The notes under the pieces: generated by a model
The model's database searches: none
What the model saw: only the letters and a program-made list of their open reading frames with translations
What the model was told of the DNA's origin: nothing
Made by a program: the position numbers and the translations under genes
From: Platanthera guangdongensis
Lineage: Eukaryota > Streptophyta > Magnoliopsida > Asparagales > Orchidaceae
Direction: 5' to 3'
DNA: 64,000 nucleotides
Assembly: GCA_039583875.1 (NCBI GenBank)
Contig: CM077149.1
Span: 20,907,194 to 20,971,193, forward strand
Shown: in pieces, positions 1-64,000 of the stretch
Layout of the letters: every line of letters starts with the position of its first letter
Numbering within the stretch: the first letter of the stretch is position 1

Positions 1-2275
1 AGGAGGAATCAATTGTATGCCAAGTTCTCCAAATGCGAGTTTTGGTTGTTCTCAGTAGTGTTCCTTGGTCACATAGTCAGTGGAGAGGGCATTGCGGTGG
101 ATCCGGCGAAGATTGTTGCGATACGAGAATGGTCTGTGCTGTCTACGGTAGCAGAAGTCCGGAGTTTTCTGCGGCTTGCCAACTATTACAGGCTCTTCGT
201 GGAGAACTTCTCGCGGATAGCGTTACCCCTCACGGCTTTGACGAGGAAAGATATCAAGTTTGTTTGGATACCGGAGTGCGCATGAGCTTTTGAGGAGTTG
301 AAATGTCGGTTGACCACGACGCCAGTACTGAATTCGCCGAGTGGGACCGAAGGTTTTGAGATCTACAGCAATGCTTCGGGCAGTGGTTTGGGTTGTGTGC
401 TACTACAACACGGAAGTGTGATAGCGTATGACTCGAGATAGCTGAAAGTGCACGAGAGGAATTTTCTGGTCCATGACTTGGAGTTAGCGGCCGTGATTTT
501 TGCCTTGAAGCTGTGGAGGTATTACCTGTATGGTGTGAAGATTGATATCTACACCGATCACAAGAGCCTTAAGTATTTGTTGGATCAGAAAAATCTAAAC
601 ATGCGGTAGCATAGATGGATGGAGTTCCTGGGGGGACTACACATTTAAGATCCACTATGTGCCTAGTGAAGGCAGTGCGGTTGCGGACGCTTTGAGTCGC
701 TGGGCCCCTGCGTGGGCCAACTGGTTATCAGTTCATGACGAACGCCTAATTCAGGAGTTGGAGGCATTGGAGATCTCTTGCGTAGACAAGCAGTTAAGTG
801 CTGAAGCACTATTGAACTGGACTGAAGTTCAGTGTGACCTGACTGATCGAATTCGGCTGGATTTGGATGTGGATGTCCGTATGAAGCAACTCGTGATAGA
901 GGCTTTTGATGGGTCAAATTCCCAATTTATTGTTGTGGATGGATTACTTTGGAAAGACGGTCGTCTGTGCGTCCCAAGCGTGGGCAATTTACGGGTGGAA
1001 TTGTTGTACGAGGCGCATCATACCAAGTACTCGATTCACCCGGGGAGCACGAAGATGTACCGCGACGTGAAGAAATTGTTCTAGTTGCCAGGACTTAAGA
1101 AGGATGTGGCGCTGTACGTGGCGAAGTGTCATACATGCGCCTTGGTGAAGGCAGAGTGCCAAAAGCCAGGAGGATTCTTGAAGTCCTTGCCTATTCCGGA
1201 GTGGAAGTTTGACGACATTACTATGGACTTTTTGCACGGGTTTCCAAGGTCGTAGAAGGGAAACAACGCCATCTGGGTGATTATGGAACGTTTGACGAAA
1301 GTGTCGCACTTCATTCCGCATAGGAAGGATGATTCCGTGGAGAAACTGGCGAAGTTATATGTGGATAACATAGTACAGCTTCATGGTGTGACCCGCAGCA
1401 TCGTGAGTGACTGAGATGGGCAATTCATGTCCAATAATTGGAGGTTGGTGCAGCAGATGTCGGGAACAAAGCTGAGTTTTAGCATTGCCTTCCATCCGCA
1501 GACGGATTGTCAGACCGAGAGGGTCAATTGGATGATGGAAGACATGCTTCACATGTCCGTCCTGGATTTCAGGAAGCATTGGGAAGATCACCTATACTTG
1601 GTGGAGTTTGCGTACAACAATAGCTACAAGGCGAGCATTAAAATGGCACCATTCGAGGCCCTTTATGGTAGAAGATGTCGCATGCCATTGTATTGGTTGG
1701 AAACGGCTGAGTCAAAGTTGTACAAGCGCCAAGAGGTGGAAGACGCAACATCATTGGTTCGAACGATTCGAGAGAGGTTGCTAATCGCTTAGGACCGCCA
1801 GGCTAAGTACTATAATGCCAAGCATAGGAACGTGGAGTTCACTATTGGGGATTGGGTGTACTTGAAGATTAAGTCGTTCAAGGGTGTCTCGCGGGTGCGG
1901 AGATTGAAGAAGCTAAGCTCGAGGTACCTTAGACCATTAGAGGTTCTGGAGCGGATTGGTGAAGCAGCTTATCGATTGAGGCTATCAGTGGAGCTCAGTG
2001 TTCTACATGATGTATTATTCATATCGGTGCTGCGGAAGGCGGCAGAAGAGCCTATGCAAGTGATTGCGGTCGATCAAGTGTCGGTCGATGTTGGGTTGAC
2101 GACGAAGGTCAAGCCCGTTTGTATTGAGGACTCGGAAGTCAAGCGGGTAAGAAATAAAGAGATCAGGATAGTCAAGGTCTGTTGGGACAACTGTGGTCGG
2201 GAGGAGCTCTCGTGGGAGCGAGAGCAGACCATGATTGAGGAGTACCCGGAGTTATTCCACTCAGGTATCGTTTAA
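1..2275 (+). pseudogene. gypsy-1 pol 3' part (RT end, RNase H, integrase, chromodomain), decayed
   Basis: This is the C-terminal part of a Ty3/gypsy polyprotein that would copy and integrate the element; the 5' part lies outside the window. Translation shows the end of reverse transcriptase ([28 protein letters not shown] from base 16), RNase H (LVHDLELAAVIFALKLWRYYLYG near 470), the integrase zinc region (YSIHPGSTKMYRDVKKLF near 1030), the integrase core (TMDF near 1221, FHPQTDCQTERVN near 1490) and a chromodomain-like tail (IVKVCWDNCGREELSWERE) ending at 2275. Seven in-frame stops (283, 439, 607, 1082, 1253, 1412, 1790) and one frameshift in a G run near 630 make it dead. The parallel intact protein of element D (31838-35238) aligns throughout. 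Chromodomain integrases belong to the chromoviruses, and the long LTR fits Tekay/Del. Confidence 0.93.
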
Positions 2276-2323
2276 GTTTTGTGCTTATCTTTCCTTTATG
2301 TAATTTCGGGATGAAATTCTTTT

Positions 2324-2336
2324 AAGAGGGAGAGAG
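2324..2336 (+). other. gypsy-1 polypurine tract
   Basis: The purine run AAGAGGGAGAGAG lies directly before the LTR start at 2338, after the chromodomain stop and a GGGATGAAATTC block typical of this lineage. It would prime plus-strand synthesis. Confidence 0.75.
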
Positions 2337-2337
2337 C

Positions 2338-2959
2338 TGTAATGCCCCGAAACTCAAAAGTGTGACAAGTGGCGTTTTATGCCAAGTTTGGAACTTGGCA
2401 AGGGTCACACGGCCTGGGACACACGCGTGTACCCGGGCGTGTCGTGCTTTGGTCGATGATCTGGCCGAGAGGACTACGAATTTTGGAGTTGACGATCATC
2501 GAGCAGCGAACACGGCCTGGGACACGGGCGTGTCACAGGCTATGTCCTTCACGGGTTGAAGCCAGGCTATGGCATTGTTAACAAAAGGTTAAGGCGCACG
2601 GGCGTGTCAAATCCGACACGGGCGTGTCGAGGACCCGTGTCCCTTGCGGCACATTCTTGTTCCTGTGTCGATGGAAGTACACGCCCGGGAACATGGGCGT
2701 GCACTGGATGACACGAGCATGTCAGGTCAAACACGGGCGTGTCGGGTGCCTGTGTTATTTTCGGGGCGCGTCGGTTTCGACGATGAATGGGGAACACGGC
2801 TCTGGATACGGGCGTGTCAAAGGGCGTGTTTGGCCCTGGTTTTGGATTTTGATGGCGAATCGTGGCCGTTCATTTCCTTAGTTTGGGATCCGACGGCTGG
2901 GGGTTGTTCCTGCTGGGATATACCCGGGAATAGGGTTTTAAATCCCTCATTTCTCTTCA
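2338..2959 (+). repeat. gypsy-1 3' LTR, left part
   Basis: The LTR starts TGTAATGCCCCGA right after the polypurine tract and is interrupted at 2960 by the 5' LTR of copia element A. It resumes at 16001-17475 and ends in GTTACA, so the terminal TGTAA/TTACA inverted repeat is preserved. Joined length without the insertion is about 2.06 kb. Bases 2923-2957 are repeated exactly at 16001-16035, on the far side of element A. Short open frames here (for example 2362-2988) are not supported as genes. Confidence 0.85.
2400..2830 (+). repeat. Array of GACACGGGCGTGTC-type inverted repeats in gypsy-1 LTR
   Basis: Within about 430 bp the LTR repeats the near-palindrome ACACGGGCGTGT and variants (near 2533, 2596, 2615, 2740, 2806, with weaker copies between). 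The arms GACACG/CGTGTC flank a GG centre. The repeats sit in the part of the LTR expected to be U3, so a regulatory role is possible. Function is inferred only. Confidence 0.6.
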
Positions 2960-3106
2960 TGTTGGGTACATTGGTCAAATGTACCTGATTTGAAGAAGCC
3001 TCACCTAACTCAATGATATACATCAGAATGTATTTGATGTTTGTTTGAGTTACTTTGTGCAGGTTAGATTATACACTGGACTGGAGCTGAAAATTTCTAA
3101 GTCCAT

Positions 3107-4035
3107 GTGTCGACACCAGAGGCAAAGTGTCGACACTTGAGAAAGCTTGTGTCGACACCCAGACATGCAGTGTCGACATTGGAGTCATTGTGTCGACACC
3201 TGGAAGAAGAGTCGACACCAGTCAGAAAGTGTCGACACTTGGAGCTGTGTCGACACTCAGTGTAGAAGAATGCAGAAAAGCTGTGTCGACACTTAGCAGA
3301 AGTGTCGACACCCAGAAGAGCTGAGTCTACACCAGAAAGTGTCGACACTTGAAGTTGAGTGTCGACACTCAGCAGAAGTCTACAGATTCTATGTACAAGT
3401 GTCGACACTCAACACAAGTGTGTCGACACTATGCAGAAGACTCAGCACTGGAAGAAAGTGTCGACACTCAACACAATGTGTCGACACTTAGCTAAAGACT
3501 CAGTTTTGAAGAATGTGTCGACACTCAGCACAATGTGTCGACACAAAATCAGAAGAGTCAACACTTGAAGAAAGTGTCGACACTCAGCACAATGTGTCGA
3601 CACTTAGTTGAAGACTCTACACTTGAAGAAAGTGTCGACACAAGGAGCTGTGTCGACACTTAGCAAAGAACAGAAAATTTGTAAAATATTCTAAGTATAA
3701 GTGTCGACACTAAGGAATGTGTCGACACTCAGCTGAAGAATCAAGAATGAAGACTTGTGTCGACACCAAGAATCAGTGTCGACACTTGACAGTTTCAACA
3801 CATGAAGATGTGTCGACACAAAGGAGATGTGTCGACACTTAGAAGAATACAGTTAAAGAATGAAGTACAAGTACTTGTGTCGACACTCAATTTCAGTGTC
3901 GACACATGCAGAAGAAACTGTGTCGAGACATAAAGGAATTGTGTCGACACCTTGTAGACTTGTGTCGACACTTACACAACTGTGTCGACACTTGGTCTAT
4001 AAGTGTCGACACTTAAGAACAGAAAGTCTCGACAC
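3107..4035 (+). repeat. U3 array of GTGTCGACAC palindromes (A, 5' LTR)
   Basis: I count 32 exact copies of the 10-bp palindrome GTGTCGACAC plus about six one-base variants (for example GAGTCGACAC at 3209, GTCTCGACAC at 4026). Start-to-start distances at the left end are 20, 22, 21, 20, 19, 20, 18, 36, 19, 21, 16, 20, 40, 21, 38, 20, 37 and 20 bp, so mostly about two helical turns or twice that. Each unit contains a SalI site and a CpG. Repeated palindromes in U3 upstream of the TATA box are described for Sireviruses; a role as protein-binding sites is inferred. Confidence 0.95.
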
Positions 4036-4136
4036 TAACTGACAGTTAGAGAATTTCAAGAAGTGACTGGTTGACATGACAGCTGCCAATCCAGCCGGTC
4101 TATAGCAACTGTCAGAGAAGTCAAAAGTCTGTTATA

Positions 4137-4177
4137 AACCGGATCAGCCGGTTTCCATGAAGGAAGCCTATAAATAG
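4137..4177 (+). promoter_or_regulatory. Element A 5' LTR core promoter: inverted repeat and TATA box
   Basis: The inverted repeat AACCGGATCAGCCGGTT (4137-4153) is followed 15 bp later by TATAAATAG (4169-4177). The same layout is present in the 3' LTR (TATA 15159) and, with changes, in C (22001, 47017) and F (53941). This is the likely start region of the genomic RNA; the exact start site cannot be read from sequence. Confidence 0.75.
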
Positions 4178-4611
4178 GCACCATAGTTTAAAGAAGTAAG
4201 TTAAGAAGGTTGTTCATTATCATTATGTTGTGAGAATAATGAAGGGGTTGATCAGATTAAATCAAGAAGTGATACATTGAGGATCAACACAAGAAGATCA
4301 GGCAGTCAACTGCAGATCTAAGTAGTTGAGAGAGAGAGAGCTCCAACCAAGGATTCAGTCTTTGGAACTAAGGCTGAGAAGAACAATTCAGAGTCATCTG
4401 GATTTCAAGAAGCAGAGATCAAGGATCAACTGCAGAAGATTCAGACTAATTCAGTTCTACTCAAGAAGCTTTGAAGAAAGCTAAGTCAGTTTGGATCAAG
4501 CTGAGTTCTTCCAAGAACTCTTCAAGAAACTCTCAACTCCTCTCATCCTTTCTGAGTTGTAGAGTTAGCATTTGTAATTTTATTTTAAACTTGTAAGATC
4601 CATTGGATCTG

Positions 4612-4770
4612 AGTGATTGTAAGCTATTTTATAAAGGCTGAGGGTAGGGCTTGGTGCCTGAGTGTAGGAGTTGAAGAACTCTGAGTGTAGGCCTTTTATT
4701 GGCTGAGTGTAGGCTGGGTGGCTGAGTGTAGGCCTTTTGGCTGAGTGTAAGGCTTTGGGCCTGAGGTAGG
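4612..4770 (+). repeat. CTGAGTGTAGG repeats downstream of the LTR promoter (A)
   Basis: The motif CTGAGTGTAGG recurs about five times, with degenerate copies (GGCTGAGGGTAGGGC, CTGAGTGTAAGG), in the transcribed part of the LTR. Equivalent repeats are in C (22388-22610, 47405-47620), F (54330-54560), the A 3' LTR (15606-15760) and, diverged, in B (18395-18605). Conservation between families suggests an RNA or processing function, which is unproven. Confidence 0.75.
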
Positions 4771-5051
4771 AACCTTGTTTGGTTCTGAGTTAGTGGAGAA
4801 GTTTGGCCGAATCTAGTACACTGCTAGATAGGCGAGGGGGAAAGTGGATGTACCCAAAGATTGGGGAACCACTATAAAATTAGTGTGTCTGCTGTGCTGT
4901 GCTTGTGTTGTGGCTTTTCTGTGTGATTTCTGTAATTGCTGTTAACTGTAATAATCTGTGAAAAATGTTGTGCTGCCAAACAAAAGTTAAAAAGGTTTAG
5001 GTCACCTATTCACCCCCCCCCTCTAGGTGTTTAGGTACCATATCTTTCAAG

Positions 5052-5063
5052 TGGTATCAGAGC
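5052..5063 (+). other. Element A primer-binding site (iMet tRNA type)
   Basis: TGGTATCAGAGC begins two bases after the LTR end. It matches the 3' end of plant initiator methionine tRNA, the usual primer of copia elements. Confidence 0.9.
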
Positions 5064-5161
5064 AGGTTCCTCAAAATCAGGACTAACTGTCTGAGGAGAT
5101 CCAGTTTGGCAAATTCAGTATAAGTCAGAAAACAGGAAACAGTTTCAAGAAAATCAAGAAC

Positions 5162-7194
5162 ATGGGTTCTTCAGAGATCATAAGGAGTTGGGTTCAATGA
5201 AACTACCTATATGCAGAAAAGAGATCTTTGGGATCTGGAAAGAGAGGGTTAGGCTTTTTATGGAGGCCTCTGACCCTAGAATATACATCACAGTCAAAGA
5301 AGGGCCATATGTGCCATGAAGATTTCAGTATTGGATGCAAATCAGAGGACTCCAAAGGATTTCTCTGAAATGACACAAGGATGAGATTGTCCTAGCAACT
5401 ATGGACAAAAGGGCACAGAACATCATAGTTAGTGCAATTGATGATGCCACCTTCCAGAACCTTATTCACTGTAAAACTGCAAAAGAAATGTGGGATACCT
5501 CATTGTCTACATGGAAGGTTCTGAAGAAGTAAGGCAAGATAGGAAGTCCTTGCTTAATCAAGAATATGAGAGCTTTAGGCAAGGAAGAGGAGATAGCATC
5601 ACTGAATGCTATAAGAAATTTTATAGAATTGTAAATGAACTCATGTCATATGGAAGAGAGTTCACAAACTATGAGTTGAATGATAAATTCTTAAGGTCCC
5701 TCACCAAAGACTGGGACACCAAGATCTGTGCCATCAGAGAAATGGCAAAGTTGGGAGAGAAATTCCTCCTCCCACACTTTTTGGCAAGTTGTTATCTTAT
5801 GAGATGCAATTGTCAGTGAGAAAAGAAGAAGAAAAGTCAACAAGGACTGAATACAGAGAAAAGACTGTTGCCTTTAAGTCAGATGTACCCAGAAAGAGCA
5901 GGACCAAGTCATCAACTCTCCTCCTGAGGTAGTTGAATCAGAATCTGAAGAGTCAGAAAGTACAAAATCTACAAGCAGTGAAAGTGATGAAGACTTTGCT
6001 GCATTCACCAGACATTTTCAGAAGTTCCTTAAGAAGAAACAGTGGAGGTCTAGACCTTCATCTTCCAAAGGGAAAGAGGTTCAGTATCAGAAAAAAGAAG
6101 CCTTCAAAGAAGGACAAGAAAAGGACCAAGACTAGTAAGGCAACTGGATCCAAGATAATTTGTTACTGCTGCAATAGACAGGGCCATGTTATTGCAGACT
6201 GCCTGAAAGAAGGAAGGAATCAGTGACAAAAGAAACTCACTTCAAAGGAAAGAAGGAAAAGTCCTTTGTTGCAAAGAATGAGAAGACTCTTTCAGATATG
6301 TCTTCTTCAGACACTGAGACAGATGCTGAAGCCTATATTGGGCTATTTGCTGAGAAGAAGAAGAGTTTATGCAGATCATGGAATCTATCTATGAGCAAGA
6401 AGACTGTCAAGCCAAGGACTGATGGCTTTGACTGAAAGTACCAAAAACCTGGAGCAGCCAGGACCCAGTCAGGTACAAGGTCTAACTCAAAGTTCTGATT
6501 CCAGTTCTAGTTCAGAGTCAGATTATTCTTCATCAAGTGATGAGAATATATCTGAGTCTGAGGGAGATATTCATCAACTCCTAGATGAATATCAAGTACT
6601 ATTGCAAGCCTATAAGAAAAGCAAGACCCTAGCCAAAATTTGGCCAAGGAAATTGCTGATCTCAAGGCAGCTGCAATAGATTATGAGAAGAATTATGATC
6701 AAAAACTGAATGAAGTGGCCAGGCTGAAACACATTACTGTGATTCAGATGGGTACTATTACATTTAAGAATGATCAAATTAAGAAACTGGAGATTAATCT
6801 TCAGAAGGAGAAAGAGCTAGCAGCTAGGTTTTCAAAACCTAAATCAGTGCTACCCTTGATTGATGATTTTGTTCATCATAAAGGAAAGACTGGACTGGGT
6901 TTTGTTAATCCAGCTAGGACTGTTCAGGATCAGTCCAAGTCCAAGGGCAAAGCCCCAACATTCAACAAGACTGCTGTAGTTAAGACAGCTAAGTCAGAAC
7001 CTAAGCAAAGGTACAACAAATTTGAATGTTGGTGCTGTGGCAAGGTTGGCCACTTTGCTTTGGATTGTTGGCACAATGCCAGTGCCAAGTTGAGTAGCAA
7101 GTTACCTGTTGGAAAGACAGCAGGTAGCTATGTCAATTTGCAAACTAACAATCACCAAGGACCCAAGTTTACTTTGGGTTCTAAGGTTCATTAA
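5162..7194 (+). pseudogene. Element A gag, frameshifted
   Basis: Gag packages element RNA into virus-like particles. The start ATG at 5162 matches the start in F (54922), but a one-base loss about 17 bases in shifts the frame, and further single-base indels follow (near 5315, 5375 and 5505, for example). Recognisable parts are the UBN2/retrotran_gag_2-like core (SLLNQEYESFRQGRGDSITECYKKF, read in pieces from 5530), a first CCHC knuckle CYCCNRQGHVIADC near 6165, a Ser-rich acidic stretch near 6500, a coiled-coil-like stretch near 6640-6830 and a second knuckle CWCCGKVGHFALDC near 7030. It ends with TAA at 7192. Parallel genes in C and F confirm the layout. Confidence 0.88.
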
Positions 7195-7206
7195 TTTGTT
7201 TTGCAG
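7090..7206 (+). other. Intron-like segment at gag/pol junction (A), donor mutated
   Basis: This is the position equivalent to the GT...AG segments of C (24844-24960) and F (56854-56970), also 117 nt. The acceptor TTTTGCAG is kept, but the donor reads TTGAGT instead of GTGAGT, so the first base is mutated. The gag stop TAA (7192-7194) lies inside. Confidence 0.5.
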
Positions 7207-10200
7207 GAGAATCCAAGTGGCCATACCCCTACATGGTACTTGGATAGTGGATGTTCCAGACACATGACTGGAACTAGGGGACTACTGAAGGACTACATCC
7301 CAATCAAAAATGGTCCAAAGGTGACCTTTGGTGGTTCTGAAAAAGGAATCATCAAAGGGTTTGGTAACATTTCTTCTAACCTTGTTACCATTACTCAAGT
7401 GGCTTATGTTAAAGGTTTGAAACATAACCTCATTAGTATAAGTCAATTAAGTGATGTAGGGTATGACATCTCATTTGTTAAAAATGGTTGTCATATCAAG
7501 AGGTCAAGTGATCAAAAGATCATTTTGACAGGTTATAGGAAGAGAAATGTCTATTGTTTAGACATTATGGTTGAGAACAATAGTTCTCCAGTTTGTCTTG
7601 TAGCTGATGAGACAGTCTCTCAATGTGTCAAGTGGCACAAGAGGCTTGCTCATCTTAATTACAAGACTATTGGCAAACTCTTTAGTAAAGAGTTAGTGAG
7701 GAATGGTCCTCAAGTTAAGTGTGTCAAAGATGGCATTTGCTCAGCTTGTCAAAAGGGCAAGCAGACTAAATCCACCTTTAGAAGCATTGACAACAAGGAT
7801 GCTGTGAGGTGTTTATACCTCTTGCATATGGATCTATTTGGTCCAATGCCAGTTCACAGCTTAGGTAGGAAGGTCTACACCTTTGTAGTTGTTGATGACT
7901 ACTCAAGGTTTTCCTGGGTGTTCTTCTTAAAGCAGAAATCTGAAACACCTAGTGTCTTCCACAGTTTTGTTAAGCAAATTCAGAATGAATTAAACTGTAC
8001 AGTGGTCAAAATTAGAAGTGACCATGGTACAGAGTTTCAATCTGAAAGCATGACAAAATTATGTGAAGACTATGGGATATTTCAAGAATTCTCTTCACCT
8101 AGAACACCTCAGCAAAATGGCATTGCTGAAAGGAAAAATAGAACCTTGATAGAGGCTGGTAGAACTCTATTAAGTGATTCATCACTGCCAGAATATTTCT
8201 GGGCTGAAGCAGTAAACACTGCATGCCATGTGATAAATAGGGCTACCATCACTAAAAGGTTAAACAAGACCCCTTATGAAGTAGTGAAAGGCAGGAAACC
8301 AAATCTATCCTATTTCAGGATTTTTGGTTGTAAATGCTTCATACTTAACAATGGGAAGACTTACTTAACTAAGTTTGCTGCCAAATCCCAAGAGGGAGTG
8401 TTTGTTGGGTACAGCAGTAATAGTAAGTCTTATAGAGTCTACAACTTGACTACACAAGTTGTAGAGGAGTCTGTGCATGTAGTTTTTGATGAGTCACAAC
8501 TATTAACAATGAGTTGTCTAGTAGTGTGTGCAGCCCCTCAGGTCTTTCTAAGAAGATGGACAAGCTAACCATGGAAGATGTACCTGCTGCAAGACAGCAA
8601 GTAGAAGAAGATGGCTCATGTCCAGGGGGAGAACTACATGTACCAGAGCTGTAGAAGTACAAGGAACTCAGCATAATGAAGATGCTGAAGAAGTACAACC
8701 AGAAGTAAGGATGCCTCCAGCCAACAGGCATCTAAGAGATCATCCAGTGGAGCTGATCATTGGAGATCCAAGACAAGGTGTTCAGACAAGGAGCAGAAAT
8801 CAGAATGCTGTAGTATATTCAAGTTTTCTGTCTCAAATAGAACCAAAGAAATTTGAAGAAGCAATACAAGATCCACAGTGGACTGAAGCTATGCAGGAAG
8901 AGCTAAACCAGTTCAAGAGGTGCAAGGTTTGGGACTTAGTTCCTAAGCCTAAAGATCACAATGTGATAGGAACAAAATGGATCTACAGAAACAAGTTAGA
9001 TGAACAAGGAGTCATCATTAAAAATAAGGCAAGATTGGTTGCAAAAGGATATAGGCAAGAAGAAGGTATTGATTTTGATCAAACCTTTGCTCCAGTAGCC
9101 AGACTGGAAGCCATCAGGATGTTCTTGGCCTATGCAACCTACCAAGGATTCAAAGTATACCAAATGGATGTGAAGTCAGCATTCCTTAATGGTAATTTAA
9201 AAGAAGAAGTATATGTGGAGCAGCCTTCAGGTTTTGTTGATCCTACTCTTCCACATTATGTCTATAGACTTAGGAAAGCATTGTATGGGTTAAAGCAAGC
9301 TCCTAGAGCTTGGTATGAAACCCTATCTAGTTCCTCATTGAGAACAAGTTCACAGGGGGAAAATAGATAAGACTCTATTCCTTAGGGAATCTAGAGGCAA
9401 AGTAATACTTGTCCAAATATATGTAGATGACATTATATTTGGGTCTACTGAAAGTAGCCTTTGCAAAAAGTTTGCAAAGCTTATGCAGAGTCAATTTGAA
9501 ATGAGTAGTATGGGAGAGCTGAAGTTTTTTCTTGGGTCTCCAAGTTAAACAGACTGAAAGTGGATTATCCATATGTCAGTCTAAGTTCACCCTAGAACTC
9601 ATAAGGAAATATGGTATGGATTCCTCCAGTACCATGAAGACTCCTATGGGGTCAAGTATGTCTCTAAGCAAGGATGATGCAGGGAAACCTGTGGATGAAA
9701 CCTTGTATAGAGGGATAGTTGGCTCCCTACTTTACTTGACTGCAAGTAGACCTGACATTATGTATGCTACATGTGTTTGTGCCAGGTATCAAGCCTGCCC
9801 TAAGAGTCTCACTTGACTGCAGTCAAGAGAATCTTGAGATATCTAAAGGGCACACCTTATCTAGGCCTCTGGTACCCTAGGAATGGAGATTTTGATCTAA
9901 AGGTTATTCAGATGCAGACTTTGCAGGATGCAAAGAAGATAGAAAGAGCACTACTGGATCCTGTCAATTCCTAGGTGGAAGACTCATTTCATGGAGTAGT
10001 AAGAAGCAAACCAGTGTGGCCATCTCCACAGCTGAGTCAGAATATGTAGCTGCAGGAAGTTGCTGTGCTCAACTTCTGTGGATTCAACATCAGCTAGAAG
10101 ACTATGGATGTCAGGTAAGTAGAACTCCACTTTATTGTGATTCTACTAGTGCTATTTCCATAGCTAATAATCCTGTTTCACATAGTAGAACTAAACATAT

Positions 10201-10362
10201 TGAGATTAAATATCACTTTCTTAGGGAGCATGTAGAAAGAAATGATATTGCACTTGAATATGTTAAAACAGATAATCAGATAGCTGATATGTTCACTAAG
10301 CCCTTAGAAGAAGCTAAGTTTAATAGGTTCAAATTGAACTGGGTATGATAAACTTAGACTAA
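7207..10362 (+). pseudogene. Element A pol (protease, integrase, RT, RNase H), frameshifted
   Basis: This is a copia-order polyprotein that would process, integrate and copy the element. Seen in order: protease WYLDSGCSRHMTG (near 7234), an HHCC zinc region (KWHKRLAHLNYKTIGK to CSACQKGKQ, 7630-7755), the integrase core with HMDLFGP (7826), RSDHGTEF (8014) and [12 protein letters not shown] (8110), RT (8900-9370, then YVDD near 9420), and RNase H ([19 protein letters not shown] near 10025, [12 protein letters not shown]). The frame is open from 7207 to 8568, then broken by single-base indels near 8505, 8650, 9332, 9533, 9806, 9897 and 10335. The stop at 10360 follows MINLD, matching MINLE in C and F. 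Confidence 0.93.
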
Positions 10363-10394
10363 GTATACAGAACAAAAATTGGCTAAGTAAAAAG

Positions 10395-10720
10395 GTGTCG
10401 ACACATAGACAAGTCTATGCGACACAGAATAGTAAGTGTCGACACTTCAGGAAAATGGTGTCGACACATCTAGAAGTTTGTGTCGACACTTCAGAATGTT
10501 AGTGTCGACACATGTCGAGTAGGTGTCGACACATCCATAAAGTGTCGACACTTAAGTTTTACTCAGAATTTTTCTAAGTAAAGTCTCGACACATGTCGAG
10601 TATAGTGGTGTCGACACTTAACCAAGTGTCGACACATAAAATCTGTTGACTAAATTTGTGTCGACACATGAGTGTCGAGACATTATAAGTAGTGTCGACA
10701 CTTATTGACAGTGTCGACAC
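10395..10720 (+). repeat. Internal GTGTCGACAC array between pol and ORF3 (A)
   Basis: Twelve exact palindromes plus variants lie in the gap between pol and ORF3. Successive starts at 10436, 10458, 10480, 10502, 10523 and 10542 are 22, 22, 22, 21 and 19 bp apart. The unit is the same as in the LTR U3, but the surrounding sequence differs, so this is not a stray LTR fragment. Equivalent arrays are in C (42402-42732) and F (60158-60490). Confidence 0.92.
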
Positions 10721-10765
10721 ATCATTAGAAATTCATCCCGCCTGTTCGTCTTCAAACAAGAAAGG

Positions 10766-10774
10766 TATAAATAG
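10766..10774 (+). promoter_or_regulatory. Putative internal TATA box for ORF3 (A)
   Basis: TATAAATAG in the context GAAAGGTATAAATAG lies about 45 bp after the last palindrome of the internal array and 106 bp before the ORF3 ATG at 10872. It is the same box as in the LTR promoter (4169), and both sequence and distance are conserved in C (42779) and F (60534). That it initiates transcription is inferred. Confidence 0.6.
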
Positions 10775-10871
10775 GGTTCTGTTTGTGTTTGTCGACACGC
10801 TTTCAAAGTTTCGAGACCTAAACTCTTGTGTCGACATTTCTCTCATCTCAAGACTAAATCTTCAAACCCTA

Positions 10872-13656
10872 ATGGCTCCCAAGCTGGAAGAGAACGTCAA
10901 CGAGGGCTATGAGCTCGTGCGAGGCGCCTTCGACGACAGTGATCAGGAATTCAAATCAGTGATAACCCTAATTGCCATTCAGGATTGGAGTTCTTGGTTT
11001 CAGAACCAACGAAAATCTGGAAGAAGGAAGTCATTGAATTCCTTTCTGGTGCGACCATAGATGACTCAGGCTTCAGGATTAAGTCAAGGGTGCATGGCCA
11101 AGGTCAAACTATCACCCAAATCTTTAAGAAAGGTACTTCAGCTACCTAAGATTCAAGAAGAAGAGGAAGTAACTGCTTCTAAGACCAGGGAAGCTCTTAC
11201 TTGGTGTGGCACTGGATCCAAAGATGAAGGTGGGATCAGTCTTCAACAGGAAGGGGATGAACAATCAAGGCAAGTTCTTGTCTGAAGTAGTGGGCAAGGT
11301 AATCTGAGCAACCAGGAGGGCATGACAGGGTGTCTGCCTCCATGTTTGAAATCATGACCAGGATCATCTTCACTCTGAAGACAGATTGGTCAATGGTGGT
11401 TTATGAGAAAGTAAAAGAAAGCCTGAAGAAGCCCAATCTGGGCAGGATAATAAGTCTCTACCTGGCTGGATCAATTCCAGAGGTAATGAGCTCTGCTGCA
11501 GGAACAAAGATCAATCATATGAGGAGAATGGACTCCAGGATATTCTCAAGATGGGAAAGGGTGCTGGTGTCAAAGGACTTGGCCACCCCTGAGAAACAAG
11601 CTTCTAAGAGAGACTCTCCTCCCAGGAAGAAGAGGAGATACTGCTGCTTGCCTCAAGAGTCCTCCAGCAGCTCAGGCAGTGAAGAACATGTGGTCTTCAC
11701 TCCTGAAAGTCCAGTTGATGTGACTGCAGAGAAGACACCTGCTCCTCAGGAGGCAGCTGACATTCAGGGGAGCTTCCAGGTGTAGCAGTACCATCTACAC
11801 TGGAGAGTGAACAAGCCACCCTCCTCATTCAAGAGGTACTTGTTGACCTTAATACTTTCAATTTTTCTATAATAAATTCTGATTTGTCTGATGACCATCA
11901 GCAATATCAGCCAGCACACCAAGAACCAGATGTTGTTCTTCCAGACACATCTGTTGTGGTACCTGATAAAGTGGTTGAAGAACCAAGTACATCTCCTGCA
12001 CAGTCTCCAGCAGAGTATACCATGGAAGATCTCTTTTTGAACTTAGATCAAGAAGATTTTGATATGGAAAAGAATGCTGCTGATGCAGTGAAGGATGCTG
12101 TTGCTGAGGGGGAGACTTTGGATATTCAAGAAGAGCCTATAAGGCTAGATACTGAGAAGGCACAAGATGTGCATACTGAAAACCATCCAGCCCTAAGGAT
12201 AGGGTGGATATAGCAAGTACATCTGAATCTGAAGATGATGAAGCTGAGCAAGCTCAGAAAAAGAAGTTCTTTGTATTTAAGAGAAGGAGCCAGAGCTATA
12301 AGAAGGCTCTACAAACAGTTGCTCAGCATTCCTTAGTTCAACATCACCATCCACTGATTACAGTGCTCTATTGCTTGCCTTGCAAATCAAGATGGATGAA
12401 CAAAGGAAGGCCTGGAAACTTATGTTGATGAAGGGACACAAGCTCTCCAATCTGATCTGGGACAGGAAATCAAGTCAATAAGGTTTGAAATGAACCTTAA
12501 TAAAAAGGAGATGACTGATAATTTTACCAAGGGTGCTAATGCTGTGGTATATCTGGCTAAACATCAAGAAACAATTAAAGAGAAAGTGGATGATATAGCA
12601 CTAAGCAAGGCTATGTGCTGGAAAATCAGTTGAGAATGAATGATAACTGACTGCATCTCACAATGCAATAGTCACTGAAATCAAGAAAAGTCAGATGAAC
12701 CATCAACCTCCTCTGCTGCTGCCAAAGCTGATTTTGATAAGATATTTCAAGCAGAGATTGCTGCTGTCCAGACTGCAATAAAAGACTTCACAGAAGGTCA
12801 TATCAGAACAGCTTACAAAGCTAAGACCTTCTTTAAAGAGGGCATAAGGTATTTGGATAGCCAAATCAGATTTCAGAAAGATGATGTGAGGAGATCATGT
12901 GGCCCAAGAAGTCATAAAGGGGGAGAGAGTGTTAGTCAAGCCAGTTCTGAGCATGCAAAATGGATTTCAAATTCTATAAGGGCTACACTTGGATATCCTC
13001 CCCTGTGTGATGACAATGAAGTAGGTGAATCTGGCATTCAAGGAAGCATATCTTGGAGGTGAGCAACAAGCAGTGGCTGATGTAATCTATCCACCTCCAG
13101 ACTTTGAAATGATTCATGCAGATATTGCACAATGTATAGTCCACCTGCTGGCAAGCCTAATATTATTCTGGAAAAGGTTGTTCAACCTATCACAGCTGCA
13201 ATGCAAGAGGCTTTGGACAAAGAAGAAGAAACTAGGCTGTCAAAGAAGAAGTTTAGGGAAATTGCTGAGCAAAAGCCAGATTTTGAACAATGGAGCCCTA
13301 CTTCTAGGAACATAATTCTCACAGCCTGGAAAGCTGCCAAGGACAATGCCCATGAGAGGAACAAGTGGTTCTCAGAGGCTGAATGGAGAAAGCATGAGAG
13401 TAGGCAGGAAGCAATTGTCCAATTTAGAAGGAAGGCTAAGTTAGGAAAGCTACCTCCAACAGATGTGGAGCCTAGCAAGTACTTTCCTAAGCCCTATCAT
13501 TATTTTGAAAGACAAAAGATCAAGGCTGAAGAACAGAAGAAGAAGGACTCTAAAGGGAAGAAGACTGCTGAAGCTGAGCCTGCTGCTGCTGCTGCTGTGA
13601 AAGCTCAAGTTAAAGCTGGAAAAGGCATTGTTATTAAAGAACCTGATCAGCACTAG
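10872..13656 (+). pseudogene. Element A ORF3 (post-pol ORF of Sirevirus type), frameshifted
   Basis: This is the third gene of the element, at the position where Sireviruses carry an 'envelope-like' ORF. The start ATG at 10872 opens MAPKLEENVNEGYELVR, also the start in F (60640). Conserved blocks are KIWKKEV, KPNLGRIISLYLAGSIPEVM (11430-11490), a Ser/Pro/Glu-rich acidic middle, the basic cluster VFKRRSQSYKKALQ (near 12280), a helical region (12450-12800), YPPLCDD, and a basic C-terminal end (FEQWSPTSRNIILTAWKAAKD to KKKDSKGKK, 13290-13560). It stops at 13654. Several single-base indels break it. I see no signal peptide or membrane span. Function unknown. Confidence 0.85.
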
Positions 13657-13940
13657 ATTAGGAATTAACTTGATGCTTGTTGTAATCTGTTAAGTGAAAA
13701 ACATTGTAATACTTCATTGAAAATGTATAAGGAACATTATTGGAACAGTATATTAAATATAGTATGAATGTTCTGAATATGTGTGTTTCTTAATTGTTTG
13801 CAATGTTTTTATAAGTATACATGTGTGCTTTATTACATGTTCAAGTTTACCCTGTTGTCATTTATATGTTTTACATCATTTTGTAATTGTAAATTATGAG
13901 TGGTGTATATCATTGACTAAGGGTTATGACTTCTCCAAAT
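13657..13940 (+). other. Element A 3' untranslated region
   Basis: An AT-rich non-coding stretch lies between the ORF3 stop and the polypurine tract. Its last part (GACTAAGGGTTATGACTTCTCC) is nearly identical to that before the C 3' LTR. I see no further gene in it. Confidence 0.7.
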
Positions 13941-13949
13941 AGGGGGAGA
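13941..13949 (+). other. Element A polypurine tract
   Basis: AGGGGGAGA lies directly before the 3' LTR start TGTTGGG at 13951. The same tract precedes the C 3' LTR at 45904. Confidence 0.88.
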
Positions 13950-13950
13950 T

Positions 13951-16000
13951 TGTTGGGTACATTGGTCAAATGTACCTGATTTGAAGAAGCCTCACCTAAC
14001 TCAATGATATACATCAGAATGTATTTGATGTTTGTTTGAGTTACTTGTGCAGGTTAGATATACACTGGACTGGAGCTGAAAATTTCTAAGTCCATGTGTC
14101 GACACCCAGAGGCAAAGTGTCGACACTTGAGAAAGCTTGTGTCGACACCCAGACATGCAGTGTCGACACTTGGAGTCATTGTGTCGACACCTGGGAAGAA
14201 GAGTCGACACCAGTCAGAAAGTGTCGACACTTGGAGCTGTGTCGACACTCAGTGTAGAAGAATGCAGAAAAGCTGTGTCGACACTTAGCAGAAGTGTCGA
14301 CACCCAGAAGAGCTGTGTCTACACCAGAAAGTGTCGACACTTGAAGTGAGTGTCGACACTCAGCAGAAGTCTACAGATTCCAAGTACAAGTGTCGACACT
14401 CAACACAGTGTGTCGACACTATGCAGAAGACTCAGCACTGGAAGAAAGTGTCGACACTCAAACAATGTGTCGACACTTAGCTAAAGACTCAGTATTTGAA
14501 GAATGTGTCGACACTCAGCACATGTGTCGACACAAATCAGAAGAGTCAACACTTGAAGAAAGTGTCGACACTCAGCACAAATGTGTCGACACTTAGTTGA
14601 AGACTCTACACTTGAAGAAAGTGTCGACACAAGGAGCTGTGTCGACACTTAGCAAAGACAGAAAATTTGTAAAATATTCTAAGTATAAGTGTCGACACTA
14701 AGGGAATGTGTCGACACTCAGCTGAAGAATCAAGAATGAAGACTTGTGTCGACACCAAGAATCAGTGTCGACACTTGACAGTTTCAACACATGAAGATGT
14801 GTCGACACAAAGGAGATGTGTCGACACTTAGAAGAATACAGTTAAAGGATGAAGTACAAGTACTTGTGTCGACACTCAATTTCAGTGTCGACACATGCAG
14901 AAGAAACTGTGTCGAGACATACAAGGAATTGTGTCGACACCTTGTAGACTTGTGTCGACACTTAACAACATGTGTCGACACTTGGTCTATAAGTGTCGAC
15001 ACTTAAGAACAGAAAGTCTCGACACTAACTGACAGTTAGAGAATTTCAAGAAGTAACTGGTTGACATGACAGCTGCCAATCCAGCCGGTCTATAGCAACT
15101 GTCAGAGAAGTCAAAAGTCTGTTATAAACCGGATCAGCCGGTTACCATGAAGGAAGCCTATAAATAGGACCCATAGTTTACAGAAGAAGATATAGAAGGT
15201 TGTTCATTATCATTACATGTTGTGAGAATAACTGAAGGGGTTGATCAGATTAAATCAAGAAGTGATACATAGAGGATCAACACAAGAAGATCAGGCAGTC
15301 CAACTGCAGATATAAGTAGTTGGAGAGAGAGAGCTCCAACCAAGGATTCAGTCTTTGGAACTAAGGCTGAGAAGAACAATTCAGAGTCATCTGGATTTCA
15401 AGAAGCAGAGATCAAGGATCAACTGCAGAAGATTCAGACTAATTCAGTTCTACTCAAGAAGCTTTGAAGAAAGCTAAGTCAGTTTGGATCAAGCTGAGTT
15501 CTTCCAAGAACTCTTCAAGAAACTCTCAACTCCTCTCATCCTTCTGAGTTGTAGAGTTAGCATTTGTAATTCTATTTTAAACTTGTAAGATCCATTGGAT
15601 CTGAGTGATTGTAAGCCTATTTTATAAAGGCTGAGGGTAGGGCTTGGTGCCTGAGTGTAGGAGTTGAAGAACTCTGAGTGTAGGCCTTTAATTGGCTGAG
15701 TGTAGGCCTGGGTGGCTGAGTGTAGCCCTTTGGCTGAGTGTAAGGCTTTGGGCCTGAGGTAGGGAACCTAGTTTGGTTCTGAGTTAGTGGAGAAGTTTGG
15801 CTGAATCTGTATACAATGCTAGATAGGCGAGGGGGAAAGTGGATGTACGCCTAAGATTGGGGAACCACTTTAAAAATGGGGTACTGCTGTCTGTGCGTGT
15901 GTTGTGGCTTTTCTGTGTATCTGTAATGCTTTAACTGTAATAATCTGTGAAATTCTGTGTTTCCAAACAAAGGATATGGGTTTGGGTCACCTATTCACCC
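13951..16000 (+). repeat. Element A 3' LTR, end truncated
   Basis: It matches the 5' LTR from TGTTGGGTACATTGG onward: palindrome array 14096-15025, TATA box 15159-15167, CTGAGTGTAGG repeats. It stops within the C run of the ATTCACCCC block. The last 30 or so bases of the 5' LTR (CTCTAGGTG... to CTTTCA) are absent, and gypsy-1 sequence begins at once. The junction is ambiguous by about three C residues shared by both sides. Confidence 0.9.
14096..15025 (+). repeat. U3 array of GTGTCGACAC palindromes (A, 3' LTR)
   Basis: This copy of the 3107-4035 array has the same order of units. It differs by scattered substitutions and many one-base indels in the spacers, while the palindromes themselves are almost all intact. 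Confidence 0.93.
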
Positions 16001-17475
16001 CCCGGGAATAGGGTTTTAAATCCCTCATTTCTCTTACTCAATCTCTTTCTAAAGATCTAGAGAGAGGGGAGAGCAAGAAAAAAGAATGAGGCTAGATCAG
16101 GTCACCGGCGGAGCTTCAGAGCTCCAAATCGCGAGCCGACTTCGGATCTACGGAGGCAAGGACATTGAGGTGCTTTTCATCCGCATAGATTTCCATGGTG
16201 CCAAGGAAAAATGCTACGATAATGATTCTCATCCTAGGACATGTGAAGTCCTCTTTTCCTTTGCATAGGAAGCCCGCTCTCGCGAGTTTGCGTTGAGTTG
16301 AGGCGTTCCTTCGGGTAGACATGAATAATCCCCGTTGTGTACATGTAGAGTCCGTAATCGAGAACGGATATAGGCATGATGTGTGAAGCCTACCCGGACA
16401 AGTTGGTCTGGATCGGTGATGTTGCATTGCATGAATGTCCGTAGAAGACTCTGCGCGAATGGTTGTTTTTCGGGTTTTCTACGCGGTAGATTGCAACAGG
16501 GAGCCTTGGAGATTAACTCCAAGGTGCACCTGGAAAAACTGGGCAGATGCGTGATTCTGCCAACATGGTGGCCTGGGAGCCAACTTGTACATAACCGGGT
16601 TATGTAAAGTGTGAAATTAGATTGGGACTTGGGGAAGTTTGGCCCGCGCCCATGTCTTAAGGTGACAGGGTGGTGTGAGAAACGGGTTAGGCGGAACCTT
16701 ACCCGCTCTATATCGTTCGGAAAAGAGACCTAAAGTTACATGACAACTTACCGTTGACATAGATGGAGGGTCTTAGGCAGTGGCCAGAAAGAACCAAATG
16801 CTCATGAGATATTGTCATCTAAGGGGCGGTGGTGAGACCGCAGTATTGACCAGGTTCATCGAGAATGTGCCCTGAGAGCACGGGGTGTGTTGTCGTGCGT
16901 GCCTACGCCTGTGATGTAGTGTTATTACTCTATACTGCTTGGTCATGCTAACAAAGTGTAGGGAAAGGAGCATCGCCGCCCTGAGTTTGGGGGCGTGATC
17001 GTTATAATTTGGTCAGCATAGCTAACCGTTGCTTTGTTTGCCCCGTTGCAGTGGATTGTTGCTTGCAGGTACTGCGGAGCCGAGCGGTAAATAGTGGGCT
17101 AAAGCCCAAGTTGCTGAGCCGGCCCTCGAAGGCCTAATCGTGTGTGTTTACTTGCTTTATTCATGTGTGACCGGCCTGCGTGCCAAGGTTTGGAAAACAC
17201 TGTAATATGAGTAAACAATTATAAGGCCTTAAGGCCATTGTACTTGTGTATTGTGCTTCATTCCTATTGGGTTTTGTAGTGGACATTCATGCTTGTGGCT
17301 GAGTTCTTTAATTTATAACTTTTAAATTGCTTCCGCTAGAATGACTCTGTGTAGGACATTGGTTATTAGTTGGATGGTTTCCATTGAGTAAGCGCCCGGT
17401 CTGTCTGTGGTATATGATGTCGGGCCCCGGCTGGACCTACTGCTATATGCTATGCGACGGATAGGAGGTGTTACA
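16001..17475 (+). repeat. gypsy-1 3' LTR, right part
   Basis: It resumes after element A. Bases 16001-16035 repeat 2923-2957, and from 16036 the sequence continues into new LTR sequence, ending GGAGGTGTTACA at 17475. The end complements the TGTAA start at 2338. No supported gene; short open frames (for example 16086-16607) lie wholly within the LTR. The following five bases TTGAG would be half of the target duplication, but the other half is outside the window. Confidence 0.82.
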
Positions 17476-17774
17476 TTGAGTGAGGCCAGCTCACTCAACA
17501 TTGTGAGATAGAAGAAAAATTGGTTAAGTCTAAAAGCGTTGAGTGAGGCCAGCTCACTCAATGCCTTCAGACAAAGGAGGATTAAGCTAAGGCAAAAAAG
17601 GTTGAGTGAAGCTTACTCACTCAATACTCTCAACGCCAAGAACACAGAAAGGGCTGAAAATTAAGCTAAGGCATACGACATTGAGTGAAGCTTACTCACT
17701 CAACGCTCTCAACGCCTGGATGAACTGAAAAAATGACTAAGTCCAGAATCATTGAGTGATGGCCATTCACTCAA
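17476..17774 (+). repeat. Five TTGAGTGAG...CTCACTCAA palindromes (B U3)
   Basis: 23-bp near-perfect palindromes lie at 17476-17498, 17539-17561, 17602-17624, 17681-17703 and 17752-17774. The outer arms TTGAGTGA/TCACTCAA are constant. The centres are of three kinds (GGCCAGC in the first two, AGCTTAC in the next two, TGGCCAT in the last). Start-to-start spacing is 63, 63, 79 and 71 bp. Half-site remnants (CTCTCAACGCC) follow several units. They occupy the place held by GTGTCGACAC arrays in A, C and F. Confidence 0.9.
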
Positions 17775-18876
17775 CACTCTCAATGCCTGAAGCAATTCTG
17801 TGAATTTGGCTACGTCCAGAATGGCAACGTCAGCATGAGTCAGCAAAAGTCAACAAAGTCAATGCAGTTCAAATTCGTTGCGGGAAAGATGGATTAAGCT
17901 ATTGATGGCGCTGGAGGCCAGCTTTTGTCGTATTCTGCAAATGGAAGGTGGTAGATTGACAATTAAAGCTGGGCCCACAACGCAAAGAGCCGTTGATCGA
18001 CGATCAATAAAGGGGAAAGAATGGCTGAGTTGACTAGAAGCAATTAGGGTTTTCTGATTTCACATTGCGGCTGGACATCGTTTTCTTTCTCGACATTGCT
18101 GTCGAGCCTGAAGGTCCTGTTCAGTTCAGTCAACCTGAAAGAGAAAAGTGATAGCTGCCACGATATTCATCTACGACAGCAAGGTCGGGACAGATTCCTA
18201 AAAGAGAAGATGCGGAGATTTATTCCAGCTACTTCTAGAACAAGCCGTGATTCATTTGAAGATATCTATCAACTTATTACTGAGAAGAAGAGGTTAGGGG
18301 AGACTCAATTTCTCTCGAGGAAGACATACACAAAGATGTTTCTCTAGAGTGTGAATGTTTCAAATCCTTGCTATTTTTTGTAGGATCCAATCTTATATCT
18401 GAGTGTAAGATTCATTAGTGAATCCGAGTGTAGGCATGTGCCATAATGGATGAGGTAAGATCTATTGTTGATCTGAGTGTAGGATTCTTGTGTGAATCTG
18501 AGTGGTATTCCTGTATTATAAAAGATGAGTTAGGATCCAGTTGGGATCTGAGTGGTAGGGCATCTTGCCTGAGCTATAAGTCTTGAAGAAGATTGAGTGG
18601 TCTTACGGGAGAGTGTTGTAAGATCCTTGGAGCTGAGATTAAGGGGAAGATCCTTGTATAACACATTGTTAGAAGAGTGTAGAGGGACAGTGGATTTACC
18701 CATATTCTGGGGAACTACTATAAAATATTTGTGTAATCTGGTTGATATTCTTGAAATCTAAAACTAATAAATCACCAAGCATAGAAAAATAAGGTATAGG
18801 TCTCGGTAATTTAAAAAGAGATCTAAAACCTATTCACCCCCTAGGTGCTAGCTGACCTTGAAAACAAAGTCTTTCA
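17476..18876 (+). repeat. Element B 5' LTR (start missing)
   Basis: The end is clear: CTATTCACCCCCTAGG and then GTCTTTCA at 18876, two bases before the primer site. Inside are five long palindromes (17476-17774), a noncoding stretch, and diverged CTGAGTGTAGG repeats (18395-18605). The start is cut by the gypsy-1 LTR end. Confidence 0.8.
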
Positions 18877-18878
18877 AG

Positions 18879-18890
18879 TGGTATTAGAGG
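18879..18890 (+). other. Element B primer-binding site, mutated
   Basis: TGGTATTAGAGG differs by two bases from TGGTATCAGAGC and stands two bases after the LTR end. Confidence 0.75.
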
Positions 18891-18958
18891 GAGGTTACTC
18901 AAAAAAAAAGACTTAACAGCCTGAGTAGATCTCCAAGGTCAGCAAAAATATTGTCCTT

Positions 18959-20897
18959 ATGGGTTCAGGAGTGAATTATAATGAGCTGGGTGCCTTGAAG
19001 CTTCCCATGTGTAGGAAGGAAGGGTTTGACATCTGGAAGGAGAGGGTTAGGCTGTTCATGGAGGCAGTTGAACCTAGGATATTTATCACAGTCAAGGAAG
19101 GGCCTTTCATCCCTTTGAAAGTGTAAGTTCTTGATGCAAATGTCCAGACACCCAAAACCTACTCTGAAATGACAAAGGATGAATTCATCATTGTCATAAT
19201 AGACAAGAAGACACAAAATATTATAGTAAGTGGTATAGATGACTCCAACTTTCAAGTCTTGTACACTGCAAGACCTCTAAGGGGATGTGGGACACCTTAC
19301 TAGTCTACATGGTTGGAATAGAGGAAGTCAGAGATGATAGAAAGTCCATGCTCAACCAAGAGTATGAATATTTCAGGTAGAGCAAGACTGATAGCATAGC
19401 CGATTGCTTTGAGAGATTTTCAGAATAGTCAATGATTTGATGACATATGGCAGAGTCTGCAGCACTTATGAGCTGAATGACAAGTTTCTCAGGTCTATAA
19501 CTAGAGACTTAGATACTAAAATCTGTGCCATCAAAGAAGTGGCAAGACTTGCAGACACTCCACCACAAATACTGTTTGGAAAGCTGCTGCCCTATGAAAT
19601 GCAGCTAACTACCACAAAGGAGGAGGAGAAAAATAACAAGTCTGTGTCCAAAGAGAAATCTGTGGCCTTCAAAGCTGAATCCACAAGGAGCAGAAGAAAG
19701 ACACCTTCTCCACCAAGGAGGGATGTTGAATATGACTCAAAAAGGTTAGAGACAAGCACATCAGACTGCCACATGTTTGATGACGACTTTGTTGCCTTCT
19801 CTAGGTAGTTCCAAAAGTTGATGAGGAAGAAGCATTGGAAAAGTAGGCCTTCCTCCTCCTCACATCACAGGAAGAAATCCTCCAAGGAGGACAGGTATGA
19901 TTCCAAACCCAGTCAACATGTTTCATCTAAGATTATTTATTATTGTTGCAGCAAGCCGGTGCACGTAATAGCTGACTGTCCTTTCAAAAGAAAAGAAGCT
20001 GGGGAGAAGAAGGGTTATGAGCACAAAGGCAAGAAGGAAAATCCTATATTTATAAGAAACAAAAGAGATGGACTAACTCTTCTTCATCAGATTCAGAAAG
20101 AGAGGAGGAAGATGAAGCCTACATTGGGCTAGTTGTTGTTATGCTTGAAGAAGAAGACAGCTGTTGTCATGGACTGATGGCTCTGACTGATGAAGAATCC
20201 AACCAGGAATAGCCTGGTCAACAAAAGGTAAATTCTCTTCCCAAGTCTTCTTCTAAGTCAGGCTATGAGACCAACCCAGATTCTAAAGCTTATTCATCAA
20301 GAGATGAAGGAGATTCTGAGTCTGAGGAAGATGTCAATTCAATAATTGACAAATATGTTATTCTTCTGAGCGCTTTCAAGAAAAGCAAGCTTCTGGACAA
20401 AAAACAAGCTAAGGAAATTGCCTCCCTTCAGCTTGTTGCTTCCCTGCATGCTGATTCAGCTTCAATGCTTGATCAGAAAAAAAAAGAAATCAGTGAGTTG
20501 GAAACTATTTCATTCATTCAGATAGGCACCATAGAGTACCAAGAAAATAGAATAAGGGACATGGAAGTGCTGCTGGAGAGAGAGAGAGAAGAGAATAATG
20601 GCTAGCTATTCAAAGCCTAGTTTAGTGCTTCCCTTGATAGACACCTTCACTTCACAAAAGGGTAAGAAGGGGTTGGGATTCAAGTGATCTACAAGAGTTG
20701 CCAATCCCAAAGGAAAGGGTAAAGCTCCAGCACAGCCACTGGCCTCAAAGCCTCCTATTCCATTCAAGAGAATGGTTCTACCTTCTAATAGGTATGACCA
20801 TGAAAGCACCTATGGTCACTGAAAAAATGGTAGTTCCACTAGTGTGAGCAAAGGTGCTCCACACTATGGTGGTATATATAGCAAGGGTGCAAGTGCC
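18959..20897 (+). pseudogene. Element B gag, 5' part, decayed
   Basis: The ATG at 18959 opens a protein parallel to F gag (LKLPMCRK, WKERVRLFMEA, ITVKEGPF). Breaks come early (stop near 19124, further indels). Pieces include YELNDKFLRSITRDLDTKICAIKEVARL (19470-19550) and a knuckle remnant YYCCSKPVHVIADC near 19935 whose first Cys is replaced by Tyr. An acidic Ser-rich stretch follows. It is cut at 20897 by insertion of element C, and gag continues at 47853. Confidence 0.85.
20893..20897 (+). other. Target-site duplication of element C, left copy
   Basis: GTGCC immediately before the C 5' LTR is repeated at 47853-47857 immediately after the C 3' LTR: a perfect 5-bp duplication. Confidence 0.93.
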
Positions 20898-22842
20898 TGT
20901 TGGGTACATTGGAAAATATGTACCTAATTTGAAGAAGCCTCACCCTACTCAATGATATACATCAAGGTGTATTTGATGTATTTTGAGTTACCTTGTGCAG
21001 GTTAAGTAATTGCAGGGAAAGCAAGAAAAGTTTCTAAGTCCATGTGTCGACACCCAGAAGAAAAGTGTCGACACTTAAGAAGACTTGTGTCGACACCCAG
21101 AGAAGCTGTGTCGACACTTGGAGTGATTGTGTCGACACCAGGAATGCAGAGTCGACACCAGAAGGAAAGTGTCGACACATACGGGCTGTGTCGACACTCA
21201 ATGAAGAAATGTCCAGAGAAGCTGTGTCGACACTTAGAAGCAGTATCGACACCCAGAGGAACTTTGTAGACATCAGAAAGTGTCGACACTAAGAGGCTGT
21301 GTCGACACTAAGCAAAAGTTAAACAAAGTTCAAGTACAAGTGTCGACACTAGGAGGCTGTGTCGACACTCAGCAAACTTCAACAGAGTTTAAGTACAAGT
21401 GTCGACATAATGAAGAATGTGTCGACACACAGCAAAAGTCTTAACACATGAAGAAAGTGTCGACACTAGGAAGATGTGTCGACACTCAGCAAATTTCAAT
21501 AAAGTCTAAGTACAAGTGTCGACACAAAGGAGATGTGTCGACACTCAACAAAAGTATCAACACAGAAGGCATGTGTCGACACTAAGAAAATGTGTCGACA
21601 CTTAGCAAGTATCAACACAAGAAGATGTGTCGACACAAAGGAGTTGTGTCGACACTTACAAGAAATCAACTAAGTACTGAAGAACAAGGAGTTGTGTCGA
21701 CACACAATATCAGTGTCGACACATTCTGGAGAAGCAGTGTCGAGAAGTAATTTCTACAACACAAGGAGTTGTGTCGACACCATGAAGGCTAGTGTCGACA
21801 CTTAGTCTACTTGTGTCGACACTTGGTCTATAAGTGTCGACACTTAATGACTGACTGTCTCGACACTTTCAGACAGTTACAAAAAATTCAAGAAGTGACT
21901 GGATGACTTGACAGCTGCCATTCCAGCTGGTGTACTGCAACTGTCAGAGCTGTCAGAAAGTTGTTAGGAACCGGATCAGCCGGTCATCATGAAGAAAGTC
22001 TATATAAAGGCTTATACATTCAACAGATAAGAAGAGTTGGAAATCAACAAAGTGAAGAACAATACAACTAGAAGAAGACCTTCAAGTGAAGATCTAAGAA
22101 GTTGGAGAGAGAGAGAGCTCCTTACAAGAAGACAGCTGTTGAACCAGGCTGTGAAGAAAATATTCAGATTGAGATCTGATTCTTAAAGTCAGTAGTGATT
22201 GAAGATCAGCTGCATAGAGACTCAACCCTACTGTGTTCTAAATTCAAGAAGCTTTGAAGGAAGCCAAGGGAGGTTGATCTCAGTAAAGTTCTTCCAAGAA
22301 CTCATCAAGAAACCTGTCAACTCTTCTCTCTTATTCTGAGTTGAGGGTATATACATTGTAATTTTAATTTCTTGTACGATCCTTAGGGATCTGAGTTGTA
22401 AGCCTGAAATTATAAAGGCTGAGTGGTAGGGCCTGTGTGCCTGAGTGTAGGAGATTCATTTCTCTGAGTGTAGGCCTTGTTGAGGGCTGAGTGTAGGCCT
22501 TCTTGAAGGCTGAGTGTAGGTCTTTGTGAAGACTGAGTGGTAGGGCTTTGAGCCTGAGTTGTAGGAACCTGTTTGAGGTTCTGAGTGTAAGATCTGAGGA
22601 TCTGAGGAATAGTGGAGGAGTTTGGCCGAATCTAGTACACTACTAGATAGGCGAAGGGGGAAAGTGGATGTACCTAGACGTTGGGGAACCACTATAAAAC
22701 TGTGTGTACTCTGTGTGTGAATGATTCTGTGATTGCTGTTTTATGTTCTGTGAATTCTGTGATTTATTCTGCCTAAAAGTTTAAAAAGATTAAGGTCACC
22801 TATTCACCCCCCCCTCTAGGTGATTAGGTACAATTTCTTTCA
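20898..22842 (+). repeat. Element C 5' LTR
   Basis: 1945 bp, starting TGTTGGGTACATTGG and ending TTTCTTTCA. It contains a palindrome array (21044-21866), an inverted repeat ACCGGATCAGCCGGT with a TATA box (TATATAAAG at 22001), CTGAGTGTAGG repeats (22388-22610) and the ATTCACCCCCCCCTCTAGG end block. Confidence 0.94.
21044..21866 (+). repeat. U3 array of GTGTCGACAC palindromes (C, 5' LTR)
   Basis: Roughly 30 copies of the same palindrome as in A, ending in the variant GTCTCGACAC at 21857. Spacer sequences are related to but clearly diverged from those of A, while the 10-bp unit is conserved. Confidence 0.92.
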
Positions 22843-22844
22843 AG

Positions 22845-22857
22845 TGGTATCAGAGCC
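22845..22857 (+). other. Element C primer-binding site
   Basis: TGGTATCAGAGCC, a perfect iMet-type site two bases after the LTR. Confidence 0.9.
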
Positions 22858-22935
22858 AGGTTCCTCAAAAAGGACATAACAGTCTGAGTAAAAGATCTTG
22901 TAGGCAGACTCAGCATAATCAAGAAAATCAAGAAA

Positions 22936-24948
22936 ATGGGTTCAACAGAGAATCACAAAAACCTAGGATCCATGAAGTTGCCAATCTGCAGAAAGTAGAT
23001 TTTTGGCATCTGGAAAGAAAGGGTTAGACTATTTATGGAAGCCTCTGACCCTAGAATCTATATCACAGTCAAAGAAGGGCCATATGTGCCAATGAAAGTA
23101 TCAGTTCTGGATGCAACCCAGAGAACTCCAAAAGATTATTCAGAGATGACTAAAGATGAAATTATTCTGGCCACTATGGATAAGAAGGCTCAGAATATTA
23201 TTGTGAGTGCAATAGATGATGCCATATTCCAGAATTTAATTCACTGTAAAACATCAAAGGAAATGTGGGACACACTGATAGTGTACATGGAGGGCTCTGA
23301 AGAAGTTAGACAGGACAGAAAGTCATTATTAAACCAAGAGTATGAGAGCTTCAGACAAGGAGGGTCTGATAGCATAACTGAGTGTTACAAGAAATTCTAT
23401 AGGATAGTTAATGAGCTAATGTCCTATGGAAGAGAATTCAGCAATTATGAGCTGAATGATAAGTTCTTGAGATACCTAACTAAAGACTGGGATACCAAGA
23501 TTTGTGCCATAAGGAAAATGGACAAATTAGCAGACATTCCTCCTCCAACATTGTTTGGAAATCTGTTATCATATGAGATGCAGTTAATGGTAAGGAAGGA
23601 GGAGGAGAAGACTACAAGAATTGAGCACAAAGAAAGAGCTGTGGCTTTCAAGATAGAAGCCACTAGGAAATATAAAAGTAAGTCTCCATCTCCACCTCCA
23701 AAAGTTGCTGAGACTGAGATAGATGAGTCAGAAAGCAAGAATTCTGAAAACAGTGAGAGTGATGAAGATTTTGCAGCTTTCACTAGACATTTTTAGAAGT
23801 TTCTTAAGAAGAAACAGTGGAGGTCTAAGCCATCCACTTCACAGAAGTCATCAAAGTATGACAGGAGAAAGCCCAAGTTATATAAAACTACATCTTCAAA
23901 GATAGTTTGTTATTGTTGTAACAGACAAGGACATGTTGTTGCTGACTGTCCAGAGAAAAGGAAAGAGTCAATTGATAAGAAGAAGACTCAGATCAAGGGC
24001 AAAAGGGAAAGGTCCTTTGTTGCTAAGAAGGACAAAAGTCTGTCTGATATGTCATCTTCAGAAACTGATTCAGAAGCTGAAGCTTATATTGGACTGTTTG
24101 CTGAAGAAGAGGAAGAGGAGTTCATCCAGTTAATGAACTCTATATATGAGCATGAGGACAGTCAGTGCCAGGGACTGATGGCCTTATCAGAAGGAGACAA
24201 CATCCAGGATCAACCTGGACCAAGTCAGGTACACAATTATTCTGCTAGTTCAATTTCTAGTACTGAGTCAGATTCAGATACATCATCATCAAGTGATGAG
24301 AGTGGATCTGAATCTGAAGGATACATTCATCAATTAATTGATGAATATAGAGTAGTGTTGCAAGATTTGAAGAAAAGCAAATCCTTGGCCAAGAGTCAGG
24401 CTAAGGAGATTGCTAATCTCAAAGTAGCTGCAACAGATTTTGATAAGTTGCTTGATCAGAAACAAAATGAAATAGCCATGCTGAAGAACATTACTGTTAT
24501 TCAGATGGGGACTATTACATTCAAGAATGATCAAATCAGAAATCTGGAGATTAGTCTTCAAAAAGAGAGAGATATAGTAGCAAGGTTTTCTAAACCAAAG
24601 TCTGTTCTACCCTTGATAGATGAGTTCATTTCTCAAAATGGTAAAACTGGATTGGGGTTTACTAAACCTGCCAGGACTGTACAGTCCAAGTCTAATGGCA
24701 AAGCCCCAGTACTCAACAAGAAACCTACTGTAGACAAAACAGCCAGGGTTGTACCTAAACAAAGGTACAACAGATTTGAGTGCTGGTGTTGTGGCAAGGT
24801 AGGCCACTTTGCCATAGACTGTTGGCACAATTCAAGTGCCAAGGTGAGTAGCAAACTGCCTGCTAGAAAAGCTACAGGTAGTTTTGTTTAGAGGAAAACT
24901 AACCAGCACCAAGGACCCAAGAATTCTTTGGGTTCTAAGGTTAACTAA
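22936..24948 (+). pseudogene. Element C gag, three extra stops
   Basis: The ATG at 22936 matches the F start and the same frame runs to TAA at 24946. Premature TAG codons occur at 22996, 23794 and 24889. Seen: a UBN2/retrotran_gag_2-type core (MWDTLIVYMEGSEEVRQ to WDTKICAIRKM, 23260-23520), a first CCHC knuckle CYCCNRQGHVVADC (near 23908), an acidic Ser-rich segment, a coiled-coil-like segment (24340-24590) and a second knuckle CWCCGKVGHFAIDC (24779-24820). The last part (from 24844) overlaps the intron-like segment, so a spliced product would lack it. Confidence 0.88.
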
Positions 24949-24960
24949 TCTGTTTTGCAG
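24844..24960 (+). other. Intron-like segment spanning the gag stop (C)
   Basis: 117 nt begin AAG/GTGAGT (a consensus donor) and end CTAATCTGTTTTGCAG/GTGAG (branch-like CTAAT, pyrimidine-rich run, CAG acceptor). Both ends are in phase 0, so removal joins gag to pol in frame and removes the gag stop at 24946. The same position in F is GT...AG (117 nt), and in the distant element B it is GTAAGA...TTTTAG (119 nt). Splicing is inferred, not shown. Confidence 0.55.
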
Positions 24961-25755
24961 GTGAGTCCAAGTGGCCATGCCCCAATATGGTACTTGGACA
25001 GTGGATGTTCCAGGCACATGACTGGAACTAGGGGAAAACTAAAGGACTATACACCAATCAAGGATGACCCTAAGGTCACCTTTGGTGGTTCTGAAAAAGG
25101 AATCATCAAAGGCTTTGGTAACATTTCTAGCAACCTTATTACTATTACTCAAGTGGCTTATGTTAAAGGTTTGAAACACAACCTCATTAGTATAAGTCAG
25201 CTGAGTGATTTAGGATATGACATCTCATTTGTCAAAGATGGTTGTCATATCAGGAAGTCAAATGATCAAAAGATCATTCTGACAGGTTATAGGAAGAGAA
25301 ATGTCTATTGTCTAGACATTATGTGTGAGAACAATGGTTCTCCTGTGTGTCTTGTAGCTGATGAGAAAGTCTCTCATTATGTCAAATAGCACAAGAGGCT
25401 AGCCCATCCTAACTATAAGACAATTGGTCAACTCTATAGTAAAGAGTTAGTGAGGAATGGTCCTCAGGTTAAGTGTAAAAAGGTTGGGATATGCTCAACT
25501 TGTCAAAAGGGCAAGCACACTAGATCCACCTTTAATAGCATTGAGAATAAAGATGCTATGAGGTGCTTATACCTCTTGTATATGGATCTCTTTGGTCCTA
25601 TGCCAGTTCACAGCCTAAGTAGGAAGGTCTACACATTTGTGATTGTAGATGACTACTCAAGGTTTTCCTGGGTGTTCTTTCTTAGACAGAAATCTGAAAC
25701 TCCTAGTATCTTTTATAGTTTTGTCAAACAAATTCAGAATGAGTTAGACAGTACA
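24961..25755 (+). pseudogene. Element C pol, 5' part (protease and integrase start)
   Basis: Protease WYLDSGCSRHMTG (24988-25026), the HHCC zinc region with a TAG replacing Trp at 25387, ICSTCQKGKHTRSTF, and the first integrase Asp in YMDLFGP (near 25580). Gypsy D interrupts after 25755, and the frame resumes at 40006 with no loss once the GTACA duplication is discounted. Confidence 0.9.
25751..25755 (+). other. Target-site duplication of gypsy D, left copy
   Basis: GTACA before the D 5' LTR is repeated at 40001-40005 after the D 3' LTR. Confidence 0.94.
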
Positions 25756-28700
25756 TGTAACATCCCATGTTACTTCTGGACCCCTCAACTTAGATTGGGT
25801 TAGGCATGGGGTGAGACTTAAGGAGATCAACTAGGTTTGACCCTAGGTAGTGGGTGGTAGCCATGTGGAGCCCACTATAGGACCAAGTCAAACTAGGTCA
25901 AACTAGCCTAATTAGGGACCCTAGCCACACCATGACCCCACCACATTGCCCTAACCCTAAAGACAATCTAAGTGGACCCTAAGGTATATCACTGGGTCAA
26001 CATTTTGACCCCAGTTGACCAAGGTCAACCTTGAGCTTAATTTGGTCAAACCCACACCCATATGCCTAATTAACCTAAGTGGGGCACCCCCTTGACCCAA
26101 ACCAAGTTGGGTGGTGCCACTAGACCTATTTCCACCAAGTAGGGTCAGTCCACCTACCATGGTTGACCAGTCAACCCTAAAAGTCAATTTGGTCAACAAA
26201 TTGACCTAAAGAGTGAAATGAAGGCCAAGCCATTTCCCATTGGACCAAGCCCACCAAAATTGGCCCATAGTCAGCCCAAGTGAACAAGACCAGTCCTACC
26301 CCTCTAAATCAGGAGAGAGATTACATGCAAGGGGGTAAAATTGGGATTTTTAGGAAAAGAGGAGAGAGAAAGGGGAATGAAGAAAATGGTGGCCACATGG
26401 CCACCCCATCAGTTGGTTTTGGCTGCCCAAAACCAGGTGGCCGACCTCCCCTCCTCATTTCCAGCAGAAAACCAGGGCTGTGAGCCACATGGCAGCTGGG
26501 TGAAACCTCCAAAGCTCAAAACCGAGCTAACATTGGAGTTAACTCCACATATAGCCCACCTCAGTCCAAACAGAGCTCACCATCAGCTTCAGGAGACAGA
26601 AAGGAGTGGAATTCGACTGCTTAATCATGGAGAATGGTGGAGATTTGAGTTTTCGGGGTGGAGCTCGCCGGCGCACCACCACCACGGCAAACCGCCGCCT
26701 GACCCGCAGCCAAGCTTCGATTCAGGTGCGTTTCACTTCACCTCTACCCGTACTAGCATCTTAGATCAAATAGGAGAGATATCGGGCTCAACTGAGCCCG
26801 ATGCCATGTGAGAAAAACGAGAAATTTCCAAGCTTTTGAAACCGCTTGGGATCGCCGTCGCCGCCGTCTCCCGCCGCCCCATCGCCGGGAAATGATAGCC
26901 ACCACCACCGTGAAGGTGATGGCACCGTTGGCCGGAGGTGGCGCCGTCTCAGCTGGCCGGAAACCGCCAGCAAAGTTGCTCCAGGTCGGCTCGATCTCAG
27001 CCGTTGGCTGGAGGTAGACGATGACCCGATTCCGTTGGATTTACTTTAAGATTCGTGCAACAGTTAAATGATTTAATTTAATTATTTGATGAATAGTGAA
27101 ATTCTGTCACACTTTTTCAGTCACTTTGCATGTTAAATATAGGCCTCTTAGAGGCATTTCCAGAACCTAGACCCTTAATGAAAAATGTAGCCAAGGGTCT
27201 TAACTTTAATATGCCACCCTAAAATATATTTTGGTGTAGTGTACAGTCCTGTAGGACATTTCTCCTAGGACTGGTCTTAGAGTAGGGCTGAAATTAAATT
27301 GGATGCCCAGGTCAAAATATTAGTCACCATGGCCCCAAATTTTGGGCACATGCATGGTTAGGGCATACTTAGCTCCTGCCAAAATTTAGGAATTTCTATA
27401 GAATAGTTTCCTATAGTTTTTGGTAAAATAGCAAAATATAATTAAATGACATATATGGAGTTCTACTCCTCCCCATGGCCCCAAATTTTGGTGGTGGGTC
27501 AGTGGCGTCATCCTTGGTGCATGATAAAATTTTCAGCACCTTGGGTTCACTGCATGTTGGAGAATCCACTTGCATGTATTAGCCTATGTTTAGCCTTGGT
27601 GTGCTAATAGCAAAAATGCAAATTGGTGTATTTAGCCCAATGGTGACATGCAAAGGTCATGGAATTATTTACAGTGGTTCATTAGGGTAAATTTCATCCC
27701 TCAAATTAATAATGGAATTTTTGGAAACAAAATTTCATTTATTGGAATTTATTTTAAATATAGCTATTTTGGAAATAAAATTGGAAAATAGGATTTCTTT
27801 AAGTACAAATCCAAACAATTTTGCCAAGGCATAGATGATGTCACATTTGACTTAGGAAAAATATGATTTCTCTGTTTTGAAGAACCTTTGGAGTAGATAC
27901 CCTAAATTCCCCATTTTACCCTTATTATGTTAATTCTTGAAATGATGGATATATACCTCTGAAAAATTTGGAATTTATTCTACTGCTATAAAATGTTATT
28001 ATTAGTTTTGCATAAATTTCTCAGAATTAATGGATGCACTGTTTGTTGTTAAATTAATACAATGGCATTTTGGTAAATAACTTATAATGGAATTTTATAG
28101 GCCATTTCACAATAAATGTTGATGATACTCTGCCAATAGTCATAAATTAGTGTCCTAAAACTTCTGTAAGTTTCCTGGAATTTTTGAGTACATAATGCCT
28201 ATACTTCATTTGGAAAATGGAATTTGTGTAGAATTGATGTTAAATAGGAAATGAGAATAAATAATTCATGGAAAATTATGAAACTCTGTAGGCAGCAATA
28301 TATTGTCAATATACATCTCAGGAAAAATTTTCTAGGTCAGTGGTTACTTAATCATACTACTTCATGTGTAAAGTGACCTAGCATTTAAATTAAAAGAATT
28401 AATTAAAGGACTATTTGGCCAAGAAAAATTATGAGAATTCTTAGGGTAGTTCCCTTAGTCCATAACACCTTAGGATAAATATTTAGAGGCAAGATGCCTT
28501 AAGGTTTGGAAGATCACATTTTTAGGGTAATCATAGGTCATGGTCTGCATATAACACAAATAGGTCTTGCCTTAGGGGTTACCAGGGGATTTGATTATCG
28601 GCAGAAGTAAGAGAGTTCAACATGAGTAACCCTGGTGGGTAGAGTTGCCTTAGTGAGGGATCAAAAGTGCAAGTCTTAGTTAGCAATTGGAATGGGGGTC

Positions 28701-30433
28701 GGCGGAAGACCGTCGGCATACTGGTAACACCTTAAGTCACTAGGGTTGTACTAAAGCAATAAGGAGAGCTGTGGAGATACTTGGGTAGCCATCAACTAAA
28801 ATAAATATCCTTGCGAAAGGGAACGCTGGGCGTAATCCCAACACAGTTCCTAGTGCCCCTTGAGATCCCTTCACAGGGAATACCGGGGGCAGTCCTGTGA
28901 TTAACCTTAAATCTCTAAGTATAATAAACCGTAGACAAGAGTAGTTTAATAGGTTAGGACATTGTTGTACCTTCTCGCCCGTGTGGGGGTTGGAGAGATT
29001 CATGATATATGCTCACCCATTTTGGGGTTTGAGGGAGTTGGCATAAAGGCACTAATGTGCGTTCTCACCCGGGTTTGGGTTTGAGGGATTCAGGACGGGT
29101 TTTGGTCCTGCGAGCGGAAGGCTCGGTATGAATTACTTGCATGTGCATAAATATCGTGGCGGGGCATGCGGTACTGGCCGTTCGTCACACTAATGGCAGT
29201 ACGGTGCACCAGGCGGTTGTGGGAGTTAGAGGGGCCAGTGGGTTATTTTACACTGCGGTCTGGAGGACGATCCCCGATAACACACATCCGACCCAACAAG
29301 ACTGACGGGTTTGTCAGCAAAGTACGTACGCGAGACTCTAGAGTGCACCTTGGACGTGTACAGAGGCGTATGAGAGGGGTCTAAGGCTTGGTAGTGTGTA
29401 TACCGGTCTAGAAGCGGAGACGCCCGCTCCGCTGCTGCCATAGCCACAGCGGTGGTACCCGAGAGTGATGCTAGCTCTCAAAAAGTGGGAACTAAAGGTC
29501 TGTGATCACAGAGTCGTTGTGTGTGAGTTGCACTTGCCTGCGCATAAAATTGCATCATATCATTCATTCATATTAGGTCATACGCTTCATAGATCCTTAT
29601 CATATAAATTAGTATGGGCTATTTTATATGATAAGTTAAATTTCCTGGAAATCCTAACTTATATATTTGTATGGGCATTTATATAAGTTAGGGTACGTTT
29701 GTGATGATAGCATAATGATAGCTTAGCTTATTTACTTGTTCATACTACTGTTCTCTTTACTTTCCTTTACTGCACTGCTCTTATTTACTACTTGTACTGT
29801 ACTTAGCATTGCTAGAGTAGGATTTCATTACTTATTACCACTCTAAATAGATATTGTCACCTGCTTCCACTTTGCTACCCCTTGTTGTCCTCCGCTTCGT
29901 CCTCCCGCTCGGTGCCTAGGAGCTGCGGGGCGAGGTGCGGAGGAAACGACTTAGTCTTTTTGACTAATGGTCGGTGACCAACTATTTTTAGGAGCCTGTG
30001 GAGATGGAGCACCAGCACGTCGAGGAGGCAGGATATGAGGAGCAGATACCGCTTCAGCAAGCTACTACCACTACTGTGCGTCCTCAGGTGGGACGAGATC
30101 TGATGTTCTAGCATAGCTTCTGCATTTATGATTTTGTGAGAGAGAGATTTTGATGTACTGGGCATAAGCCCTTTTTATTCTCTATTGTACTCTATTGTGG
30201 ACTATTGTACTATTCATTTCTTTTACATGATTGTACTGTGACTTGTGGACTGATGGTTTATATACAGTTTACTTCTTTCTTCTCATGTTGGCCTACAGGT
30301 TAATGATCGTACTAGCCGGCAGAATCGGCGTATTGCGGTGTCGACTAACCCGTGAGTTAGTGTCACCGTAAGACGGCGGTTCTGGGCATAAGATCTGGTA
30401 GCCCTCCTTGGTAAGGGGGAGGGGGGTCTTACA
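25756..30433 (+). repeat. Gypsy D 5' LTR
   Basis: It starts TGTAACATCCCATGTTAC, an inverted repeat (GTAACAT/ATGTTAC around CCC), and ends GGGTCTTACA. It holds a GC-rich stretch (26640-27010), a long AT-rich middle (27050-28500) and a moderately GC-rich later part (28900-29470). At 4.68 kb it is long, as in the Tekay lineage. Small open frames (26280-27049, 29166-29686 and others) recur in the 3' LTR only because the LTR is duplicated. Confidence 0.95.
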
Positions 30434-30436
30434 AAC

Positions 30437-30444
30437 TGGTATCA
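30437..30444 (+). other. Gypsy D primer-binding site (partial iMet match)
   Basis: TGGTATCA, three bases after the LTR end, matches the first eight bases of the iMet-type site, but the next bases (CTTGAAC) depart from AGAGC. It may be a short or degenerate primer site. Confidence 0.6.
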
Positions 30445-30616
30445 CTTGAACAACGATCATATGAGAAAGAAGTCCACAACATGGGACCACCCCCGCCCCA
30501 GCATTAGTTTGCGGACAAACTATGCAGCAGAAGCAGTGGTGTGCCCATGTGTAAAGTCACATAAATGGTCCACAAAGTACAATTTGTTAGGCCAATTTTG
30601 CTCTAACCTTACCTTT

Positions 30617-31744
30617 ATGCAACCTCCACAGGTCGCAGCGCCGCAAAATGTGACTCCTCCCCCTCCAGCTGCCACTCCATTCCTACATATGGAGATAGGG
30701 CAGACCCTGACGGCGATTTTGGATGCCTTTAGAGCCCAGCAAGTCCCGGCTCCACAGCCAAATCCGGGGTCGAGCTGGCTGAGTGCATTCAAGAGCCTGT
30801 CCCCACCGATGTACCGTGGGACAGAGGATGCGGTGAAGACGGAAGAATGGCTGGAGGCCATACACGAGATCTTAGCGGGCATCAGCTGCCCAGTCGGCCA
30901 GGCAGTACCTCTAGCCACCTCTGTTCTGGAGGCTCATGCAAAGAGATGGTGGAAATCAGTCCGGGAGTCTACTTATGCGGACTTTGAGCTGTCATAGATA
31001 TCTTGGGAGGAGTTTGGTGATGTGTTTCTGGAGCACTTCGTCTCTGCTACGGACAGAGATGCTTTGGAGGAGAGGTTTTTGAACCTCAAGCAGGGGACTA
31101 GATCAGTGATAGAGTACCAGAGAGAGTTCTCCCACTTGGCCAGATTCGCAGGGATTCAGGACACCGACGATAGGAGGTATGTGAAGAGGTTCTACCGGGG
31201 CCTCAGGGATGATTTGAGGCAGGCCTTGCTATTCATTTCTCATGGCACATCCAGGCAGATCATCGAGATGGTGAAGAAGCTGGAGGCTGACCAGCTGATG
31301 GTGCGAACCGGAGGGAAGAGACCATTTGATGGGTCGACATCAGGTGAGAGCAGTATGGGCTCTCAGAGAGGCAGGACCATCGGATACAGGAAGGGTGGGG
31401 GACGTCGTTGTCCCAACTTCAGGCCGAAGCAGGTACCTCCTCCAGCATTGGCTCCCCCACCTCTACAGATGCATGATCCAAGGAGACAGGATGACCGAGG
31501 CCATCGACAAGTGGTTTGTTACGGATGCCGCCAGCCCGGGCACATCAGGTCGGAGTGCCCGCACCGATTCCATCCCCCTCCTCCTCCTCCACCTCCAGTG
31601 GCCCCAGTACAGCAGGTCCGAGGACGAGGCCGAGGGCGAGGCCGAGGTCGGGGATATCACGGCAGGAGGCGCGAGCAGGAGCAGATATACGCCTTGGACC
31701 TCATAGAGCCGAGAAATCCCGAGGAGGTTATCACAGGTACTTGA
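30617..31744 (+). pseudogene. Gypsy D gag, one in-frame stop
   Basis: Capsid/nucleocapsid gene. I take ATG 30617 (MQPPQVAAPQN) as start because the preceding in-frame ATG at 30446 lies only 12 bases from the LTR and its leader does not look Gag-like; the choice is uncertain. Seen: the retrotransposon gag core (MYRGTEDAVKTEEWLEAI near 30810, WWKSVRES, EEFGDVFLEHFV, FLNLKQGTRSVIEYQREFSHLARF), then the zinc knuckle CYGCRQPGHIRSEC (31517-31558) and a Pro- and Arg/Gly-rich tail. A single TAG at 30995 sits where relatives usually have Trp, consistent with TGG to TAG. Without splicing it ends at TGA 31742. Confidence 0.88.
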
Positions 31745-31837
31745 AGTTAATTATGAATTTTCTTGGATTTTCAATGATATATATATAGTACCTGGAACTA
31801 TAGGATAACAATTAACTTTCACATAAACAAACCTCAG
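31737..31837 (+). other. Intron-like segment between gag and pol (D)
   Basis: 101 nt start GTACTTGAAG after ACAG and end AAACCTCAG before GTATAG. The segment is AT-rich against GC-rich flanks and has a branch-like ATTAAC 26 bases before the acceptor. It contains the gag stop (31742). Its length is not a multiple of three, and its removal places gag exactly in the pol frame, reaching the pol ATG codon at 31846 in phase. Introns inside gag-pol are known in Ogre gypsy elements; here it is inferred. Confidence 0.6.
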
Positions 31838-34800
31838 GTATAGTTATGATCAGCGGCAAGCCCGCTCATACTCTTTTCGACACGGGTGCTTCACACTCGT
31901 TCGTATCCGAGGCCTTCATCGACGGACTCGAAGGCGTGGAGAGGTTCCCTGGACTAGAGATGAGGGTACGTCTACCCGATGGGTCGGAGCTGCGGACCAC
32001 TGCACATTGCGATATGGAGGCCGAGATTGGCGGCAAGGCATTTGAGGCGCCGGCAACTATTCTGAAGCTGCAGGACTTTGATTTGATCTTGGGCATGGCC
32101 TGGTTGCATCGGAACCATGCCCAGATAGATTGCCCGTCCAGGAGGATCACGCTAAGACATGGCGACTCTCATGTTATCGTTGAAGGTATCCAGCCTATCT
32201 GCCACCTACTGTTATCTTCTATACAGGCTGTGAAGGCCCATGAGCAGGGTGAAGAAGTCTATATTGTCTGCTTCGAGATGGTGGGAACAGAGGCGACTAT
32301 CTCAGATATTCCGGTGGTCCGGGATTTCTCCGACGTATTCCCGGAGAAATTGCCCGGGCTACCGCCTGCTAGAGATTTGGATTTCAGGATTCAGCTAGTA
32401 CCGGGAGCGAAGCCGGTGTCCCGGGCACCCTACAGGATGGCTCCTAGGGAGTTAGCAGAGTTCAGGACTCAACTACAGGAGCTAGTCGAGTCAGGATTTG
32501 TGCGGCCTAGTTCATCGCCATGGGGAGCGCCAGTTCTCTTTGTGAAGAAGAAGGACGGATCACTGCGATTATGTATAGATTACCGGGAGCTGAACCGGTT
32601 GACGGTCCGCAACACCTATCCTCTACCTCGGATAGATGAGTTATTTGACCAGCTACAGGGAGCCTTCTGGTTCTCCAAGTTAGATCTGCGATCCGGCTAC
32701 TATCAGCTTCGTATCAGGGAAGAGGACATACCGAAGACGGCATTCAGTTCGCGCTATGGATTATACGAGTTCACGGTGATGCCTTTTGGACTCACGAATG
32801 CTCCTGCTGCATTCATGAGTCTAATGAACCGTGTATTCGAGCCTTTCTTAGACCGCTTCGTGATTGTGTTCATCGACGACATCCTTATATATTCTCGGAC
32901 TCAGGAGGAGCACACGGAGCACTTGGCACAGGTCTTGCAGAGGTTGAGGGAGACACAGATGTACGCAAAGTTTTCGAAGTGCCAGTTCTGGTTGCAGGAG
33001 GTGGCTTTCCTGGTACACACGATCAGTGGGGCTGGATTAGCAGTGGACCCAGCCAAGATAGAGACAGTGAGGGATTGGCCGCAGCCGAAGACCGCGTCTG
33101 ACATCCGCAGCTTCTTGGGACTAGCAGGCTATTACCGCAAGTTCGTGGAGGGGTTCTCGAGGATAGCTCTCCCCCTCACGTCCTTGACGAAGAAGGACAC
33201 AGATTTTGTTTGGTCAGAACGGTGTGAAATGGCTTTTCAGGAGCTGAAGGACCGACTCATCTCATCCCCCATTCTTGCGCTTCCATCCGGGAGCGAAGGA
33301 TTTCAGATCTACACGGACGCCTCTTACCAGGGGATGGGTGCAGTCCTGATGCAACATGGACACGTTATTGCTTATGCTTCGAGACAGTTGAAGAAGCATG
33401 AGCATAACTATCCAGTACATGATCTAGAGCTCGGGGCTGTGGTTTTCGCCCTAAAGATATGGAGGCATTACTTATATGGGATTCATTGTGACATCTTTTC
33501 AGATCACAAGAATCTCAAGTATATCGATACGCAGAAGGACCTAAACCTGAGACAGAGGAGGTGGCTGGAGTTCCTCTGTGATTATGATTACAAGATCCAC
33601 TATCACCCGGGGAAAGCGAACACGGTTGCGGATGCTTTGAGCAGGAGGGCCGGCACTTCTGGACCGGAGCCCCGATTGATGTCTATAGAGCTGCTACAGA
33701 TGATGGAGGACATGCACATTACAATGGTGTCCGAGACCGAGCCAGTTGTATATAGAGAGTATTTGAGCTCAGTGATCAGCGGCGATGATATACAGGAGCG
33801 CATCCGAGCACATCAGAGGCTGGATGCTGCGTTACAACTGATTTTCAGTGCCTTAGAGAGGGGCAAGGTCGAGGACTACATGCTACAGGATGATCTTCTT
33901 AGGTTTCGGGGGCGCATCTACATACCAGCAGGGGGCAGTATCCGGGAGGACATACTCAGAGAGGCACATTGCTCGAGATATTCAGTGCACCCCGGCATCA
34001 CCAAGATGTGGGCAGATTTGCGGAGGTCTATGTATTGGCCCGGGATGAAGAGGGAGATCACGGATTTTGTGACCCATTGCGAGACCTGCCAGCGTGTGAA
34101 GGCAGAATGCAAGAGCCCGGGAGGTTTACTACAGTCACTGCCAGTTCCAGAGTGGAAGTTCGAGGACATCGCTATGGACTTTGTACACGGGTTGCCTCGC
34201 TCCCACTCTGGGCATGATTCCATATGGGTTATAGTGGACAGATTGACCAAGGTAGCGCGGTTTTTTCCAATTCGAAAGGATGCCCCAGTTGCAATTCTGG
34301 TGAGACTATTTGTGGAGCAGTACGTCAGATATCATGGCGTCCCCAGGACTATTGTTTCGGATCGTGATGGTCGGTTCACCTCGAGCGAGTGGAGGGCCGT
34401 GCATGCTTACTTGGGATCTCGGCTTACCTTTAGTACCGCCTTCCACCCGCAGACCGACGGACAGACCGAGCGGACCATCCGGACTATGGAGGACCTGCTC
34501 AGACTATGCATATTGGATACAGGGAAGCCTTGGGAGAGGCTGCTGCCATTGATCGAGTTCTCGTATAATAACAGCCACCAGGCTAGCATCAGGATGACTC
34601 CATACGAGGCGCTTTATGGGAGGATATGCCGGACACCGCTATCATGGGTTCAGGATGTGGATACCAGGGCTCTGGGATCTGACTATATAGAGGACACTGA
34701 GGCTCAGATTCGATTGATCAGGGATCGGCTGCTGGAGGCCCAGAGCAGGCAGGCAAAGTATTATGATGCTCGGCACCGGAAGGTGGAGTTCCAGGTTGGA

Positions 34801-35238
34801 GATAGGGTATTCTTGAAGATACGTCCAGTACACGGTGTTTCTCGGGTGCGGAGGCACAAGAAGCTAAGTCCACGATACATGGGGCCCTACCTGATCCTGG
34901 AGCGGATCGGCCCCTTGGCTTACCGACTGCAGCTGCCACCGGAGTTGGGTGCATTACATGACGTCTTCCATGTCTCTTCCTTACGAAGAGCTCTCCTTCG
35001 GCCGGAGCAGCACATTACTACTATAGCCGGACCGGTAGAGCCTGACAGATCAGTGAGATTGGAGCCGATCCGGATTGACGATACAGCCGTCCGAGTGTTG
35101 CGGAAGAAGAAGGTCCCTCTTGTGAAGGTGCTGTGGTCCAACCATGGATGGGAGGAGCACACTTGGGAGCCGAGGGATCTGATGCTGGAGCAACACCCGG
35201 AGCTATTCGCATCAGGTACATTTAAGTTATGCCTTTAA
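31838..35238 (+). CDS. Gypsy D pol polyprotein (protease, RT, RNase H, integrase, chromodomain)
   Basis: Processes, copies and integrates the element. The frame is open to 35238; the first Met is at 31846 (1130 residues), but a spliced product would continue from gag. Residues counted from that Met: protease LFDTGASHS (Asp 12); RT with FIDD near 342; RNase H with [11 protein letters not shown] near 490 and a second Asp in FSDHKNLKY; integrase zinc region [10 protein letters not shown] to CETCQRVK (707-755); core AMDF (~775), SDRDGRF (~838) and QTERT (~874), fitting DD35E; C-terminal chromodomain-like [19 protein letters not shown] (~1088-1106). FIDD replaces the commoner YIDD/YVDD but keeps both Asp. 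Full usual length for the family. Confidence 0.95.
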
Positions 35239-35323
35239 AATTCTTGATGATTCTTGCAAATAGAACCCCGTAGACCCGAACTTAAATTTCGGGGACGAAA
35301 TTATTTTCTTGTTTATTGGAATT
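35239..35323 (+). other. Gypsy D 3' noncoding strip without a clear polypurine tract
   Basis: Between the pol stop and the 3' LTR start at 35324 lie the usual GGGGACGAAATT block and then TTTTCTTGTTTATTGGAATT. The bases next to the LTR are not a purine run, unlike gypsy-1 (2324-2336). Confidence 0.6.
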
Positions 35324-38300
35324 TGTAACATCCCATGTTACTTCTGGACCCCTCAACTTAGATTGGGTTAGGCATGGGGTGAGACTTAAGGAGATCAACT
35401 AGGTTTGACCCTAGGTAGTGGGTGGTAGCCATGTGGAGCCCACTATAGGACCAAGTCAAACTAGGTCAAACTAGCATAATTAGGGACCCTAGCCACACCA
35501 TGACCCCACTACATTGCCCTAACCCTAAAGACAATCTAAGTGGACCCTAAGGTATGTCACTGGGTCAACATTTTGACCCCAGTTGACCAAGGTCAACCTT
35601 GGGCTTAATTTGGTCAAACCCACACCCATAGTCCTAATTAACCTAAGTGGGGCACCCCCTTGACCCAAACCAAGTTGGGTGGTGCCACTAGACCTATTTC
35701 CACCAAGTAGGGTCAGTCCACCTACCATGGTTGACCAGTCAACCCTAAAAGTCAATTTGGTCAACAAATTGACCTAAAGAGTGAAATGAAGGCCAAGCCA
35801 TTTCCCCTTGGACCAAGCCCACCAAAATTGGCCCATAGTCAGCCCAAGTGAACAAGACCAGTCCTACCCCTCTAAATCAGGAGAGAGATTACATGCAAGG
35901 GGGTAAAATTGGGATTTTTAGGAAAAGAGGAGAGAGAAAGGGGAATGAAGAAAATGGTGGCCACATGGCCACCCCATCAGTTGGTTTTGGCTGCCCAAAA
36001 CCAGGTGGCCGACCTCCCCTCCTCATTTCCAGCAGAAAACTAGGGCTGTGAGCCACATGGCAGCTGGGTGAAACCTCCAAAGCTCAAAACCGAGCTAACA
36101 TTGGAGTTAACTCCACATATAGCCCACCTCAGTCCAAACAGAGCTCACCATCAGCTTCAGGAGACAGAAAGGAGTGGAATTCGACTGCTTAATCATGGAG
36201 AATGGTGGAGATTTGAGTTTTCGGGGTGGAGCTCGCCGGAGCACCACCACCACGGCAAACCGCCGCCTGACCCGCAGCCAAGCTTCGATTCAGGTGCGTT
36301 TCACTTCACCTCTACCCGTACTAGCATCTTAGATCAAATAGGAGAGATATCGGGCTCAACTGAGCCCGATGCCATGTGAGAAAAACGAGAAATTTCCAAG
36401 CTTTTGAAACCGCTCGGGATCGCCGTCGCCGCCGTCTCCCGCCGCCCCATCGCCGGGAAATGATAGCCACCACCACCGTGAAGGTGATGGCACCGTTGGC
36501 CGGAGGTGGCGCCGTCTCAGCTGGCCGGAAACCGCCAGCAAAGTTGCTCCAGGTCGGCTCGATCTCAGCCGTTGGCTGGATGTAGACGATGACCCGATTC
36601 CGTTGGATTTACTTTAAGATTCGTGCAACAGTTAAATGATTTAATTTAATTATTTGATGAATAGTGAAATTCTGTCACACTTTTTCAGTCACTTTGCATG
36701 TTAAATATAGGCCTCTTAGAGGCATTTACAGAACCTAGACCCTTAATGAAACATGTAGCCAAGGGTCTTAACTTTAAGATGCCACCCTAAAATTATATTT
36801 TGGTGTAGTGTACAGTCCTGTAGGACATTTCTCCTAGGACTGGTCCTAGAGTAGGGCTGAAATTAAATTGGATGCCCAGGTCAAAATATTAGTTACCATG
36901 GCCCCAAATTTTGGGCACATGCATGGTTAGGGCATACTTAGCTCCTGCCAAAAAGTAGGAATTTTTAGAGAATAGTTTCCTATCGTTTTTGGTAAAATAG
37001 CAAAATATAAATAAATGACATATATGGAGTTCTACTCCTCCCCATGGCCCCAAATTTTGGTGGTGGATCAGTGGGGTCATCCTTGGTGCATGATAAAATT
37101 TTCAGCACCTTGGGTTCACTGCATGTTGGAGAATCCACTTGCATGTATTAGCCTATGTTTAGCCTTGGTGTGCTAATAGCAAAAATGCAAATTGGTGTAT
37201 TTAGCCCAATGGTGACATGCAAAGGTCATGGAATTATTTACAGTGGTTCATTAGGGTAAATTCCATCCCTCAAATTAATAATGGAATTTTTGGAAACAAA
37301 ATTCCATTTATTGGAATTTATTTTAAATATAGCTATTTTGGAAATAAAATTGGAAAATAGGATTTCTTTAAGTACAAATCCAAACAATTTTGCCAAGGCA
37401 TATATGATGTCACATTTGACTTAGAAAAAATATGATTTCGCTGTTTTGAAGAACGTTTGGAGTAGATACCCTAAATTCCCCATTTTACCCTTATCTTGTT
37501 AATTCTTGAAATGATGGATATATACCTCTGAAAAATTTGGAATTTATTCTACTGCTATAAAATGTTATTATTAGTTTTGCATAAATTTCTTAGAATTAAT
37601 GGATGCACTGTTTGTTGTTAAATTAATACAATGGCATTTTGATAAATATCTTATAATGGAATTTTATAGGCCATTTCACAATAAATGTTGATGATACTCT
37701 GCCAATAGTCATAAATTAGTGTCCTAAAACTTCTGTAATTTTCCTGGAATTTGTGAGTACATAATGCCTATACTTCATTTGGAAAATGGAATTTGTGTGG
37801 AATTGATGTTAAATAGGAAATGAGAATAAATAATTTAAGGAAAATTATGAAACTCTGTAGGCAGCAATATATAGTCAATATACATCTCAGGAAAAATTTC
37901 CTAGGTCAGTGGTTACTTAATCATACTACTTCATGTGTAAAGTGACCTAGCATTTAAATTAAAAGAATTAATTAAAGGACTATTTGGCCAAGAAAAATTA
38001 TGAGAATTCTTAGGGTAGTTCCCTTAGTCCATAACACCTTAGGATAAATATTTAGAGGCAAGATGCCTTAAGGTTTGGAAGATCACATTTTTAGGGTAAT
38101 CATAGGTCATGGTCTGCATATAACACAAATAGGTCTTGCCTTAGGGGTTATCAGGGGATTTGATTATCGGCACAAGTAAGAGAGTTCAACATGAGTAACC
38201 CTGGTGGGTAGAGTTGCCTTAGTGAGGGAGCAAAAGTGCAAGTCTTAGTTAGCAATTGGAATGGGGGTCGGCGGAAGACCGTCGGCATCCCGGTAACACC

Positions 38301-40000
38301 TTAAGTCACTAGGGTTGTACTAAAGCAATAAGGAGAGCTGGGGAGATACTTGGGTAGCCATCAACTAAAATAAATATCCTTGCGAAAGGGAACGCTGGGC
38401 GTAATCCCAACACAGTTCCTAGTGCCCCTTGAGAGCCCTTCACAGGGAATACCGGGGGCAGTCCTGGGATTAACCTTAAATCTCTAAGTATAATAAACCG
38501 TAGACAAGAGTAGTTTAATAGGTTAGGACATTGTTGTACTTCTCGCCCGTGTGGGGGTTGGAGAGATTCATGATATATGCTCACCCGTTTTGGGGTTTGA
38601 GGGAGTTGGCATAAAGGCACTAATGTGCGTTCTCACCCGGGTTTGGGTTTGAGGGATTCAGGACGGGTTTTGGTCCTGCGAGCGGAAGGCTCGGTATGAA
38701 TTACTTGCATGTGCATAAATATCGTGGCGGGGCATGCGGTACTGGTCATTCGTCACACCGATGGCAGTAAGGTGCACCAGGCGGTTGTGGGAGTTAGAGG
38801 GGCCAGTGGGTTATTTTACACTGCGGTCTGGAGGACGATCCCCGATAACACACATCCGACCCAACAAGACTGACGGGTTTGTCAGCAAAGTACGTACGCG
38901 AGACTCTAGAGTGCACATTGATGTGTACAGAGGCGTATGAGAGGGGTCTAAGGCTTGGTAGTGTGTATACCGGTCTAGAAGCGGAGACGCCCGCTCCGCT
39001 GCTGCCGTAGCCACAGCGGTGGTACCCGAGAGTGATGCTAGCTCTCAAAAAGTGGGAACTAAAGGTCTGTGATCACAGAGTCATTGTGTGTGAGTTGCAC
39101 TTGCCTGCGCATAAAATTGCATCATATCATTCATTCATATTAGGTCATACGCTTCATAGATCCTTATCATATAAATTAGTATGGACTATTTTATATGATA
39201 AGTTAAATTTCCTGAAAATCCTAACTTATATATTTGTATGGGCATTTATATAAGTTAGGGTATGTTTGTGATGATAGAATAGTGATAGCTTAGCTTATTT
39301 ACTTGTTCATACTACTGTTCTCTTTACTTTCCTTTACTGCACTGCTCTTATTTACTACTTGTACTGTACTTAGCATTGCTAGAGTAGGATTTCATTACTT
39401 ATTACCACTCTAAATAGATATTGTCACCTGCTTCCACTTTGCTACCCCTTGTTGTCCTCCGCTTCGTCCTCCCGCTCGGTGCCTAGGAGCTGCGGGGCGA
39501 GGTGCGGAGGAAACGACTTAGTCTTTTTGACTAATGGTCGGTGACCAACTATTTTTAGGAGCCCGTGGAGATGGAGCACCAGCACGTCGAGGAGGCAGGA
39601 CATGAGGAGCAGATACCGCTTCAGCAGGCTACTACCACTACTGTGCGTCCTCAGGTGGGACGAGATCTGATGTTCTAGCATAGCTTCAGCATTTATGATT
39701 TTGTGAGAGAGAGATTTTGATGTACTGGGCATAAGCCCTTTTTACTCTCTATTGTACTCTATTGTGGACTATTGTACTATTCATTTCTTTTACATGATTG
39801 TACTGTGACTTGTGGACTGATGGTTTATATACAGTTTACTTCTTTCTTCTCATGTTGGCCTACAGGTTAATGATCGTACTAGCCGGCAGAATCGGCGTAT
39901 TGCGGTGTCGACTAACCCGTGAGTTAGTGTCACCGTAAGACGGCGGTTCTGGGCATAAGATCCGGTAGCCCTCCTTGGTAAGGGGGAGGGGGGTCTTACA
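35324..40000 (+). repeat. Gypsy D 3' LTR
   Basis: 4677 bp, matching the 5' LTR from TGTAACATCCCATG to GGGTCTTACA. Differences are mostly single substitutions (for example near 35511, 35555, 35605, 36042 and 36239). The target duplicate GTACA follows at 40001. No gene of its own. Confidence 0.95.
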
Positions 40001-40005
40001 GTACA

Positions 40006-42372
40006 GTGGTCAAAATAAGAAGTGATCATGGTACTGAATTCCAGTCTGACAGTATGACAAAGCTATGTGAAGAGTTTGGGATATTTCAGGAATTTTCTTC
40101 ACCAAGAACACCTCAGCAAAATGGTATTGCTGAAAGGAAAAATAGAACCTTGATTGAGGCTGGTAGAACCCTATTAAGTGACACATCTCTCCCTGAATAT
40201 TTCTGGGCTGAGGCAGTTAATACTGCATGTCATGTGATTAATAGGGCTACTATCACCAAAAGCCACAATAAGACCCCCTATGAGATTGTGAAAGGCAGAA
40301 AACCAAATCTATCCTATTTCAGGATCTTTGGTTGTAAATGTTATATACTTAACAATGGTAAGTCTTACTTAACCAAGTTTGCTGCCAAATCCCAAGAGGG
40401 GATCTTTGTTGGGTACAGCAACAACAGTAAGGCTTATAGGGTCTACAACTTGACTACTCAAGTTATAGAAGAATCAGTACATGTAGTGTTTGATGAAACT
40501 AGACTCATTAACAATGAATTGTCTAGAAGTGTTTGCAGCTCTACAGGTGTGACTGAGAAAATGGACAAGCTCACTATTGAAGAAGGTTCTACTGCATGTC
40601 AGCAAGTGGATGATAGTGGCTGTTGTCCAGGGGGAGTACTAGATGCACCTGATACAGAAGAAGACCAAGGAGTGCAGCAAGTTGAAGAAGTTGAAGGAGT
40701 ACAACCTGAAGACATGCTGCCTCCAGCAAATAGACATCTAAAAGATCATCCATCTAATCAAATTATTGGTGATCTCAGACAAGGGGTACAAACAAGGAGC
40801 AGAAATCTAAGTTCAGTACTCTACTCCAGTTTTCTATCCCAAGTAGAGCCAAAGAAATTTGAAGAAGCCATCCTAGATCCTCATTGGATTGAGGCTATGC
40901 AAGAGGAACTGAACCAGTTCAAAAGATGCAATGTCTGGGAGCTAGTTCCTAAACCAAAAGACCACAACATAATTAGAACTAAGTGGATCTTTAGGAACAA
41001 ACTGGATGAACATGGAGTTATTATAAAGAACAAAGCAAGACTGGTTGCAAAAGGTTATAGGCAGGAAGAAGGTATTGACTTTGATCAAACCTTTGCTCCA
41101 GTAGCCAGACTGGAAGCTATAAGGATGTTCCTGGCTTATGCAACCTATCAAGGGTTTAAAGTATACCAAATGGATGTTAAGTCAGCTTTTCTGAATGGAA
41201 ATATGAAGGAAGAAGTCTATGTGGAACAGCCATCAGGTTTTGTTGATTCAACTAAACCTAATTATGTTTATAGACTTAGGAAGGCATTGTATGGGTTAAA
41301 ACAAGCCCATAGGGCTTGGTATGAAACCCTGTCTAGTTTCCTCATTGAGAATAAATTCACAAGGGGGAAAATAGACAAGACTCTATTCCTTAGGCAATCC
41401 AGAGGCAAGATAATCTTAGTCCAAATATATGTAGAGGACATCATATTTAGGTCTACAGAAAGTGGCCTTTTCAGAAAGTTTGCAAAACTTATGCAAGGAC
41501 AATTTGAAATGAGCAGTATGGGGGAACTTTAGTTCTTCTTGGGTCTCCAAGTTAGACAGACTGAGAATGGTTTATCCATATGCCAGTCTAAGTTCACCCT
41601 AGAATTGATAAGGAAGTATGGTATGGAATCATCCAGTACCATGAAAACTCCTATGGGGTCAAGTATGTCTCTTAGCAAAGATGATGCAGGGAAACCTGTA
41701 GATGAGACTTTGTATAGAGGGATAGTTGGCTCCCTACTATATTTGACTGCTAGTAGACCAGATATCATGTATGCTACATGTGTCTCTGCTAGGTATCAAG
41801 CTTGCCCTAAAGAATTTCATTTGACAGCAGTCAAGAGAATTCTGAGATATCTTAAGGGCACTCCTTATTTAGGCCTTTGGTACCCTAGGAATGGAGACTT
41901 TGAACTGACAGGTTATTCAAATACAGATTTTGCAGGCTGCAAGGAAGATAAGAAAAGTACAACAGGTACCTGTCAATTCCTAGGTGGAAGACTGATATCA
42001 TGGAGTAGCAAGAAACAAACAAGTGTGGCTATCTCCACAGCAGAATCAGAGTATGTTGCTGCAGGAAGTTGCTGTGCTCAACTTCTATGGATACAACATC
42101 AGCATGAAGATTATGGTATTCAAGTAAGTAGAACAACTCTATTTTGTGATTCTACTAGTGCTATTTCTATTGCAAACAATGCTGTCTCCCATAGTAGGAC
42201 TAAGCACATAGAAATAAAATACTATTTTCTAAGAGAACATGTGGAAAAAGGAGATATTTCACTAGAATATATTAATACAGATAATCAGCTAGCTGACATG
42301 TATACTAAGCCATTAGATGAAACCAAATTCAATAAATTCAAAATTGAATTAGGTATGATAAACTTAGAATAG
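40006..42372 (+). pseudogene. Element C pol, 3' part (integrase, RT, RNase H)
   Basis: It continues the C integrase in frame: [11 protein letters not shown] (40012), [12 protein letters not shown] (40108), then RT ([30 protein letters not shown] near 41040) and RNase H ([13 protein letters not shown] near 42040, [12 protein letters not shown]), ending MINLE at 42372. The RT catalytic motif reads YVED (41428-41439), with Glu for the first Asp, and APRAWY is changed to AHRAWY. One TAG at 41530 replaces Lys. Otherwise the frame is open for 789 codons. Confidence 0.93.
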
Positions 42373-42401
42373 TTTACAAAAAAAAAATTGGCTAAGTAAA
42401 A

Positions 42402-42732
42402 AGGTGTCGACACACAGAGTTGTCTGTGTCGACACATAGAAGTGGTGTCGACATTTCAGAGAAATGGTGTCGACACATCTAGAAAGTCTGTGTCGACACT
42501 TCAGAGAATTAGTGTCGACACATGCAGAGTAGGTGTCGACACATCCAAGGTGGTGTCGACACTTAGGCTTTCCTTAGAATTAGTCTAGTAAAGTCTCAAC
42601 TAAGTGTCGAGCAAAGCGGTGTCGACACATAAACAAGTGTCGACACATATATTCTGTCGACTATACTTGTGTCGACACATTGTTGTCGAGACATTATAAG
42701 TAAGTGTCGACACTTTTCAACAGTGTCGACAC
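42402..42732 (+). repeat. Internal GTGTCGACAC array between pol and ORF3 (C)
   Basis: Twelve exact palindromes plus variants lie between the pol stop (42372) and the internal TATA box. Order and flanks match the A and F arrays (for example GGTGTCGACACATC and AGTGTCGACACATG). The array is not part of either LTR. Confidence 0.92.
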
Positions 42733-42778
42733 AATTTAAGTATTTTGACGCGCCCTTTCATCTTCGATTCTAGAAAGG

Positions 42779-42787
42779 TATAAATAG
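42779..42787 (+). promoter_or_regulatory. Putative internal TATA box for ORF3 (C)
   Basis: TATAAATAG in the context AGAAAGGTATAAATAG lies 107 bp before the ORF3 ATG at 42886, as in A and F (106 bp each). A short TTCGAGACC and GTGTC-containing leader follows in all three. Confidence 0.62.
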
Positions 42788-42885
42788 GTTTTCGCCATTG
42801 TTAGTCGACACGCTCACCAAAGTTTCGAGACCAAACTTGTGTGTCAACATCTCTCTTCTCTAAATTCAAATTTCTTCAAACCCTA

Positions 42886-45738
42886 ATGTCGCCCAAGCTA
42901 GAAGAGAATGTGAATGAAGGATATGAACTCGTGCGACATGCATTTGATGACGCGGAACCTGAGATCAAAGGCGTGATAACCCTAATAGCAGAGACTGGGT
43001 TAGAATTTCTTGTTTCAGAACCGATCAAGATCTGGAAGAAGGAGGTCCTGGAGTTTCTGAATGCAGCATCACTAGATGAGTCAGGACTTAAGATTAAGTC
43101 AAGAGTTCATGGGGCAAAGGTGAAGGTTTTTCCTAAGAGTTTGAGAAAGGTACTACAACTACCGAGGACAAAGGAAGAAGATGATGTTTCTGCTTCTAAG
43201 ACTAGAGAAGCATTGACATGGTGTGGTTTGGACTCCAACATGAAAATTGGATCTGTGTTCAATAGAAAGGGAATGAATATGAAAGGCAAATTCTTATCTG
43301 AAATTGTTGGCAAAGTCATCCTGAGCAAGCCTGGAGTCCATGACAGAATCTCAGCTCATATGTTTAGCCTCATGACAAGGATAATATTCAAACTAAATAC
43401 TGATTGGGCTGCAGTTATGTTTTATAAGATTAAATAAAGTATGAAGAAGCCAAATCTGGGTAGAATACTAAGTCTTTACCTAGCTGGCAGTATACCTGAG
43501 GTAATGAACCAAGCTGCAAGTTCAAAGATTAACCACATGAGGAAGATGGATATGAGAATCTTCTCTAGGTGGGACAGAGTATTAACCAAGGAAATGCCAA
43601 CTCCAGTAAAGGACACACCCCTGAAGAAGAAGAAGAAGACAGCCCCTGTGGCTCAAGAATCCTCAAGCAGCTCTGAAGAGCAAGTTGTTTTTACTCCTGA
43701 TGAGGAAGAGACTGGAAATGCTGGACAATCTCCAGCAAGACAAGAAGATGCAGAAAGGCAGGGGGAGCTACCACCAGCAAGCCCAATTCACTTGGATCCA
43801 CTCCAGGGGGAGCCCTTACTTGTGGAAGAGCCAACTCCACTAGAGAGTGAACAAGCTACCCACACAATACTTGAGCAAACACAAACACATAGCCAACCCC
43901 AGGATGTTGTCATGGAAGACACATCTGTTGCTGATCAAGTGGTTGATGAGATAAGAGATTCTCCAACCCTTCCTCAACAGGAATTTACCCTAGAAGAGCT
44001 ATTCCCAGACCTTCTACAAACTGACTTTGAGAGAGAAAAAGCTGTTGCTGGGGGGGAGAAAGTAATTATTGAGGGGGAGCATTTGGAGATTGAAGAAGAA
44101 ACTGCAGGCAAAGAGACTGAGAAGCCCAAGGATGCTGAGTAGGTTCCTAGGACTGACAAGGATTTACCTCCTAGCCAAAAGGAAAGAGTTGAAATAGCCA
44201 GCACATCTGCTTCAGAAGATGAAGAGGCTGCAAGAGCCAAGAAGAGGAAATTTCAAGTCTTCAAGAGGAGGAGCCAGACATATAAAAAGGCACTGCAAAC
44301 AATTGCTCCACAACCTGCCCCATCTACTGACTACAGTTCACTGATGGTGGCATTACAGATAAAGCTGGATGAGCACAGACAAGCTATAGAAAAGTATATA
44401 GATGAGGAGCATAAGTCATTGCAATTTGATCTGGCCCAAGACATCAAGTCAATCAGATTTGAAATGAATCTGAACAAGAAAGAAATGACTGACTGCTTTC
44501 ATAAGGGAGGAAATCCAGTAGTCTATCTGGCCACTCATCAGGAAAAGATCAAAACACAAGTAGGTGATATTACAGTGAAGCAAGGCTATGTCCTGGAGAA
44601 CCAGCTGAGAATGAATGATAATCTCACTGCTTCACACAATGCAATAGTAACAGAAATGAAGAATATAGCTACTGGTCAGACTACAGCAAGTGCTACAGCT
44701 AAGGAAGAATCTGATAAAGCCTTACAAGAAGGTATCACTGCTGTTACTTCTGCACTTCAAGATTCCCAGAAGTTAATAACTGAAAAGCTCCAAAGGTTGA
44801 AACCTTTCTACAAAGATGGAGTACATTATCTGAATGCACAGATAAGATTTCAAAAAGATGATCTTAGGGATCACATTGAAAGAGAAGTGATAAAGGGGGA
44901 GAGGGTGTTAGTTAAAGCCAGATCTGATCATGCCAAATGGATTTCAAATTCCATTAGAGCCACCCTTGGATATCCTCCATTATGTGATGATGACAATGTT
45001 GCAGAGTCTGGGATTAATCCTGCATATCTTGGAGGGGAGCAAGCTGAAGTGGCTCAAGTAATATACCCTCCACCAGACTTTGATATGATACATCAAGACA
45101 TACAATCAATGTATAGCCCTCCTGAGGGTATTCAGAAGGTCATCATAGAGAAAGTAGTTCAGCTAGTACCAGAGGCAATTCTGAAAGAACAAGAGGCCTT
45201 ATTAAAGGAACAAGAGACTCAATTGTCTAAGAAAAGATTCAGAGAGCAAGCTGAACTTAGGCCTGATTTTGAACAATGGAGCCCCACTTCCAGAAATATC
45301 ATCTTGACTGCATGGAAGGCTGCCAAGGATAATATCCAGGATAGAAACAAGTGGTATTCTGAACTGGAGTGGAGGAAGCATGAGAACAGGCAAGAGGCTA
45401 TTGTTCAATATAGAAGAAAGGCTAAGATGGGAAAGCTACCTCCTACAGCACAGGAGCCCAGCAAGTACTTTCCAAAGCCTTATCATTACTTTGAAAGGCA
45501 GAAGATCAAAGCTGAAGAATTGAAAAAGAAGGATCTTAAAGGAAAGAAGCCTGCTGCTGCTGATGATACTGAAGCCCCAGTCCAAGCAAAGATACAATCA
45601 GGAAAGGCCATTATGATCAAGGAGCCTGAGCAGCAATATGATAGAATTTTTCTTAAGTTTACTATGTGTAATCAATTGCATTCAACTTTCTGTAAACTTT
45701 TGAATAATGAAAATGTTGAAGTTGTTAGAACAATGTGA
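42886..45738 (+). pseudogene. Element C ORF3, long, two premature stops
   Basis: The ATG at 42886 opens MSPKLEENVNEGYELVRHAFDD. One frame holds to 45738, with TAA at 43435 (GAA to TAA) and TAG at 44140. Layout: conserved N-terminal half with KPNLGRILSLYLAGSIPEVM (43450-43510); Lys run and Ser/Glu/Pro-rich acidic middle; basic cluster KRKFQVFKRRSQTYKKALQ (44240-44300); a long helical, coiled-coil-like region (44340-44800); YPPLCDDD; a basic C-terminal part (WSPTSRNIILTAWKAAKD to KKDLKGKKP). The tail after EPEQQ extends past the stop used in A. No signal peptide or membrane span is visible. It stands where Sireviruses carry an 'env-like' ORF. Confidence 0.87.
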
Positions 45739-45903
45739 TATGTGTTAATTCTATTACATTATTGTTCTGAGATATTTGTGTATACATGTTTTGCTTATAC
45801 ATGTTTATGTACTTACCCTGTTATGTATTACTGTTTTACATCATACTGTGAATTTGTTATGTATGGTGTATATCATTGACTAAGGGTTATGACTTCTCCA
45901 AAT
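45739..45903 (+). other. Element C 3' untranslated region
   Basis: AT-rich sequence ending in the conserved GACTAAGGGTTATGACTTCTCC block, the same as before the A 3' LTR. No gene seen. Confidence 0.7.
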
Positions 45904-45912
45904 AGGGGGAGA
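45904..45912 (+). other. Element C polypurine tract
   Basis: AGGGGGAGA, one base before the 3' LTR start at 45914. Confidence 0.88.
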
Positions 45913-45913
45913 T

Positions 45914-47852
45914 TGTTAGGTACATTGGAAAATATGTACCTGATTTGAAGAAGCCTCACCCTACTCAATGATATACATCAAGGTGTATTTGATGTATTTT
46001 GAGTTACCTTGTGCAGGTTAAGTAATTGCAGGGAAAGCATGAAAAGTTTCTAAGTCAATGTGTCGACAACCAGAAGAAAAGTGTCCACACTTAAGAAGAC
46101 TTGTGTCAAAACCCAGAGAAGCTTTGTCGACACTTGGAGTGATTGTGTCGACACCAGGAATGCAGAGTCGACACCAGAAGGAAAGTGTCGACACATACGG
46201 GCTGTGTCGACACTCAATGAAGAAATGTCCAGAGAAGCTGTGTCGACACTTAAAAGCAGTATCAACACCCAGAGGAACTTTGTCGACATCAGAAAGTGTC
46301 GACACTAGGAGGCTGTGTCGACACTAAACAAAAGTTCAACAAAGTTCAAGTACAAGTGTCGACACTAGGAGGCTGTGTCGACACTCAGCAAACTTCAACA
46401 GAGTTTAAGTATAAGTGTCGACATAATGAAAAATGTGTCGACACACAGCAAAAGTCTTAACACATGAAGAAAGTGTCGACATTAGGAAGATGTGTCGACA
46501 CTCAGCAAATTTCAATAAAGTCTAAGTACAAGTGTCGACACAAAGGAGATGTGTCGACACTCAGCAAAAGTATCAACACAGAAGGCTTGTGTCGACACTA
46601 AGAAAATGTGTCGACACTTAGCAAGTATCAACACAAGAAGATGTGTCGACACAAAGGAGTTGTGTCAACAATTACAAGAAATCAACTAAGTACTGAAGAA
46701 CAAGGAGTTGTGTCGACACACAATATCAGTGTCGACACATTCTGGAGAAGCAGTGTCGAGAAGTAATTTCTACAACACAAGAAGTTGTGTCGACACCATG
46801 AAGGCTAGTGTCGACACTTAGTCTACTTGTGTCGACACTTGGTCTATAAGTGTCGACACTTAAAGACTGACTGTCTCGACACTTTCAGACAGTTACAAAA
46901 AATTCAAGAAGTGACTGGATGACTTGACAGCTGCCATTCCAGCCGGTCTACTGCAACTGTCAGAGCTGTCAGAAAGTTGTTAGGAACCGGATCAGCCGGT
47001 CACCATGAGGAAAGTCTATATAAAGGCTTATACATTCAACAGATAAGAAGAGTTGGAAATCAACAAAGTGAAGAACAATACAACTAGAAGAAGACCTTCA
47101 AGTGACGATCTAAGAAGTTGGAGAGAGAGAGCTCCTTCCAAGAAGACAGCTGTTGAACCAGGCTGTGAAGAAAAGATTCAGATTGAGATCTGATTCTTAA
47201 AGTCAGTAGTGATTGAAGATTAGCTGCATAGAGACTCAACCCTACTGTGTTCTAAATTCAAGAAGCTTTGAAGGAAGCCAAGGGAGGTTGATCTCAGCAA
47301 AGTTCTTCCAAGAACTCATCAAGAAACCTATCAACTCTTCTCTCTTATTCTGAGTTGAGGGTATATACATTGTAATTTTAATTTCTTGTAGGATCCTTAG
47401 AGATCTGAGTTGTAAGCCTGAAATTATAAAGGCTGAGTGGTAGGGCCTGTGTGCCTGAGTGTAGGAGATTCATTTCTCTGAGTGTAGGCCTTGTTGAGGG
47501 CTGAGTGTAGGCCTTATTGAAGGCTGAGTGTAGGTCTTTGTGAAGACTGAGTGGTAGGGCATTGAGCCTGAGTTGTAGGAACCTGTTTGGGGTTCTGAGT
47601 GTAAGATCTGAGGATCTGAGGAATAATGGAGGAGTTTGGCCGAATCTAGTACATACTAGATAGACGAAGGGGGAAAGTGGATGTACCCAGACCTTGGGGA
47701 ACCACTATAAACTGTGTGTACTCTGTGTGTGAATGATTCTGTGGTTGCTGTTTTATGTTCTGTGAATTCTGTGATTTATTCTGCCTAAAAGTTTAAACAG
47801 ATTAAGGTCACCTATTCACCCCCCTCTAGGTGATTAGGTACAATTTCTTTCA
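45914..47852 (+). repeat. Element C 3' LTR
   Basis: 1939 bp, starting TGTTAGGTACATTGG and ending TTTCTTTCA, followed by GTGCC. It contains a palindrome array (46059-46882), TATATAAAG at 47017 and CTGAGTGTAGG repeats. In this copy more palindromes near its start have decayed (GTGTCCACAC, GTGTCAAAAC) than in the 5' LTR. Confidence 0.94.
46059..46882 (+). repeat. U3 array of GTGTCGACAC palindromes (C, 3' LTR)
   Basis: Same units and order as 21044-21866. Several of the first units carry substitutions in the palindrome; the rest are intact. Confidence 0.92.
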
Positions 47853-48414
47853 GTGCCTTCAAGGTAGAACATGAGGAGATTCAAATGTACCATCATGGAC
47901 CATTTAAGTTTGGTGCACCTTCTCCAACACTCAAGAATAAGGCAGTTACCTGTTCTCAGGATCTCTCAACCCAAAATCAGACAAGGGGCAAGTTTGTCAG
48001 CAAGCCAGACTTGGGCATATCTGAGGCGATCAAGAGTATGTTTTCTGAAAAGAAGACTACTACTAGTAGGGCTCAAGATATTACAAGTACTTCTACTGCC
48101 AAACATGTCCCAAGTCAGACTGTGGGTGGAAGATACAAGAAAAAGGTTGTTGATGTACCTTCTAGACTGAGAGCTGCTAACATCACTTGTACAAGACTAG
48201 CTCTTAAAAGAATGCACAATATTTATGAGTGTTGGTGCTGTGGCAATGTGGGCCAATATGCTATAGATTGCTGGCACAATACAAGTGTGCTTAAAGTAAG
48301 AGATATCTTACCTGTCAAAAGAGTTGCAGGTAGGCATGATTATTATCCAACTAACATGTAGCTAGGATCTTATAAGAATTGGGGTACTAAGGTTAACTGA
48401 TTTATGCCTTTTAG
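47853..48414 (+). pseudogene. Element B gag, 3' part, with intron-like end
   Basis: Continues B gag after insertion C (GTGCC duplicate at 47853-47857). It shows a Lys/Ser-rich stretch and the second knuckle CWCCGNVGQYAIDC (near 48229), in which the zinc-binding His is replaced by Gln. The segment 48296-48414 (119 nt) begins AAA/GTAAGA and ends GCCTTTTAG/GTTAGT, at the same place as the GT...AG segments of C and F. A TGA lies inside it. Because 119 is not a multiple of three, only its removal would keep gag and pol in one frame. Confidence 0.78.
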
Positions 48415-51105
48415 GTTAGTTCAAGTGGACATACCCCTAAATGGTACTTGGATAGTGGTTGTTCAAGGAACATGACTAGAACAAGGAGAATGCTAAAGGA
48501 TTACACTCAGTAAAGAATGGACCCAAAGTCATCTTTGGAGGTTCTGATAGGGGAGTGACTGAAGGGTACAGTAAGATGACAAATGACATAATTACTATCA
48601 CACAGGTAGCTTATGTGAAAGGTTTGTAACATAACCTAATAAGCATAAGCCAACTATTTGATCTTGGCAATGACATTTCTTTCCTCAAGGATGATTGCCA
48701 AATTAGGAGGTCAAGTGACTAAGAGATCATCTTGACGGACGCTAGGAGAGGAAATATCTAGTGTTTTAATTATGTTTGTGATAGTAAGGACTCTCATATA
48801 TGCCTTGCTGTAGATGAGAAAGTCTCATATTATGTCCAATGGCAAAAGAGGCTGGCTCAACTGAACTATAATACCATAGGCAAACTCTTTAGTGAAGAGT
48901 TAGTTAGAAATGGCCCCTAGTTGAAATGCACTAGGGAGGGTATCTGCTCTCCATTCCAAAAGGGCAAACAAACTAAGTCCTCCTTCAAGATCATTATGGT
49001 CAAAGACTCAGTGAGGTGCCTATATCTCCTGCATATGGACTTATTTGGTACTATGCCAGTTCAAAGTATAGGTAGTGAAGTCTACACCCTTATGGTTGTT
49101 GATGACTTTTCTAGGTTTTCTTAGGTGTTCTTCCTTAAGAGAAAGGATGAAACTCTTGAAGTCTTAAAGATGTTTGTCAAGCAGATACAGAATGTACTAT
49201 GGTCAAAATCAGAAGTGACCCTAGGACTGAATTTCAGTCTGCAAGCATGACAAGGTTCAATGAAGAGCAAGGGATTCACCAGGAATTCTCCTCTCCTAGA
49301 ACACCCCAGGAAAAAGGAATTGCTGAGAGGAAAAATAGAACTCTCATAGAGGCTGGTAGGAACTTGTTAAGTGATACATCTCTCCCAGAATATTTTTGGA
49401 TTGAGGCACAAAACAATACATGTCATGTCCTTAATAGGGCTTCCATCACCAAAACCCACAAGAAGACTATCAATGAGATCTTGAAAGACAGAAAACAAAA
49501 CATATCTTAATTTAGTATTTTTTATAGCAAGTGTTATGTACTGAATAATAGAAAGTCCTATGTGACTAAGTTTGCTTCCAAGTCCCATGAAGGGATCTTT
49601 ATTAGGTACAACAACAACAACAATTGAGCATATAGTATCTACAACTTGAGAATTCAAGTTGTAGAAGTGTCAGTTCATATTGTCTTTGATGAATCAAACA
49701 TCATTAACTATGAGCTACCTAGCACCTCTTCTAGTTATGTATGCATAGAAAAGGTGATGGACAAGCTCACCATCAAGGAAGATGATCTAGTAGTCCAAGA
49801 TACGAGAAAAGATGTGTGTTGTCCAGAGGGAGCACAAGACTCACAAGTTGAGGATGAAGAACAACTAGCTGAAGACAATGGAGAACAGCAAGCTGAAGTT
49901 AGATTGCCTCCAGCTCTAAGGCATCTAAGGGTTCATCCAGCACACCAAATCATTGGTGAGGCGAGCCAAGGAGTATTGAACAGAAGTAAGATTATTAACA
50001 TAGCACTCTACTAAAGTTTCCTATCACAAGTAGATCCCAAGAAGTTTGAAGAGGCAATCAAAGACTAATTCTGGATTAGAGCAATGCAGGAAGAATTGAA
50101 CCAGTTCAAGATATGTAAAGTCTGAAAGCTGGTTCCCAAACCTATGAGACATATTGTCATATGAACTAAATGGATCTACAGAAATAAGTTAGATGAGAAT
50201 GGCATTATTGTCAAGAACAAGGCAATACTAGTGGCTAAAGGATATATGCAAGAAGAAGGGAATGATTTTGATCAAACATTTCCACAGTAGCCAGATTGGA
50301 AGAAATAAGACTCTTCCTTGTATTTGCTACCTACCAAGGATTCGAAGTTTATCAGATGGACGTGAAGTCAGCTTTCCTGAATGAGATCTTAAAAGAGGAA
50401 GTTTATGTAGTATAACCATCAGGTTTTATTGACTCTTACTCTCTAGATTTTGTTTATAGGCCCTAGAGCATAGTATGATACTTTGTCTACTTTCCTCATT
50501 GAAAACAAATTCTCAAGGGGGAAAATAGACAAGACCAAATTCCTAAGGGAATCTAAAGACAAGATCATCCTAGTCCGGATATATGTTGATGACATAATCT
50601 TTGGATCTACTGATGACAACCTTTGTAGGAAGTTTGCTAAACTTATGCAAGAGAAGTTTGAGATGAGCATTATGGGTGAGCTCAAGTTCTTCTTGGGACT
50701 GCAAGTTAGACAGACTGATGATGATCTGTCCATATTCCAGTCCAAGTTCACCAGAGAGTTGATTAAGAAATATGGAATGGAGAATACCTCCACCATGAAA
50801 ACTCTCATGGGGCCAAGTATGCCTTTAAACAAAGATAAAGCAGGGAAGCCTGATGATGAAACTTTGTATAGCGGGATAATTGGTTCCCTTCTATACCTCA
50901 CTGCTAGTTGGTCTGACATCATGTATTCTACATGTGTCTGTGCTAGGTATCAGACATGCCCTAAAGATTCTCACTACTCTGCTGTAAAGAGGATCTTGTG
51001 ATATCTTAAGGGCACACCAGATCTTGGCCTTTGGTACCCTAGAAATAGGGATTTTGAACTAATAGGCTATTTAGATGCATATTTTTTAGGATGTAAAGAG
51101 GATAG
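48415..51105 (+). pseudogene. Element B pol (protease to start of RNase H), decayed
   Basis: Pieces in order: protease KWYLDSGCSRNMT (near 48440), zinc region remnants, integrase (LLHMDLFGTMPVQS near 49028, [21 protein letters not shown] near 49298), RT ([10 protein letters not shown] near 50360, [11 protein letters not shown] near 50578 and FFLGLQVRQTDDDL) and the segment before RNase H ([13 protein letters not shown] near 51024). Many stops and indels are present. The G LTR cuts it at 51106, within the D-x-D region preceding RNase H. Confidence 0.88.
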
Positions 51106-52603
51106 TGTTGGAACACCCCATTACTAATTTGGGTCAGGATCACTATGTCTCTAGGAAACCAGTTTTTGACCTCCTGCATAGATCTAAAGGTCAATTAGAA
51201 TTGAGTCTAAGGGTTAGAAGTCTAAGTTTGAAAGCTGCCCTCAAGACCAAGAATCTTTCAGTTTGAGACTAAGTCATATCGTCGAGCTCCGATCGACGAT
51301 CGTCTAGCTCAACTTCGACAGATCGTCGAAATCCATTCGATGATCGCTGAGCTCAACTTCAACAAATCGTCGAACTCCATTCGACGATATGCGAGCTCAG
51401 TTCGACGATCTTGACTCAGCATTGGATCTCTATCTCTGAGCTCAGTTCGACGATCTTTGAGCTCAGATCGACGATTTTTGTTGCTGTCTAAATCCATATC
51501 GCTGAGCTCAGTTCGACGATAGCAGAGCTCAGTTCGACGTTTTCTGATGACTTCAAGGATTTTTCAAGATTCAAATTCAGAACAGTTAAGGAGTTATTCA
51601 ACAATTATTTCAGAAGATTTTCTAGCCGTTTCATTTATTTCTGGACCAAGTTTCAAGGGATTATCAAGGAATGTTTCTTTGGACTTTCCTCCAGGAGACA
51701 TTTGCAATTAAGGATGCAATTAATGCAGACCAATGACTATTCTTGATAGAGGATGTTTTTCTATTCAGTACCAGAGAATAAAAGACAAGATTTTTGAATC
51801 TCTCTCAGATATCAATAATCCTCAGAACACAGATAAGAAGAACAAGAACAATATATTCTCTGTCTCAAAGAATTCTCTGAAGAACACACATCCAAGGAGA
51901 TCAAATTTTCTGAAATCTTCTGATCTCTCTTGTCTCAAATGTTCAAGGCCAACATCTTTCAAGACTCCAGACACCTAACATTTCAGCTGTTGCTGAAATC
52001 ATCTTTTGCTGGAGATCAACTTCTGAAGGCCTATCACCCTACAACAAAGCTTCTTTTCCTGAACATCTCAAGGACTCAGGGGGAGCTTTGACACCATCAA
52101 ATCCACATAGTCTTCTCAGCTACTTTGAGAAAGAGAAGACTTCCATCACTCTCTCACCCCCATCTCTATAAAGGGTTTCTCAAACTCCCTTCAAAAGTTT
52201 GAGCTTGGTTTTTGAGCACCTTGTCAAAAGCTCATTGGTGGCAAGACACCGGATCAAAAAATCTGATTTGGTTTTTAAGCACCTTATCAAAAGCTCATTG
52301 GTGCCCAGGACACCTGATCAACTCATCCTGCAGTGGATTCCTACCTAGGGTGGTAGAAGAGTGGATGTACCCAAGTTTAGGGGAACCACTATAGATCCTT
52401 GTGTCATCTGGATTGCTTGTCTTTATCTTTTGTTTCTGGTTGTGATTGGTCTGTGATTGTTTTATGATTAGTTTAGTTCTGTGATTAGATTTAATAATTG
52501 CTTCCCTGTTCACTCAGATTACAACAATTGTTGTAAAAAGTTTTCAAGCACCATATACTCTATTCACCCCCTCTAGAGTATATCAGATCTAGCTGCACTT
52601 TCA
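51106..52603 (+). repeat. Element G 5' LTR
   Basis: 1498 bp from TGTTGGAACACCCC to GCACTTTCA. It contains the TTCGACGAT array (51278-51540), a TATAAAGG box at 52167, a duplicated segment around TTGAGCACC...AAAGCTCATTGGTG (52200-52310), and an end block TATTCACCCCCTCTAGAG. Its small open frames (51733-51978 and others) show no recognisable protein. Confidence 0.87.
51278..51540 (+). repeat. TTCGACGAT / ATCGTCGAA array with GAGCTCAG linkers (G U3)
   Basis: The 9-mer TTCGACGAT or its complement ATCGTCGAA, with variants (ATCGACGAT, TTCGATGAT), occurs about ten times, often as GAGCTCAGTTCGACGAT. It is upstream of the TATA box at 52167, as the GTGTCGACAC arrays are in A, C and F. Adjacent units in opposite orientation form inverted pairs. 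Confidence 0.82.
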
Positions 52604-52605
52604 AT

Positions 52606-52618
52606 TGGTATCAGAGCC
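52606..52618 (+). other. Element G primer-binding site
   Basis: TGGTATCAGAGCC, two bases after the LTR end. Confidence 0.9.
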
Positions 52619-52652
52619 AGGTTGGTTAAACATACCACACCTTGTTGGTTGC

Positions 52653-54816
52653 TGTTGGGTACATTGGTTTAAATGTACCTGATTTGAAGAAGCCTCACCC
52701 TACTCAATAATATACATCAAAATGTATTTGATGTATTTTGAGTTGCCTTGTGCAGGTTAAGTATTTGCAGGAAAGATGAAAAAGTTTCTAAGTCCATGTG
52801 TCGACACCTAGAGGGAAAGTGTCGACACTTAAGAAGACTTGTGTCGACACCCAGGCAAGCAGTGTCAACACTTGGAGTATTTGTGTCGACACCAAGGATG
52901 CAGAGTCGACACCAGACAGAAAGTGTCGACACAAGGAGCTGTGTCGACACTCAATGAAGAAAAGTCCAGTGAAGCAGTGTCGACACTTAGCAGTTGTGTC
53001 GACACCCAGTGAAACTGTGTCTACATCAGAAAGTGTCGACACTTGGAGGCTGTGTCGACACTCAGCAAAAGTCAGCAGAGTTTAAGTATAAGTGTCGACA
53101 TAAGAAAGAATGTGTCGACACTCAGCAGAAGACTCAACACTTGAAGAAAGTGTCGACACAAGAAAGAATGTGTCGACACTCAGCTGAAGACTAAACACTT
53201 GAAGAAAGTGTCGACACAAGAAAGAATGTGTCGACACTCAGCAGAAGACTCAACACTTGAAGAAAGTGTCGACACAAGGAGCTGTGTCGACACTTAGCAA
53301 AGTTCAATAATATTCTAAGTACAAGTGTCGACACAAATGAGAAGTGTCGAAACTCAGCCAAAAGTCTCAACAGAAGAAGAATGTGTCGACACAAGGAGCA
53401 GTGTCGACACTCAGCAAGTATCAACACAGAAGGCATGTGTCGACACCAAGAAGATGTGTCGACACTGAACAAGTTCAACACATGAAGATGTGTCGAAACA
53501 AAGGTGTTGTGTCGACACTTACAAGAATTCAACAAAGTGCTGAAGAACAAAGTGTTGTGTCGACACTCAATATCAGTGTCGACACATGAAGAAGAAGTTG
53601 TGTCGAGAAGTGCATTCTACAACACAAGGAGTTGTGTCGACACACAATATCAGTGTCGACACATGATGAAGAAGCTGTGTCGAGAAGTCAATTCTACAAC
53701 ACAAGGAGTTGTGTCGACACCTTGTAGGCTAGTGTCGACACTTAGTCAACTTGTGTCGACACTTAGTCTATAAGTGTCGACACTTAAAGACAGACAGTCT
53801 CGACACTTTCAGACAGTTACAGATTTTTCAAGAACTGACTGGATGACTTGACAGCTGCCATTCCAGCCGGTCTACTGCACCTGTCAGAGTTGTCAGAAAT
53901 CAGTTATGAACCGGACCAGACGGTTACCATGAAGAAGGCCTATAAATAGGCTTATACTGTCTACAGAAACAGACGATCAACACATCAAGTAATACAAAGA
54001 AGATCTAGCTATTCATTGAAGAATCTAGTGAAGATCTAAGAAGTTGGAGAGAGAGAGAGCTCCATCCAAGAAGACAGTCGTTGGAACCAGGCTGAGAAGA
54101 AGGGTTCAGATTTTGTTCTGAATCTTAAGTAGCAGAGATCAAGGATCAACTACAGAGGAGATCAATCTTATTGTGTTCTACATTCAAGAAGCTTTGAAGA
54201 AAGCCAAGTCAGTTTGATCTCAACTGAGTTCTTCCAAGTACTCATCAAGAAACTCACAACACTTCTCTCTTTTCTCTGAGTTGTAGAGTTTACATTTTTG
54301 TATTCATATTATCTTGTAGGATCCTTAGGGATCTGAGTTTGTAAGCCTGTAATTATAAAGGCTGAGTGTAGGGCCTGAGTGCCTGAGTGTAGGAGATTTG
54401 AATCTCTGAGTGTAGGCCTGTTGTGGCTGAGTGTAGGCCTTGGTGGCTGAGTGTAGGCTTTGTGAAGAAGCTGAGTGTAGGCTTTGTGAAGAAGCTGAGT
54501 TGTAGGGCCTTGGGCCTGAGCTGTAGGAACCTGATTGAGGTTCTGAGTGTAAGATCTGAGGATCTGAGATAGTGGAGGAGTTTGGCCGAATCTAGTACAC
54601 TGCTAAATAGGCGAAGGGGGAAAGTGGATGTACCCAAATCTTGGGGAACCACTATAAATTTGTGTGTTCACTGTGTGCTGGATTGATTTCTGTGATTGCT
54701 GGTTAATAGCTGTGTTATAATTCTGTGATAAACTCTGAATTCTGCCTAAAAAGTTCAAAAGATTTAAGTCACCTATTCACCCCCCCCCTCTAGGTGAGTA
54801 GGTACAATATCTTTCA
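52653..54816 (+). repeat. Element F 5' LTR
   Basis: 2164 bp from TGTTGGGTACATTGG to ATCTTTCA. It contains a palindrome array (52798-53807), TATAAATAG at 53941 preceded by a decayed inverted repeat (AACCGGACCAGACGGTT), CTGAGTGTAGG repeats (54330-54560) and the ATTCACCCCCCCCCTCTAGG end block. Confidence 0.93.
52798..53807 (+). repeat. U3 array of GTGTCGACAC palindromes (F)
   Basis: More than 30 copies of the same palindrome as in A and C. A local tandem duplication of a roughly 60-bp spacer-plus-palindrome block is visible at 53090-53270, and another at 53550-53720, showing how the array grows. Confidence 0.92.
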
Positions 54817-54818
54817 AG

Positions 54819-54830
54819 TGGTATCAAAGC
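54819..54830 (+). other. Element F primer-binding site, one mismatch
   Basis: TGGTATCAAAGC differs by one base from the iMet-type site. Confidence 0.85.
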
Positions 54831-54921
54831 GAGGTTACTCAAAAAGGGACATAACTGTCTGAGTAGATCCTGTTGGCAGATTCAGTCTAAGTACATTACA
54901 GAATCAATAAAATCAAGAACC

Positions 54922-56958
54922 ATGGGTTCCACTGAGAATCATAAGGAATTGGGATCCATGAAGCTACCCATATGTAGAAAAGAGATCTTTGGCATCTGGA
55001 AGGAAAGGGTGAGACTGTTTATGGAAGCCTCAGACCCTAGAATATATATCACAGTGAAAGAAGGGCCATATGTGCCCATGAAGGTTTCAGTCTTAGATGC
55101 CAATCAGAGAACACCTAAGGATTTCTCTGAAATGACAAAGGATGAGATAGTTCTAGCTACAATGGACAAGAGGGCTCAGAACATCATTGTGAGTGCTATA
55201 GATGATGCTACCTTTCAGAATTTGATACACTGTAAGACATCTAAGGAGATGTGGGATACTCTTATTGTGTACATGGAGGGTTCTGAAGAAGTGAGGCAGG
55301 ACAGAAAGTCTTTATTAAACCAAGAATATGAAAGCTTTAGGCAAGGTAGATCTGATAGCATAACTGAATGCTATAAGAAGTTCTATAGGATTGTGAATGA
55401 GCTAATGTCCTATGGAAGAGAGTTCAGTAACTATGAGCTTAATGATAAGTTCTTAAGGTCCCTTACAAAAAATTGGGACACCAAGATCTGTGCCATTAGG
55501 GAAATGGCAAAGTTAGCAGAAATTCCTCCACCAACACTGTTTGGAAAACTACTGTCCTATGAAATACAGTTGATGGTGAGGAAAGAAGAGGAGAAATCTA
55601 CAAGAAGTGAACATAAAGAAAGGACAGTGGCATTTAAAACAGAAGCCCCCAGAAAGTACAGAAGTAAGTCACCAACTCCACCACCAAAAGTAGCTGAAAC
55701 TAAGTCAGATGAGTCAGCAAGCAGAAAGTCTGAAAGCAGTGAAAGTGATGAGGACTTTGCTGCCTTCACAAGACATTTTCAGAAGTTCTTAAAGAAGAAA
55801 CAGTGGAGGACAAAGCCATCTACTTCACATGGAAAAGATGACTATTATCAGAATAAAAAGTCATCAAAGAAAGACAGGAAAAAGTCCAAGTCTAGCAAAG
55901 CAACTCTATCAAAAATTGTTTGCTATTGCTGTAATAGACAAGGACATTTTATTGCAGACTGTCCAGAGAAAAGGAAGGAGTCAAATGATAAGAAAAAGAC
56001 TCAATTCAAGGGCAAGAAGGAAAGATCTTTTGTTGCCAAAAAGGATAAGAGCCTGTCAGACATTTCTTCATCAGAAACTGAGTCAGATGCTGAAGCATAC
56101 ATAGGACTGTTTGCTGAGGAAGAATAAGAAGAGTTCATTCAGATCATGAACTCTATACATGAACAAGAGGACAGTCAGTGCCAAGGACTGATGGCATTGA
56201 CAGAAAGTGACAAAATCCAGGAGCAGCCGGGACCTAGTAAGGTACAAAATTGTTCTTTCAGTTCAATTTCTTGTGCTAGTTCAGAATCAGATTCATCATC
56301 ATCAAGTGATGAGAGTGCATCTGAGTCTGAAGAGGATATCCATCAATTGATAGATGAATATAAAGTTCTGTTGCAAGCATTTAAGAAATGCAAATCCTTG
56401 GTCAAGAGTAAAGCTAAGGAGATCGCAAGTCTCAAAGTGGCTGCAACTGATTATGAGAAGTTGTTTGATCAAAAACTTAATGAGATAGCCAGACTGAAGC
56501 ACATAACTATGATTCAGATGGGGAATATATCATTTAAGAATGATCAAATCAAAAGTCTGGAGATTAGTCTTCAGAAGGAGAGAGATTTAGTTGCTAGGTT
56601 TTCAAAACCAAAGTCTGTTCTACCCTTAATTGATGAATTTGTTCATCAAAAAGGTAAAGCTGGACTGGGGTTTTCTAAACCAGCTAGGACTGTCAAGTCC
56701 AAGTCCAAGGGCAAATCCCCAGCTCTCAACAAGCCAGCTGTAGATAAAACAACTAAGTATGTACTTAAGCAAAGGTATAATAGGTTTGAATGTTGGTGCT
56801 GTGGCAAGGTAGGCCATTTTGCCATGGACTATTGGCACAATGCAAGTGCCACAGTGAGTAGCAAACTGCCTGTTGGAAAACCTGCAGGTAGCTTTGTTAG
56901 GAAGCAAACTAACCAGTACCAAGGACCCAAGAATTCTTTGGGTTCTAAGGTTCACTAA
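54922..56958 (+). pseudogene. Element F gag, single premature stop
   Basis: Capsid/nucleocapsid precursor. ATG 54922 opens MGSTENHKELGSMK; one frame runs 678 codons to TAA 56956, broken only by TAA at 56125. Domains: UBN2/retrotran_gag_2-type core (residues about 90-220), basic Ser-rich linker, first CCHC knuckle CYCCNRQGHFIADC (near 55921), acidic Ser-rich region, helical coiled-coil-like region (56340-56600) and second knuckle CWCCGKVGHFAMDY (56790-56831), whose final Cys is replaced by Tyr. The C-terminal 35 codons lie within the intron-like segment 56854-56970. Confidence 0.92.
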
Positions 56959-56970
56959 TCTGTTTTGCAG
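56854..56970 (+). other. Intron-like segment spanning the gag stop (F)
   Basis: 117 nt from ACA/GTGAGT to CACTAATCTGTTTTGCAG/GTGAG, same length and phase as in C. Removal deletes the gag stop (56956) and joins gag to pol in frame. The base before the donor is A rather than the consensus G. Confidence 0.55.
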
Positions 56971-59900
56971 GTGAGTCCAAGTGGCCATGCCCCTATATGG
57001 TACTTGGATAGTGGATATTCCAGACACATGACTGGAACAAGGGGATTGCTAAAGGACTTCACTCCAATCAAAGATGGTCCTGAAGTCACCTTTGGTGGTT
57101 CTAAAAAAGGAATCATCAAGTGATTTGGTAACATTTCTAGCTCCCATATTACTATTACTCAAGTGACCTATGTTAAAGGTTTGAAACATAACCTTATTAG
57201 TATAAGTCAATTGAGTGATGTAGGATATGACATCTCATTTGTCAAAAATGGTAGTCATATCAGGAGGTCAAATGATCAAGAGATCATTTTGACAGGTTAT
57301 AGAAAAAGAAATGTCTACTGTCTAGACATTATGTGTGAGAACAATGGTTCTCCAGTATGTCTTGTAGCTGATGAGAAAGTCTCTCATTGTGTCAAATGGC
57401 ACAAGAGACTAGCCCATCTCAACTACAAGACAATTGGCAAACTCTTTAGTAAAGAGTTAGTGGGGAATGGTCCTCAAGTTAAGTGTATTAAAGATGGAAT
57501 ATGCTCAGCTTGTCAAAATGGCAAGCAGACTAGATCCACCTTTAGTATCATTGAAAACAAAGATGCTGTGAGGTGTTTATACCTCTTGCATATGGATCTC
57601 TTTGGACCTATGCCAGTTCACAGCCTAGGTAGGAAGGTCTACACCTTTGTAGTTGTAGATGACTACTCAAGGTTTTCCTGGGTGTTATTCCTTAGATAGA
57701 AATCTGAAACACCTAGTGTCTTCTATAGCTTTCTCAAACAAATTCAGAATGAACTAGACAGTACAGTGGTCAAAATAAGAAGTGACCATGGTACTGAATT
57801 TCAGTCTGATAGTATGGCAAAACTATGTGAAGAATTTCGGATATTTCAGGAGTTTTCTTCACCAAGAACACCTCAGCAAAATGGCATTGCTGAGAGGAAA
57901 AATAGAACCTTGATTGAGGCTGGTAGGACCCTATTAAGTGACACATCACTACCAGAATATTTCTGGGCTGAGGCAGTTAATACTGCATACCATGTTATTA
58001 ATAGGGCTACCATTACTAAAAGCCACAACAAGACCCCCTATGAGGTTGTGAAAGGCAGAAAACCAAACCTATCCTACTTCAGGATCTTTGGTTGTAAGTG
58101 CTTTATACTTAACAATGGAAAGTCTTACTTGACTAAGTTTGCTGCCAAGTCCCAAGAGGGGATCTTTGTTGGGTATAGCAACAATAGTAAGGCTTATAGA
58201 GTCTACAACTTGTCTACTCAAGTTGTAGAAGAGTTTGTACATGTAGTATTTGATGAAACTAGACTTATTAACAATGAGTTGTCTAGTAGTATATGCAGCT
58301 CCACAGGTGTGACAAAGAAGATGGACAAGCTCACTATAGAAGAAGAACTTACTGCAAGACAACAAGTAGAATATAGTGGCTGCTGTCTAGGGGGAGTACT
58401 ACATGTACCTAATGCAGATGAAGTTCAAGGAGTGCAGCAAGATGAAGAAACTGAAGAAGTTCAACCTGAAGCCAGGATGCCTCCAGCTAATAGGCATCTT
58501 AGAGATCATCCAGCAGATCAAATCATTGGTGATCTAAGATAAGGGGTACAAACAAGGAGCAGAAATCTGAATGCAGTGCTCTTCTCCAGTTTTCTATCCC
58601 AAGTTGAACCAAAGAAGTTTGAAGAAGCCATCCTAGACCCTCATTGGATTGAGGCAATGCAAGAAGAGCTGAATCAGTTCAAGAGGTGCAAGGTCTGGGA
58701 ACTTGTTCCTAAACCTAAAGACCACAACATAATTGGGACCAAGTGGATCTTTAGGAACAAGATTGATGAACATGGAGTCATCATTAAGAATAAAGCAAGA
58801 TTGGTTGCTAAAGGATATAGGCAGGAAGAAGGTATTGACTTTGATCAAACCTTTGCTCCAGTAGCCAGACTAGAAGTCATAAGGATGTTCCTGGCCTATG
58901 CAACCTTTCAAGGATTTAAAGTTTACCAAATGGATGTAAAGTCAGCCTTTCTGAATGGTAATCTAAAAGAGGAAGTCTATGTGGAACAGCCATCAGGTTT
59001 TGTTGATTCAACTCAACCTAATCATATCTATAGACTTAGGAAAGCATTGTATGGGTTAAAGCAAGCCCCTAGGGCTTGGTATGAAACCCTGTCTAGTTTC
59101 CTCATTGAGAATAAGTTCACAAGGGGGAAAATAGACAAGACTCTATTCCTTAGGGAATCCAGAGGCAAAGTAATACTAGTCCAAATATATGTAGATGATA
59201 TAATATTTGGGTCTACTGAAAGTAGTCTTTGCAAAAAGTTTGCAAAACTAATGCAAGGACAATTTGAGATGAGTAGTATGGCGGAACTTAAGTTCTTCTT
59301 CGGTCTCCAAGTTAGACAGACTGAGAATGGTTTATCCATATGCCAGTCCAAGTTCACCCTAGAACTCATAAGGAAGTATGGTATGGATTCATCCAGTACC
59401 ATGAAGACTCCTATGGGGTCAAGTATGTCTCTTAGTAAAGATGATGCAGGGAAACCTGTAGATGAGACTTTGTATAGAGGGATAGTTGGCTCCCTACTCT
59501 ATTTGACTGCAAGTAGACCAGATATCATGTATGCTACATGTGTCTGTGCTAGGTATCAAGCATGCCCTAAGGAGTCTCATTTGACAGCAGTTAAAAGGAT
59601 ACTGAGATATCTAAAGGGCACTCCTTATCTAGGCCTCTGGTACCCTAGGAATGGAGATTTTGAACTAACAGGTTATTCAGATGTAGACTTTGCAGGATGC
59701 AAAGAAGACAGAAAAAGCACAACTGGAACCTGCCAATTCCTAGGTGGAAGACTGATTTCATGGAGTAGCAAGAAGCAAACAAGTGTGGCTATCTCCACTG
59801 CAGAGTCAGAATATGTGGCTGTAGGAAGTTGCTGTGCTCAACTTCTATGGATACAACATCAGCTTGAGGACTATGGAATTCAGGTAAGTAGAACTCCACT

Positions 59901-60132
59901 CTTTTGTGATTCTACAAGTGCTATATCAATTGCAAATAATCTTGTTTCCCATAGTAGAACTAAACATATTGAAATAAAATATCATTTTCTTAGGAAACAT
60001 GTAGAAAAAGGAGATATTTTACTGGAATATGTTAGAACAGATAATCAACTAGCTGATATGTATACTAAGCCCTTAGAAGAAACTAAGTTCAATAGGTTTA
60101 AAATTGAACTAGGTATGATAAACTTAGAATAA
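56971..60132 (+). pseudogene. Element F pol, three stops, otherwise full length
   Basis: Copia polyprotein in one frame to 60132. Protease WYLDSGYSRHMTG (56998), HHCC zinc region (VKWHKRLAHLNYKTIGK to CSACQNGKQ, 57395-57525), integrase (HMDLFGP 57589, RSDHGTEF 57778, [10 protein letters not shown] 57874), RT ([25 protein letters not shown] near 58800, YVDD 59188-59199), RNase H ([14 protein letters not shown] near 59797, [12 protein letters not shown]). Stops: TGA 57121, TAG 57697, TAA 58540. All three are explained by C-to-T or G-to-A transitions relative to A and C. The 3' 518 codons are open. Confidence 0.94.
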
Positions 60133-60157
60133 GTTTATAGAAATGGCTAAGTAAAAT

Positions 60158-60490
60158 GGTGTCGACACACAGAGATATCTGTGTCGACACAGAAAAGTGG
60201 TGTCGACACTTCAGGGAAAAGGTGTCGACACATCTAGGAAGTTGGTGTCGACACTTCAAAAAATTAGTGTCGACACATGACAAGTAGGTGTCGACACAAC
60301 CAAGGTGGTGTCGACACTTAGAGTTTACTCAGAATTATCTAAGTAAAGTCTCGACTAAATGTCGAGTTGAGTGGTGTCGACACATAATCTAGTGTCGACA
60401 CATATATATGTTGACTAAACTTGTGTCGACACATAGGTGTCGAGACATTATAAGTCTGTGTCGACACTTTTCCCACAGTGTCGACACAAT
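60158..60490 (+). repeat. Internal GTGTCGACAC array between pol and ORF3 (F)
   Basis: Thirteen exact palindromes plus variants (GTGTCGAGAC, GTCTCGACTA) begin about 25 bp after the pol stop, with the same order as in A and C. Confidence 0.92.
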
Positions 60491-60533
60491 TTAAGTTAGT
60501 TAACCCGTCTTTTCATCTTCAAACCTAGAAAGG

Positions 60534-60542
60534 TATAAATAG
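60534..60542 (+). promoter_or_regulatory. Putative internal TATA box for ORF3 (F)
   Basis: TATAAATAG in the context AGAAAGGTATAAATAG lies 106 bp before the ORF3 ATG at 60640. The position is conserved in A and C although the flanking non-coding sequence has diverged. Confidence 0.65.
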
Positions 60543-60639
60543 AATTTCTCCATTGTCTGTCGACACGCTCACTAAAGTTTCGAGACCAAACTTGTGTGTC
60601 GACACCTTTCTTCTCTCCAGTCAAATTTCTCAAATCCTA

Positions 60640-63006
60640 ATGGCGCCAAAGCTCGAGGAGAACGTCAATGAAGGCTACGAACTGGTGCGACATGCGTTTG
60701 ATGATGCAGACCCGGAGATCAAGAGTGTGGTAACCCTAGTTGCAGACTCAGGGTTAGAATTTCTTGTTTCAGAGCCAACAAAGATTTGGAAGAAGGAAGT
60801 TCTAGAGTTTCTGAATGCAGCTAAAGTAGATGAATCTGGACTCACGATCAAGTCTAGGGTTCATGGTGAAAAAGTGAAGGTCTCTCCAAAAAGTATGAGA
60901 AAGGTTCTAAACCTGCCAAGGACAGAGAAGCATTGACATGGTGTGGTCTGGATTCAAAGATGAAAATTGGATCAGTTTTCAATAGGAAAGGCATGAACAG
61001 CCAGGGAAAATTTGTATCTGAAATTGTTGGAAAAGTAATCTTGAGTAAGCCTGGAGGGCATGATAGGGTATCAGCCCATATGTTCAGCATTATGACAAGG
61101 ATAATCTTCACAGTGAAAACAGATTGGTCTGTTATTGTCCTTGATAAGATTAAAGAATGTCTGAAGAAACCCAACTTGGGTAGGATCTTAAGTCTATACT
61201 TGGCTGGTAGTATACCAGAAGTTATGAGTCAAGCTGCTGGGAGTAAAATCAATCATATGAGGAAAATGGACATGAGGATCTTCTCAAGATGGGACAGGGT
61301 TTTGTCTAAGGAGATGCCAACCCCTGAGAAAATAACTCCTGAGAAACTAACACCCCAAAAGAAGAAGAAGAAGACTGCCCCAGTGGCTCAGGATTCCTCT
61401 AGCAGCTCTAGTAGTGAAGATCAAGTTGTCTTTACTCCTGAAGAGGATGTAGAAGAAAATGTTGGGAAGTCTCCAGCTCAACAAGATGCTGCAGAGAGGC
61501 AGGGGGAGCTACCATCAGCTAGCCCCTTACACCAGGATTTAGTCCAGGGGGAGCCTCTAGTGGTGGAAGAACCAACTCCTCTTGAAAGTGAAAGAGCCAC
61601 CCACATCATCCTTGAGGTAATCACTGAGCTTAATGCTTTAGATTTCCTTATAGAGGATAATGTTTTGTCTGATTCCTTAAATAATGTTAATCAGCAAACT
61701 CAGATTGATAGCCAACTTCCAGATGTCGTCATGGAGGACACATCTGTCACAGTTCAAGTAGTATCTGATCCAGTGGTAGATGAGCCAAGAATTTCTCCAG
61801 CTCATTCTCCACAAGAATATACAATGGAAGATCTTTTCCTAAATCTGGATCAAACAGATTTTGACAAGGAATGTGCTGCTGCTGAGGGGGAGAATGCTCC
61901 AGTTGAGGGGGAGCAAGTAGTAATTGTTGAAGAACCTGCTAGGCAAGAACCTGAGAAGCCCAAGGAAGTTGAGGAACTACCAAGGGAGAGGGTAGAAATT
62001 GCTAGTACATCAGCTTCAGAAGATGAGGAAGCTGCTAGAGCTAAGAAAAGGAAATTTCAAGTCTTCAAAAGAAGAAGCCAAACTTATAAGAAAGCTCTAC
62101 AAACTATAATACCACAGCCAGCACTACAGCCAACTCCATCAGTAGATTACAGTGCTCTAATGGTTGCTATGCAAATCAAGCTTGATGAGCACAGAAAAGC
62201 CATAGAAACCTATGTGGATGAGGGGCATAAATCTTTACAGTTTGATCTAGCCCAAGATATAAAGTCTATAAGGTTTGAAATGAATCTTAATAAAAAGGAG
62301 ATGACTGACTGCTTCCACAAGGGAGGGAATGCTGTAGTCTATTTAGCAACTCATCAAGAGAAAATAAAAGCTCAAGTAGATGACATTGCACTGAAGCAAG
62401 GGTATGTTCTTGAGAACCAGATCAGAATGAATGACAATTTGACTGCTTCACACAATGCAATTGTCACTGAGATGAAGAACATAGCTACTGCACTGACTAC
62501 TTCTAATGCTACTGCTAAGGCAGAATTTGATAAAGCCTTGCAAAAGAGTTTATCTGATGTTACCTCTGCTATTCAAGACTCTCAAAAGTTGATAACTGAA
62601 AAGCTCCAAAGGTTGAAACCTTTCTTTAAAGATGGAGTCAACTATTTGGATGCCCAAATCAGATTTCAAAAGGATGATTTAAGAGATCACATGGAAAGAG
62701 AAGTCATAAAGGGGGAGAGGGTGTTAGTCAAAGCCAGCTCTGATCATGCCAAGTGGATTTCTAATTCTATCAGAGCTACTCTTAGATATCCTCCTTTATG
62801 TGATGATGACAATGTAGCAGAATCTGGGATACATCCTGCATATCTAGGAGGGGAGCAACCTGAAGTGGCTCAAGTCATCTACCCTCCTCCAGATTTTGAT
62901 ATGGTTCAAGCTGATATACAATCAATGTATAGCCCACCTGAGGGACAGCAAAATGTCATCATAGAGTAGGTTGTTCAGCCAATATCTCAGGCTATGCAAG
63001 AAGCTT
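60640..63006 (+). pseudogene. Element F ORF3, 34-bp deletion, cut by H
   Basis: ATG 60640 opens MAPKLEENVNEGYELVRHAFDD. Relative to C a 34-bp deletion near 60924 shifts the frame; from 60933 (MTWCGLDSKMK) a 678-codon frame runs to TAG 62967, and H interrupts at 63007. Blocks: KPNLGRILSLYLAGSIPEVM (61165-61225), Lys run and Ser-rich acidic region (61360-61960), basic KRKFQVFKRRSQTYKK (62045-62093), helical region with coiled-coil character (62160-62630), KGERVLVKASSDHAKWISNSIRATL (62707-62780). No hydrophobic segment long enough for a membrane span. Unknown function; the basic clusters suggest nuclear or nucleic-acid contact. Confidence 0.88.
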
Positions 63007-64000
63007 TGTTGGATCCCTAGTTGATTTGGGCTAGGTTCACTGACTTAGGATGTGACCCATCATGTATAGTCTGGGTCAAGTTTGTGTCTTAGAGTCTAGG
63101 ACAGTCCTCTATCTCAACTTCAGATGGACCAGCCTTATTCAAGACCTTCAGGAACTCCAGATCTATCAGATTTGCAGACTAAGTGAAATGAGTTCGACGT
63201 TCGTCGAACTCAGCTCGACGAAGGAAGTTGTGCGCTCGACGAATTATTTTCTGAGCTCGACGAACTTGGACCTCAAGTTCACAGCTTCTCAGGTCGACGA
63301 ATGCTAAATCTATACTCGACGATTTTTGTGCTCAGAGAATCTGTGTCGACACTTAGGGCTTGTGTCGACACCAGGCGATTTGTGTCGACACCCAGGATTT
63401 CAGTCGACACCAGCTTGTGTCGACACCAGAGGTTTTGTGTCGACACCTAGACCAATCTGTCGACACCATAGGAGTTGTGTTGACACCAAGATCAATCTGT
63501 CGACACCATTTTATGTCGACACAGTTTTTCATCAGATGCAGAGTATTTTGTCCAAGTCCAGAACTTTTCTCAGCTCGACGAAGTTTATTCTCAGCTCGAT
63601 GAATTTGGTTCTCTGCTCGACGAATAATGGTTGTCTGATATTGAAGATTGTCTATTCAATGAATGAAGACTGTCAGCTCGACGAACTCAGCGCAGCTCGA
63701 CGAATTCAAGACTCTGTTTGACGAATTCTGTTCTTCGATCGACGATTCCAGACAAGGTATTCTTCCGTTCCCGTCTCATTTCATGGCGCTGATTCCTGGA
63801 CAATTAATGACAGTTCTTCACAGAATACTACCGTTAGGATGCGCAGTTAATTCTGGATTATTTCATGCCGTTTTCCCATGGAAACAGTTGGCGAAATAAT
63901 TAATTGCTGCTTCCTTCCCAGGCCGTCTGTCATTACTGCTCGACATTCAAAAATTGGAATGCTCTCCATGACAGACAGAGATATACAGAAACTAGAAGAA
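63007..64000 (+). mobile_element. Copia element H, LTR start, cut by window end
   Basis: TGTTGGATCCCTAGTTGATTTGGG begins abruptly in F ORF3. The start resembles that of the G LTR (TGTTGGAACACCCC, then GGGTCAGG/GGGCTAGG), and the U3 has repeat motifs as in G. No TATA box, primer site or gene is reached before base 64000. Short open frames at 63062-63899 cross repeats and are not supported as genes. Confidence 0.8.
63189..63747 (+). repeat. Mosaic array: GCTCGACGAA block, GTGTCGACAC block, GCTCGACGAA block (H U3)
   Basis: From 63189 to about 63325 the unit is GCTCGACGAA and variants (about six). From 63342 to 63525 it is GTGTCGACAC and shortened forms (about ten, often CTGTCGACACC). From 63570 to 63747 GCTCGACGAA returns (about seven). 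Both units share the core TCGAC. Confidence 0.85.

Follow-up and report, generated by a model that had tools for sequence, protein, structure and literature searches.

The window, by which we mean the whole 64,000-nucleotide stretch of Platanthera guangdongensis DNA analysed here, contains three Ty1/copia elements of the Sirevirus type (copies A, C and F; Table 1), as judged from domain order, PBS, PPT and polyC signals. The Copia order gag - INT - RT was found in F, where Retrotran_gag_2 (54922-56127), rve/SH3 (57766-58542) and RVT_2 (58576-60132) follow one another, and copy C is split by a Gypsy element at 25756-40000. The string TGGTATCAGAGC, which we take to be the Sirevirus letters of the conserved 5′ LTR/PBS junction, is present at 5052 in A and 22845 in C, and with one mismatch in F. 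Multiple PPT copies past pol, a Sirevirus feature, were found in both elements examined for them (the 3′ end of F lies outside the window): at 12108, 12919 and terminally 13942 in A, and at 43761, 43806, 44052, 44073, 44895 and terminally 45905 in C. The polyC-rich integrase signal near the 3′ end of the LTR reads CACCCCCCCCCTCTAGGTG in the 5′ LTRs of A and F and CCCCCTCTAGGTG in both C LTRs; the end of the A 3′ LTR was aberrant in this check. The palindromes follow the pattern of the Sirevirus RM boxes, which lie in the LTR and, in elements with an env-like gene, ahead of that gene too. The palindrome, GTGTCGACAC, lacks the CGG-CCG core of those boxes, but Tnd-1, in the same table of Sireviruses, lacks it as well (PMC2829016), so the core is not required for membership.

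Table 1. Positions of the elements and of the features in and around the pol-ORF3 gap
Feature	Copy	Position	Strand	Remarks
Element	A	2960..16003	+	LTRs 2960-5018 and 13951-16003, identity 96.2%
Palindrome array, 5′ LTR	A	3107..4035	+	32 exact, then TATAAATAG at 4169
Internal palindrome array	A	10395..10720	+	12 exact GTGTCGACAC
TATA block GAAAGGTATAAATAG	A	10760..10774	+	
ORF3	A	10872..13656	+	Frame-broken
Element	C	20898..47855	+	LTRs 20898-22846 and 45914-47855, identity 97.3%
pol end	C	41539..42372	+	Gene preceding the gap
Internal palindrome array	C	42404..42732	+	12 exact GTGTCGACAC
TATA block GAAAGGTATAAATAG	C	42773..42787	+	Within a 16-nt stretch without differences between A, C and F
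Conserved block GTCGACACGCT, predicted start site	C	42804..42814	+	11-nt stretch without differences between A, C and F
Predicted 5′ leader of ORF3 mRNA	C	42808..42885	+	Without ATG; contains AAAGTTTCGAGACC, common to A, C and F
ORF3	C	42886..45738	+	Interrupted; open pieces 42886-43437, 43441-44142, 44344-45738
Internal palindrome array	F	60159..60487	+	13 exact GTGTCGACAC; 14th in leader, 60596-60605
TATA block GAAAGGTATAAATAG	F	60528..60542	+	
ORF3	F	60640..62969	+	Frame-broken near start; similarity to other copies stops soon after 62970

Exact copies of GTGTCGACAC numbered 187 in the window and 0 in 100 dinucleotide shuffles. A preliminary description of this DNA had placed 12-13 LTR palindromes in each pol-ORF3 gap, and exact counting returned 12 in A, 12 in C and 13 in F ahead of the TATA block. 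In the array of copy C, 9 of the 12 start-to-start steps measured 18-23 nt when up to 1 mismatch was allowed. Two exact decamers at a 21-nt step occurred at 294,920 places in the genome (reversed control, 0), making this a dominant feature. Among the literature matches listed for the bare decamer, none concerned plant retrotransposons by title. When helical periods of 10.0, 10.5 and 11.0 were compared, the internal gaps between palindromes gave no clear winner and those of the LTRs fitted 10.0 best.

Each array is followed, 45-46 nt after its last palindrome, by a TATA. The string GGTATAAATAG occurs exactly three times in the window, once per gap of A, C and F. From the TATA start, TATAAATAG at 10766 (A), 42779 (C) and 60534 (F), the ORF3 ATGs at 10872, 42886 and 60640 lie 106, 107 and 106 nt away; the earlier coordinates and motifs, and the 106-107 bp given there as the distance to the ATG, were right. 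Counted from the first T of the TATA, the block GTCGACACGCT lies 25-35 nt downstream, where TATA-directed starts are expected; its per-base diversity was low in a set of 67 copies, a more variable stretch adjoins it, and it may act as an initiator. The leader before ORF3 was free of ATG in 64/67 copies, and the upstream array in only 5/67, although the absence of upstream ATGs in A, C and F alone was matched by 11% of shuffles. The arrangement is one expected of an RNA polymerase II promoter: a TATA whose distance from a conserved start region, and from the ORF behind it, hardly varies.

The LTR promoter had been described as having the same arrangement. The order, an array and then a TATA, is indeed similar, but the TATA is TATAAATAG in the A and F LTRs and TATATAAAG in both C LTRs, and in the A and F LTRs 133-134 nt separate the TATA from the final palindrome (counted with up to 1 mismatch), compared with 45-46 nt internally. 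The longest exact matches between the C gap and the four LTRs tested were 15-18 nt, the 10-nt palindrome included, which bears out the earlier statement that the spacers are unlike the LTR array and that the gap is no nested solo LTR.

Pairwise differences among A, C and F were 0-0.8% in palindromes, 20-25% in spacers and 23-33% at pol third positions, and none of the 15 positions of the TATA block differed in any pair. The leader, once realigned, diverged by 13-23% (22-23% in the pairs with A). When site classes were defined from C only, A and F differed at 1/119 palindrome sites and 51/243 spacer sites (Fisher p 5e-9). Aligning more copies, proposed in the preliminary description as a check, showed palindromes changing more slowly than spacers, and the TATA block as well, less strongly. 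In 29 further genome copies compared with C, change amounted to 0.8% in palindromes (non-CpG), 0.9% in TATA, 4.3% in spacers (non-CpG) and 3.8% in the leader (non-CpG), and TATA differed from spacer with p 9e-5. Smaller tests gave only moderate significance for TATA against spacer: p 0.036 in the 67-copy set, p 0.047 for A vs F and p 0.007 in a three-way comparison. Among the 494 gap windows of the 67-copy set, that of the TATA came only 37th, with a TTTCATCTTC block at 42756-42767 ranking higher, and palindromes were only mildly better kept than spacers at CpG sites (0.061 vs 0.088).

The arrangement is widespread. Of 70 copies sampled through an anchor in pol, whether intact or not, 68 kept at least three palindromes, 65 the TATA block (allowing 2 mismatches) and 63 the ORF3 start. 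The preliminary description had named absence of array and TATA from most intact copies as an outcome that would refute its proposal; this sample did not refute it. Exact TATAAATAG at 30-31 nt from the leader motif was found at 13,694 places in the genome (reversed control, 0). In P. zijinensis, the sequence GINR...VDTLT...SR...CVD...MAPK of the gene-model protein P0005 agrees with the TATA-plus-leader frame at a mean of 13.6/28 residues, vs means of 3.3 and 3.2 for the remaining two frames. The TATA-ATG distance it implies, back-read from the protein model rather than from DNA, is 109 nt. This gene model implies the same layout in a second Platanthera species.

Open pieces of ORF3 gave dN/dS of 0.07-0.16 overall, with dS near or above 1 (C pieces vs F, 0.07-0.15), and look to be under purifying selection. 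A transmembrane segment, as in retroviral-type Env or Sirevirus env-like proteins, for which the usual hydropathy threshold is 1.6, was not found in the open ORF3 pieces of C or in those of F behind its ORF3 start, where the top 19-residue value was 1.33; a membrane protein is unsupported in these pieces. Two related gene models exceed the threshold, P0002 with 1.79 at residue 712 and P0003 with 1.97 at 885; by eye, the P0002 peak lies beyond the ORF3-like part. The similarity to PF20167 (Transposase_32) is a resemblance only: the C ORF3 start scores 22.2 bits and four related proteins score 20-39, below the Pfam cut-off of 45. PF20167 ORFs elsewhere yielded 150 scored matches among 24,535 candidates, and six upstream regions were scanned, two of them also read. 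None of the six contained GTGTCGACAC, and TATA[AT]A[AT] occurred in them only in AT-rich sequence lying >500 nt upstream of the ORF; the array is thus not general to PF20167 ORFs. The L105 upstream region resembles, by eye, a Gypsy integrase end.

Taken as sequence evidence, these observations are best explained by the pol-ORF3 gap being an internal ORF3 promoter, which we consider probable. An RNA polymerase II promoter in the gap would produce a separate sub-genomic sense ORF3 mRNA, starting near 42810 and presumably terminating in the 3′ LTR. A factor that binds the LTR array would also activate the internal promoter, and ORF3 level or timing could in this way be set apart from Gag-Pol. The preliminary description had likewise proposed an ORF3 promoter sharing its sites with the LTR; anatomy, constraint and near-universal presence in 70 copies favor that proposal, while the background it gave was incomplete.

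Foamy viruses are animal retroviruses with an internal promoter inside env. They had been offered as a known case, and they do share a second promoter before accessory genes inside the element, but they are unrelated to these elements and the likeness is an analogy only. Because Sirevirus (PMC2829016) and Grande cases (in the available part of PMC7264820) are in print, closer plant precedents exist and foamy viruses are not the closest. How the Sirevirus third gene behind the gap is expressed has been a question since at least 2002, and Bousios et al. 2010 described palindromes (RM) both in the LTR and ahead of ENV, supporting an internal promoter as a hypothesis, although they could not conclusively identify it (PMC2829016). 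The present case is therefore not new in kind. As with the Sirevirus RM, the present elements have many copies of a short palindrome both in the LTR, where a TATA follows them, and before the third gene, and they share with Osr10 and Barbara the number of RM before ENV (12 and 13, Table 3 of PMC2829016). They differ in the decamer without CGG-CCG, the closest listed being, by eye, that of Vitis, CGGTCGACCG, with GTCGAC shared (PMC2829016), and, unlike in that survey, a constrained TATA and start-region block is located here. The maize Grande gene23 (Gomez-Orte et al. 2013), according to the available part of the review (PMC7264820), is similarly an accessory gene in the pol-3′ LTR interval with its own promoter; the Grande gene runs antisense and its transcription has been reported, whereas here the gene is sense, the element Copia and the promoter predicted. 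What is new is the anatomy of TATA and start region, the evidence of constraint and an ARF3 (ETTIN) lead. In this family one TATA-plus-leader arrangement recurs in >13,000 copies, and its TATA, start region and leader can each be placed to the base.

Other routes to ORF3 expression have to be weighed. In the available part of the review, env-like genes are said to be transcribed from the 5′ LTR promoter (PMC7264820), which counts against an internal promoter. Translation from a spliced, LTR-started RNA, with the gap array serving another role, is the reported or predicted route of other plant env-like genes, among them BAGY2 and Athila, for which splicing is predicted (PMC2829016; PMC7264820, available part). 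Gap AGs are conserved in many rows (42458 in 97%), and two leader AGs, AAAG and CGAG of AAAGTTTCGAGACC, are common to A, C and F. However, the AG class was no better kept than several other dinucleotides (mean 0.71, vs 0.86 for AC and 0.79 for CT), and both shared leader AGs lack the pyrimidine-CAG or -TAG context that splice acceptors usually have. With an acceptor at the array front, most copies would retain ATGs ahead of ORF3 (62/67 arrays have at least one), and the conserved TATA would go unexplained; we regard splicing as unlikely. Stop-codon suppression or a frameshift fusion is also unlikely, as the gap of ~500 nt was closed in all three frames in 67/67 copies. SIRE1, a case of stop-codon suppression, likewise has its third gene between pol and the 3′ LTR, but there pol and env are parted by a stop codon only (PMC2829016).

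The array might instead enhance the LTR promoter, be targeted by silencing or siRNAs, or form an RNA structure, with the TATA being incidental. Such roles would fit a decamer that is the LTR motif and a dominant genomic feature, yet they leave the constrained TATA block and the nearly fixed TATA-ATG distance unaccounted for. In addition, non-CpG change in palindromes was only about a fifth (29 copies) to a quarter (67 copies) of the spacer rate, which is not expected of a silencing target, and we give these roles a slim chance. A founder effect or relic, in which the copies are young and gap conservation is only apparent, agrees with the mutual closeness of many sampled copies and the low overall diversity; it is very improbable given that palindromes and TATA hardly differ among A, C and F, where spacers, pol third positions and leader differ at the rates given above. 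The identical decamer and similar spacing could also point to a nested or captured LTR fragment, but the short stretches shared with the LTRs tested and the different TATA spacing make the chance of this negligible.

A further question for the internal promoter is what would activate it. In the available part of one report, TGTCGACA is a secondary motif of ETTIN/ARF3 (PMC6918188), and an auxin response factor of this type is therefore a concrete candidate activator. From motif content, it is a long shot that the element is a two-promoter retrotransposon whose LTR and ORF3 promoters form one regulon of an ETTIN/ARF3-type auxin response factor; if so, hundreds of thousands of element sites could titrate such a factor in the host genome. 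Each promoter carries the TGTCGACA site 12-33 times, and a near-copy of it overlaps the start site predicted for the internal promoter.

The anatomy, prevalence and constraint of the pol-ORF3 gap suggest that it is probably an internal promoter for ORF3. A re-scan of the window bore out both the contents and the coordinates that the preliminary description had assigned to the gaps of the Sirevirus-like elements A, C and F: a decamer palindrome array, a TATA block and then the ORF3 ATG. The LTR promoter had been described as having the same arrangement, and the LTRs did contain an array of the same decamer (21-33 exact copies, longer than in the gaps), but the last palindrome was 133-134 nt from the TATA in the A and F LTRs compared with 45-46 nt in the gaps, and the C LTRs had TATATAAAG in place of TATAAATAG. 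Plant transcription starts approximately 30 nt from the TATA. The ORF3 mRNA would be predicted to start near GTCGACACGCT, which lies downstream of the gap TATA, TATAAATAG, 25-35 nt past its first T. A AAAGTTTCGAGACC block was common to the A, C and F leaders. In A and C, the leader closes right at the ORF3 start with AAACCCTAATG, a telo-box-like string.

The three elements reside in a 4.25-Gb genome and have the domain order Copia gag, integrase and RVT_2. They also carry the primer site TGGTATCAGAGC (F has a single mismatch), multiple AGGGGGAG tracts, of which A and C have a terminal one at the 3′ LTR, and a polyC signal; PMC2829016 describes this domain order, primer site, type of tract and polyC signal as Sirevirus features. 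The 3′ LTR of A is without the usual LTR end, and the 28-nt repeat flanking this element is far longer than the 5-nt duplication at C (GTGCC).

Features of the window
Feature	Position	Remarks
Element A	2960-16003	LTRs 96.2% identical
28-nt stretch ATAGGGTTTTAAATCCCTCATTTCTCTT	2930-2957; 16008-16035	directly before A 5′ LTR; repeated after 3′ LTR
Element C	20898-47855	LTRs 97.3% identical
Gypsy element inserted in C	25756-40000	LTRs 4.68 kb, 98.4% identical; chromodomain match below cut-off
Element F	from 52653	likeness to A and C stops soon after 62970
TTTCATCTTC block	42756-42767	just upstream of TATA in C
AAACCCTAATG	10864-10874; 42878-42888	A; C
ORF3 stretches compared	42886-43437; 60640 onward; 10872 onward	C; F; A
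CTCGACGAA/TGTCGACAC array	63190-63760	beyond end of F similarity

Palindromes changed more slowly than spacers. Pairwise differences between A, C and F were 0, 0.8 and 0.8% for palindromes, 20, 21 and 25% for spacers, 23, 23 and 33% for pol third positions, 13, 22 and 23% for the realigned leaders, and 0/15 for the TATA block. When site classes were defined from C only, A and F differed at 1/119 palindrome, 51/243 spacer and 0/15 TATA positions. The 29 best other genome matches, whose selection by similarity lowers the rates in every class, diverged from C by 0.8% in palindromes (CpG sites 1.9%), 0.9% in TATA, 4.3% in spacers (CpG 5.6%) and 3.8% in leaders (CpG 1.7%). In 67 copies (A, C, F and 64 of 70 sampled copies, after dropping L043, L066, L067, L084, L085 and L089, each with a disrupted gap or no ORF3 start), mean pairwise diversity was 0.031 in palindromes (CpG 0.061), 0.040 in TATA, 0.116 in leaders, 0.123 in spacers (CpG 0.088) and 0.137 at pol third positions. 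On these values per class, the palindrome-spacer contrast (p = 2e-8 in the 67 copies) is strong outside CpG sites and mild within them. Slower change of the TATA was found more moderately: the contrast with spacers is real but based on 15 positions (p = 0.047 for A versus F and 0.036 in the 67 copies; p = 0.007 for identity across A, C and F). Among 494 ten-nt gap windows ranked by conservation in the 67 copies, the best TATA window was 37th and the TTTCATCTTC block 5th to 7th. The longest stretches of the gap without a difference among A, C and F were the degenerate palindrome TGTCGAGACATTATAAGT (18 nt) and AGAAAGGTATAAATAG (16), besides palindromes plus flanks (at most 17), TGGCTAAGTAAAA directly after pol (13), and GTCGACACGCT and AGTAAAGTCTC (11 each).

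The array and TATA, far from being absent from most copies, were widespread. A pol-end pattern with up to 3 mismatches occurred at 6,762 genome places (3,400 + 3,362; control, 0). In 70 copies sampled among 100 listed of these places (63/70 on a single contig), at least 3 exact palindromes lay downstream of the pol end in 68, the TATA block with up to 2 mismatches was present in 65, exact TATAAATAG in 56 and the ORF3 start in 63; the TATA-to-ATG distance was 105-108 nt in copies having both. Genome-wide, exact TATAAATAG spaced 30-31 nt from AAAGTTTCGAGACC was found at 13,694 places (6,863 + 6,831), and the reversed-pattern control at none.

One of seven ORF3 homologues, the P. zijinensis gene model P0005, runs from reverse transcriptase into ORF3. 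From residue 245 it reads GINR, then VDTLT, SR, CVD and MAPK; GINR corresponds to the frame GGT ATA AAT AGG in P. guangdongensis copies, and the later blocks match at equal spacing. By residue, matches were found in 59-67 (GINR), 61-66 (VDTL), 62-63 (SR) and 53-56 (CVD) of the 67 rows. Mean identity was 13.6/28 residues in the TATA-plus-leader frame versus 3.3 and 3.2 for the two alternative frames, and with the TATA residues removed C still matched P0005 at 9/24, compared with at most 7 in 2,000 shuffles. P0005 implies a TATA-ATG distance of 109 nt, as back-read from protein with degenerate codons. ORF3 sequence was also present within the public P. zijinensis models P0001 and P0003, under the host names polyamine oxidase 3 and bHLH110.

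Expression routes named in PMC3414828 are stop-codon suppression and an internal promoter; PMC7264820 states that the 5′ LTR promoter drives transcription of env-like genes and reports that a Grande accessory gene is transcribed from its own upstream promoter. In our alignment all three frames of the gap were closed in 67/67 rows. There was no ATG within 42808-42885 (C numbering) in 64/67 rows, the upstream arrays were ATG-free in only 5/67, and the ORF3 start codon was ATG in 65/67. The open literature, with subscription papers mostly outside and judged from titles and starts of abstracts among the matches listed (at most 20 per list), was examined for Sirevirus start sites, subgenomic RNA or internal promoters and yielded no paper mapping such a promoter. 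Given this result and the published accounts of internal promoters, the A/C/F family is best filed as an unusually well-resolved case of an already described kind.

None of the three elements has an uninterrupted ORF3. The open ORF3 pieces (three C-F, one A-F) gave dN/dS of 0.07-0.16, ratios that are rough because dS was 0.99-1.51, and two pol pieces gave similar values (0.07 and 0.16). ORF3 third positions differed by 39-61% between copies, compared with 23-33% for pol third positions and 20-25% for gap spacers; ORF3 may be faster-evolving or swapped between lineages. Because the resemblance to PF20167 was weak (22.2 bits; cut-off, 45) and no transmembrane segment was found in the pieces tested, an ‘envelope’ label is not supported here. 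The genome held approximately 24,500 PF20167 candidates. Since one strong match, L105, resembles a Gypsy element on visual inspection and GTGTCGACAC was absent from the six upstream regions of strong matches (L105-L110), a related third ORF may be common to Copia and Gypsy elements, with differing upstream regions.

The palindrome TGTCGACA is given in PMC6918188, citing Franco-Zorrilla et al. 2014, as a secondary motif of ETTIN (ARF3). This motif match makes ETTIN a candidate regulator of the array, as a lead. Past the point where similarity to F stops, approximately 10 CTCGACGAA-like motifs surround approximately 9 TGTCGACAC motifs (counted by eye), possibly a further motif-array family.
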